64,000 nucleotides of DNA. It comes from Pegea sp. RAD2-039. Its lineage: Eukaryota; Chordata; Thaliacea; Salpida; Salpidae. This document shows positions 1-64,000 of this stretch, piece after piece. The stretch covers positions 62,001 to 126,000 of the forward strand of contig JAQGEQ010000040.1 of assembly GCA_034620365.1 (NCBI GenBank), written 5' to 3'. A program made the position numbers and the translations under genes. The first letter of the stretch is position 1. Each line of letters opens with the position of its first letter. The notes under the pieces were generated by a model. It was not told where the DNA came from. It ran no database searches and saw only the letters and a list, made by a program, of their open reading frames with translations.

Positions 1-998
1 CGGTTGAATTTCGAATTATGAATTCGAGTGCTTGGCCCTTTCCGAACCTAGTTAGAAATGTTAATCTTCCATCGCATATAAGTAGTATTTTTTTTGATGT
101 GCAAAAGTAAGTGTTGCAATAGTTTTGATTAATTTCTTGTTTGTAAACTGACTTTTCTGTAACAGTATTTATTCAAAAGAACACAATAGTCGTTTATTGA
201 AGCTAATAATCAGCGAAGGTACTGCTGATTTAAAAGCTACTTTTTATCCGATGCAGCAAAAAGCAGCATCACAAGTATCTAAATCTGAAACAGTTTCAAA
301 TTACATTTTACACGTTAACACAATTCAAATGATTGTACTAATGTTGTTTAATGGACAAAACTCCTTGTCTCTGGAGGTTTGAGTTATTTTTAAACTTTTC
401 AAGTTTGTGAAATCTTAGTTTTGTAGACTATTCAAAAAGAAACAAAAATCCCTTCAAGATATCTTTCCTGCTTGCTTACATCACTTTCATGTCGTGAAAA
501 AAGTCAGCAAATTCTTTTGAGAGAACCAATGAGAAAAGGGAGTAAGAAAACTGATGTTTTTAAAGTAAATGAGAATTTTTCTTCAAACCAACAATTCGTT
601 CAAATCCAATCAGGTCAGATACTTTATATGTCGACTGAAAGGAAAATTTAATTCTTTAAATATTTATTTTTTAGTTGATCTGCAAGAAGTATCAAAATCA
701 AATAGCAAAAAAATCAATAAAGTAAACGAGTTTCATAGACGACATGAAGTAGAAGCAACTATTATTAGAATTATGAAATCAAGACGAAGAATAGAACACA
801 ATAAACTAGTTAAAGAGGTTTAACTTACTAAATTAATTTATGGTCTGTTCAAGTAAATTTTTAAAGGTAATTGATCAGTTAAAAACACGGTTCTTTCCAA
901 ATCAGTTGTTTATTAAGAAAAGAATAGAATGTCTTATTGAGCGGGAATATATTGAACGTCTGAGTAATAATTACAAAGTTTACAATTATCTTCCATAA
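1..998 (+). CDS. Cullin (CUL3-like), C-terminal part, 5' end outside the window
   Basis: Scaffold subunit of a cullin-RING ubiquitin ligase, 3' part only. Exons I can join in frame: 1-106, 166-376, 427-613, 675-817, 867-998, all with GT-AG borders, giving about 258 residues and a TAA stop. The first two exons carry cullin-core landmarks (the H-N-S-R and G-T-A-D-L-K-A-T-F stretches correspond to the family's HSGR and LGxADLxATF). The last two form the winged-helix neddylation domain: RIMKSRRRIEHNKLVKEV, then a segment ending IEREYIER and NYLP. The Lys codon at 776-778 is the expected NEDD8 site. RIMKSR, HNxLV and IKKRIExLIEREY fit CUL3 better than CUL1. The core half looks divergent, so it could be a lineage-specific cullin. 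Family assignment is secure; the CUL3 subtype is inferred from motifs I know, not from an alignment. Confidence 0.9.
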
Positions 999-2039
999 AC
1001 AAACTTAATTTTTTTCTACTTGTATTTAAATCAAGAAAATGTTGTTGTTTTTTTTGCTCCGTTTTTAATCAATGAATTATTTGCTTACAACCAATAATTA
1101 CCTTTAGAGTTACTTCCTTTCTTTTTGTTTAAATCCACAAATTATTTTTGGCTGTTTGTTTTCTACCTTATAATTTTTTTCAACTAAAATTGAAGATTAT
1201 TCATCGAACTTTCTACAGTTGTGTCTCAGTAAGTCTAAACATTCTCGTTTAAATTTGCTGTTTCATTACGTTCTTTTCTCAGCCTTATCATATTTTTGTT
1301 TGTAAGTTTATTTATTTATTTAGTCTTTGAATAAACTTCCGAATAATTTAAATGTAAACTTTCTTTCGTTTCAAGATTAATTTTTAGTTATTAGAATTAC
1401 AAAACAAAAGTTTAGTAATCCTCATTAAAATTAATCTTCTTTTATGTAGTTTCAACTGATATGAATATTATTTTATTTTAGGAAATATGTTGGTAACATT
1501 ATTTAACTAAAATTTATTCAAAATATTTGTAAATTTTAACTGCTTTTATTTTTGTTCATTAATCTTATACATTACCTTAATTGGTTGAATAAAATATCAA
1601 AAATTGGCCCTTCCAGTAACAATTTCTCACTCTTATTAAGAACAAATAGTTTGGCTGCTGGGAAGAAAAGTTTATTGTACTTTTTCATTTATCAAAAGTT
1701 TACTGTCGTATTATAAATTCTACTGTTTATTAAAAAAAAGTTTATTTAAGTTTATGATTTATTTAAAAAATATTGATAAACTTTATTCAGCTTATGAAAC
1801 CTAACCAAATACTAAAACATTTTAAAGAAGTAATTCTTTATGTAATTTCAGAAACTTCCACTTTAAGATAGATTTCTATTGAAGTACTTTCTTAGTTAAG
1901 CTTTGCATATTGACTTTCTATATTTTCTTCGACAACAATATTATAAACGAATTTAAATTTGGCCAAAACAAGAAAAGCTTTTTTAATTTATTATTATCCG
2001 TTTTTTAACAAAATCTGTGCAACTTAAATAATTAAATTT
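999..2039. other. AT-rich intergenic stretch after the cullin gene
   Basis: No reading frame or RNA gene I can support. The DNA is AT-rich with many short homopolymers. The cullin 3' UTR and poly(A) site must lie here, but several AT-rich hexamers compete, so I do not choose one. Confidence 0.5.
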
Positions 2040-3190
2040 TAATCGAAATAATTTTCTTAATTGAAATTTTCTCTGATTTAGATAAACATTTCACCAGACT
2101 TATTTCCAAAATGGTTGTATTTAGATGATATTTGATTAAATTTAAGAGGAAGTGTATTGGGTGATCCTCATTCTTAATATTATTATCTTAATGAACACGT
2201 AAACCAACTCAGTCACTTACCACAAAATCAAGAAACTGAAGTTTTTTGTATTAGTTTATTCCTATATCTTTTGTTTCTCACTTTACACTTACAAATCAAC
2301 AAAAAATATAAACAGAATTACAAAGTTAGCTATTTTTGTACTGTTTGTTTCACATTCTATATATATAATAAAATTAATCTAAATAAAATCTATAATAAAC
2401 TTTGATTAAACTTTTCCTGGATGAAAAATAGATTTCAATTTAAATATTTTGCCTTATGAATAACTTAAAATATTTTTGCGCATATAAATATCTTTTAGAG
2501 ACAGTTTAACTTTTGTCGATTTTTTATGTTTGTAAATATTTATATTCAGCTATTTCAGTCTTAACCAAATTCAGTTCGAAAATCTTCATATATAGCTCAG
2601 TCTATAGCAGTATCAAGCAAGCTTGTTTGGCAATATGGTATAAACTGCTCTTATACTTGGACTTAAGCAAAATCCTTGAATAAGAGTAGTATCATAAAAA
2701 TTTGCCTTACGAACAGTTTGTAATTCAGTAGCGGCTAACAAGGAACTGAGTTTAACAGTAAAGTATAAGCAGTTTTAGATAAAAAAAATCGTTTAATGAT
2801 GTTTAGCAAGCTTAGGTGTCCGGCGGTGTACTATAGGTTTTTTCAAAAACCTGTAATGCACAGTCGAACATTTATAATTGCATTATAAACATAGCAATAC
2901 AAGCGTATTCGTATTGCCACAGGCACAAATTTGACATCAAAGATAATATTTGTAGATTTATTCAAAACCTATTTGAAATGTTTAGCAAAGTTAGATGTAG
3001 AGCCCTCTATTACAGGGTTTACTCAGAACCCTGTAGTACATAGCTCAACATTTATGATTGCACTAAAAGCAACAAGTTGTTTCCAGATAAGATTGTTATT
3101 GATAAATAATAGCATTTAACTGAAATTACTTGTTTGATATTTCGTTATTATGACTTTGTTAAATAATTGTAGAAAATTTTTAATTCTTGA
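2040..3190. repeat. Interspersed repeat family R, copy 1
   Basis: Aligns by eye to copy 2 (from about 3640) over its whole length. Shared landmarks are a segment near 2060-2120, a segment with CAAGCAAGCTTGTTTGGCAA near 2615, and two ~90-bp subunits (2801-2890 and 2980-3070). Identity looks like 70-80% with many small indels, so the copies are old. No coding capacity is visible. The copy stops before the long hairpin found in copies 2 and 3. Confidence 0.7.
2801..3070. repeat. Two ~90-bp hairpin subunits, about 180 bp apart
   Basis: Subunits 2801-2890 and 2980-3070 both run from GTTTAGCAA to a CAnnATTGCA(c/t)TA-like end. Each holds a short inverted repeat: AGGTTTTTTCAAAAACCT at 2835-2852 in the first, and ACAGGGTT with AACCCTGT at 3012-3034 in the second. 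The stem differs between them but pairing is kept, because a G-C pair has become T-A. Confidence 0.65.
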
Positions 3191-4402
3191 TTTGATATCT
3201 TATTTATTTAATATAGTATAGAAAATATTTTTATTACAAAGAATCACTTGTAGAATTGCATAAAACAGTTTTTTTATAGATGTAAATGCTTAATTTTGAA
3301 GCAGTTTATATATTAGCATAGATATTATTTACTAAAAATAAAGCTAAGATTTTATAGATTTTAGTTTCATTAAATTCTTACTTAATAATACGAGTTTTTT
3401 ACAATTATTATGATAAGAAATTGTTTGTTTATCAAAGCACTATATTTTGCTGCTGAGATTATAACTTAAATATTATATTAACAGAAATTTTTATGAGAAA
3501 AGGAAATTTTATTAGAAAATATCAAGTGTTATTATTAATGGAAGATGACGATTAGATATCAAACCATCCTAACTCCATACACTCAATGAACAGTGATTAA
3601 ACCAAAAATGATTGATAAGTAACTTTAAAGTAAGCAAATTTGTTTGTTTCAAATTAAATTTTCTCTAATGTAGATAGACAATTCAGCAGAATTAGTTTCA
3701 AAAAGTACATATTGACATCACCTTTTATTAGATTAAAAAGTAAGTTTATTAAGTGACCCTCATTTTTCAGATTAATACCTTGGTGACACGACACAATGAG
3801 CTCAAATACTGACCACAAGGAGAAGAAATTTTATGTTTGTTACATGGGCTAATTCCTATAGCCTTAATTTCTCATTTAGTATTTCCAAACCAAGAAAAAA
3901 TATTATCAATAGAATTTCAAAGTTAGCTATTTTTTCACAGTGAATTTTACATTCTAGAGATATAGCAAAATAATTTTATAAAAACCTATAATTAGCTTTG
4001 ATTAAACTTTTCCTGGATGAAAAAATAGATTTTAAGTTAAATATTTTAATATAAAAAAATTTGAACTATTTTTGAGCTTTATTTTTTTTTTGATACAGTT
4101 TACATTTTCGTGACTTTTTATAATATATTTATAAATATTTATTTTCAGCTGCTTAGTCATGACAAAATTCAATATGAAAATCCTTATAAAATGCTTAGCC
4201 AAGAAATAGAAAGTATCAAGCAAGCTTGTTTGGCAAATTGATATAAACTAGTTTTATTCATGGATTTTACTCTAATCCTTGAATAAGATTAGTATAATAT
4301 ACTTTTGCACTATGAACAGTTCGTGATTCAGTAGTAGCTAGCAAATAACTAAATTCAATAAGAAATTGTAATCAATTTTGGATAAAGAAATCTTTTAAAT
4401 AT

Positions 4403-4840
4403 GTTTAGCAAGATTAGGTGTCTGAGTGTGTATTATAGGTCTTATTAAAAACCTGTAAAGAACAGTCGAACATGTATAATTGCACTATAAACAAACAAAA
4501 ATCAAAATAACATTTTAACAGGTGTAATATTTACTTCAAGGGTAGCTTATGCAACTGTGTTACAAAACCGTAAGAGTGTTTAGCAAGGTTAGGTGCAGGA
4601 TAATGTTTTACAGGATTTACTTAAAACCCTGTAGTACATAATCCTACATTTATAATTGCACTATAAACAAAACAATATGAGTAAACTCACATTCCCATAA
4701 GCATAGTATTTACTTCAAAGGCAGTTTTTGTATTTTTTTGCAAAACCTATTAGCATTTTCAAATAGAGAGTCATGTGCTATATGTCTTAGTCAAAACCCT
4801 GTAGCACATAGCCCATCATTTATAATTGCAATAAAGCTAA
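4403..4840. repeat. Three ~90-bp subunits in repeat copy 2
   Basis: Subunits start at 4403, 4578 and about 4750, so the period is about 175 bp, as in copy 1. The first has AGGTCTTATTAAAAACCT and the second AGGATTT with AAACCCT. The third has lost most of the left arm. Confidence 0.6.
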
Positions 4841-5235
4841 CAAGTTAGTAAAAGTTAACAATAGTTTTGACAAATAATAACATTTCCTTCGAGCTACTTA
4901 TTCGATATTTTGTATTTATGGCTTTGGTAATTGATTATAGAGAAGTCTTTTCACTTGAATTGATAATTATTTGTCAACTTCAAAATGTTGTTTATTTTTG
5001 TAACTGAATACTTTAATTAATTTTCATTTTTATGTAAAAGTTTAATTTCGAAAGCCTAACTTTTTTTGACTAAAAAATGAAGTTTGGATTTGTTGTAGAA
5101 ATCAGGACATTTAAGGAAACAATGTTTGAAGTAAAATATATCTCAAATACTTTGAATAATTTTAGAAGTACCTTCTTGTAATTTGAATGTAAGTTTAATC
5201 TAATTAACTTCTGAAATTTCTATAAGACTTTTCAA

Positions 5236-5314
5236 GCAACTCAAAGTAAAATTGTCAGTAAGCAAACATTATATCAAAAATGTTTTGATTACTGACAATT
5301 ACATTTCGAACTGC
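5236..5314. repeat. Long hairpin (~35-bp arms, short loop) in repeat copy 2
   Basis: Left arm 5236-5270 contains AATTGTCAGTAA; right arm 5278-5314 contains TTACTGACAATT. The outer parts also pair imperfectly (CAACTC against GAACTG). The copy at 18868-18943 has the same fold with two changed base pairs, both compensated. A ~79-nt hairpin with a short loop is the size of a microRNA precursor, but it could equally be a palindromic transposon part. Transcription is not shown. Confidence 0.7.
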
Positions 5315-5829
5315 ACTACAACAGTCTTATAGATGGTAATTATTATATTTAAAGTTTTTTTAGATTACCTTAAGTATTATTTGTTAAAAATAATTGGTTA
5401 AGTTTTATTTTCTTAATGTTAAGAGTGAACAACCATTTCAGTAAACTTTTATTCTAAAACTTGTTTTTGATAGGAAGATTTAATGCTGTTCAAAATTTAG
5501 ACTCAAAATTTTCTTTTCTACAACGTTTGATCTATTAAACAATAACGTTTGCCTAAAAACTTAAAAAGATAAAAGAAATTAATTACATAATTAGTTTGTT
5601 GTATTATTTTCTAATCAACTATTCACAAATCATTTATTTTGAAATTTCAATCATCGAAATAATTTATTAAACTTATTACTTATCAATAAAACTTCGCCCC
5701 AGCTCTTACCAAAAAATTTGCTTTAAACCATTTCAAAATGAAGTAACGTCATCAGTTTTCAAGCAATTTAAGATGACGTCAGAAATGACCACTGATTAGG
5801 AGTTTTATTATTTTTGATAGACAAATATT

Positions 5830-6045
5830 TAGTTTACTTTAAACAAACAAGTTATAACAAAATAAAAAATATGTTCAAACAAAGTGTTGAGTCTAACATT
5901 TACATTTTAAAAGGTATTTTTATTTATTATTTAAGATGTATACAATATTTTTGTCTTAAAGTGCAAGCTAATAATTACAAGAAAATAAAAAGAAAGGATT
6001 CAGAAAAGTGGAGACGAAAACCAATCTCAAAAATAAACTAGAATA
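5830..6045. repeat. Segment repeated at about 10740-10950
   Basis: The run from the TTTACTTT-AAAAACAAA region through ACAAGAAnATAAAAAnGAAAG recurs at about 10740-10950 at roughly 70-75% identity by eye. An open frame of about 75 codons covers this copy (5814-6041), but the other copy is not open in that frame. I read it as repeat, not gene. Confidence 0.5.
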
Positions 6046-6099
6046 GTAAGCAGGCCACTTGCAGTTGTCACAAATGATTCTTCATGCACTTTTCAAAAA

Positions 6100-6207
6100 A
6101 TGTGGTTACATATTGTTGAGGAACAAACGAATCTATTGATAAAGTCGGAACCAAAGGATCTCAAAGAGTCTGGAAGAGAAGAAAGTCCGGAAAACAAGAA
6201 TTTCAAG
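6100..6207 (+). CDS. Possible single coding exon, product unknown
   Basis: An ATG at 6100 opens 36 codons rich in Glu and Lys (it includes EEQTNLLIKSEPKDLKESGR) and ends at a clean AAG|GTAAGA donor. A pyrimidine-rich tract and an AG follow at about 6262, but the frame after that acceptor closes within nine codons. No family is recognised and no other exons are found. It may be a remnant or chance. Confidence 0.2.
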
Positions 6208-6449
6208 GTAAGAAGTTTGTTCACTAACTTCTCTTTGCTTTTGACTATCTAATTGTTCATAGGTCTACAAGATCAAGATGGACAGGGTGTAATGTACAGA
6301 AGGTGTAATTGCTCCACCAGGTACACCTGGAATCTCTGACCTTGCACAATCCTACACAGCAGTAGAAGGAGCTGCTTTTAATATGAAACCTCAACTTGCA
6401 AGCTCCTATAAAAGTCCTCAAAGAAGATATTTGATTTAATTTTAAGGCA

Positions 6450-7200
6450 TATGAAGTTTCATGGAAATAAAAGAAGTTTTATGAAAAAGTTTATGCAGTC
6501 GTAGCAGCATTTTTAGGAAGTTGAATGTTTATATGAGTTGGTCAGCACACATCGAGAAATTATTTTTAATTGAGAGAAATTTTCTTACTAAAATTTCAGA
6601 ACTAATTTCATTTTTTACTTTTAAAAGATTAATCTAATATTTTGTAATTTTATATTTATTATTTAGAAACTTTGAAACAACATGAAGATAATTTGTTGAA
6701 AGGTGTTTATATTATCATTTCAGAGACTTCAATAAATAAAATATTTTTATCAGATCAAAAAATAAATATATTTTAATAATCCAATATTAATAAATTTGTT
6801 TTAGAATTTACTAGAAAATCAATCCATAAAAGGTTGAAAATAGTAGTTCATTAAACAATTTCATTTTTAGTATTGTTATAAAAGCTAGGTGAGTAAAACA
6901 TATTAGCAAAAATATACATCGCACCCAAAACAAACCTTCACTGCCATAAAAACATTTCCATTTTTCATAAATCTCCATTTTTAATAGTTTTTCCCGATGT
7001 GCTATTTCATTCCGACTTAATCACTGTATTTTCATAAGCATGTGAATAAGTTAACTTGGGGGTTACTGATGTTTAAGCTCTGTAGATTCTGAGAAAAAAT
7101 AAATTGACTTTTATGTTATAACTTAAATTCATATATAAATATAGAAAAATCAAGGTAATTTATAACAATAAAACAATAATTACGTAGAATAATAAACCAA
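6450..7200. other. Intergenic stretch with a worn gene-like patch
   Basis: Around 6660-6770 the DNA resembles 11525-11640 (shared GAAACTTTGAAAC and ATCATTTCA, about 60% by eye). That suggests a decayed relative of the small coding segment at 11.4-11.7 kb. Nothing else is recognised. Confidence 0.3.
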
Positions 7201-7377
7201 AACAAAGAAAAAAAGACATACAGTTATAAAACGACAATTGTGGCCATATCAAAATGGTAACAATAAAACTTCAGTTTGAACATACAAGAGATTCTGACAT
7301 GACAATACCTGATAACCGCTGTTTCAAAGATACAATTGCACAACACAAGAAAAAAATTACTCTAATAAAAGAATAAA

Positions 7378-7945
7378 ATGATATGGACCTTTGAAGGTGT
7401 ATGTGTCGTCTCAACTGATCGTCTTCTTAGAACGACAGGGTTGCTTCTAATAGGAAGATTCAAAACTAGATTCAGGTCAAGTTTTATAAAATCTGTTGAT
7501 TGTTGCACATACAACACATCATCATTTGATACAAATACAAGTAAGCTCACTCATAAAGCAAGGTACTCCATCAAGTATTTATTTAGGTGTTTGAATGCGC
7601 TTATCACAAAATTCATCTTTAAAAACATCAGACGTACATGTTTTTCTGCAAAAAAAACAGTAATGTTATTTATAAAATTTATTTTCTCTTAATGAAGCAT
7701 TTTTTTGGCATGCACGTTTAAATGCTCAAGTATTAGGTCTGTACTTCAATAGCTTTCCATAAAATAGTTTTAATTTTTAGCAAAAAGTTATTCTTTTCGC
7801 CATAATATAATACTTATCATTTTCTTAATGAAGAAAAAATGGTATTCTAGGAACAAGGTTGACCAGCTTTTAAAAATGAAGGTAATCTGAACCACAATTT
7901 CTTTCTCGATTATTGTGTCCTTTTCAAATCATAGAGATTATAATT
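7378..7945 (-). pseudogene. Decayed fragment of an ADAMTS-like gene
   Basis: On the minus strand this follows exons 16 to 19 of the ADAMTS-like gene at 20.1-25.0 kb in the same order and spacing. 7895-7945 matches the start of the C-terminal TSP1 exon. 7690-7760 matches the short cysteine-rich exon. 7480-7660 matches the exon containing the F-C-K-M-N-Y-C-D-K stretch. 7400-7465 matches the next exon. Reading is broken: the counterpart of that Y-C-D-K codon run has lost a base, and an in-frame TAA follows soon after. Upstream exons (prodomain, catalytic, disintegrin-like) are not found nearby. It is a partial duplicate of that gene or of a close paralogue. The plus-strand open frame over 7378-7692 is an antisense shadow. 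Confidence 0.7.
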
Positions 7946-8084
7946 ATAAATGAAATTGATATTGATATATTTGAAGGGAATTTAGTGAATTATGTAAATG
8001 TAGAAAATGGAACTTATCTTAATTGAAAATATGTTTGTCAGCAGCAGAAAAAAATAATCAAGAAATTATTAACTTTAGCTTTAT

Positions 8085-9356
8085 TTCGCTTAAAACTTCA
8101 TATTGGCACAAAATTGGAAGAATTTAATTATCAGCAAGTAAAGGTAAAATTATAAAACTGAAAGAATAATTGATTCAGTTCCATCTATAGACTGTCCGGT
8201 ATTTATATCTATTAGTAGAGAACTGCGCAGTACATGGATGAAAGTACGCTAGAAAAAAGAAGCTAACTTAGAAAAACAAAGATAAGATCTGATGATTTAT
8301 TATATAAAAGTCATTAAAATATCTTTTAATCTTTCAAAATTCTAGGATGAAACGAAGTTGAAGAGAAAGTTGACAAGATTTTGATAAGGCCGAAACAATA
8401 ACTAAATAAAATAAATTATTAGAACAAATAAACCGTTCTACTATCAAAAACCTCAAGTCCAAACACTTAAGACAGAAAATCAGTAATGATTATCTTAAAA
8501 TATCCTCCAGTTAAATGAAAGATAATATCAAGAAAATGTTACAACTGACATTCTAAACCAAAGACAAGCTACAAATACAAATTTTAAGATAAACAATTAA
8601 CCTGAAAGGGTTATCTATTTTTTCTATGTTATTACAAAACATGGAAATTATACTGAAGTTGAAAGAATGTACTTCTAAATTGATAAATGAAATACTAAAG
8701 TAAGTTAAAAAGGAGATAATTAGACCCATACATAATCTCAGCATACTAATTATTTTGCTGGTTACGAATTTAAAAGAACATACTAGACATACAAAGGACA
8801 AAGAAAATTGAAGAAAAATTTTTTTTCGAAGAATCAATTTGTTGACGATATGGCATATTAAGAAGAGAGGGTTGTAGGCACTATTTTTTGAAAGTAGTGA
8901 CCTAGAGATGAAGATCGACAACAAGATTTTAGATACGAAAAATAGAAATCAGTTAAGCATTTCGTGTGAATCTGTTGAAGAACATAAAAGATTTAAATCT
9001 TCCTACAGAACAGCGTGCTGACTTCGATAAAAAATATTTAGAAATTTTACATAGTAACAAAATTTAGAACCGACTAAAAATACTTCAAGAAAAATTCCAA
9101 AATGAAATCAAACTGTAAACAACCAACCTTAAAAGATCCAACTTAATTCATCTTTGAAGACGTACAAGAGAACATAATAAACCAAAGGTTTCGTATTCCT
9201 AAACTACAGGTCAAGTACTTCGTGATTCAGACTAGACAATAGCTATATTTTATTACTCTACAACTAAATTCTAAAAAAATCATAATAACATAAAAACAGT
9301 CTTCAGCAGAAATAAAACTGTTGCACAAGGGCAATGCACAACTCAATGTATAACAA
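8085..9356. repeat. Repeat family L, copy 1, diverged 5' part
   Basis: Aligns with about 14480-14770 and onward, e.g. CTATAGACTGTCCGGTATTT at about 8187 and 14587, at roughly 80-85% identity. Similarity then fades. A 123-codon minus-strand open frame (8553-8924) is low-complexity and hydrophobic, and I do not call it. No transposase or polymerase motif was found. Confidence 0.6.
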
Positions 9357-10307
9357 AGAAGTATAACTCTGAAAAAGAGCAAGATAGGTATTTTAGAAAG
9401 TGTGGAATAATAACATTTAGTTTACCAATGAGGAATTATGACCTTTGAAAAATGACATAACTTCTAACAGATGCAAACCTCTAAATCAAAAGCCAGAGTT
9501 GGATCCTCAAAGGCAGTTGATAACTGTACTAAGTGTTGTTCTGAGTAGATCCTAGAGCGCCATCTTGACAAAGCTGCATCAATCTGGCTGGCGTGAAGTG
9601 TATAATCTTGCTGTATCCACAAACAACTGGAAATCCATAACTACTAGCCTTGCACAATTATGCTTTGCATGTTTACATGCATGGTCTTTATAAGCTGAAC
9701 CTGTTAGAAATAAAAATACTGAAAAGTGACTGAAGATGTACCTGAGAGCAAAATCTGCAAAACTTTTATGAAATTGGGATAAAAGTTGGATTTTTAAGTT
9801 AGCTTTACAAAATTCTTAACTGGATACAGGGATGTAAGAAAGTAAAAAATTTAAGATTTACAAATGTAAGTCTCTTTTCTAATTATCATTTTGGTAAAAT
9901 TGAAGGATATTTTCATGGACAATTTATAAATTTGTGTAACTTATAAATAGCTTGTGTATATTCAATATAACCTAGAAAAGACTAAAAGGTAAGCATTTGT
10001 GTCAGTTTTGTTGGAAAATTAGGTTTGTATATATTTGTTCTAATCAATGTTTGATAATACAAAGCCATTCCAAAAGAATTATATGTAATTTACAAAAAAA
10101 GTCTGTCTTATAAGAATAAACAAAGCTTACTTACTTTTTGTTGATTCTCTTAATGATTTATAGCTTGCTGATACCATTTCCTAATATTAAATTATTAAAT
10201 GTAACATTAATTATTTCAAAATGTTTATAATCACTTTTTTATAAGACCAACAAAATCACAAAGTCTGAAATCACAAAAAATTATAGAGAGAAAAACAATA
10301 AAAGAAA
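9357..10307. repeat. ~950-bp element, copy 1 (nearly identical to 16216-17168)
   Basis: From GAAGTATAACTCTGAAAAAG to the GAGAAAAACAATA end, the two copies differ at only about ten positions by eye, and flanks on both sides are unrelated. The unit includes a less AT-rich block (TAGAGCGCCATCTTGACAAA near 9553). No open frame and no clear terminal repeats. A weakly similar block occurs at about 19430-19540. Confidence 0.75.
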
Positions 10308-10309
10308 TC

Positions 10310-10950
10310 TTTTAAATATGTTTAGCAAGATTAGGTGTCTGAGTGTGTATTATAGGTTTTATTAAAAACCTGTAAAGAACAGTTGAACATGTATAATTGC
10401 ACCGTCAAAAAAATAAAACCAAAATCATATTGCAACAGCTATTTACTTCAAGGGTAGCTTATGTAATTATGTTACAAAATCGTAAGAGTGCTTAGCAAGG
10501 TTAGATGCAGGATATTGTATTATAAGGTTTAATTAAAACCCTGTAGTCTACGAAAATATATAATTACACTAAAGCTACAAAGTTACTAAAGGTTAACATT
10601 AGTAATGACAATTAATAACACTTCATTTAAGCTACTTATTCGATATTTTGTATTTATGGCTTTGTTAATTGATTATAAAGACGTCTTTTCACTTGAATTG
10701 ATAAAGTTGATTTTTATTATTGTAAATAAAATATATTGGGTTTACTTTTAAAAAACAAAAATCAAAAAATTAAAATTTTAAAGAAGTTTTTAAATCTTTC
10801 ATTAACATTTTAGTAGAGAACTATTATATTTTATTTAAGATATACCCATAATCTCTTTGTTAAAATACAAGCTAATGATTACAAGAAGATAAAAAAGAAA
10901 GATAACAGAAAGTTTGTTATGAAAGAAAATCTCAAAAAAAAGTAAGAATG
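10310..10950. repeat. Repeat family R, partial copy
   Basis: Starts within a few bases of the end of the 950-bp element. It carries two 90-bp subunits (10320-10402 and 10489-10570), the first with the well-paired AGGTTTTATTAAAAACCT. It continues with sequence matching copy 2 after its subunits, then the segment also present at 5830-6045. It lacks the long hairpin. Confidence 0.6.
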
Positions 10951-11271
10951 ATATTTTGTGATTAGTGTCAATTAAAAATTGTATATCAAATACTTGTTTT
11001 GTCTTTATCTAACCAATAAGCTATCAAAGCCCGTTGGCGTGACAACAGAGGATTTTTACTTAATGACGTCATTTACAATGGCAGCGTTTTCGAAATAGGA
11101 TTGTGATTGGTCGGTTAGTAGACCAGTGACGATGTTATCACGATTTTTATTTTCAAATTAGCGCCACTATTGGCCACTATTATACTTGTAGTCACACGGT
11201 TACAAATTGTTTACAAAAACGGTTTTGGATGAGTGGATATGATGTGTACTTGACGTAAAAGTGTTGTAAAG

Positions 11272-11687
11272 ATGTCTCTGTACTGGAAGCAGCGTTTTCT
11301 GGTCACTAAATGTGCTGATCAGTTGGAGGTGAATTATTCGTTTTTTATAAGAAGATTTAACAAATTTTTAAACTATTGAAATATCTGTTCAACTTTTGTT
11401 CAGAACTATTTGAAACCCAAGATAGCTTACAGATTGTAGAATCAATGTTAACAGAAGTTTACTATCTAGCATCTCATACCTTGGAAGACCCACCAATTAT
11501 TTGGGAATTGTATCTTTCTTATATGGAAACTTTGAAACTACTTAATTTTAATTTGCTAAAAGATTTTTGTATCATCATTTCAAGAACTTCATTTCTTAAA
11601 ATGTTCCAATCAGAACAAAATACTCAGTATTTGAAAGAGCAACTGTATTTATTAGATTTATTTTGCAACTTCAAAGAAATTAATTAA
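11272..11687 (+). pseudogene. Small gene or gene fragment, product not recognised
   Basis: An ATG at 11272 opens MSLYWKQRFLVTKCADQLE, followed by a GTGAAT donor at 11329. A second block (about 11400-11687) reads SELFETQDSLQIVESMLTEV onward for about 95 codons and ends in TAA overlapping AATAAA (11687-11692). The composition is that of a real soluble helical protein. The obvious acceptor (TTTTGTTCAG, ending about 11402) would join the two blocks out of frame. So either one more exon exists, or a base has been lost and this is a pseudogene. A worn relative lies at 6660-6770. A TGACGTCA palindrome sits about 200 bp upstream of the ATG. I do not recognise the family. Confidence 0.4.
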
Positions 11688-11699
11688 ATAAAAGTTTGA

Positions 11700-14480
11700 T
11701 AATAATACTTCATTAAAAGTTTTTAATTTACAGTAATATTTAAAAATCCAGGTGAATACTTTATAAGAGCTCTAACCATCTTTAGATCTAAACTAAAACT
11801 TGGTCATTTCGTTGCCCAGGATGGGAAACAATTATTCATAGAACACTTATGCTTGCCAGTTGGATAGAAAAATAAATCCACAATTTCATCAAAAGATTTA
11901 CAGATTTCTGCAAAAGAAAAACTTGTTACATTCTTGAAGTAGATTCCTTGCTGGTCAACCTTCAAAAATTTTCGACAGTGAGAAGTGATAATGCAGATAT
12001 AATAAATAAATAATTTTCAGAACCATATTGACCTCTGGTTAAACTGAAAACCAAATTGTTTTCGTCTGTAGAGAAATTTGTAAGTATTATTTTTATTAAC
12101 AAATGATTTTTACAAATCATTCATCTTTTATACGATGTCTTAATATATACAAACTTTTTTGAGTATGTCCTTGATTTATAAGATATCAAAGGGTGTTGTT
12201 AATCTGCTATAAAAGCTATTTAGTTATATATTTATACTATTTTCTATTTTGTGATTTTCATCAAAGCAATTTGATTTATTACCTGTAGTTCTGCTTTGAC
12301 AATTAACAAAGTTTTTGTTCCCTTTTTTGTGTTTCAAATATTTGATTGAAAAATATCCCAACTAAAATATATCTAATTAATTATAAAGTTCAATAAAATC
12401 AATATATAAGCTTAATAACTTAAACTTTGTATGAGATTTAAGATAAATATTATTGAGCTGTGACAAATAACTCATTTATGGGATCACCTAATCATTACAC
12501 AACACCTTAAACTTGAAGATGAAATTGAAAAGACTGATATATACTATTAAAAAAAAAGTTTTTAAATTTGAATATATTTTGAAAATCATCAATATTTCTG
12601 ATTAGATATATAATTATGCAAAAAAACCTTATATTTTGAAATTAATAACAAAAAACCAGTTAAAGAACAAAAATATACAATTTTGAAAGATTAACAGAAA
12701 AAGCGTTTTTTTTTGTAAACAATTTTCAAAGGATTTATGTGTTTATAATTTTTCTGCAATTTTTCCAAATAATATCAATTTGTAAAATTTTGTTAGATAA
12801 ATACAAACAAATTTTATTTTTACTTTCGTATAATAATTTTAATTTGAAATAAATGAAAGTCTAGATTAATTTCTTATAGAATCGTCAGTCATAATAAATT
12901 TAGTTTAATAGTACAACACATGCAGGATAGTCGAAAATACTACAAAGCAATTTCATGAAAAAATAACAAATTGCTTGCCAGCTTTTTCATTCTTTAAGAA
13001 GAATTTTAAGAACAATAGAAAACGTTTCAATTATCATAGTACATTTTAAAAGTATCTTTAGTAGTAAGCAGAACCTTGTCAGCGGAGTAATAGAAAGAAA
13101 ATTTAGTTGATTTTATCCATTTTAGTGATTAATTTGGGAATTATATTATTTCTTCTCTACCTATAGAATTTTGTAAAGTGAATATAACTAGGTGCTAAGC
13201 CTATAACTACCTTCAAATATAATATAACCATCAAACTCTTTAAAACCGATATCTGGAGATACCCTTAAAGCTTTTTCATCTCACAATGAAAGCACAGGAC
13301 TTTCTTTTGACTTTTTGAAAAAGTAATACCAGCCAAAAAAGAAATTCTAACACTACAGACGTAACTTAGTTTGTCTAAATAGTTGAAAGTGCTTAAAAAA
13401 CAACTTTTATTTCCAGATTGATTGATATGAGTGTTAATAATAATTTAAACGAATGAACAGTTGAAAATAAAATAATTTCAGAAATAGTCTAAATTTTAAT
13501 TTTTTAAGTAAATAGTTAATTTCGTTTGTATTGATCTAAGTACTTATATTGATGGCTATCAGGTAACTTTTGACATCCTCCTATAATCTAAAGCTAAATG
13601 AAATCTAATGTTTACTACTTCTAAAACAGAGTAATCTTTAAGATTTTATAAATATTTGTATTTTGAGACTCAACCTATAATTTAAGTTTTCTTAAGAAAC
13701 TCTAACTCATATCAATACTCGGACACTTTTACATTTTAAAAACCATTTCAGACGACAAGATGACCAATAAGCACCTAGTCTAATGTTCTTTAAATACATA
13801 GATTCAAATCTCCGACATATCTTACTGTAGTTACAGCAAAGAAACCAGTGTAGAAAATATTCTCCCTAATCACAATTAAATAGTTCATTTTATTATTAAT
13901 TTTTACCTTGTGGCATCTGTTGAAACAGAAAAGTCTTTTGAATAAATTTAGACAGATGATCTGTAACCCTTTAACTTTGTTTTACTGTTTCACGTCACAA
14001 AATCGTCTCACCGAACGATGAACTTAAAGATTAGGTGTGTGTTCAACCAACTTACTCAAAGTTAATTTTAGAAAATGTTCATTATTGTCAAACTCCTTCC
14101 ATTTACCAATTTTAATCAACAAAATAATTTTAAATTTTGTTACAAGACAAAGAAATTAAACTTATCCTTTTTGTCAACATAATAATCATTTTAATATAAA
14201 TTAGAATTTTTACAGTTTTTTCTGTTTGTGTAGTATTTTATTTTTTGTTTAAGTTCAAAATTTATAAAAACCGTTTTAATCTAATAACTGTTTTGTGACC
14301 AATTTCGTCTTTTTATAAATTTTTGTTTTTTTGTTTATTAGTATGATTAGGAATGTTTTTGAAAGTAGAAATAATTATTTTAGTGCAGCTGTTTTTGACC
14401 ACAAGTAAATGCGTTTTTTTTTTCAAAATGAAGTTGTCTTTTCCTAGATGTAAATTGTTTTAATAATTCCTAGAATTGCT
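11700..14480. other. AT-rich intergenic stretch
   Basis: 2.8 kb in which I see no supported gene, RNA gene or repeat shared with the rest of the window. Only short open frames and homopolymer runs. Confidence 0.5.
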
Positions 14481-16215
14481 TCATTTCACTTAAAACACAT
14501 CATTTTGACACAGAATTTGTAGAACTTAATTATCAACAAGTAAAGATAAAAGTAAAAAACTGAAAAACTTATTGATTCAGTACAATCTATAGACTGTCCG
14601 GTATTTATATCTATTAGTAGGGAACTGTGCAGTATATAGATGAAAGTCACGTCTACGCTAGAAAAAAGAAGATAACTTAGAAAACCAAAGATAAGATTTG
14701 ATGATTTATTATATAAAAGTCACTAAAATGTATTTCAATTTTTCACAATGCCAGGATGAAATAAAGTATCGCAGAAGATATTTTTAAAAGGCCAAAACAA
14801 TAACTAAATAAAAAAACTACATATCATATCTTGTCGAGTAATAGTAAAATGGTTTCAATCAATTGAACCCCTTCAAACACATAAAAGATGAAATTAGCAG
14901 ATTTGCCAAAATAATCTAACGTATTCTTGATAGATGGATACCCAAAAATTTATTACTTAAGAAACTGTGAATATCTCTTAGTCGAAAAAGCAAGACCCTG
15001 AATAACTACCAATTATCGACCAATCAAAGTTGGATTATTCATTACAAAACCTAACAGCGGTATCATGATAAATATCACTTTCTAATCTATAGTAAACCAA
15101 GAAATTCAATCTGTAAAGCTTGTCTTATGTATTCATAAAGATTTAAAATAATATTTCTTAGTTCTCCACACTATGCTATCACAGAAGCAGAAGTTTGCAC
15201 AAATGTACAGAGAAAATAAACTCTACTGAAATGCAACTATAATGGAAACTGCGTGACATCATCAACAAACTATAGTTGCAAGAGAATCAATATCAGAAAA
15301 AGTCATCTCCTTATAGTGTTTGTTTCCATCTCATCTTCTATCTGTTAATGAAACAATAGTCATAATTATAATTTCTCCAACTTAGTATCAAATTAGAAAA
15401 CTTTTTTATAGAATGATTATAGAGACATTGTAAAGTGAAAAAGTGTTTCTATTAATCAATTTCAACAAAAGTAGAAGGAAAACCAAGAAAAATAATATGC
15501 TGCAACAAACAAACCACTCTAGAGGTGCAAAAGTAGATTTCGACCACTTAGGATAGAAAATTGATAGAACACTTTCCTCCTATTCTACAAAGGATGATAT
15601 CAAGAAAATGTCAAAACTTACATTATAAGGCAACAACAACTGCTTCTAGATAAAGATCAAAGAAAATGATAATTTGAAGATCAAATAGTCCAGGTTTAAA
15701 TGCTGAAAATCAGGTTACAAAGAACAAACATTTAAGATTGAGTGATGAGAGCCAGAAGATGAGTATCAAGTGAAATGTACTATATGATTAAAATTAAATT
15801 AAAAGTGTCCAGTGAAGCAAAGCAAGTGATAAATATGTAATGATAAAGATCAATTACTTCGGATTCAATTGATGAGTAATTGATTGCACTGATATGAAAT
15901 AGACTGTTGGATACAAAGCATGAGAACCATTTCTGCTGTACCACATGTTAGTTTATACATATCTTGTAAATCTGATTAATGAAACACAACTATCAAACCA
16001 TCATTTAAAGCAGAGTGGTAAAAAGGATACAAAATGAAGTTTAGAAGCTCAGGCAATTCTCTTCATTTATCGTTATTGTAGAAAGTTGAAGCCTTAGTCT
16101 AAAGTATGATTATAAAATGGATTATGGTTTACTAGAAAAACAACAAAACAGAAACTATTGGCTCAATAATAAAAATAGTATACAGGTACTTGGTTCTACC
16201 AAAGTTTGATATAAG
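14480..16215. repeat. Repeat family L, copy 2, diverged 5' part
   Basis: Counterpart of 8085-9356, best conserved at about 14535-14770. Longer than copy 1, so one has gained or lost sequence. No intact reading frame. Confidence 0.6.
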
Positions 16216-17168
16216 AAAGAAGTATAACTCTGAAAAAGAGCAAGATAGGTATTTTAGAAAGTGTGGAATAATAACATTTAGTTTACCAATGAGGAATTAT
16301 GACCTTTGAAAAATGACATAACTTCTAACAGATGCAAACCTTTAAATCAAAAGCCAGAGTTGGATCCTCAAAGGCAGTTGATAACTGTACTAAGTGTTGT
16401 TCTGAGTAGATCCTAGAGCGCCATCTTGACAAAGCTGCATCAATCTGGCTGGCGTGAAGTGTATAATCTTGCTGCATCCACAAACAACTGGAAATCCATA
16501 ACTACTAGCCTTGCACAATTATGCTTTGCATGTTTACATGCATGGTCTTTATAAGCTGAACCTGTTAGAAATAAAAATACTGAAAAGTGACTGAAGATGT
16601 ACCTGAGAGCAAAATCTGCAAAACTTTTATGAAATTGGGATAAAAGTTGGATTTTTAAGTTAGCTTTACAAAATTCTTAACTGGATACAGGGATGTAAGA
16701 AAGTAAAAAATTTAAGATTTACAAATGTAAGTCTCTTTTCTAATTATCATTTTGGTAAAATTAAAGGATATTTTCATGGACAATTTATAAATTTGTGTAA
16801 CTTATAAATAGCTTGTGTATATTCAATATAACCTAGAAAAGACTAAAAGGTAAGCATTTGTGTCAGTTTTGTTGGAAAATTAGGTTTGTATATATTTGTT
16901 CTAATCAATGTTTAATAATACAAAGCCATTCCAAAAGAATTATATGTAATTTACAAAAAAGTCTGTTTTATAAGAATAAACAAAGCTTACTTACTTTTTG
17001 TTGATTCTCTTAATGATTTATAGCTTGCTGATAATATTTCCTAATATTAAATTATTAATTGTAACATTAATTATTTCAAAATGTTTATAATCACTTTTTT
17101 ATAAGACCAACAAAATCACAAAATCTGAAATCACAAAAAATTATAGAGAGAAAAACAATAGAAGAAAG
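16216..17168. repeat. ~950-bp element, copy 2
   Basis: Near-identical to 9357-10307. The abrupt jump from ~80% (the upstream family L part) to ~99% identity at 16216 shows that this unit moved or was homogenised recently and independently of its flanks. Confidence 0.75.
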
Positions 17169-17169
17169 T

Positions 17170-17930
17170 TTAAATCTATTATATTGTTTTCAAAAAGATC
17201 ATAAGATATTTAAATTTTAGCCAAAACTTTTAAATCATTAAATAAATTAATTTTGTTAATTTTACTAAACAAGCTACAAGGTGTGTAAGATAATAATGCT
17301 TTCATTTGTAACAAATCAATCATGAATCACTTTTATAAATTATTTGAATCAATTAAATTTGACTAGTTTCATAGATTAAAATTAATGACATTGTAAGAAT
17401 TTAACGTTTAAATATACTAAATAAAGAAATATAAATACAAATCTTAATGATTACTTGAAAATTCAAATAATAAAAAATCTAATAGAAATTCTAAGTATAA
17501 TTGCTAATTACTCAAGAAACTATATTATAGGATTTTGTTATATTCACTGTAAATGTCTAATTCAAAATTTTATCATTTATTAATAAGAGTTAAATATAAC
17601 TTAAAGAACTTATTTGAAAAAAATCAAAAAAGTAAACAAAAGTTACACGAAAATGGCTTTTTATTTTTACCAAATATTGTTTGAACAATTTGTTTTCGTT
17701 TTTTGTATTTTTTTAAAATGTATTTTTTCAGTAAAGCAAAACAAAATTTCTTATTTCTTACAATTTTGAACATTCAAAGATTATTAAAGGTTCGTTTTGA
17801 AAAACTTTAATTTTCTGTTTTTTATTTTTTGTATGTATTTTTTGTAGGATTAACAAGGTTGCTAGGTAATTTTTGAACAATTAACCTTTTACTTCGGTGT
17901 AGTCATTAAAATAATATTTTTATATAAATA
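17170..17930. other. AT-rich intergenic stretch
   Basis: No gene or repeat recognised. Very AT-rich with only short open frames. Confidence 0.5.
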
Positions 17931-19130
17931 TTCAGCAATAAAATATTTAGCAACTTTAAGATTGTAAATTTAACTAATGTAGTCTTTATATACTACTCAG
18001 CCAAGAGATAGAAAGTGATGAGCTAACTTGCTGAGCAAATTGATAAAAACTAGTTTTATTTATTGATTAGAAAAAACCCATATGTACAAAGTAATATAAG
18101 ATATATTTGCACTATAAAAAAGTTTGTTATTCAGTAACAGCTAGCATAGAAATGAATTCAACAGCAAATTGTAAGCAATTTTAGATAAAGAAATCTTTTA
18201 AATATGTTTAGCAAGATTAGGTGTCAGAGTGTGTATTATAGCTTTTATTCAAAACCCTGTAATGCACAGTCGAACATGTATAATTGCACTATCAACAAAA
18301 TAAAACCAAAATCATATTGCAACAGGTATTTACGTCACGGGTAGTTTATGTAACTCTGTTAAAAAATCGTAAGAGTGTTTAGCAAGGTTAGGTGCAGGAT
18401 ATTGTATTATAAGGTTTAATTAATTATGTAGTCTAAGAAAATATATAATTACACTAAAGCTACAAAGTTACTAAAGGTTAAAATTAGTAATGACAATTAA
18501 TAACATTTCATTTAAGCTACTTATTCGATATTTTGTATTTATGGCTTTGTTAATTGATTATAGAGAAGTCTTTTCACTTTAATTGATAATTTTTTTCTCA
18601 ACTTCAAAATGTTGTTTATTTTCTTTCTTTATTCGTTCCATTCTTTATTCAATTTTTATTTTTTCAGCAAGGATTTTTTTCGAAAGCTTAACTTTTAATG
18701 ACTTAAAAATAAAGTTTGGATTTGTTATAGAAATCAGGACATTTTAAGGAAACAGCTTTGAAGTTTTATACATCTCAAATACTTTTAATAATTTTAGTAT
18801 TTACTTCTTGTAATTCTAATGTAAACTTAGTTAATTAACTTCTGAAATTTCTATAGGTATATTCAAACAACTCAAAATAAAATTGTTAGCAAGCAAATAT
18901 AATATCAAAAGTTTTTTCTTGCTAACAATTACTTTTAGAGTTGCACTACTAGAGTCTTATAGATGGTAATTAATATATTTAAAGTTTTTTAGATTACTTT
19001 AAGTATTATTTATTAAAAATAATTGAATCTATTTTGTCTACTTATCGTAAAGAGTAAACAACCGTTTCAGCAAAAACTTTTTTTTAAAAGCAAGATCTAA
19101 TGTTATTCAAAATTTTAATTCAATTTGGTC
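17930..19130. repeat. Repeat family R, copy 3
   Basis: Matches copy 2 from about 4140 to 5480: the AGCTA-rich lead, two 90-bp subunits (18206-18294 and 18377-18460), the segment with TATTCGATATTTTGTATTTA, and the long hairpin with its flank TCTTATAGATGGTAATTA. Identity is roughly 75-80% by eye. Confidence 0.7.
18868..18943. repeat. Long hairpin in repeat copy 3
   Basis: The arms contain AATTGTTAGCAAG and CTTGCTAACAATT, with outer CAACTC and GAGTTG pairing exactly. Against the hairpin at 5236-5314, one C-G pair is T-A and one T-A pair is C-G, and pairing is complete in both. The loop region (AATATCAAAA) is similar in both copies. Confidence 0.7.
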
Positions 19131-19269
19131 TTTAAAAAAAAGTAAACTTCTTCTCGAAAAACTTAAGATAAAAGATATTTTCCAAGTACGTTGTTAGTTC
19201 CTTGTTTTATTTTGTAGTTAGATATTTTCTATCTTTTTCTGGTTTTTAATACTTTCATCATCTAAGATG

Positions 19270-19560
19270 CATCCTCGACATGGTTTGGCAGCCCAACACG
19301 CAGAACTTCTCGGGTTCGATCACTAGCGGATACATATTTGCAACATGAAAAGTTCTTAGAAAAATCTGGGTAGAAAGGTCATGTTAACTTGTCTTACGTC
19401 AACATTTCTAAGAGTTGTAAGCCCCCGAATTTAAAGCCAAAGCTTAACAGTCAATTTGTCACTGTACTCGGTGTCGTTCTGGCAGCTCTATTGACACCAG
19501 TTCATCGCATCTGCAGCTTATTCTAATCGACTGCTTGTTGACTTGGATAGTTGACTTTTG
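19270..19560 (+). repeat. Possible tRNA-derived repeat (SINE-like)
   Basis: Contains a pol III B-box-like GGGTTCGATCAC (about 19312-19323), 25-35 bp after a weak A-box-like TGGCAGCCCAACAC. About 120 bp further on is a block (CTGTACTCGGTGTCGTTCTG) resembling part of the 950-bp element (CTGTACTAAGTGTTGTTCTG at about 9524). Less AT-rich than its surroundings. I could not fold a full cloverleaf. Confidence 0.35.
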
Positions 19561-20071
19561 CTGCTCGGGTAAAAACAGGTTTTCTATAAATTTTGCGCTA
19601 GCTTACAGCATGACACTTTTCGATCGAAGCAGGACAATCTACTTTCTAAGATTTTTCAAATACCAGTGAATTTTAAGATTACTTTCTACTAACAACTTTG
19701 TATGATAAAAATTATTGTCTTTGCAATAGTTTGTTACAAGGCTCACTAATTAATGTATAACAAATCAATGAAACATTTTAGCTCAATAAACACTTCCTTT
19801 GATGCTCATTAATGTTTTACATATTTTCTTCCACTAAAAGTCGAAACATTTTCACAAATATGATCTTAATTAACAGGATCATATATCTATTTCATATGCA
19901 TCAACTCAACATTCAACTCATTTAAATAATATGCATATCATGAAAATAATTGCTTGATTAACATTTATTAAGCAAAAATATTAAACTACAATTAGATTGA
20001 CTATTAAATTGGCAATTAACTATATCTTAAATATTTCACTGATTTTTTTTCTTTTTAGCACTCTACCTAAA

Positions 20072-23000
20072 TTATACAGTTGGCTTTTCAACCATATATT
20101 CGACGTGAAGGTTGTAAGCTCCTCCATTGTTTAAAAGATTCTATGAAAAAAAAGAATCTTAAAACATGAATGAAAGTCATTCAAATTCTTTCTGTATTAT
20201 ACTAAAATTTAAAATTGAAGAAAACACATTCGATAAAATTTAACAATAAACTCACTACGACAGTAACAGGTCTTAGAAGAGGTCCAGCAGCTGTTACTGT
20301 TTTATAAGGTAATCCACTAATTTGCCATAAAACACCTTTATGAACATGAGAATAATACTCATTTTGTGGACATGTATTGATGTTTACATGTTTCTTACGA
20401 AGTCCATTATGAATGACTGTAACAAATAAGTATTTTTATTCAAACAAAAATTTAATGGATAATAATTATCTTTGTTTTAAAAAATTTCAATTTGAGTAAA
20501 ATATTAAAATTAAAAAATATTTTCTCACAGAGGTTTGCAGCTTGTAAATCAGAAGTTGGTAGTTCGACAATTTTGATATTTCTAGCACCTTTCGGAATTC
20601 TGAATTGTTTTCTGTAGTTTTCTGTAATAAAGTTTGATTTAAAAACTTAATATTTACATTTTGATTTAATTACCGCTGTCATCAGCAATTGTATAATTTT
20701 TGGATTTTAATACTTTTTCGTAGTTATCTTCATTAAATCTACAAGCGCCCTCTTTTGATTTGAAATCTTCTTTAAAACGACACGATTGCTTCTATAAGAA
20801 AAATCATAAAGATAAATTAGATTGAACTCAATTTGAAAAAATATTAAAAATTGTTTACTTACAACACATTTTCCTTTGATACAAATACTAGTAGGGTCAC
20901 CCATAAAGCAGGGTTCTCCATCCGGTACATATTCAGGTATTCGAATATGCTTATCACAATAATTCATCTTACAAAACATCAAACACGCAAGTTTCTCTGC
21001 AAACATCGATAATATTATATATAAAATTTAAATTTTTTAATGAAACCTTCTTTTTGGTAGGCAGGTAGTAATGCCCAGGTATTACATCTGTTCTTGCGAT
21101 AGTCTTCTATAAAAACATTTTAATTTCTTAGCAACAAGCTATGAAATGTTTGATCAGGTCTTACTACCTATTTTACTATTATTGAACACAGAGTTGATAT
21201 TTTGGGAACAACTTTGAACAAAGCAGCTTTTAAATTGAATATTATCTGAACCACAATTTCTTCCTCCATTAATAAGTCTGTTTCAAATCATCAGTTATAT
21301 CATTTAAAATAAATTTAAACATTTGAACTGACTTTAAGGAGTTACATTTTCTTGTTCGATATTTCATGCTTGGACCACAGTCCTTAAAACATTTTGACCA
21401 TTTACTCCAATCACCCCAGTATTCTTCAGTTTGGAAGTTCTTTTGAAGATTCCATATACTTTCACATATACCATTGTTACATAGCTGCAAGATAAGATAA
21501 TTAAGATTGAATTGAATCAAAATTTCTTATTTCCAAATTATTTTTCACAATTAATTTTGACGATAATCTGATTTTATTGAGCTGTTGATAGTAAAACTTA
21601 CTCTCTGATGTCCGCAGATTGTTCCGTCGATAACATCAGCCCAGTTGGTTCTACTTTTCAACCAATCAACATTTTTTCCTCCTAAACACCATAGCGTACC
21701 ACATTTGTCTTCAACCATCTACAGTAAAAAATATTTTAGGTGAAGTCGTCTTAGTAATACTTAATTATTTTTGTTTTTGTAACTTGCCAACGAATTAACT
21801 AACTTATTATTAAATAAAGTAATTACTTGTTAATCATTTAGCCACTAAACTCTACATTTATCATATGTTTGCTCAAACAATTTGTAACTTTCATTCAGTA
21901 AAATGGAATTTTTAGATTATTTTGTATACAAAAAGTTACTTACGCGATCTCCAGGAATTGACCCTGGTCCAAAAATACTTGCACATTGTTGAGAATGAGA
22001 GTAATAAACTCCAAGAAGTGGGTCATATGAATATTGGGGTACTATTGGTTCATTCATCAAGCACTCGTGCCCTCTGTAAAATAATAGAAAGGGAAAAAAC
22101 TGAAATAGAATTTGAAAACTCAAAATGCTAATTTTATATACAATAAACTTCCGTGCAGACACAAAAAATGAGAAATTTCTAACTCACGAAGTTTTTTCTA
22201 ATTTAGCAATACTGCAAGAAGACCATTTAAACGAAGAACGTTTTAGATACTGAGACGTGTTCATTAGATAATTTGTATTTTCTTTGTTACAGCTTGTCAT
22301 ATTCAGTTCTTCAACTCCAAGACTAAAGATATTGTTTAAAATAAACAAAATTTTCATTAAAAGTTATTACTTAAAAGTCAGATACATACGCTCTAGCAAT
22401 AGCTTGGGCCAACGTAAAAATTGTTTTAGTTCCTTCGTCTTTAATACTAACTATAGGAATCAGAGATTCACATGTCTTTGTTGGGTAGAAGATGTCTAAA
22501 AAGAAAAATCTACTTGTTAAATAAAAGCCAAGTAAATTAATAAAATTTGTTTACCTTTGATTTTATAATTATCCTTTGAAAGATATATCATGATATCAAA
22601 ATTATTTTTCTCCGACTTTTCTTTTATACCATAAATTGGCATTAATGATTCAAGTCCCTTTTCAATAAACAAACTTTGAAGTACTTCTGTCTGTGCACAA
22701 ATATTAAGTTTAAATATTAATGTAATTCCTAGAATTTATATTTATTTATAAAAATTGTTTTGTAGTTTAAATACTTGTTTATAATTTATTTTTGTTGCTC
22801 TAATACCTCTTCATCATTTAAAAGTTCTGATTCTTCTAAACTAATACGAATATCTAAGCCATTAGCCACTAAGTCATCATGTTGAAAAATTTTATCCACC
22901 TTAAAATATAAAAAAGAACATAATGCAAAGTTACTGATTCTCAATGAAAGTCTTAAAATGATCAAGTTTCTATTCTATTTTTTAAAGTTATTCAAGGAGT

Positions 23001-24973
23001 TTTTATATCTCCATAAGCAAATATCCCTTGAAACGTTTTATTTGCTGATATCAATTAAAGACGTTACTTCGTTTATAATATAGCTTATCCAGAAATCACA
23101 AAAGCTTCTATGATAAACTTTAACCACATCATCAGATACCAGAAAATAAAGTTTAACTGAATATGAAGTCTTTCGTGGATATTTGAAATGATTTTTCACG
23201 AACTTTGAATGTAGCTCAAATATTTCTATTAAAATATTGAATATTGTTTAATTTAAATTAAAATTAATTATTAATACTGAGTTCCTTTGAATACTTTGTT
23301 TAAAAACTTTTTAAGGTGTTTTTAATTACCAAATTATTATTTTCATATGTTAAAACTAATTTATGTCTCACAAAATAAGTTATTAGTAAATAATGAACAA
23401 CCAAGTCTTAAGAATTATTTTTCAAAAGTTATTTTGTAAAATGTACACAGTAATTAATTGTAAGATTTCTTTACCAGGTTTTTTGTTCTCGTTAAATTCT
23501 TGCAACACTGATTCCTTCTTCATAATGTAAGATAACGCTGTAATAAACATATTCAAGATAAAAATAATTGAAAAAATTTGCGTCACATAACAGTCAACAG
23601 AGATTATTCTTACCTAAATACTTTTCCTTTAGATAATCTGGCATTTCATCAACTAAAAAAATGTTTTAGCTATTAGAATCTTTTAGAATGAAAAAGAAAA
23701 CGTTTTTAATTACAAAACAAAATATTCAATAATGAAACTAATTTCTGATAATTTTAATATACAACATCAAAATACTTACAATAATTTTTCCAAAATTTGA
23801 TTTCCATTGAAGTGTCATTATTAAAAGTAGTAGATGTTTCTTCAGTTTCCAAAATATTTTTGTTACCTTTATAATTAATAAAGGCAAAATAAAGTTAATC
23901 AAAATATTTTTTTAAGAAATTAGGCTAATAACTTGTGAGTACAAAGGTTACAAAAAAACTGTTGTTAGTTCTTATACTAAAGATAATAATCTGTAAGTGA
24001 ATAATTAAAATAAAACATAAGAAGACAAGTAAACAATAAGCCCGGATGTAATAGATAAAGAATTATTGTAATTTTAATCAGACAATAAATTTTATAATTT
24101 ATTTTTTATTTGTCAGTTTTAACAACCATTTTCGCGTTTCGGTCCATATCTATCCAACTCATACACAAGAGCATTTTGACCGGGAATACTTAATAGAAAA
24201 GCCATGAACTTTTGCCCAAACATTATAAAACCTCGCTGAAAAACAAAAAATGAAAATATCTTTTTAATATCTATATGTTACAAACCTTATCTTTACAGAT
24301 ATTAATGTTTGCAAGTGAATCAGCAAATGGAACAATCTCGCCGTCCGTGCTTTTGCAAACTAAATAACCTATTAGTTGACAGTTTTCATTTGTAAAAGGG
24401 TTTCTTGATGCTTTAATCACATATTCAGTTGAGGTATCATCATTCCGAAGCTTAACATACACTGACTCGGATATATCAGCAATGTCTGGAATCTTATCAA
24501 TTATTATCGGATCAGAAAGCATTTCCTCATATGCTGGAACTTCATCTTCCTTGAATCCAAGCTTATAGTGATCATTCAAAGTTTTTGTCAGGGCATTATC
24601 CAATTTGTCAGATATTATTTGAAAATCCTTATTCAAGAGGTAAATCTTGAATTCCTTCATAGATGTCTCCACAGATGCTACAAATATAAAAATACAAGTC
24701 ACAAAATAGTGTTTTTACCAGCGATTAGAAATCATCTCGTTAAATTTTATTTTTTAAAAGAATGAAAATCAACTTTTGTAAATAAATAAAAAGTATTTTA
24801 CTTGTTGACTGCAGCAGAGCAGATCTTGCTTTTCCAGCTACCTATTTAAAAAATTGCAATTAAAATATCTTTTTCAATTATTCATCATGCTTTTAACCTA
24901 CCAGTAAAAGCAAGATTACTCTTGCAAGAAAATTAAGATGTCCTCTTTTGCTGTATAAACTTTGAAAACTCAT
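20072..24973 (-). CDS. ADAMTS-like secreted protein with a dead zinc site (pseudoprotease), 22 exons, 857 aa
   Basis: Exons: 24902-24973, 24802-24841, 24286-24677, 24124-24235, 23780-23866, 23614-23652, 23475-23537, 23068-23225, 22807-22899, 22555-22690, 22390-22495, 22188-22322, 21944-22073, 21602-21718, 21333-21484, 21168-21277, 21047-21106, 20863-20996, 20674-20791, 20529-20621, 20259-20416, 20072-20140. All borders are GT-AG and phases agree to the TAA stop. Domains: hydrophobic signal (residues ~19-27), reprolysin prodomain (to ~205, with NICKDKRGFI), catalytic-like fold (~269-478), disintegrin-like (479-570), TSP1 (from WGDWSKWSKC at 583-592), Cys-rich, and spacer (IPKGARNIKIVELP) to the end. 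The active site that should read HExxHxxGxxH is QAIARALGVEE (428-438): all three His and the Glu are gone, while the Gly and the Met-turn Met (453) remain. By family, secreted and acting at matrix; binding or decoy role inferred. No further TSP1 repeats follow the spacer. Confidence 0.88.
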
Positions 24974-27900
24974 TTTATAGTCAAAGCTTATCAAATGTTT
25001 CCTAAAAAATTTAAACCAATTTGTTTCTGTTTAGATGTAATCATAGCTAGACTTGATAATTAAAATCTAATCAATAACTTAATATTTTAAACTGCAGCTT
25101 GAATTCTAATCTCTAAGTTTCAAAAAAACAACTTAATCAAGTTAGACAAGTTAGTAGCTTGTTATTCCACAACCTTACATGAAATCTAAAACGGACTATT
25201 TTTATAACTCCTCAAGTTCACTTATCAAATTTATGTTGACAGCCTTTTTCTTGTGAATGTTGGATATAAATAAATTATCAGGTTGATCATCTCTTATCAC
25301 TGTATAAATATTTAAAATATAGAAAAAAAAAAATAAATAATAATACTTCATATTCAGAATTGATAAAAAATCTTAAAAGATTTTATCAATTTTATAAAGT
25401 TTTTCTTCAAACATAAATTAACATCTTTAGAAAAAAAATAATTTATCACATCAATCATAAAACTTTCATCTATGACTTGTTGCAAAAATGTTATTTTCGA
25501 TTCTAAGCCGTTAAGTTTGTTATCACAGCAATACATAAGATAATATATAAGCATTCAAACTACTTTGGTAGTTTAAAAAATTCTCATATCAAGTCTCAAT
25601 CGATGTTTTCATAAAAAATAGTTTTTTTTTTAAATTATACATTTTCATCCCATTTACACTCAATACACTATTGGCAATTTATTTCAACTATTGCAAATAT
25701 TATAATGAAAGATGAAATTATCGCACACAAAAATCTACTTTTATAACTTTATAGGAAACGCACGTAGCCAAAGTAGACTATTTAATTCATATAGCAATAT
25801 CTTGATTAGGTAAACAACTCAACATCAAGTTCTACACCAACGTCGTAGGTGTGTTCACGTTGTCTAAGCTCAAATGAAAGTATTATTATTAACGGTTGTT
25901 ATATACTGACTTCATGAAAAACAGTCTTGAACTTTGGTAAGTAGTTTTCTATAAACTAACCTTCCTTCTGTAAATAATTCTCTTATCTTTTAAACAAAAG
26001 CTTCAGGCTAAATTAATAGACAAACCTACATTTGAATACATTTAAAGCATCCAATAAATACTTAAAATTTTTCAATTGAAAAACTATCAAATAAGACTTT
26101 TGCTGACAGAAAATTAATAAGAAGTAAAAATAAAATGTTTTCCAGGTACTTGTTATTGTACTTTATTGAGTCTATAAGTTTACATTTATTTTTTGTTTTT
26201 AAAAACTTTCTAAATTTTATTTTTAGCCAAAGTTATCACAAAAATAATCTTGATTTTAACTGTTAAATGAGACAGCTATAATAAACAAGTTTGATATTGT
26301 ATATCCTTCATTTTATAAATAAAGGATCTTTATCTTGTTAGATTTCTAATTATAAATTAATAAAACAATGTAAGATTTATTTTTAGATCATTTTATTTTT
26401 CACAATAAATTTAAAAGATTCATTTCAAGTTGCAAGCTTTAAAATTAAACAAAATTACAACTGTTCTTTAAAACTAAACAATATTTCCCTTTTCTTCTTT
26501 AAATTTATCTTTTTGGGAGTAACTTTTAAAACTCTGCTTTTGATTTGTCATAAAATATATTCGGTTTAGTTCAGCCTTAAAACAACAAATATTCACTGAA
26601 GTGCTAATGTTTATTATTATTTAAATTATTAGACCTAATTGACCAAAATAAAACAAAAATTTTAATAACTAAATCTAAAATATATAGGTCAGCTATTATT
26701 AAATGATCATCCAAATTAAGATTTTATGCAAAATTACATTCCAAAAAATGGTTTTTGAAATATTTTAGACAAATTTAACACTATTTATTTGAATCATGTT
26801 CTTTTAATGAAATCAATATTCGACATTTATACAAGGTCTTTTGTTACTTTTTATAAAATTTTATTTACCACTAAATATTTATCTAAATGTAAAACCAGAT
26901 AAAAATATTAACGTATTCCGGATCATTAAAAACAATGGTGAGTGCATGCAATTATCAAATTTAATTAGGAACTTAAACATTTGCTTGTTCCTTTTGACTT
27001 CTATGTTTAGGCAAACTAGAGAAAAACTTAAATTTAGTTGGCAAAAAGACTTTGTAAGACTTTATTAAGTTAGTATTTGTTAATTTCTCTTAAATAAATT
27101 TAGAAAAAAAGTCTTAACTTCTTCTAAAAATGAAACAAAATTTTTAGAACTTAAACTTTTTTGTAACGTTTGGACATTTCAATTTCAAAGTTAGAACTTT
27201 TATCTAAAAGGCTGTTTTTGAAAAAGCAAAAAGTTTGATGAAAAATAACAACTGTTAAATATGATAAAAAGTTTTTTTTTTTATCAGATAACTTGATGAT
27301 TGAGAGTTAGCTTGGCTTGTAAGACATAAAAGAGGTCCAGAGATAAAAAACATGTTTTGAACTTAAAGTAAAAGTCTTTGAGCAAACAACGGCCACATAA
27401 GAAAATAACAAAAAAAGTCATTTGAATGGATCAATGGTAAGATCATTTTAAGAAAACAAAAATACGGAAACTGTATTTATAAAATCACTTTCTATATTTA
27501 ACAACTTTCTAAAATCAAACAACCTTAGATTGGAATTGACAATCGGCTGTTGTCAAATATAATAAGAAAAAAAATTAGAGACAAAACAAAATTTTGAAAT
27601 GTTTTAAGTTTTGTTTTTAGTTTTCTAATATTATTCAAAGAAATTTCGGTGAAAAAGTGAAACACAAAATTAACTTCGTTGTCGTTTTCACCATTCAACT
27701 GGTACAGGTTACGTCAAGAATGTGTTAGCTTAAAACTTACTGAAGTACAAAATTGAAGATGTAAAAATAGCATTGTTAAGAGTCTATTAGATTTAATCTG
27801 TTTACTTAATGCATGTAAAAAGTTTCTAGATGCAGTGACGTCATAACAACGTCAACTGAGTGACAACAGCGCCTCTACTGCCAATCACTGAAGCGTAAAT
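24974..27900. other. Intergenic stretch upstream of the ADAMTS-like gene
   Basis: About 2.9 kb, AT-rich, with short open frames only (the longest about 75 codons, low-complexity). The promoter of the minus-strand ADAMTS-like gene must lie at its left end, but I see no clear TATA box. A TGACGTCA palindrome lies near the far right end at about 27836. Confidence 0.5.
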
Positions 27901-28263
27901 ATTTCGCTGTATTGATTATCTACCCGGCAAATAACAACTTGGCAACAAATTTTGTTTGAATAAGTTTTTAGGTAATTTTCGTTTTGATGACAAGTTCAGC
28001 TTGTTAGTGCAGACTGCTCTAAATAATCTCAATGCTGACTTTAATGACTTTTTCATATTCTTCTTTTCAATATAAAAAAGTTTCAACTGGAAATTTTTAA
28101 TCAATAGATTAAATCTTCATCAAGTGAATATCAAGATCGGACATCTACATTGGATACATCTTGAATTTGTAGTTTTGTATTTCCTAGAAGTATTGTCATT
28201 TTACCAGACTCACAGACCCTTTCTATCAGGGTTTTTATAGGGAATTTTCCTTGTCACTAATAT

Positions 28264-28341
28264 TTGCCCACCTGGGATCGAACCTGGAACCCCCTACTTG
28301 GTAAGCAGGTTTGGTAACTGCTTCGCCACACAGGTGGACAA
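28264..28341 (-). tRNA. tRNA-like element (degenerate tRNA or SINE head)
   Basis: On the minus strand a cloverleaf can be drawn. The acceptor stem TTGTCCA pairs with TGGGCAA. The anticodon stem CCTGC/GTAGG encloses loop TTACCAA, anticodon ACC (a glycine codon reader if real). The T arm is CCAGG-TTCGATC-CCAGG, with one A-A mismatch. The D arm is poor and position 8 is C instead of T. Anticodon ACC is unusual for animal tRNA-Gly, which normally uses GCC, TCC or CCC. I favour a tRNA pseudogene or the 5' part of a tRNA-derived SINE over a working tRNA. Confidence 0.45.
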
Positions 28342-28718
28342 ACTGTGTGCGTATTGGTAATCTTCTTGACAAAAAGCTGCACCATGCTACCATTTTTGTC
28401 GGAATTTAACGACTAACCATCGTATCTTTGAAGAGATTCTTTGTTGACAAATTTCGACAAGTTAAGGATTTTGCCGTTGTTGTTGGCAACATTTTTTTCA
28501 AATTTCTCTATACTATCTAACTTGAAAACATTTAACTGAGGAATAAAAACATCCTTATGCAAAATAAATATGTGATTTAAAACTACAAAATCCGGCACCC
28601 TTTTGTAAACTCTTATACTTTTTATCTTTAACTAACAAAAAAAGTTAAACTTTTACGTGCTGCTGTAGTTGGTAATACTGTAACAGTACATTTCGGAAGT
28701 ATCTTAAAAACACAACTA
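28342..28718. other. Intergenic stretch next to the tRNA-like element
   Basis: A minus-strand open frame of 61 codons (28413-28598) has protein-like composition but no recognised family and no clear splice partners. I do not call it a gene. Confidence 0.3.
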
Positions 28719-31120
28719 TTTTTTTTTAATTATTAGATTTTATTTCTTATCATTTTGATAGATCAGTTATTACACTTAAATCAAAAACTAATGACTAAAG
28801 AACTTTTAATCATAGAAAAACAAATAAAGTTGAAAACAATTTAAACTTTATGGGGTAAAACATAACTGCCTCAAATTAATTTTGCGGCGTTGTTGATATT
28901 TCTCAAGATATTTGTTGCTACATCCTTAGTGATTGATTTTTTGGAAAAATGTTTCTGCGACCTCATTAATTCAATATCTTCCCTGTAATTTTCAAAATGT
29001 TTGTTAAATAAACCTCTACTATAGTCATAACCATGACTAAGTTTGAAATAATTGGTAAATTTTACAAACTGTTCTGTAACTGTTTTGTATCTAGAAAGCA
29101 AGTTTGGCATTTTATGCTGTTCATTAATAACAAAAAAGTTCAATATCTTAAACCATTCAGTTAAAAGGTAAAAGTGACCCCTTGCCCAATTCAAGCCACA
29201 ACAGAAAGTATTAATATCAATAAAAAACTCTTCTAGCTTCTTCAAATCATTTGAACTGAGCGATCCTATGCAGCAAAGGATTTGTAAAGTTTTAATTATT
29301 TCTTCTGTGTCTTGATAGCAGTTAAATTTGTAGATTAAATAATCAATTTTCTTTGATTGCTTCATTTTGGCTTTGCAATAGTTGAAAAGACTCAAAAACA
29401 ACGATAAAGAAAGTTTAGGTGTAAAAGAATATTTTTTAGCTTTAAGAAGGTGTTACAGATATTTTTGGTTCAAGTTCGTTTCCTGGTGGTAATTTGATTT
29501 GTTTTTCTTTAAGAAAAAAAAGGATACTACAGGAATTATGGTAAAAATCAAGAACATAATATGAAGATAACACTGCCCTTTCAATCGTATCTGTGATTTG
29601 CTCCCAAGCCTGTGGTACAACTGTATGAAAATATTTTTTCCTCTTTTTTTCTAAAATTGTCCTTCTTATTTTGTAGAATTCCCTTAAAATTTCACATTTT
29701 AACATATTGATTTGGTTGGCATTATGAAAATGTACAACCAGATAAAAAATGTTGGATTCAATTTGTTGAAAACTTGGAGTATCAAAAATATTGTTAATAT
29801 CTGAATTCAATAAAACATTTTGAAAGTTTTTCGTTAACCACACTGATAATTCTTTATGAATATGACCTTTCATAACAAGAATTATGTTCAGGATTAACTG
29901 GGTAGTTTTTCCAAAAGTAGCCTTTTTATAAAAATCAGAAAGCTTGGATAGTTCATCCGCCAAAAATACTATTAGCTTGAAATTGTCTTCTATAACTTTA
30001 CATTCAGTGTAAGAAAGAAAATTACTTTGTTTTTTGCTATCTAAGAGATAAAAATCAGAAATAATTAACTCAAAAACTTGTGACTGAAAATTTACAATTT
30101 TTTCGAACTTTATTTGAGAAGCCTTCTTGGAATAATGGCTGACAATTTTAGTTGAAATTAAAGCATTTGAGCAAATACCCAATGAGTAAAATGAAATGTT
30201 GAAAGAAGTAATTCGTACTTATACTTATCGATCGTAAGAGAAAACTTTTCTAAAAGTAAACCTTCAACAATGTAAATACATTGTGAACTTTGTTTAGTAA
30301 CACCATTCTTGTCATCTGTTTGACAGAATAATAGTAGGTCATGGAAACAACAGTCACCATCATATTTACCAGCTGTAATTGATAAGGTCGATGGCATTTT
30401 ATAGATTTTCCAAAAAATAACAAGTTACAGACAACATTATCTAAGAACAAAAGTAGTTTGTACTGATAATGCATTGTTGATTTAAATTTAAACAATTCAT
30501 CTTTAGTTTTTTTGAAAGTGAGAGTTGCTTAACGATTGATTTTAATTTGTCATCTACATCAACTGTTTCATTCACACTTTCACCATTAAGTAACGCTCTT
30601 GAAGTTAAGTTATAAAATGCACAAAAAGCCAAAACTCTTGCTTTCCAAAAGCTTCCACGCTTATTATGCTTATTAGCAATAATAAGATAATGTTTTAAAA
30701 ATTCGAGACAACAAAAATGTTCCTGTGAAAACTTGATTTTTTTTCTTTAGATATCCAAGAAGAAAAAACAAATTAGCAATTACTTTTTCATACTCTTCAT
30801 CTTTAACTTGGAAATCCTTCAGTTTTGATACATATAGTTTGTTACCATTTAAAGAAAGTCAGAAAACGTGTTCACTAACTGCTAACTTTTGTTCTTTCAA
30901 TACTTTTCCAACATCTTCAATCTGACAATTAACTTTAAAACTAGTTTGTTCAAACATTTCATCAGGTAAATGTTTTCTGGCGTTTGCTATCAGATCGAGT
31001 TTAGCTACGTAGAACCAATCTTCATCTACAACGATCTTTTTTAAACATGTAGAATAATGATGCAGCTTTGTCACTTTTATTTTTAAATAATTTCCACCAA
31101 ATTTACCATTCTTAAAGCAC
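28719..31120 (-). pseudogene. Processed pseudogene of an unrecognised ~750-aa protein
   Basis: Minus-strand coding-like sequence runs from about 31120 to a stop at 28871 with no introns, unlike every other gene here. It is broken at least by an in-frame TGA near 30859 (reading resumes in the same frame as LSLNGNKLYVSKLKDF), a frameshift in an A-run near 30745, one between about 30440 and 30397, and others near 30170 and 29440. The open parts are 28871-29401, 29442-30182, 30158-30397, 30441-30632 and 30859-31074. After the last stop come AATAAA (28739-28744) and nine A (28719-28727) in transcript sense, as expected of a reverse-transcribed mRNA. The product looks like an intracellular, helix-rich protein without signal peptide or membrane segments. 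I do not recognise the parent. Confidence 0.65.
28739..28744 (-). terminator. Poly(A) signal of the processed pseudogene
   Basis: AATAAA on the minus strand, 127 bp past the last stop and followed 11 bases later by an A9 run. Together they mark the fossil 3' end of the inserted mRNA copy. Confidence 0.5.
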
Positions 31121-32834
31121 TAAACAAAGTTAAGATGATTCATTAAATGAAAACTCTAATAGTATAAGAAAGAATAAAGTCAATGTAATATAAAGTAATC
31201 TATATCAAGTTTTACGATATTATATTGTAAAAAAGTTTTTATTAGTGATTATAGGGCTCCTAAACAATTAGCTATTGATGTTTTATTCATGAATACATTA
31301 AATGTAAGCAATCACGTCTTATGGAATTTGTAAAAAGAAAACTTCTGTCATTGAAAATTGAAAAAGTACAATATAAATGAAGAAGATGTAAGTAATTACT
31401 GTTAAGAAATTATCTGAACCTTAATTTTATAACTTAATTCGAAAGAAAGTGAGAGATTTTGAAGAGATTTGACGTTTTAATTATTGATTATAGTTGAAAA
31501 ACATATTATACAGCTTGAATATATTAACTAAAAGCTAGTTTTCAGTCATAGTAGATTCATCTGGTTTGAAACTGTAACTATTCAAACTTGTACTTTTTGA
31601 TAAAAATATATTCAAAATAGCAGATTAACTCTAGGTAGTCTAATATACAAAGTTTTCGAAAAGTCTTTCAAACGCGAAGAATAAGAAGTTTTTCAACCGA
31701 TTCAGCATTCCTAGAAAATTATTAAGTTCAAATATATCAATTCGACTTTCAATTGTTAAGATACGAGTGTCGATGTATATTTTATTGAAAAGATTTACTT
31801 TATCATTCTTCATGTAGCTTTTGAGAGAATAAATTCAATCTTTAAATGATTGTTTATTTGAAATCGAGGAAGTAACTGATTTGAATAAAAAGTTATCAAA
31901 GAGTTTCTGGATTTGTAGAACATATAGATATAAAATATATAATCTTTTTCTTGTATAATATTCTACAAATTTTATGATCGAGTTAATTTAAAATGAAATT
32001 TAAAAGGTATATTAATTTAACATTTATTTTAACAATTTTATTTAATCAGCTTAAACAAAGCTTTAAAATATTATTCGATAATATTGATTTTAATTATGAG
32101 TATTAACTCATTAAAAAGCCTTTTTAGAAAAAACCTGTTGCTAACGATAATAAAAAAGAATCACTTAACTTGCTTCTTAGATGTAGTCAACTTAAACAAG
32201 TGTTTGTGACAAAAAAGATATATGTAGCTAACAGATAAATAAAAATGTAAAATATTCAATTAAGCTTTATAAAATCTAAATTACAATTATGTGAGTTATT
32301 TTACATGATAGTCTTCAAGAACTCCCAATCACCATTACATAAATTTTCTGTACAATTTGATTGAATTTATGCTGAGGAGGTTTTGGAAGTCAAAGTGATA
32401 AATCGACTTAACCGAATTGTTTAATATTTGGTTCTATACGTTGAATTTCAACTACCATTAATGATATCACAAAGCAAAGTTTATGTTACTATGTTTAAAA
32501 TGTTTTTTATTGCTTACAAGTGAAGTTTCAGAAAAGGCATGAATATAAACTTGATTATTTACAGTTTAAATATAAGCTTACAACTTAATACTGTATAAAA
32601 TTTAGAGGTATTTGTATTATAAAAAGCAAAGATTTCACTAAAATAAGTTAAAGCATCTACAATAAATTTCAAACCTCAATAGGGGGAAGTAAAAGAATTT
32701 AATTATTTTAGGGAAATGAAAAACGTAGAATAATTTGATAGTTTTGGCTAAAGTAATAATTTTTAAATAAAGATTTAAAAATCTTTTAAAACAGTAAAAG
32801 AAACTATAATTCAAAATTTGATTTCAATTTTAAG
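31120..32834. other. AT-rich intergenic stretch
   Basis: No gene, RNA or repeat recognised. Only short open frames. Confidence 0.5.
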
Positions 32835-33690
32835 CAAATAACTTAATTTGTTTTACAAAGAGAGAAGTATTCTGATATTTGCTTAACTACGTGCAAAAAT
32901 ATTGTTTGTTTTGCTAAATGCAACTTGTAAAGCATTTGAAATTAAGTTGAACAAATATCGGGCAAAAAGTTTCTTTACTTAAACTCGATTCATGAAAGCT
33001 GACTTTAACTTCCTAATTTTTTGAAAAATCTAGAAGAACTTTTTGTCCGGGTGATCTGATGTCTTCTTATCCAAATTTTAGTTAAAATGAATATTAATAA
33101 ACTTTCTAGTTGTAAGCACAGATTTTTATTATTGAACAAATTTCCTTTGAAACGAAATAACTATGAATAATCAGATAAGAAACTTGCAAGTAAATTGAAA
33201 CTCTGAAACAAATTTGTTACAATGTATTTTATAGTTTGAATTGAGAATATTACAAATTAAAATGTTGTTTATTGAATTGCAATAAAAATAGTTTATTGTG
33301 GGTATACTCCAATTGAAATATACAACAATTTAGAATTAGTAGAAGTTGAATACAATCTGACAAAATTTCATTTACAGCAGTAATCAAATAGTTAATTTTT
33401 GTTTGATAATTTTACCTTTAGTTGAAGTTGACCAAAACTAGGTTGATTGTAATATAATAAGTTTACCCAAAGTGAAACTCATAAGAATTAATTACTTTCA
33501 ATTCATTCACTCTCATCAGATATCAATAGTTTGATAGGAACATATAGAACTAAAATCTTTAATGAAACAACTTTACTGAGTTTCATGTCGCGAATTTGGT
33601 ATTAACAATTAAGTTTTTAGTTTTATACACACCTTCAAGTTAATTTTAAAATATATTTTTTAATTAATGTTTCGGTTATATATCAGTATC
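32835..33690. repeat. ~860-bp inverted repeat, left arm
   Basis: The reverse complement of 47795-48665, a few percent diverged with small indels. The pair encloses about 14.1 kb holding peptide gene A and CBM14 gene copy 1. The arm ends within about 30 bp of where homology to the right-hand duplicate (54376 onward) begins, so both rearrangements share a breakpoint region at about 33690-33720. Confidence 0.8.
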
Positions 33691-34372
33691 ATTTAATTAT
33701 CACTTAAAGCAAACGTTAAATGATAGCTACAAGTTTGCCAAACAGATTTTTCATATGTCTTTTCTGCTTTAAAAAAATGAGATATCGAAAAATGTAAAGT
33801 TTTGTTAAACAAATTAATTTTACTACATAAACCAACCAAGAAAAAATCAATATTTCAAGATCTTATCAAAGTTTCATTTAATTAGAGAGTTATTGAAAAC
33901 CATGTCAAGAAGTTATTATGATTTGTTTTCTAAAAACATTTCAATTAATCAGCAGCTGATAATGTTAAAGTTTTTCCTTGTCACGTATACTTGTTTTTCC
34001 CAGTACATTGTTTGTTACCTGAAGTGAAAGCTTTAAAGGAAGCAAAACAAACTCGATTGCTAATAATCAGTAAAGAACACGTAGTAGAAGGAAGTAACAA
34101 GCTTTAAAAGCTGGAACTTTTCATTTTATTCAACTACATTTGTAAAGGTATGCAAACAGATGATTACTTTGTGAACTATTCTCGTGATAGTTATTAGCAT
34201 TCTGTCTAATTAATATAAATTTAGTTTGATAGCGAGAAAAAAGTTTAAACCATTAAGTTTAATAATTAATATCATTTTATTAATATCTATAAAACTTTAA
34301 ATCTATTACATAAAACATAAGACACTAACAAACATATCATTTCTCAACAGAGAAAAATTCAAATATCTCAAG

Positions 34373-35109
34373 ATGAACGCCAAAATACTTTTCATGTTTA
34401 TTGCTGTATGCTTTGTTGCTTCTTCAGAGGCTGGTTGGGTTCGTCATTTGTAAGTGATATGACTTTTATATTAGCTACTAAAACTTAATATTTCTTAATA
34501 ATAAAATCAAATGATAATATAATATAAATTAAAACTTATCGAAAGCTTCTTTGTTACAATTTCTATATGATTTTAATTAATTTGTTTAACATGATGCTTT
34601 TTGCAGTGTCCGTCATGCATGGAAAGGAGTCAAACATTCAGCTCTTCATACTGCTGTTCACTACCTTGGAGATGAACAGGTAGATTGAAAATAGTTTGAA
34701 AATTTTGCAAATATCAAAATTTATTTATAGGGATATGATCACGATCAATATGAAAAGACATTGGTGTCATTGTTGAAAGAATTAAGTGATCAAGTTGGAG
34801 AAACAGATGCTCGTATGTTAGTTACTGATATGGCTCGTTATGTTGAAGCTACAAACTCAGGTTTGAATGAATTGTTGATAAACTGAATTTTTGAAGAATT
34901 ATTATAAAGTAAAAGCAAACTTGTTTCCAATTTTTGGTTTTAATGTAATTTCAAAAGCTTTTCATTTATACCATAAGTGACATCTATTATATTTCTAAAA
35001 ATATTATAATGAGCAAATATTTGACTTTAAATTAAAACTTATAGAATCGATGAAAGACTCTAACATAGATGAAGGTCTTCTTCAACTTGACACTGATCTT
35101 TCCAACTAA
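34373..35109 (+). CDS. Secreted histidine-rich amphipathic peptide precursor, gene A (antimicrobial-like)
   Basis: Four exons (34373-34449, 34607-34679, 34731-34860, 35045-35109), GT-AG borders, 114 residues. Residues 1-20 form a signal peptide ending S-S-E-A. A predicted mature peptide follows from G21-W22: about 27 residues, no Cys, five His, several Arg/Lys, hydrophobic residues at 3-4 spacing as in an amphipathic helix, ending in L-G before D-E (a Gly that could give amidation). The remaining ~67 residues are acidic, as in precursors that neutralise a cationic peptide. This layout is known from amphipathic antimicrobial peptides of tunicates, fish and arthropods; I cannot name a family. 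It faces the CBM14 gene tail to tail. A membrane-active or antimicrobial role is inferred from composition. Confidence 0.85.
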
Positions 35110-35238
35110 TCAAAGTGAAACGATCTCTGGAAGACTTGAAAAATATTGACTAACAAACTTTATTTTCTTAAATCTTATTATTATCATTTAAACTGAGCTT
35201 TATTTTTATGTTGTAATAACAGAAAAGTAATTTGCACA

Positions 35239-35244
35239 AATAAA
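35239..35244 (+). terminator. Poly(A) signal, peptide gene A
   Basis: AATAAA 130 bp after the stop; the same hexamer in the same context occurs in copies B and C. Confidence 0.7.
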
Positions 35245-35259
35245 ATATTATAGTAAAAA

Positions 35260-36530
35260 GCAAACTGAATTTTTCTTGGTTTAATAACTTCTTTCATTGG
35301 GTGTCAGTTTTAAAATCAGCACAATTATTTTTCTAAATCTTTCAAAACCAAGCAACCTTGTCTACCTAATGATGAAGACCTTCGACTCAAATGATCCGTA
35401 GTTATCTAAAATTCTTATTAAATTATATGTGCGTCCAATTCTTTAATGCATTGTCAGTGCATAAGGAAATATCAAGTTGGTAATAGAAAAACTTTGAATT
35501 TGTTCAGGCAGCATTTACGAGGTTAATATGCAGGAAACAATATTAAATATGATAGTTATAAACATCGAATCACTTTCTTAATTTAGGATAGTTTGGAGGT
35601 TCAATGAACTAAATATGATTTAATTCTCATCTTTGAAAATTATCCACAATTTAGTTCGCTTTAAGTTTGATGATTTCGTTTCTATTAGTCTTTCCCTCAA
35701 GTTATATCAATTCAGACAACACACATTACACCTTGATAAAACCATATAACCTCGTACATTAAGCAAGGCAAATTACTTTCTCATACTGCACAATTAGAAG
35801 ACTAGTAGCAGTAGATGATATCAGTGTGTTTGTGTATGCAGATAATATCAAGTTATTATCTTGCAGACCTGGAAATTTCAAACTGCACTACACACTGTAG
35901 AAAACTGGTCTACGAATTAACAGCTCAGAATCCAGCCCACAAATTTTGAACTTCTAACTTTCTCCTGTAAATCAAGACTGAATGAAAAGTTGACAACAAA
36001 CTAACTTGGTGAAAACGTTCGTTCAACTTAAATTTCTGAATGAGTTTCACTAATCTTCTTATTTTTTATTTATATGGATCACAGCTATTCACCTCAAAAG
36101 TTAATGATAAAAATCACAAATATCTTTAAGTATTAAACACTAAATCAGTTTTTATAAAATCTTTCTGAAAACAAGTCTTTTTGATTAAAACGTGTCTTAA
36201 TACTTTTTTGTTTTAAAAGGTTTGAGATTTTGGTATGATCTTAATAAATCTGAACAATTTCTGATCAAATAAATTACTTGGTGAGTCCATTTTAAATCAT
36301 GATAGATGAAGAATCCAAGGTTTTCATTGACTTATATCGGAAGATTTTATTGTCGGTGCTTATTCTTGTTTATTATGAAGAATGTACAAGACACAGATTT
36401 CTCATTCAGCGGGGTTTTCAATCTAATTTGATTTTAACTTCAGAAGCATTGAAAATAAATAACAAATTGTTTTTGATAATCTTTCTGACATAAAACAAAC
36501 TTTACATTTAGATGCAAGAATTCGTTTTAT
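35260..36530. other. Spacer between peptide gene A and CBM14 gene copy 1
   Basis: Non-coding as far as I can see. A 64-codon open frame (36299-36493, +) is broken by a TAA in the duplicate at about 56.7 kb, so it is not a conserved gene. About 300 bp here (roughly 35641-35940) is missing from the right-hand duplicate but present in the inverted copy. Confidence 0.6.
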
Positions 36531-36535
36531 TTGAA

Positions 36536-36541
36536 ATCAAT
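36536..36541 (-). terminator. Poly(A) signal, CBM14 gene copy 1
   Basis: AATAAA on the minus strand about 60 bp past the stop codon at 36603-36605. Confidence 0.65.
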
Positions 36542-36602
36542 TTATAAGAGAAATATTTGTCAACAATGATTAGAAATCATTTGTAAGAAATTGCAAAATC
36601 AG

Positions 36603-39600
36603 TTAACAAACAACGTTTTCTTCCCAATCACAAAATCCTTTATCAGAATCAAATAATGTTCCCTCAGGACAAGTTCGTGTAAACAAAGTTCCTGAAATTT
36701 TTAAAGTTTACACTTAATGGTTGAACTTTAAATAAAATCGAATATTACTTTTCTTATTTAAAATTCGATAAAAGATTTTAAATTCCTAAAAAATATGATT
36801 TTAAAGATTTGATGTAAAGTAAAAAATCAGTTTAAAAACATTGAATTTGAAAATTAAAATCAACTAAATAATGTTTTGTATGAAAGTGAAATTAGCGATA
36901 AAGTAAATATTCAACCCTTTCAACAACTACAAGGAATTTAATAAAGTTTGATAAACAACAACTAACCTGCAGCACACTGTTGGAATGAATCACATTTGTT
37001 TGGTACTTTTATTGGGTCAGTACTCTTTGGTCTACCAGTAGAATCAACACACATTGTATCTACAACATAAAGTCGTTGTAGTTGATCATTGTCAAAAGTG
37101 ATCAAACTATTTCAACTAACCAAAGAAGTAAACAGCACGAGTGTTTGTACAACATCCGGGAACGTTATAAGGCCAATCACAACTTTTCAAAACTGGGTTG
37201 AACACAAGACCAGATGGACATGACATGGTATATAAAATACCTGATAAAATAAAATTACCAAATTTCCAGGCAAAAGTATTGAAAGAACAAATGAAACTTA
37301 CCTGCTCCACATTGATAGAAATGTTCACAATCACCTCGTTTCTCAAATGGTTCAGTACTGATTGGTTTTCCATTTCTGTCTACGCATGGTCCATCTGAAA
37401 AGTAAACGTAAAGAGATAATTAATTGTTTAACAGGAAAAATATCAACAATCATAATTACATTTTAGTTTCATGTAACTAACATTTATTGTTACAACAGCT
37501 TTTATAAAGTACTTGAAAAAAAATTTCTTTAGTATATATTTATATTCTTGTATTTGACTTGAATATAACAAGTATAACAATATTTGAATATCTAATTGTA
37601 GGATTGTAATTGTAGCTAAAATTATTTTTGGGTTAAAATAATTTTAAATAACAGACAAATCTTCGGAAACATTATTTAACTAACTTAAATTATTTTTTGA
37701 AACTTTAAAAACGGTTAACTGTTAATTCAAATTTACCTGGTTGACGGTTACATTCTTTGCCAACATATTCACAACCACAAACTTCAAAAGCACATTGACA
37801 TTCATTTGTATCAGGATTAAAAGCTTGACCGTTTGGACAAGGAAAAGCCACCAAGTCACCTGATTAATATAAATTTATTTTGTCAAAGTGTCTTAATATT
37901 CATCTTATAGATGAGTTGCAAATCAACCTATTAGTGCTAAAACCTACTCACCACAAGCACATTGGTAGAAATGCGTGCAGTTGTTTGGAATAGGGAAAGG
38001 ACCTGAATTGATTGGTCGCCCACAATCATCTTGACAATCAATATCTGAACAATGAAAAGTAGATTATTTGATTGAAGTTTTTGAAGAAAATATTAAGTTT
38101 TTTAAAAGGTTTACTGACGGCAACCAGGGTTTGGTGTGACATAACACCCAGGAACATTAAATGGATCATCACAAAGACCAATTTCAGGATTAAAAGCTTG
38201 TCCTTCAGGACATGACTCTGTAATCAGTTTTCCTAGAAGTCAACAAAAAAATGATTTAGATATTCAGTTGTATGATAGAATTATTTATTAGTTTACCAGC
38301 GCAGCAAATTGTATAGTGTTCGCAATCTCCAGTTCCTTGTGGTCCTCTACTGATTGGTCTTCCACAGTCATCAACACAACAAGGATCTACAAAGTCACAT
38401 CATGAATTTAGCAAAAAGAGATTGAAAAACGTGAAAATATTTGATGAAAGTTTATTAATGTTTTACCGTATTGAGGTGGACATTCATAACAACCAGGAAC
38501 ATTATAAGCATGATCACAATGTCCTGTTTCAGGATTGAATGCAAGACCATCACCACATTCACTTATGATAAGTTTTCCTGCAAATAAGTATTTTTCTAAA
38601 CAAAATTAACTTTGAGCTTCAATTAACCTCCACAGCATGTTTTAAAATATTTACAGTCACCAGGAATTGCTTGTGGATCTCCACTAATTGGTCTACCACA
38701 TTCATCAACACAGCAAGGATCTTTTAAACAAATTTATTTGATTTGAAATACTTTTGTAATTACTCAATCTATGTTTACCATAATGTCCTGGACAGCTTGG
38801 TGTACAACAACCATCAACATTGTAGTCAAAATCACATAAAGCTGTAATTGGATTGTAAGCTAAGCCATCTCCACACTCCACAACTTTCTTATATCCTTCA
38901 AAGCAAAAATAATGTTTCAGTAAATTTCACAAATAAATATAATTAATTTCGATAAAATCGTTTAAATTTTAAGCTTATGTATCTCATTTACCTCCACAAC
39001 ATTCAATGTAAAAGCTACAATTTCCTTTGATTGGATATCTTCCAGATGGAATAGGATTACCGCAGTCATCAAGACATTCTGGATCTAATGTAAAAATTGA
39101 TAAGTTCGTTCACTTGATTTCAAGTAGTAAAATAACTCACCATAACATGGTATATCACAACTGTCATCATAACATCCTTCAACGTAATGAGCAGGAACAC
39201 ACACCAGAGTATCAGGATTGAAAGCATAACCTTTTGGACATTCTTTTTCAATCAATTCACCTGGAAATGTTAGAAAATCAATATTTTTGTAATTTTAAAA
39301 TACTTTATTTAGTCACAGAAAGATTATTTACCACAAGTACAGATATAATACGAGCAGCTGTCAGGTTTAGGAAATGGGCCAGTTGAAATTGGTTTTCCAC
39401 ATTCAGTGTGACACGGGTCTGTTTCAAATAAAGAATTGGTTTATTTTAGCTAGTCATAATTTGGATAATTTGTAAATAAAATAATTAAAAAGTGTATTTT
39501 GTTGATGTTTTTAACATTTGAATAAGTTACTAAAATTAAAAGAATTTATACCACATGTCGGAATGCAACATCCACAGACGTTATAAGAATGATCACATTG

Positions 39601-42600
39601 ATGTGTATCAGGATTATATGAATGATCAGGTTGACAAGACATTCGTTGAAGTTTACCTGTGGAAACAACAAAATGATTTTAATATTAATATTTCAAAACA
39701 AAAGACATTATGATTTCATTATTTCATAGAAATATATTTAAATGTTTTCGGCAAATGTCTCACCGCATGAGCATTGAAGATAGTCATTGCAATCTCCAGG
39801 AATAGGGAAAGTGATGTTGCTGAGAGGTCTTCCACAATCATCAACACATTCTGGGTCTGAAAATCCAAAAATAAGATTATATTTCTTATAAACTGAGATG
39901 AGTACTTTCAATTTGAAATATTCATTTATTACAAAGATTAAACAATAAAAGTAATTAACCGTAGCATCCACAATGTCCTCCGCAGGTAGGATAACATCCA
40001 GGAACTTCCCACATTGGTACACATTGACCTTGTTCTGGACTGAAAGCAAAGTCAGGATTACATGCCCTGATGACTAATTCTCCTAAAGATAAAAAGTCAA
40101 TTTATTTCTAGAATTTTCATTTTCTTAAGAACTTAATCAACAAAACGTAACCTTGTATACATTGCTGATAATGAGTGCAATTGTCCTCAAGTGGGAATGG
40201 ATCACCACAAAGTGGTTCTCCGTTAGATCCATGACAGATATCTAATAAAGGATACAGTTTGAAATCTGATAAAACAATCTCATTTCTTTCTACTTACCAA
40301 TTGGTCCACATCCACAACCTGGAACAGTCCAGTCAAAGTCACATGTACCAGTCTCAGGGTTAAAAGTTAAGCCATCAGGGCAACATTCTGTTCTCAAATG
40401 TCCTGTTGATACATCCTGTTTAATCATTTCATACTTTTTGAAAATTTACTTTTATATAGAATTCTTTTTAATATTTACTTAAACATCAAAGAAGTTTTAC
40501 TAACCACATGAACATTGATAGAAGCAATTACAATCTCCTTGTATTGGGAATGGTTTTGTGCTTATTGGTTGACCATATCTATCACAGCATGGGCCGTCTG
40601 AAAATTGTAGAAATTATCAAGAGAAATTAAGAAATAATCAAATATACGAAACATACCACAAGCATTTCCTCCACATTTAGGAACTGAGCTTAAAACTCCT
40701 AAAAATATAGAAATTATTTGTTAAAATTCAATAAAAGCCTCTTCAAAACATTTTCAACCCACCAGCACCACATTGAAAATACTGTCCAAGTTCTTCAAAT
40801 GGATCTGTGCTTTTTGGTCGGCCATCTGATTCTACACATTTTGGATCTAGAAAACGACAAGCAAGTTATTCAGAGATTTATACAATTAATTGATAAGTAT
40901 TCTGTTGTAGATAGCTAATGTTATAACTATTAATAATTAGATAGCTTTTCTAACAGATCAATACACCTATCAAGTTTTCAAAAAGAACATTGAAACAAAT
41001 TGAAACAAAGAAATATTTTAAGAAAAAGTCTGTTTACACTGAAGCATTAAACATTTAAATTACAAAAATCAAATTAACTTAAAGTTTAATTAGTTAAAGA
41101 AAATTATCGAGTTCTTATCGACTACGAGCTTTATGAAAGCTGAATCATATAACTAATTGTAATTACTTGATCGACAATGTGTTGGGTCATAGCATCCAGG
41201 TACGTTGTATGGCCAATCACAAACTCTCAATTGTGGATTGAAAACTGTTCCTTGAGCGCAAGGCATTGTGTAAAGAATTCCTAAATTTTATTGAATATTC
41301 TCATTCATCATATTTAACTTTGTTATGTTTGAACAAACCTGCCCCACATTGATAGAAATGGGTACAATCGCCTGGCTTCTCAAATGGTCCAGTGCTCAAA
41401 GGTCTTCCATTAGAATCGTGGCATTGATCTTGATAGCAAAACAAAAGGGTTGAAATTTAATCAGTTGAAATGACAAAGAATCAATTATTTTATCTTTTTT
41501 AATCTATTTTGCTTGAAAGGGAAGTAACGTTATCGAAAAAACTATCCGAAAAGTCAATAAAACTTGTTTTGATCTTGAAAGCTCGCAGGAAAGCTCACCT
41601 GGTGGTGCATGGCATCCTCCATTGCATCCACATCCTGGTACTAAGTAGTCAGGTACACAGTGTCCACAGTCAGGATCAAAAGCTTGACCATTTGGACATT
41701 TAAATTCCAACAATTTTCCTTAGAAGTTGAAAATTGTCATCAACTTTTGTCTTTTATGATAACAACATTTTGTAAAATCTTATTTGTAACAAATTTAAAC
41801 AGCAATTTAATTTGCTTGTTTCAACTTACCATTACAACATTGATAGTAAGTACAACAGTCTGATGGTTCATCAAATGGTTCTTTGTCAATTGGTTCACCA
41901 TTGCATCCAACACATTCATCATCTTAATATAATTCAACCAAATAATTAAACCAGTTTTGCTAATTGACAGTTTTAAAAAGCAAATTTTATTTTAAAATTA
42001 TATTTAATAACAACAAACTCAGTTACCGTAAGGTGATTCACAAATGTTTCCATTATCACATCCACATCCACATCCTGGAACTCTCCAAGAATCAACACAA
42101 CATTCATATTCAGGACTGAATGATTCTCCTTCTTTGCATCTCATCACTTCCAAGTACCCTGTATTTTTCGAAAAATTACTTATAGTTCAGTTGAAATAGT
42201 TTTGCTTTTAGTTTTTTGTACAACCTTGTCAATTTTTTGTTTCAGAAAAGAAACAAAAGCAATGTTAGATAGTTCATGTTAAATTTTGTAGAAATTAAGA
42301 TTTTCTTTGTAAAATGCAATGATTAAAAATAGTTAAAAAATCAGCTATTTGTAACATCAAACTTTATTTATTTGAAGTTTTAAATCTTTTACAATTCATA
42401 GAAAGCTTTTACTGAATAAAAATCTGATTTTTAAAAGTAGTTATCTAACCATTAACACATTGGTAGTACAAGTTGCAATCTCCAGGCTTTTCAAAAGGTC
42501 CTTCACAAGTTGGGTTTCCATAGCAGTCTACACATTCTGGATCTTGTATAACAACAGATTTAGATTTGAATTTCCACTTGATAAAATTATTTCAATCATC

Positions 42601-45600
42601 TAACTAACCAAAGTGTGGTTCTTCAACATCACATCCACAATCTGGTACATTATTAGGGCAATCACACAATCCAGTGTGTGGATTAAATACAGTTCCATCA
42701 GGACAGCATATCTCCTGAACATTTCCTGTGAAAAATTTTATTTTGATAATCAATCTCTCAAGGAGAATTTTTTGCTCAATATGTTTGCTGCACTTTATTT
42801 TATGCATCTTTAATAACATTTGAAAATTAATCTTTATCAGAACTTTGAAAATTGATTCTTATCAGAACTTATGTGATAAAAAGTAAATTATAATTAGCGT
42901 GAAACTGAAACCTACCTGAATTACATCTTTGGTAGTGAGTACAATTTCCGCTAATTGCAAAAGGTCCAGTTGTTCTTGGAATACCATTGGCGAGCGTACA
43001 AGGTCCTTTAAATAATATTCAAATTTTTTATCGAGTAAATACAAGCTTTCTTCTATTATTCATAAGAATCAGTCCCATATCTCAACATGAAGATTATTTA
43101 TCTTCTTTTAATCAATAAACTTATTTCACACCATGATGGTTTTCACCACATCCGGGAACATTGTAAGGCCAATCACAATGTCCAATGGCTGGATTGAAAG
43201 CATATCCAGGAGGACATTCAGAAGTTTTCAAGATTCCTGGTAAAATCAAGATATAAAATCTAATAAATAATTAGGTTACAACTAATTGTAATTACCAGCA
43301 GTGCATTGGTAGAAATGGCTACAATCTCCGGGTTTCTCAAATGGACCAGTACTGATAGGTCGTCCATTAGCATCATGACATTGATCTAAAGGTAATCAAA
43401 TATTGAGTCAAAATTGTTTTTTTATTTATTGAAGTACAAAGGAAGTTTTTTGATATTTTTTCTGATAAAATCTTCAAAACCCAGAAGTGCTAATTACCTC
43501 TGCATCCAGGATCTTGACCTCCGCAACCAGGGACATTGTAGGGCCAGTCACAGATTCCTATGAGAGGGTTGAAAGCAGTTCCAGGTGCACAGGGCATTGT
43601 ATATAAGATTCCTTAAACATTATTAAAAATAGCTTTCAGTTACTATTTTGTTTAATCAAAAATCTTCTCAAATTAAAACTTTACTGAATTCTGCAATTGA
43701 GTTTCATTCGTATATAAAATTTTGATGACTCGTTTCAGCATAAGATATTTATTTTATTTATGAAAAATATTTGGTGTAATTACAATATATTTGAAAATTT
43801 AAACTTTCTCTTAGTTATTCGATAGACCCACCTGCCGCACATTGGTAGAAGTGAGTGCAATCTCCGGGTTTCTCAAATGGATCACCACTAATAGGATAAC
43901 CATTTTGTCCCAAACAACGATCTTCAAGTTACAAAAGATCAATTTTCAATAGAAGTTACAAACTTTATAATTCTAAATATTTTATTATGATTAGATCATC
44001 TCTATTAAACGTATATAGATGTCAATTCATACAATTAGTTACAAGCATTTTTTAAACACAAGTTTGTTAAGTAAAAATCTTTTACTCATTAAAAATTACC
44101 TTTAGTTCGTATCAATAGAAATTATAAAACATAACTAGTAATAAAATTTATAATAACTAACTTAATAAATAAACATTTCCTTATTGTTTATATATATATT
44201 TTTAATTAATCAATTATTTAACAAATTGTATGAAATCAAAAATTTTAATATTAAATGTTTTTAATTACAATCATTATTAATTTTAGTTTATAAATAACAT
44301 TTTTCATTAAATATATAGCAACAAAATGAAAATATTAGATCCATATTTGACCATTCATCTTATAAAGCTAGATATAGAGTATAATGAATTAAGTAAAATT
44401 TGCAATACTTACTGTTGGTTTTTGATTTTGAGTAACAATTTCCACATCCGGGAACATTGTAAGGCCAGTCACAGACTCCAAGAGCTGGATTAAAAGCAGT
44501 TCCAGGTGCACAAGGCATTGTGTACAGGATTCCTGAAACATTTTATCGTTAAACGTTTTCTATTTAAACAGTCATGAAAAATATTCAATTTATATTTTCT
44601 TTAGGAAATATAATGAACAAAAAGTATATTAAAAATGGAGAACATACCTGCTCCACATTGATAGAAATGGGTGCAGTCTCCAGGCTTCTCAAAAGGTGCT
44701 GTACTCAAAGGTCTTCCATAATGATCATGACATACATCTGTATAGATTTATTTATAAATTGAATATTTTTCAATAATTTAAAGTTATCTTAATTCACAAT
44801 CAGCATATAAATCTAAAGAGTAAATATATAATTTACTTTTAAAGGTAAGATTATTTTTGAAACAAACTGACATGTCATAATGAAAAAATAAATTTCTTTC
44901 AATTAACTTCTAGCTGATCTTACCTTTTTCTACACCAGTACAATTATCTCCTGCACCACAACCTACAACATTTTCTGGGCAATCACAGGCAGCAGTTTCA
45001 GGATTGAAAACTAATTCATCAGGACATTCACCAATCACAAGCTCTCCTATAAAAACAGAACAAAAAATTCAAGTTTCTAATTAAGTGGATTGTTTAGATT
45101 TAACTGACCTGCTGTACATTGCTTATAATGTTTACAATCACCAGGAATTGCTTCTGGACATGAACTAATTGGTCTTCCGTTTGAGTCTTGACATTCTCTA
45201 TCTATTTATTCAGGCGTAAAGATAAATGATTAACATCACATAGATAAGTAGTGCTTATGTAAATACAGAATAAAATAATTCATTATTATTTAAAAAACAA
45301 CCAGAGATAATTCAATCATTATAGTAAGTTATCAATTTAAACAAAGACCATTTTGTGTTTTAAGTATTATTTTATAAAACATGTTTACTGTTTTTACAAC
45401 TTTAATTTAGAATTTTTAACAAATAAATCTTTGATTTGTTAATGTATATTTTATAATCGAAGATGCCATTTACCATGAGAGCATCCACAATCTCCTCCAC
45501 AACCAGGAACATTATAGGGCCAGTCACAGACTCCTAAAGCTGGATTGAAAACTGTTCCAGAGGCACATGACATTGTGTATAAAGTACCTTAAGAATATTA

Positions 45601-47012
45601 TTTATTTTTAGTTGTAAATTTGGGAAAAAATTTGTCAACGTACCACATCCACATTGATAGAAATGTTCGCAGTCTCCAGGTTTCTCAAATGGTGGTCCAC
45701 TGATTGGGTTTCCATTGTGGTCAGAGCATTGGTGATCTGAAACCAAATCTTATTTAAAATCAATAACAAAATAAAAAAAGCTTCAACTAACGGTTTAAAA
45801 TTATTTTGATGAAGTTGAAAATTATTAAAAATTAAAACCACTGATATCAATCATTCTCATAAAAGATTCTTTTAGATTTACCACATGGAGGTTTGTTTCC
45901 ACCGTGACCACCTCCACTGCCACCTCCACTGCTTCCTCCGCTGCTTCCTCCACCACATCCAGGGACATTGTAAGGCCAATCACAGACTCCAAGAGCTGGA
46001 TTGAAAGCAGTTCCAGGTGCACAAGGCATTGTGTACAAGATTCCTGAAATAATTTTTATTTCAGAATCACACAATAAATTTCAAATTGCTAATTTTGTAA
46101 GATTATTTTTAATACAAAAAGAAGAAAATTGTTTTCAAATTCAATAAAAATTGGTTACAATTATATAGAAATAAATTTAGTTAAATTTTATAAAACTAGA
46201 TTTTAAGTAATTGATTACTTTAATTATTATTTTGTCACAACTCAATATATTTCTAAAACAATTCTAATTAAGCTAATAATTATTATTTTTACCTGCGCCA
46301 CATTGGTAAAAATTAAAACAATCTCCTGGTTTTTCGAATGGTCCTGTACTAACAGGCTCACCGTGTGATCCTCTACATGAAGGAACTGCAAGGTTTGAAA
46401 CAAATTATATAAATGAAATTCAAATAGACGAAATACTATCTTGTAAATTGTTGTAGATATATATGAAAACTTTACCTGATCTAGTCGATCTTTTCACTTC
46501 TTGTTCCTCTTTCTAAAAGTATAAAATGTTTTTTCATTTCGTATTTATTGAAATAAAAAAATAAAAGTAGTTTATGAACACTTTTTCAATGAATCAAAAG
46601 TATTATTAGAAATAAGTTTTTGCTGTTTTCAAATTTTTATTTTTTGAAATAATTCTGAATCAGTTTTATCTTAAATTGTAAAAACTCACTTCTACCAATC
46701 ACAATAAAATAATAAAGTATTATTAGTAGCTTGAAATAATTTAATTTTTTTATAGTAGATCATAAAAACATTGAATGATTATTATTATTGCAATAATAGA
46801 AGAAATATTTTTATGATAATTACTTATAAGAGATACAAATTGTAGGCATAAAGTCTTAAGTAGCTTAGGGTAGGCTAAAATAAATTCTATCTATCTACAA
46901 GTTAAACATCAGGTTGATTAAAATATTTAAATTATACCTCAATAATAAAAGATTGAACAACGAAAATGTTGATCAGCAGAAGAGCAAAAAGCACTGTTTT
47001 GTTGGATAACAT
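36603..47012 (-). CDS. Giant secreted protein of 21 tandem CBM14 chitin-binding modules, copy 1 (complete)
   Basis: The ATG at 47012 starts a signal peptide (exon 46938-47012), followed by a short charged exon (46476-46512). Then come 21 CBM14 (peritrophin-A type) modules, each split over two exons. The front exon carries the GRP..., PGDC and FYQC part (e.g. 45643-45737). The back exon carries CxPGxxFNPxxxxCDWPxNVPGC (e.g. 45944-46045 and onward). The last exon ends ...[12 protein letters not shown] at 36603. That makes 44 exons and roughly 1500 residues, with every intron I checked in phase 1. Each module should bind chitin in a peritrophic matrix or cuticle. Module 1 ends in a Gly/Ser linker; module 11 has a 14-codon back exon (40657-40698) lacking the C-P-x-G and F-N-P core. 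Exon pattern and phase make the model strong; single borders may be off by a few bases. A near-identical partial copy starts at 56973. Confidence 0.87.
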
Positions 47013-47083
47013 CTTAAAATCTTACCAGAACACTATCAAGTAATTCTAATACGATTAGTGAAGATAGTGATACTGGTATGGTG

Positions 47084-47091
47084 TATATATA
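47084..47091 (-). promoter_or_regulatory. TATA box of CBM14 gene copy 1
   Basis: TATATATA within GCTATATATACACC on the minus strand, about 72 bp upstream of the ATG. That places a start site near 47055-47060 and leaves a ~45-nt leader. It is the clearest TATA element in the window. Confidence 0.6.
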
Positions 47092-47099
47092 GCTTTCAT

Positions 47100-47794
47100 T
47101 GAAGCCACAAACAAATTTTCAATAATTTTAAATCACATAATAAACCTATATCCGATTAGATGACAATGTAAATACAAATGTAATCATATTAGCCATAAAT
47201 TATATTTTTGAGTTGTTAGTTAACTCTTATATAATTGTTTAAAAACTATAAATCTTTCTATTGTAGCTTCAATTTTTTGTATCACTTCTTATCATTAATT
47301 TTAGTAAATGATTTATCTTCAATTCATATTAAATTTGTTTTTTGTCAATAACCAACCAATCATAATATGAAATAAATTCAAAGATGTTCGGTTACATAAT
47401 CTAAATCGTTTAATCAAATTCACCTGATTTTAATTTGAGCATTTTCTAGTTTGTTTCAGATGATTTATTTACTTTTTAAATTTTTACATTGTAGTTCGAT
47501 TAAGTACAAATAATAATCAATGTAAATGCAAAATAAGAGCAAGTAAGTTTAGTTGTATAAATCTTTAATGTTTAAACTTTAATACCATTAAATTGTCACC
47601 AACTTGTTATTGGCTGATTCAATAATTTATGCAAAGTTCTTGCTAACAACTTCTAATTTATGAGTTGATTATTTATATGAAGTAAAAATATTCAATTTTA
47701 AATAATATTAGGTTAACGAAGGTTATTCATTTAAAAAATCGTTTTATGAATTTACTGGAAATGTACTAACATTATGAACAGGAGATTGGTTTCA
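47100..47794. other. Upstream region of CBM14 gene copy 1
   Basis: No gene seen. Tissue-specific control elements of the CBM14 gene would be expected here, but I recognise none. Confidence 0.4.
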
Positions 47795-48665
47795 AATGAT
47801 ACTGATATATAACCGAAACATTAATTTAAAAATATATTTTAAAATTAATTTGAAGGTGTGTATAAAACTAAAAACTTAATTGTTAATACCAAATTCGCGA
47901 CATGAAACTCAGTAAAGTTGTTGTATTAAAGATTTTAGTACTATATGTTCCTATCAAACTATTGATATCTGATGAGAGTGAATGAATTGAAAGTAATTAA
48001 TTCTTATGAGTTTCACTTTGGGTAAACTTATTATATTACAATCAACCTAGTTTTGGTCAACTTCAACTAAAGGTAAAATTATCAAACAAAAATTAACTAT
48101 TTGATTACTGCTGTAAATGAAATTTTGTCAGATTGTATTCAACTTCTACTAATTCTAAATTGTTGTATATTTCAATTGGAGTATACCCACAATAAACTAT
48201 TTTTATTGCAATTCAATAAACAACATTTTAATTTGTAATATTCTCAATTCAAACTATAAAATACATTGTAACAAATTTGTTTCAGAGTTTCAATTTACTT
48301 GCAAGTTTCTTATCTGATTATTCATAGTTATTTCGTTTCAAAGGAAATTTGTTCAATAATAAAAATCTGTGCTTACAACTAGAAAGTTTATTAATATTCA
48401 TTTTAACTAAAATTTGGATAAGAAGACATCAGATCACCCAGACAAAAAGTTCTTCTAGATTTTTCAAAAAATTAGGAAGTTAAAGTCAGCTTTCATGAAT
48501 CGAGTTTACGTAAAGAAACTTTTTGCCCGATATTTGTTCAACTTAATTTCAAATGTTTTACAAGTTGCATTTAGCAAAACAAACAATATTTTTGCACGTG
48601 GTTAAGCAAATATCAGAATGTTTCGCTTTTCGTAAAACAAACTAAGTTATTTGCTTAAAAGTGAT
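47795..48665. repeat. ~860-bp inverted repeat, right arm
   Basis: Reverse complement of 32835-33690; no reading frame. The arm contains a segment next to the peptide gene's upstream region, here relocated to the CBM14 promoter side. Confidence 0.8.
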
Positions 48666-49302
48666 TAGAAATCAATAAAAGAAATATTTAAAATTTCATC
48701 AAATTTGTAATTGCATAAATGAGAAAAATTAAGTTTATTATTTGTATTAAAAGATGAAATTAATTTAGTTTTATTAAAAAATTATTTTAGTTGTTTAATA
48801 CTTTAAAAGAAAAAATAGAATATTTTTTCAGTGGTTATTGATGTAATTTATTGAAACCAATTGTTTAATTTCAGCTGCAATTTTGATAACTTTGTTTGCA
48901 TAAAAATAATTGCTATCAAATATTTATTTATTTATTACAATAAATGTGAAGGAGGGTGCCTGAAGAGAATACCTCTCTCTAACACCCATTCTCAAATATA
49001 ACATCTATTTAGTCAAAACTGTAGAAAGTAAAAGATGTAACACATGACATTTCAGTAGTCCTCAAAGCATATAACAGTGAACAATTACATGGAATGTTAA
49101 TAATATGAAAAAGAGAAAAAATCATAGTTTAAAAATGACAATGTTGGCAATATTAAAATGGTTCAACTTCTGCTTGAACAACACGAGCGACTTCGACATG
49201 ACAATGTCTGGGTTCTATATGTCCGGAGTTGTATCGTTTTTACAGTTTCTAAAAATATTTCAGAAATTCTACAAAATATTCAAATTAGTGATGACGTCAT
49301 AC

Positions 49303-50885
49303 TTTTCCGAAGATAACAAACGGTGGCGGCTGGTTACCGCTGATGACGTCACGAGTGAATCCACTGGCTTCCTACAAAGTTAGAAATTTATATAAAAAAG
49401 AGGAAATTGAAACTTTACTTTAGATGCTTTCCACTTGTTATAAAGTGAAGCAACTTTTCCTCCAAGAACTTTTGTCAAATCTTTCTTTAATAAAAAAACT
49501 CCATTGAGGACATTTGTGTTTTTACAAATCTTTATTTTTGTACCAGGAGAAATCTCCAAACTTTAAAACATATTAACTTTTATTTTTTAATAAATTTAGT
49601 TCTTTCTTTACCTGAATTGAGGTATTTTTTCATGTTCTATAGCTGAATAAGATTTATTTCCATCGGTAAAATGAATTAGAAGTAATCTTGGAGCAAATTG
49701 AGATGTTTGATTCGATTTTGGAGAAGATATATTTTGAACCTTCATTACTTGAACAACTATGTTTGCTGTTAACTTAAAATAAAACAATTTTTTCAAATAC
49801 TTTAAATCATGCTTTTTTATTTCCAACCTTTCTATTTTTCTCTTTATCTTTCATATCAAAAGAACATCTTTACCAATATTTGCCAAATCAGTCTGAAAAT
49901 AAAATAAATTTTTTAGTTTCCAAATCTGTTTATAAAATTTAGAATTAAAATAAAATATTTTGTCAAAAAAATGTGATATAACATTTAAAATACATTTAAT
50001 GCAAGCTTTTCAATATCATAAAAAGATAACTTCTTTTTCTGGTTTTCTTTTTGCCATTCCTTATTCAGATAATCAAATCCAAAGTCTGATAAATGCCTAT
50101 AAAGCAAAAAATAAAATATCTTAATTGAAAAACCTTTTAAATAAAAAAAAATTAAACTATAATATTATTTGTAATCACTTTATTTATTTCAATAAATGTC
50201 AATTTATAAATTTATTCAATCAATAAATTTATAGAAAAATAGTTTTGTATATTAAAATTTTATAATTATATTTTCATAACTTTGTATTCTTCAGATTATT
50301 ATCAAAAATAAAAATATCATAAATAAAATATATCTCATTTCATTAAGATTAGGTAAATTATATATATATTTATAAAGTAAAAATATTTTACAGTTGCATA
50401 ATTTGTTATCTGCAGCCATAAGTTTAATCAAAAAGATTAAACAAATTAATAAATACTTTATAGAAGTATGAAGAAAAACATTTGAAATAATTTTAATAAA
50501 CCAATGTTTATAAGATATATAAAAACTTGACTTTCTTTTCAAGTTTTGTTTAGAATTATAAAACATAAAAAATACTATTTTCTATGAATAAATATTTTTA
50601 AGATTAGTAAAAGTTTAACTTATATTAAAATAAGTTAAGTTAAAGACTAAAATATCAACAAAATTTATTAGTTTTATGATTCTGTTTATAAAAGAGTAAA
50701 ATATTTTTTATATACTTTTAATTACAATTAGATATAAGTAAGCTATGCAAAAATAATTGAATTTTCTTGTCTAAGTTAGAGGCTAATATATAATAAGACT
50801 TAAATATAGACTGTTTTTGAAATAAATTTGTAATAAAAAAGACTTACCAGTCATTTTTCCTGAAATTATCCTTTAAAGCATCCAT
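49303..50885 (-). pseudogene. TDRD3-like N-terminal gene fragment, apparently frameshifted
   Basis: Exons 50848-50885, 49994-50096, an exon from 49892 down to about 49826, then 49612-49772, 49419-49560, 49303-49371. The protein begins MDALKDNFRKNDWHLSDFGF, matching the TDRD3 start (W-x-L-S-D-x-G). It continues with ALNTDLANIGK and the OB-fold (VVQVMKVQNISSPKSN, APRLLLIHFTDG, PGTKIKICKN, LGGKVASLYNKW) and GNQPPPFVIFGK, which fits the family's PPPFVPFG stretch. In animals TDRD3 partners TOP3B through this OB-fold. Here the third exon must shift frame by one base after GKDVL to rejoin the next exon, and the later UBA and Tudor domains are not found. I read it as a truncated pseudogene; a sequencing error in a partial gene is the alternative. 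Confidence 0.7.
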
Positions 50886-51475
50886 TTCTTCTAAACAGAT
50901 TGGAAAATAAGATTTATAATTTCTGAAAATATACTAACTAGATATAGAACTTAGTAAACTTGCATGTTAGGGAAATAACCTAATTTTCAGTAAAATGGCA
51001 TACAACTTCATATTTCATTATTTGTTCGCAGATAATAAATTTAATACATACAACAATTATTTTTACTTTAAAAAACTTTTCTAACTCAAAATTTCGTTAA
51101 AACTTTGAAAGAATTTCTTTCAATATAAAATTTTTTAACAGTTCCTTGATAAATAAGTGAAAATTAAATATTTGATTTATTTACTATAATTTCTATTTAA
51201 ATAAAGTTTTTAGGTTATAGGATATATTATATTGAAAAAAACTGTTTTTACTAAGTGATTTGTATATTACTTGTGATAGTTTGTTTTATATACGACGAAA
51301 TAAATTTAATCTTTTTTGTTTTGTTACACTAAAAATCTTTCATGAAAGTAAACACTTCGGGAGACCCAAATAAAAGTCGAAAGACTTTACGTTCTATTAC
51401 AAACAAGTTGAAGTCCATTTCTGACCAACGGACTTTATCAAAATAAGCTTGCAATGGCAATCATCAGTTCTTCAA
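50886..51475. other. Intergenic stretch between the TDRD3-like fragment and the palindrome
   Basis: AT-rich. I see no gene or repeat. Confidence 0.4.
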
Positions 51476-52493
51476 AAAATTTGGTCAGGTTTATTAACAT
51501 CATACCAAAATCTCAAACCTTTTAAAACAAAAAAGTATTAAGACACTATATAATCAAAAAGACTTGTTTTCAGAAATATTATATAAAAACTGATTTAGTG
51601 TTTAATACTTAAAGATATTTGTGATTTTTATCATTAACTTTTGAGGTGAATAGCTGCGATCAATTTTAATAAAAAATTAAAAGATTATTGAAACTCATTC
51701 AGAAATTTAAGTTGAACGAACGTTTTCACCAAGTTTGTTTGTTGTCTGCTTTTCTTTCAGTCTTGATTTACAGGAGAAAGTTACAAGTTCAAAATTTGTG
51801 GGCTGGATTCTGAGCTGTTAATTCGTAGACCAGTTTTCTACAGTGTGTAGTGCAGTTTGAAATTTCCAGGTCTACAAGATAATAACTTGATATTATCTGC
51901 ATACACAAACACACTGATATTATCTACTGCTACTAGTCTTCTAATTGTGCAGTATGAGAAAGTAATTTGCCTTGATTAATGTACGAGGTTATATGGTTTT
52001 ATCAAGGTGTAATGTGTGTTGTCTGAATTGATATAACTTGAGGGAAAGACTAATAGAAACGAAATCATCAAACTTAAAGCGAACTAAATTGTGGATAATT
52101 TTCAAAGATGAGAATTAAATCATATTTAGTTCATTGAACCTCTAAACTATCCTAAATTAAGAAAGTGATTCGATGTTTATAACTATCATATTTAATATTG
52201 TTTCCTGCATATTAACCTCGTAAATGTTGCCTGAACAAATTCAAAGTTTTTCTATTACCAACTTGATATTTCCTTATGCACTGACAATGCATTAAAGAAT
52301 TGGACGCACATATAATTTAATAAGATTGATAGATAACTATGGATCATTTGAGTCGAAGGTCTTCATCATTAGGTAGACAAGGTTGCTTGGTTTTGAAAGA
52401 TTTAGAAAAATCATTGTGTTGATTTTCAAACTGACACCCAATGAAAGAAGTTATTAAACCAAGAAAAATTCAGTTTGCTTTTTACTATAATAT

Positions 52494-52499
52494 TTTATT
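52494..52499 (-). terminator. Poly(A) signal, peptide gene B
   Basis: AATAAA on the minus strand, 130 bp past the stop, same position as in genes A and C. Confidence 0.7.
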
Positions 52500-52628
52500 T
52501 GTGCAAATTACTTTTCTGTTATTACAACATAAAAATAAAGCTCAGTTTAAATGATAATAATAAGATTTAAGAAAATAAAGTTTGTTAGTCAATATTTTTC
52601 AAGTCTTCCAGAGATCGTTTCACTTTGA

Positions 52629-53365
52629 TTAGTTGGAAAGATCAGTGTCAAGTTGAAGAAGACCTTCATCTATGTTAGAGTCTTTCATCGATTCTATAAG
52701 TTTTAATTTAAAGTCAAATATTTGCTCATTATAATATTTTTAGAAATATAATAGATGTCACTTATGGTATAAATGAAAAGCTTTTGAAATTACATTAAAA
52801 CCAAAAATTGGAAACAAGTTTGCTTTTACTTTATAATAATTCTTCAAAAATTCAGTTTATCAACAATTCATTCAAACCTGAGTTTGTAGCTTCAACATAA
52901 CGAGCCATATCAGTAACTAACATACGAGCATCTGTTTCTCCAACTTGATCACTTAATTCTTTCAACAATGACACCAATGTCTTTTCATATTGATCGTGAT
53001 CATATCCCTATAAATAAATTTTGATAATTGCAAATTTTTCAAACTATTTTCAATCTACCTGTTCATCTCCAAGGTAGTGAACAGCAGTCTTAAGAGCTGC
53101 ATGTTTGACTCCTTTCCATGCATGATGGACACTGCAAAAAGCATCATGTGAAACAAATTAATTAAATCCATATAGAGATTTTAACAAAGAAGCTTTGGAT
53201 AAGTTTTAATTTATATTATATTATCATTTGATTTTATTATTAAGAAATATTAAGTTTTAGTAGCTAATATAAAAGTCATATCACTTACAAATGACGAACC
53301 CAACCAGCCTCTGAAGAAGCAACAAAGCATACAGCAATAAACATGAAAAGTATTTTGGCGTTCAT
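52629..53365 (-). CDS. Secreted histidine-rich amphipathic peptide precursor, gene B
   Basis: Same four-exon structure as gene A: 53289-53365, 53059-53131, 52878-53007, 52629-52693 (114 residues, intact). Signal peptide and acidic C-terminal part are the same as in gene A. Within the mature peptide it differs from A at position 8 (R to H), 17 (S to A) and 20 (H to K), and matches gene C at these three sites. It keeps Val at position 3 like A. Divergently transcribed from gene C, with 1.68 kb between the two ATGs. Confidence 0.85.
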
Positions 53366-54034
53366 CTTGAGATATTTGAATTTTTCTCTGTTGAGAAATG
53401 ATATGTTGGTTAGTTGCAACGTCTTATGTTTTATGTAATAGATTTAAAGTTTTCTACACATTAATAAAATGATATTAATTATTAAACTAAAAGGTTTAAA
53501 CTTTTTTCTCGCTATCATACTAAATTTATATAAAATAGACAGAAATCTAATAATTATCACGAAAATAGTTCACAAAATAATCATTTGTTTGCATACCTTT
53601 ACAAATGTAGTTGATTAAAATGAAAAGTTCCAGCTTTTAAAGCTTGTTACTTCCTTCTACTACGTGTTCTTTACTGATTATTAGCAATCGAGTTTGTTTT
53701 GCTTCCTTAAAAGCTTTCACTTCAGGTAACAAACAATGTACTGGGAAAAACAAGTATACGTGACAAGGAAGAACTTTAACGTTATCAGCTGCTGATTAAT
53801 TGAAATGTTTTTAGAAAACAAATCATAATAACTTCTTGCCACGGTTTTCAATAACTCTCTAATTAAATGAAACTTTGATAAAATCTTGAAATATTGATTT
53901 TTTCTTGGTTGGTTTATGTAGTAAATTTTAATTTGTTTAACAAAATTTTACATTTTTTGATATCTCATTTTATTAAAGCAGAAAAATATACGAAAAATCT
54001 GTTTGGCAAACTTGTAGCTATCATTTAATGTTTG

Positions 54035-54375
54035 TTTCGAGGCTTAGAAGTCAACATCTTTATGGAAGAAATTGAAATAGAAGAATTGTCTTTTTGACGC
54101 TCGTGAGATTTGATAATGGGCTTCTGTGAATTGATATTTTTGGCTGGAAAGATTGTGTTCACATTTGTATGCAGAGAAAATGTACAAAAGAAAAAGTGGG
54201 ACCAGTAGTTATTTGCCATTTCCGAAAAAAAAAATCTGACAATTATACAGGCTTCTGGAAAATCTCGATATTTGTATTTGAAATTAGTTGGTTGTTCTTT
54301 CTGATTTGGATTAAACACCACTTTTAGAATACACTCAGCTTCTTTTTTAAGGATATTAATTTGTAAGCCTTAAAT
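54035..54375. other. Palindrome centre (341-bp spacer)
   Basis: Unique sequence between the arms, whose edges still pair weakly (GGCTTA against TAAGCC). A 98-codon minus-strand open frame (54025-54321) fills most of it and includes YRDFPEACIIVRFFF. I recognise no family and see no splice sites that would join it to anything. It is the shared upstream region of genes B and C. Confidence 0.6.
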
Positions 54376-55044
54376 CAAACATTAAATGATAGCTACAAGT
54401 TTGCCAAACAAATTTTCGTATATTTTTCTGCTTAAATAAAATGAGATATCAAAAAATGTAAAATTTTGTTAAACAAATTAAAATTTACTACATAAACCAA
54501 CCAAGAAAAAATCAATATTTCAAGATTTTATCAAAGTTTCATTTAATTAGAGAGTTATTGAAAACCGTGGCAAGAAGTTATTATGATTTGTTTTCTAAAA
54601 ACATTTCAATTAATCAGCAGCTGATAATGTTAAAGTTCTTCCTTGTCACGTATACTTGTTTTTCCCAGTACATTGTTTGTTACCTGATGTGAAAGCTTTT
54701 AAGGAAGCAAAACAAACTCGATTGCTAATAATCAGTAAAGAACACGTAGCAGAAGGAAGTAAAAAGCTTTAAAAGCTGGAACTTTTCATTTTAATCAACT
54801 ACATTTGTAAAGGTATGCAAACAAATGATTATTTTGTGAACTATTCTCGTAATAATTATTAGATTTCTGTCTATTTTATATAAATTTAGTATGATAGCGA
54901 GAAAAAAGTTTAAACCTTTTAGTTTAATAATTAATATCATTTTATTAATGTGTAGAAAACTTTAAATCTATTACATAAAAAAATAAGACGTTGCAACTAA
55001 CCAACATATCATTTCTCAACAGAGAAAAATTCAAATATCTCAAG

Positions 55045-55781
55045 ATGAACGCCAAAATACTTTTCATGTTTATTGCTGTATGCTTTGTTGCTTCTTCGGA
55101 GGCTGGTTGGTTTCGTCATTTGTAAGTGATATGACTTTTATATTAGCTACTAAAACTTAATATTTCTTAATAATAAAATCAAATGATAATATAATATAAA
55201 TTAAAACTTATCCAAAGCTTCTTTGTTAAAATCTCTATATGGATTTAATTAATTTGTTTCACATGATGCTTTTTGCAGTGTCCATCATGCATGGAAAGGA
55301 GTCAAACATGCAGCTCTTAAGACTGCTGTTCACTACCTTGGAGATGAACAGGTAGATTGAAAATAGTTTGAAAAATTTGCAATTATCAAAATTTATTTAT
55401 AGGGATATGATCACGATCAATATGAAAAGACATTGGTGTCATTGTTGAAAGAATTAAGTGATCAAGTTGGAGAAACAGATGCTCGTATGTTAGTTACTGA
55501 TATGGCTCGTTATGTTGAAGCTACAAACTCAGGTTTGAATGAATTGTTGATAAACTGAATTTTTGAAGAATTATTATAAAGTCAAAGCAAACTTGTTTCC
55601 AATTTTTGGTTTTAATGTAATTTCAAAAGCTTTTCATTTATACCATAAGTGACATCTATTATATTTCTAAAAATATTATAATGAGCAAATATTTGACTTT
55701 AAATTAAAACTTATAGAATCGATGAAAGACTCTAACATAGATGAAGGTCTTCTTCAACTTGACACTGATCTTTCCAACTAA
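55045..55781 (+). CDS. Secreted histidine-rich amphipathic peptide precursor, gene C
   Basis: Exons 55045-55121, 55279-55351, 55403-55532, 55717-55781; 114 residues, intact. Exons 3 and 4 (acidic part) are base-for-base the same as in gene A. The mature peptide differs from A at four places: 3 (V to F), 8 (R to H), 17 (S to A) and 20 (H to K). The only silent change I see in the first two exons is in the signal peptide (TCA to TCG). It keeps the amphipathic pattern and the terminal L-G before D-E. It lies upstream of, and convergent with, CBM14 gene copy 2, as gene A does with copy 1. Confidence 0.85.
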
Positions 55782-55910
55782 TCGAAGTGAAACGATCTCT
55801 GGAAGACTTGAAAAATATTGACTAACAAACTTTATTTTCTTAAATCTTATTATTATCATTTAAACTGAGCTTTATTTTTATGTTGTAATAACAGAAAAGT
55901 AATTTGCACA

Positions 55911-55916
55911 AATAAA
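55911..55916 (+). terminator. Poly(A) signal, peptide gene C
   Basis: AATAAA 130 bp after the stop, in the same context as in genes A and B. Confidence 0.7.
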
Positions 55917-56905
55917 ATATTATAGTAAAAAGCAAACTGAATTTTTCTTGGTTTAATAACTTCTTCCATTGGGTGTCAGTTTGAAAATCAGAACAATTAT
56001 TTTTCTAAATCTTTCAAAACCAAGCAACCTTGTCTACCTAATGATGAAGACCTTCGACTCAAATGATCCATAGTTATCTATCAATCTTATTAAATTATAT
56101 GTGCGTCCAATTCTTTAATGCATTGTCAGTGCATAAGGAAATATCAAGTTGGTAATAGAAAAACTTTGAATTTGTTCAGGCAACATTTACGAGATTAATA
56201 TGCAGGAAACTTAATATTAAATATGATAGTTATAAACATCGAATCACTTTCTTAATTTAGGATAGTTTAGAGGTTCAATGAACAAAATACGATTTAATTC
56301 TCATCTTTGAAAATTCTGAACTTGTAACTTTCTCCTGTAAATCAAGACTGAAAGAAAAGCAGACAACAAACTAACTTGGTGAAAACGTTCGTTCAACTTA
56401 AATTTCTGAATGAGTTTCAATAATCTTCTTATTTTTTATTTATATGGATCACAGTTACTCACTTCAAATGTTAATGATAAAAATCACAAATATCGTTAAG
56501 TTTTAAATACTAAATCAGTTTTTATATAATATTTCTGAAAACAAGTCTTTTTGATTATATAGTGTCTTAATACTATTTTGTTTTAAAAGGTTTGAGATTT
56601 TGGTATGATGTTAATAAATCTGAACAATTTCTGATCAAATAAATTACTTGGTGAGTCCATTTTTAATCATGATAGATGAAGAATCCAAGGTTTTCATTGA
56701 CTTATATCGAAAGATTTTATTGTCGGTGCTTATTCTTGTTTAATATGAAGAAAGTACAAGACACAGATTTTTCATTCAGCGGGGTTTTCAATCTAATTTG
56801 ATTTTAACTTCAGAAGCATTGAAAATAAATAACAAATTCTTTTTGATAATCTTTCTGACATAAAACAAACTTTACATTTAGATGCAAGAATTCGTTTTAT
56901 TTGAA

Positions 56906-56911
56906 ATCAAT
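56906..56911 (-). terminator. Poly(A) signal, CBM14 gene copy 2
   Basis: AATAAA on the minus strand, the counterpart of 36536-36541. Confidence 0.65.
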
Positions 56912-56972
56912 TTATAAGAGAAATATTTGTCAACAATGATTAGAAATCATTTGTAAGAAATTGCAAAATCAG

Positions 56973-59900
56973 TTAACAAACAACGTTTTCTTCCCAATCA
57001 CAAAATCCTTTATCAGAATCAAATAATGTTCCCTCAGGACAAGTTCGTGTAAACAAAGTTCCTGAAATTTTTAAAGTTTACACTTAATGGTTGAACTTTA
57101 AATAAAATCGAATATTACTTTTCTTATTTAAAATTCGATAAAAGATTTTAAATTCCTAAAAAATATGATTTTAAAGATTTGATGTAAAGTAAAAAATCAG
57201 TTTAAAAACATTGAATTTGAAAATTAAAATCAACTAAATAATGTTTTGTATGAAAGTGAAATTAGCGATAAAGTAAATATTCAACCCTTTCAACAACTAC
57301 AAGGAATTTAATAAAGTTTGATAAACAACAACTAACCTGCAGCACACTGTTGGAATGAATCACATTTGTTTGGTACTTTTATTGGGTCAGTACTCTTTGG
57401 TCTACCAGTAGAATCAACACACATTGTATCTACAACATAAAGTCGTTGTAGTTGATCATTGTCAAAAGTGATCAAACTATTTCAACTAACCAAAGAAGTA
57501 AACAGCACGAGTGTTTGTACAACATCCGGGAACGTTATAGGGCCAATCACAACTTTTCAAAACTGGGTTGAACACAAGACCAGATGGACATGACATGGTA
57601 TATAAAATACCTGATAAAATAAAATTACCAAATTTCCAGGCAAAAGTATTGAAAGAACAAATGAAACTTACCTGCTCCACATTGATAGAAATGTTCACAA
57701 TCACCTCGTTTCTCAAATGGTTCAGTACTGATTGGTTTTCCATTTCTGTCTACGCATGGTCCATCTGAAAAGTAAACGTAAAGAGATAATTAATTGTTTA
57801 ACAGGAAAAATATCAACAATCATAATTACATTTTAGTTTCATGTAACTAACATTTATTGTTACAACAGCTTTTATAAAGTACTTGAAAAAAAATTTCTTT
57901 AGTATATATTTATATTCTTGTATTTGACTTGAATATAACAAGTATAACAATATTTGAATATCTAATTGTAGGATTGTAATTGTAGCTAAAATTATTTTTG
58001 GGTTAAAATAATTTTAAATAACAGACAAATCTTCGGAAACATTATTTAACTAACTTAAATTATTTTTTGAAACTTTAAAAACGGTTAACTGTTAATTCAA
58101 ATTTACCTGGTTGACGGTTACATTCTTTGCCAACATATTCACAACCACAAACTTCAAAAGCACATTGACATTCATTTGTATCAGGATTAAAAGCTTGACC
58201 GTTTGGACAAGGAAAAGCCACCAAGTCACCTGATTAATATAAATTTATTTTGTCAAAGTGTCTTAATATTCATCTTATAGATGAGTTGCAAATCAACCTA
58301 TTAGTGCTAAAACCTACTCACCACAAGCACATTGGTAGAAATGCGTGCAGTTGTTTGGAATAGGGAAAGGACCTGAATTGATTGGTCGCCCACAATCATC
58401 TTGACAATCAATATCTGAACAATGAAAAGTAGATTATTTGATTGAAGTTTTTGAAGAAAATATTAAGTTTTTTAAAAGGTTTACTGACGGCAACCAGGGT
58501 TTGGTGTGACATAACACCCAGGAACATTAAATGGATCATCACAAAGACCAATTTCAGGATTAAAAGCTTGTCCTTCAGGACATGACTCTGTAATCAGTTT
58601 TCCTAGAAGTCAACAAAAAAATGATTTAGATATTCAGTTGTATGATAGAATTATTTATTAGTTTACCAGCGCAGCAAATTGTATAGTGTTCGCAATCTCC
58701 AGTTCCTTGTGGTCCTCTACTGATTGGTCTTCCACAGTCATCAACACAACAAGGATCTACAAAGTCACATCATGAATTTAGCAAAAAGAGATTGAAAAAC
58801 GTGAAAATATTTGATGAAAGTTTATTAATGTTTTACCGTATTGAGGTGGACATTCATAACAACCAGGAACATTATAAGCATGATCACAATGTCCTGTTTC
58901 AGGATTGAATGCAAGACCATCACCACATTCACTTATGATAAGTTTTCCTGCAAATAAGTATTTTTCTAAACAAAATTAACTTTGAGCTTCAATTAACCTC
59001 CACAGCATGTTTTAAAATGTTTACAGTCACCAGGAATTGCTTGTGGATCTCCACTAATTGGTCTACCACATTCATCAACACAGCAAGGATCTTTTAAACA
59101 AATTTATTTGATTTGAAATACTTTTGTAATTACTCAATCTATGTTTACCATAATGTCCTGGACAGCTTGGTGTACAACAACCATCAACATTGTAGTCAAA
59201 ATCACATAAAGCTGTAATTGGATTGTAAGCTAAGCCATCTCCACACTCCACAACTTTCTTATATCCTTCAAAGCAAAAATAATGTTTCAGTAAATTTCAC
59301 AAATAAATATAATTAATTTCGATAAAATCGTTTAAATTTTAAGCTTATGTATCTCATTTACCTCCACAACATTCAATGTAAAAGCTACAATTTCCTTTGA
59401 TTGGATATCTTCCAGATGGAATAGGATTACCGCAGTCATCAAGACATTCTGGATCTAATGTAAAAATTGATAAGTTCGTTCACTTGATTTCAAGTAGTAA
59501 AATAACTCACCATAACATGGTATATCACAACTGTCATCATAACATCCTTCAACGTAATGAGCAGGAACACACACCAGAGTATCAGGATTGAAAGCATAAC
59601 CTTTTGGACATTCTTTTTCAATCAATTCACCTGGAAATGTTAGAAAATCAATATTTTTGTAATTTTAAAATACTTTATTTAGTCACAGAAAGATTATTTA
59701 CCACAAGTACAGATATAATACGAGCAGCTGTCAGGTTTAGGAAATGGGCCAGTTGAAATTGGTTTTCCACATTCAGTGTGACACGGGTCTGTTTCAAATA
59801 AAGAATTGGTTTATTTTAGCTAGTCATAATTTGGATAATTTGTAAATAAAATAATTAAAAAGTGTATTTTGTTGATGTTTTTAACATTTGAATAAGTTAC

Positions 59901-62900
59901 TAAAATTAAAAGAATTTATACCACATGTCGGAATGCAACATCCACAGACGTTATAAGAATGATCACATTGATGTGTATCAGGATTATATGAATGATCAGG
60001 TTGACAAGACATTCGTTGAAGTTTACCTGTGGAAACAACAAAATGATTTTAATATTAATATTTCAAAACAAAAGACATTATGATTTCATTATTTCATAGA
60101 AATATATTTAAATGTTTTCGGCAAATGTCTCACCGCATGAGCATTGAAGATAGTCATTGCAATCTCCAGGAATAGGGAAAGTGATGTTGCTGAGAGGTCT
60201 TCCACAATCATCAACACATTCTGGGTCTGAAAATCCAAAAATAAGATTATATTTCTTATAAACTGAGATGAGTACTTTCAATTTGAAATATTCATTTATT
60301 ACAAAGATTAAACAATAAAAGTAATTAACCGTAGCATCCACAATGTCCTCCGCAGGTAGGATAACATCCAGGAACTTCCCACATTGGTACACATTGACCT
60401 TGTTCTGGACTGAAAGCAAAGTCAGGATTACATGCCCTGATGACTAATTCTCCTAAAGATAAAAAGTCAATTTATTTCTAGAATTTTCATTTTCTTAAGA
60501 ACTTAATCAACAAAACGTAACCTTGTATACATTGCTGATAATGAGTGCAATTGTCCTCAAGTGGGAATGGATCACCACAAAGTGGTTCTCCGTTAGATCC
60601 ATGACAGATATCTAATAAAGGATACAGTTTGAAATCTGATAAAACAATCTCATTTCTTTCTACTTACCAATTGGTCCACATCCACAACCTGGAACAGTCC
60701 AGTCAAAGTCACATGTACCAGTCTCAGGGTTAAAAGTTAAGCCATCAGGGCAACATTCTGTTCTCAAATGTCCTGTTGATACATCCTGTTTAATCATTTC
60801 ATACTTTTTGAAAATTTACTTTTATATAGAATTCTTTTTAATATTTACTTAAACATCAAAGAAGTTTTACTAACCACATGAACATTGATAGAAGCAATTA
60901 CAATCTCCTTGTATTGGGAATGGTTTTGTGCTTATTGGTTGACCATATCTATCACAGCATGGGCCGTCTGAAAATTGTAGAAATTATCAAGAGAAATTAA
61001 GAAATAATCAAATATACGAAACATACCACAAGCATTTCCTCCACATTTAGGAACTGAGCTTAAAACTCCTAAAAATATAGAAATTATTTGTTAAAATTCA
61101 ATAAAAGCCTCTTCAAAACATTTTCAACCCACCAGCACCACATTGAAAATACTGTCCAAGTTCTTCAAATGGATCTGTGCTTTTTGGTCGGCCATCTGAT
61201 TCTACACATTTTGGATCTAGAAAACGACAAGCAAGTTATTCAGAGATTTATACAATTAATTGATAAGTATTCTGTTGTAGATAGCTAATGTTATAACTAT
61301 TAATAATTAGATAGCTTTTCTAACAGATCAATACACCTATCAAGTTTTCAAAAAGAACATTGAAACAAATTGAAACAAAGAAATATTTTAAGAAAAAGTC
61401 TGTTTACACTGAAGAATTAAACATTTAAATTACAAAAATCAAATTAACTTAAAGTTTAATTAGTTAAAGAAAATTATCGAGTTCTTATCGACTACGAGCT
61501 TTATGAAAGCTGAATCATATAACTAATTGTAATTACTTGATCGACAATGTGTTGGGTCATAGCATCCAGGTACGTTGTATGGCCAATCACAAACTCTCAA
61601 TTGTGGATTGAAAACTGTTCCTTGAGCGCAAGGCATTGTGTAAAGAATTCCTAAATTTTATTGAATATTCTCATTCATCATATTTAACTTTGTTATGTTT
61701 GAACAAACCTGCCCCACATTGATAGAAATGGGTACAATCGCCTGGCTTCTCAAATGGTCCAGTGCTCAAAGGTCTTCCATTAGAATCGTGGCATTGATCT
61801 TGATAGCAAAACAAAAGGGTTGAAATTTAATCAGTTGAAATGACAAAGAATCAATTATTTTATCTTTTTTAATCTATTTTGCTTGAAAGGGAAGTAACGT
61901 TATCGAAAAAACTATCCGAAAAGTCAATAAAACTTGTTTTGATCTTGAAAGCTCGCAGGAAAGCTCACCTGGTGGTGCATGGCATCCTCCATTGCATCCA
62001 CATCCTGGTACTAAGTAGTCAGGTACACAGTGTCCACAGTCAGGATCAAAAGCTTGACCATTTGGACATTTAAATTCCAACAATTTTCCTTAGAAGTTGA
62101 AAATTGTCATCAACTTTTGTCTTTTATGATAACAACATTTTGTAAAATCTTATTTGTAACAAATTTAAACAGCAATTTAATTTGCTTGTTTCAACTTACC
62201 ATTACAACATTGATAGTAAGTACAACAGTCTGATGGTTCATCAAATGGTTCTTTGTCAATTGGTTCACCATTGCATCCAACACATTCATCATCTTAATAT
62301 AATTCAACCAAATAATTAAACCAGTTTTGCTAATTGACAGTTTTAAAAAGCAAATTTTATTTTAAAATTATATTTAATAACAACAAACTCAGTTACCGTA
62401 AGGTGATTCACAAATGTTTCCATTATCACATCCACATCCACATCCTGGAACTCTCCAAGAATCAACACAACATTCATATTCAGGACTGAATGATTCTCCT
62501 TCTTTGCATCTCATCACTTCCAAGTACCCTGTATTTTTCGAAAAATTACTTATAGTTCAGTTGAAATAGTTTTGCTTTTAGTTTTTTGTACAACCTTGTC
62601 AATTTTTTGTTTCAGAAAAGAAACAAAAGCAATGTTAGATAGTTCATGTTAAATTTTGTAGAAATTAAGATTTTCTTTGTAAAATGCAATGATTAAAAAT
62701 AGTTAAAAAATCAGCTATTTGTAACATCAAACTTTATTTATTTGAAGTTTTAAATCTTTTACAATTCATAGAAAGCTTTTACTGAATAAAAATCTGATTT
62801 TTAAAAGTAGTTATCTAACCATTAACACATTGGTAGTACAAGTTGCAATCTCCAGGCTTTTCAAAAGGTCCTTCACAAGTTGGGTTTCCATAGCAGTCTA

Positions 62901-64000
62901 CACATTCTGGATCTTGTATAACAACAGATTTAGATTTGAATTTCCACTTGATAAAATTATTTCAATCATCTAACTAACCAAAGTGTGGTTCTTCAACATC
63001 ACATCCACAATCTGGTACATTATTAGGGCAATCACACAATCCAGTGTTTGGATTAAATACAGTTCCATCAGGACAGCATATCTCCTGAACATTTCCTGTG
63101 AAAAATTTTATTTTGATAATCAATCTCTCAAGGAGAATCTTTTGCTCAATATGTTTGCTGCACTTTATTTTATGCATCTTTAATAACATTTGAAAATTAA
63201 TCTTTATCAGAACTTTGAAAATTGATTCTTATCAGAACTTATGTGATAAAAAGTAAATTATAATTAGCGTGAAACTGAAACCTACCTGAATTACATCTTT
63301 GGTAGTGAGTACAATTTCCGCTAATTGCAAAAGGTCCAGTTGTTCTTGGAATACCATTGGCGAGCGTACAAGGTCCTTTAAATAATATTCAAATTTTTTA
63401 TCGAGTAAATACAAGCTTTCTTCTATTATTCATAAGAATCAGTCCCATATCTCAACATGAAGATTATTTATCTTCTTTTAATCAATAAACTTATTTCACA
63501 CCATGATGGTTTTCACCACATCCGGGAACATTGTAAGGCCAATCACAATGTCCAATGGCTGGATTGAAAGCATATCCAGGAGGACATTCAGAAGTTTTCA
63601 AGATTCCTGGTAAAATCAAGATATAAAATCTAATAAATAATTAGGTTACAACTAATTGTAATTACCAGCAGTGCATTGGTAGAAATGGCTACAATCTCCG
63701 GGTTTCTCAAATGGACCAGTACTGATAGGTCGTCCATTAGCATCATGACATTGATCTAAAGGTAATCAAATATTGAGTCAAAATTGTTTTTTTATTTATT
63801 GAAGTACAAAGGAAGTTTTTTGATATTTTTTCTGATAAAATCTTCAAAACCCAGAAGTGCTAATTACCTCTGCATCCAGGATCTTGACCTCCGCAACCAG
63901 GGACATTGTAGGGCCAGTCACAGATTCCTATGAGAGGGTTGAAAGCAGTTCCAGGTGCACAGGGCATTGTATATAAGATTCCTTAAACATTATTAAAAAT
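56973..64000 (-). CDS. CBM14 multi-module chitin-binding protein, copy 2 (5' part outside the window)
   Basis: Exon-for-exon duplicate of the copy 1 gene from its stop (56973-56975) up to the back exon of module 5 (63867-63982), i.e. 16 whole modules plus half of one. All open frames and splice borders are preserved, including the short 14-codon back exon of module 11 (41027-41068 after adding the 20370 offset to 40657-40698 gives 61027-61068). The few differences include one amino-acid change (His to Asn in an F-N-P-x-T-G-L-C-D-C-P stretch near 63048). It appears functional. A second haplotype wrongly assembled in tandem is an alternative, but the more diverged left flank argues against that for the whole unit. 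Confidence 0.85.

Follow-up and report, generated by a model that had tools for sequence, protein, structure and literature searches.

The window (the whole stretch of Pegea sp. RAD2-039 DNA that was analysed, 64,000 nucleotides) contains three genes, A, B and C, each of which has four coding exons separated by GT-AG introns and encodes a precursor of 114 residues. The exons, introns and precursor length of the original prediction are confirmed base for base. The features are listed below with their window positions; peptide ends are predicted.

34373-35109, + strand: gene A, exons 34373-34449, 34607-34679, 34731-34860 and 35045-35109, GT-AG at all three introns
34373-34432, + strand: gene A, putative signal peptide of 20 codons ending in S-S-E-A
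34433-34449, + strand: gene A, mature peptide part 1 (end of exon 1)
34607-34667, + strand: gene A, mature peptide part 2 (exon 2), predicted to end in ...HYL ahead of Gly-Asp
34668-34679, + strand: gene A, GDEQ linker, predicted processing and amidation site (GD in 12/12 A-D and 6/6 E copies)
34731-34860, + strand: gene A, exon 3, acidic helical-hairpin module (AlphaFold2 model), 130 nt in 12/12 A-D copies
35045-35109, + strand: gene A, exon 4, acidic tail
52629-53365, - strand: gene B, exons 53365-53289, 53131-53059, 53007-52878 and 52693-52629, mature peptide in 53305-53289 and 53131-53071
55045-55781, + strand: gene C, exons 55045-55121, 55279-55351, 55403-55532 and 55717-55781, mature peptide in 55105-55121 and 55279-55339
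52097-54062, - strand: left arm of an inverted repeat, with gene B, 98.4% identical to 54348-56315
54348-56315, + strand: right arm of the inverted repeat, with gene C

A, B and C lie in recent duplications: genes B and C occupy the arms of the inverted repeat, which is about 2 kb long, and the 7.7 kb that follow gene A are 99.6% identical to the DNA that follows gene C.

The three genes are part of a wider family of small secreted peptides. Nine more copies (D1-D9) are present in the genome, and the exon-3 module is matched at 42 loci or more. The twelve A-D copies are intact, with GT-AG introns in 12/12 and only two coding length changes, both in frame, and the coding introns of A-D and E have phases 2, 0 and 1. 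The related loci include subfamily E (6 copies, with a nearly invariant mature peptide), subfamily F (9 loci, 8 of which were retrieved), subfamily G (14 loci) and the single locus L036. In protein databases, on the other hand, the 114-residue precursor has no relative at E up to 1 among 5.8 billion proteins.

The original prediction took the differences between A and C as a sign of positive selection on a secreted effector. The counts on which it relied are correct: exons 3 and 4 show no base difference over 195 nt (0/130 and 0/65), and a recount of the mature segment gives V23F, R28H, S37A and H40K, four replacements produced by five base changes, without any silent change. The single silent coding change is at codon 18, in the signal. 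However, intron 3 is as identical as the neighboring exons (1/184), and the identity of exons 3-4 alone is therefore no proof of protein constraint and only a weak argument for selection. Introns 1 and 2 have 8/208 differences, so that with three copies the excess in the mature segment is within chance (Fisher p=0.35). Compared with all the non-coding DNA, the mature segment gives 5/78 against 32/935 (p=0.20), and the likelihood omega is 2.3-2.4 with p of 0.09-0.11. A-C alone do not show selection.

The A-C pattern could result from no more than recent duplication, gene conversion and chance: the mature part would by accident have received some of the neutral differences, and conversion would have removed the others. 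The statistics above are in line with this, and exon 3, intron 3 and exon 4 form one low-difference block. Conversion or cassette copying is likely to act in the family, since D1 and D2 have almost the same sequence in exons 1-3 and differ at 43% of intron 3. This explanation fails, however, for the comparison of D3-D5 with D6-D9, in which the mature pieces differ by 18-24% (exon 1) and 24-29% (exon 2) around an intron that differs by 2.6-4.5%, with no silent change at 14 silent sites. Subfamily G has the same pattern. Duplication, conversion and chance alone are an unlikely explanation. The example of D5 and D6 illustrates the contrast: 4/17 differences in the exon-1 mature part, 7/154 in intron 1 and 12/49 in the exon-2 mature part.

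These further copies and the related subfamily give good support to positive selection on a secreted effector. The regional dN/dS analysis over more copies, proposed with the original prediction, gives for the mature part of D3-D9 an omega of 6.1 (p=1.9e-10) when the reference is all their own non-coding DNA and of 3.6 (p=1.6e-6) when it is introns 1 and 2; the result is stable across six gap placements. For this part the hypothesis that the N and S rates are the same is rejected (p=3.7e-4), and the silent sites do not have the excess. A fixed topology was used, because earlier omegas of 12.9 and 4.7 came from trees that misfit the mature part, and gene conversion among copies breaks the tree assumption of all these likelihood tests. 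When D3-D9 are taken by themselves, none of the signal, exon 3 with the linker, and exon 4 evolves significantly more slowly than neutral (omega 0.24-1.40, p 0.06-0.95); the constancy of the signal and of exons 3-4 is thus drawn from the comparisons of the twelve copies, of A-C and of G.

Subfamily G repeats the hypervariable pattern. Its variable segment of about 12-15 residues, which is non-cationic, neutral and mostly Cys-containing, sits between a signal and a hairpin of the kinds found in the other copies. Here too the hypothesis of identical N and S rates is rejected (p 6e-4 to 2e-6), in an analysis of 9 of the 14 copies: L029, whose protein is identical to that of L028, and four C10 copies, which form a separate group, were left out, and a rerun without L031 agrees. 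In the hairpin exon of G, silent change is nearly absent.

The divergence of the mature exons could also be due, not to selection, but to ectopic conversion by divergent donors or to a local mutation hot spot. Conversion is likely in this family, and its tandem arrays, built of 2.46-kb units, are susceptible to it. But either process should take in intron 1, and the changes of D3-D9 flank a conserved intron 1 on either side; unequal N and S rates, found in both D3-D9 and G, also argue against it. No donor exon turned up in a search of the assembly at E up to 10, which is weak evidence as only the best candidates were scored. This explanation is very improbable, and the computations support positive selection as the force that has led the mature segment of A-D to new sequences.

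The peptide had been described as cationic, His-rich and Cys-free, with helix-like spacing and a charge that would rise at acid pH. The cationic, amphipathic part of this description is good for A-C, whose mature peptide has a charge of +5.2 at pH 7.4, against -12.9 for the acidic remainder, and a helical moment above that of 5000 shuffles (p 0.008-0.018). The moment of D1-D5 is also above the shuffles (p below 0.001), while D6-D9 (p 0.050-0.080) and E (p 0.24) do not exceed the shuffles at the 0.05 level. At pH 7.4 the mature charge lies between +4.8 and +5.2 in A-D and reaches +7.9 in the single E copy for which it was computed, and the remainder of the precursor carries -8 to -18. The other traits hold for A-C but not for the family: there are 5 His in A-C, 3 in D1-D5 and 1-2 in D6-D9, so that only A-C would gain much charge at acid pH, and D6-D9 (4/12 genes) have one Cys each. 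The predicted mature length is 26 or 22 residues, and 29 in E, the ends being predictions. The exon-3 hairpin is modelled by AlphaFold2 with a mean pLDDT of 92.9 and helices at 4-22 and 24-42.

The best explanation, and a likely one, is that the genes encode cationic helical peptides which are released from an acidic pro-part, damage membranes and have been diversified by selection. The family is probably antimicrobial and probably belongs to a sea squirt or a relative of sea squirts. Signal peptidase would cut after Ser-Ser-Glu-Ala. A second cut before Asp would leave Gly to be converted into a C-terminal amide and release a peptide of about 26 residues, as the conserved Gly-Asp and the published processing of styelins and clavanins suggest. 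Until then the acidic remainder, with its hairpin, may offset the computed charge of the cationic helix, and the free amphipathic helix would harm microbial membranes. As the computations support, the family grew by tandem and inverted duplication, the signal and hairpin changing little while positive selection altered the mature segment of A-D.

Styelins have a Trp near the N-terminus and a Gly-Asp junction, as do the present peptides. Styelins (Styela clava) and botryllin (Botryllus schlosseri; PMC9966394) are haemocyte peptides of ascidians that are synthesized as precursors. The KHK motif that PMC9966394 reports as common to styelins and botryllin is absent from 8/8 distinct mature sequences (seven of A-D and one of E), and the published lengths are 31-32 and 37 residues, compared with the shorter lengths predicted here. 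Clavanins and clavaspirin (Styela clava) are histidine-rich, like A-C, and stronger at pH 5.5 (PMC2866484, in part). They have 23 residues, whereas A-C start with Gly-Trp and have a predicted 26, and the His are not conserved in D; over the family, 22-29 predicted residues with 1-5 His differ from the 23-residue His-rich clavanin type.

In the sections of PMC7387483 consulted, Ciona precursors are secreted and have the same order of parts as here (signal, cationic amphipathic helix, then anionic helix, with an acidic residue at the junction), and styelins and clavanins are cut N-terminal to Asp. The junction of Ciona KH.S908.1 in its table also reads ...AALGDE.... The signal here is unlike both published consensus sequences, as judged by eye, and the present genes differ in the 130-nt hairpin exon of the acidic part and in the arrays with measured diversification, the Ciona sequences being compared without direct alignment. 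The best PDB matches of KH.S908.1 are to pleurocidin (E 0.81 and 0.93, not significant).

Teleost piscidins and pleurocidin are similarly multi-exon genes with a signal, an N-terminal mature helix and a C-terminal pro-part (PMC7369796 and PMC2830478, in the parts available), and the positively selected sites are only in the mature peptide (PMC2830478). Piscidin intron phases, deduced from sea-bass exon lengths of 101 and 19 bp in one fish species (PMC7369796), are 1 and 2, and differ from the 2, 0, 1 found here. A table of the review PMC10608444 lists styelins as homologs of cecropins and pleurocidin, and a remote relationship between tunicate and fish peptides has thus been proposed before. 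Precursor A matches no Pfam family at E up to 1, hence neither cecropin nor piscidin, and cecropin PF00272 finds nothing in the genome (a weak result, obtained without a control match). The mature peptide of A alone has no PDB match at E up to 10, and the PDB fold search with the hairpin gives nothing at E up to 0.001. The acidic part also resembles Pins (5a7d) with a whole-sequence E of 7e-4, but this match was rejected because it consists of weak helical stretches, with a best domain E of 2.9.

F and G have the signal and hairpin in common with the others and a non-cationic N-terminus, so the whole superfamily need not be antimicrobial. The targets of diversifying selection could also be peptides for recognition or signalling, whether in allorecognition, in gamete recognition or as pheromone signals. 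The hypervariable neutral segment of G fits such a role, as does the near invariance of the strongly cationic E; but A-E match ascidian antimicrobial precursors in charge, length, acidic pro-part and Gly-Asp site (PMC7387483, in part), which makes this reading rather unlikely compared with released membrane-damaging peptides.

Among eight representative precursors, A, D3, D9 and E pair an N-segment of +4 to +7 with a C-part of -7 to -17, whereas one F and three G pair -2 to +2 (for F, the exon-1 piece of the N-segment only) with +1 to +3. It is possible, though less likely than not, that the 42 or more loci form a constant/variable repertoire in a tunicate. Near-constant signal and helical-hairpin exons, alike in G even at silent sites through exon-limited gene conversion or nucleotide-level constraint, would frame a short, ever-changing, selected N-terminal segment, which would be a cationic antimicrobial helix in A-E and neutral and mostly Cys-containing in G, with the charge of the C-part reversed to match. 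The charge reversal makes the role of the pro-part testable, and the scarcity of silent change in the G hairpin exon raises a separate, testable question of exon-limited gene conversion. With a mature segment that changes far more quickly than its own introns, beside a sister subfamily in which it is nearly frozen, this multi-locus family allows the causes of antimicrobial diversity to be tested directly.

An Rfam scan of the window gives nothing. An arthropod or nematode source was rejected, as there is no match to RR cuticle or cuticle-collagen (weak, without a control match); LEA_4 and COX1 are not matched either. The cellulose-synthase search, in which GH6 is not matched, gives one locus, with Glyco_trans_2_3 as best Pfam (62.6 bits) and Cellulose_synt at 31.3 bits, above the cut-off; this single match points to a tunicate. 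The GC content of the window, 24-32%, is at most a hint toward solitary ascidians, especially molgulids, which have the lowest GC among tunicates according to PMC8704543.

Three peptide-precursor genes lie in the window where the original prediction placed them, each with four coding exons and a 114-residue precursor:
34373-35109, plus strand, gene A
52629-53365, minus strand, gene B
55045-55781, plus strand, gene C

The comparison of A and C bears out what had been read from the sequence: exons 3 and 4 do not differ over 195 nt, and in the mature segment (the end of exon 1 and most of exon 2) four codons carry replacements and none a silent change. The signal carries one silent change. Intron 3 differs at only 1 of 184 positions, so that the identical exon 3-4 block extends beyond coding DNA; introns 1 and 2 differ at 8 of 208 positions. 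With the mature part taken as codons 21-46 (our choice), Fisher tests gave p=0.20 (A-C) and 0.29 (A-B) against non-coding DNA, and p=0.35 (A-C) and 0.74 (A-B) against introns 1 and 2 alone. Codon likelihood calibrated with non-coding DNA gave an omega of 2.3-2.4 for the A-C mature part (p 0.09-0.11). The selection signal from A, B and C by themselves is thus suggestive, short of significance.

B and C lie inside a 2 kb inverted repeat (98.4% identity), a recent duplication. The 7.7-kb tails 3' of A and of C (35941-43630 and 56311-64000, a direct duplication, 99.6% identity) are also recent. Two minus-strand exon pieces were scanned in the first copy of this duplication; a CBM_14 (chitin-binding) match is over the cut-off in one and below it in the other.

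Contig C189, which contains the window, belongs to a 105.7 Mb assembly (387 contigs). A protein search of the genome found nine more copies, all on another contig, C83:
D1, D2: an inverted pair
D3-D5: three tandem units of 2470 bp
D6-D9: four tandem units of about 2458 bp

All 12 A-D copies have intact frames and GT-AG introns. Deletions shorten exon 2 of D6-D9 by 12 nt, in frame, and exon 4 of D1 by 3 nt. Introns 1 and 2 of D1 and D2 are 96-97% alike, intron 3 differs by 43% and exon 4 by 26%; exons 1-3 look as if copied as a cassette.

These copies carry the argument for selection. Between D3-D5 and D6-D8, the mature part has on average 15.7 replacement changes per 52 replacement sites and no silent change at 14 silent sites, compared with 8.4 differences at 205 positions for introns 1 and 2 and 3.7 at 183 for intron 3. 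Pairwise Fisher tests gave p=2.6e-10 for D3-D8, p=1.4e-10 for D5-D6 (mature 16/66 vs 22/938) and p=6e-4 for D8-D9 (6/66 vs 12/938). The mature omega of D3-D9, on a conservative fixed topology, is 6.1 (p=1.9e-10) with all non-coding DNA as the reference and 3.6 (p=1.6e-6) with introns 1 and 2; six gap placements keep it at 3.6-6.7. The hypothesis that silent and replacement sites change at one rate is rejected (LRT 12.7, p=3.7e-4). Since conversion between copies breaks the single-tree assumption, the p values here and in the tests that follow are guides.

Between D3-D5 and D6-D9, 3-4 of 17 nt differ in the exon-1 mature piece (taken singly, p 0.006-0.063 over 12 pairs) and 12-14 of 49 compared nt in the exon-2 piece. 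The intervening intron 1 differs at 4-7 of 154 nt, so the excess does not form one contiguous DNA tract. The signal, exon 3 with the linker, and exon 4 of D3-D9 do not depart significantly from neutrality (omega 0.24-1.40, p 0.06-0.95). Over all 12 copies, omega is 2.9 in the mature part (p=4e-9), 0.44 in the signal (p=0.02), 0.43 in exon 3 and linker (p=4e-4) and 2.55 in exon 4 (p=1e-5); we attribute the last value to D1 and D2, whose 3' ends are old and are misfitted by the tree of introns 1 and 2. Positive selection on the mature peptide, the main inference of the original prediction, is therefore probably right, but on grounds hidden from its reader and not significant from A-C.

An acceptor-like pyrimidine stretch lies about 20 nt upstream of the ATG in all 12 copies, ending in CTCAACAG in ten and in TTAACAG in D1 and D2; it is possibly a 5' UTR intron or a trans-splice site. 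In the window it falls within:
34340-34372, before A
53366-53400, before B
55010-55044, before C

Positively selected sites in the mature peptide alone are already known from fish piscidins (PMC2830478), and the precursor plan is known from ascidians. On the features tested, the peptides did not qualify as styelins, cecropins, clavanins or piscidins. Among the titles and abstract openings surveyed, mostly outside subscription journals, none described selection acting on an antimicrobial family of tunicates.

Weak exon-3 matches (one-genome E-values of about 1e-4 to 0.7 across subfamilies) led to related loci, at least 42 in total: 12 A-D, 6 E, 9 F, 14 G and 1 other, all counts being lower bounds. 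E has exons of 77, 97 and 130 nt, shares the intron phases of A (2, 0 and 1) and would yield a mature peptide of 29 residues. Over 15 pairs its mature part has a pN of 0.005 and a pS of 0, with a single replacement (in copy L019), and the introns differ by 6.7%; the same gene plan can thus undergo strong purifying selection. Two E copies lie by contig ends, L017 at the right end of C6 and L019 close to the left end of C44; these may be neighbouring contigs, or the assembly may be broken by the E array.

G has intron 1 and 2 phases as in E and A, a constant signal, a near-constant exon 3 and a variable segment that spans about 12-15 residues and changes length in frame. In nine of the 14 copies the omega of this segment is 9.0 (p 1e-37) against introns 1 and 2 and 2.7 (p 5e-10) against all non-coding DNA, or 6.6 and 2.2 without copy L031; its size varies with the reference because the flanks (divergence 0.29 upstream, 0.12 downstream) are more divergent than the introns (0.12, 0.05). 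Silent and replacement rates are unequal with both references (p 2e-6 and 6e-5). In F, loci L020 and L021 have unrelated first exons ahead of an almost identical exon 3 (pairs differ at 3-4 of the 111 nt compared), and blastn found no match between their gene regions elsewhere than in exon 3. This pattern suggests exon shuffling or exon-limited conversion.

Exon 3 of G (L022-L035) has no silent difference among the nine copies compared, introns 1 and 2 differing by 12% and 5%; its silent rate is about zero relative to these introns (p=4e-7). Exon-limited gene conversion or nucleotide-level constraint would explain this, and the data fit either. In the 12 A-D copies, the silent rate relative to introns 1 and 2 is 0.31 in exon 3 (p=0.018), 0.21 in the mature part (p=0.03) and 0.44 in the signal (p=0.18, not significant). 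As the mature part is equally low, silent depletion there is not specific to exon 3. Relative to intron 3, a reference to which D1 and D2 contribute their old 3' ends, the exon 3 rate is 0.05 (p=2e-13). A constant/variable repertoire, with near-constant signal and hairpin exons around an N-segment changed by selection at 42 or more loci, is rather doubtful; the A-D controls made us lower an already tentative estimate slightly.

For the exon-3 peptide of A the structure model predicts two helices (4-22 and 24-42) that form a hairpin (mean pLDDT 92.9, pTM 0.64, seven sequences); no PDB match to it was found at E up to 0.001. An exon-3 search returned two 38-residue records (87% identity, 70% of the query covered), so public sequence contains close relatives.

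The predicted mature A peptide is amphipathic (26 residues) and, as had been proposed, cationic with a charge that rises at acid pH (computed, +5.2 at pH 7.4 and +9.3 at pH 5.5). The remainder of the precursor has a charge of -12.9. In the eight precursors compared, the C-part is acidic where the N-segment is cationic (A, D3, D9, E) and slightly basic where it is near-neutral (one F, three G), which agrees with a pro-part that would mask the charge of the cationic segment in A-E. Gly-Asp directly follows the mature part in 12/12 A-D and 6/6 E copies. In Ciona the precursor parts have the same order, and styelins and clavanins are cut before Asp (PMC7387483). The A-E genes would be expressed and their precursors cut, giving amidated and putatively antimicrobial peptides.

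With its one Cys, the D6-D9 mature peptide may form disulphide dimers, like dicynthaurin (PMC2866484). The literature on pH is mixed: the potency of clavanins is higher at pH 5.5, where styelin D is active against Gram-negative bacteria (PMC2866484), but acid pH lowers the activity of the styelin-like botryllin (PMC9966394).

Elsewhere in the genome, contig C14 matches Cellulose_synt above the Pfam cut-off (31.3 bits) and, at the same locus, scores higher against the general family Glyco_trans_2_3 (62.6 bits); no GH6 domain was recognised. In the animal kingdom cellulose synthase belongs to the tunicates, and we place the host among them. A search with this exon returned 24 proteins, the best at 95-96% identity.

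In the window, an 871-bp inverted repeat pair (98%) is perhaps a mobile element, parts of it also lying on contigs C123, C197, C191, C194 and C112 (70-91%). A thrombospondin type 1 match and an Adt-1-like match below threshold fall in open stretches that perhaps belong to an ADAMTS-like protease gene, and there are several direct repeats, about 240-1040 bp long (72-99% identity):
32824-33694 / 47794-48664, inverted repeat pair
20710-21526, minus strand, possible protease gene
2059-21315, direct repeats, for example 9349-10307 / 16210-17167 (98.7%)
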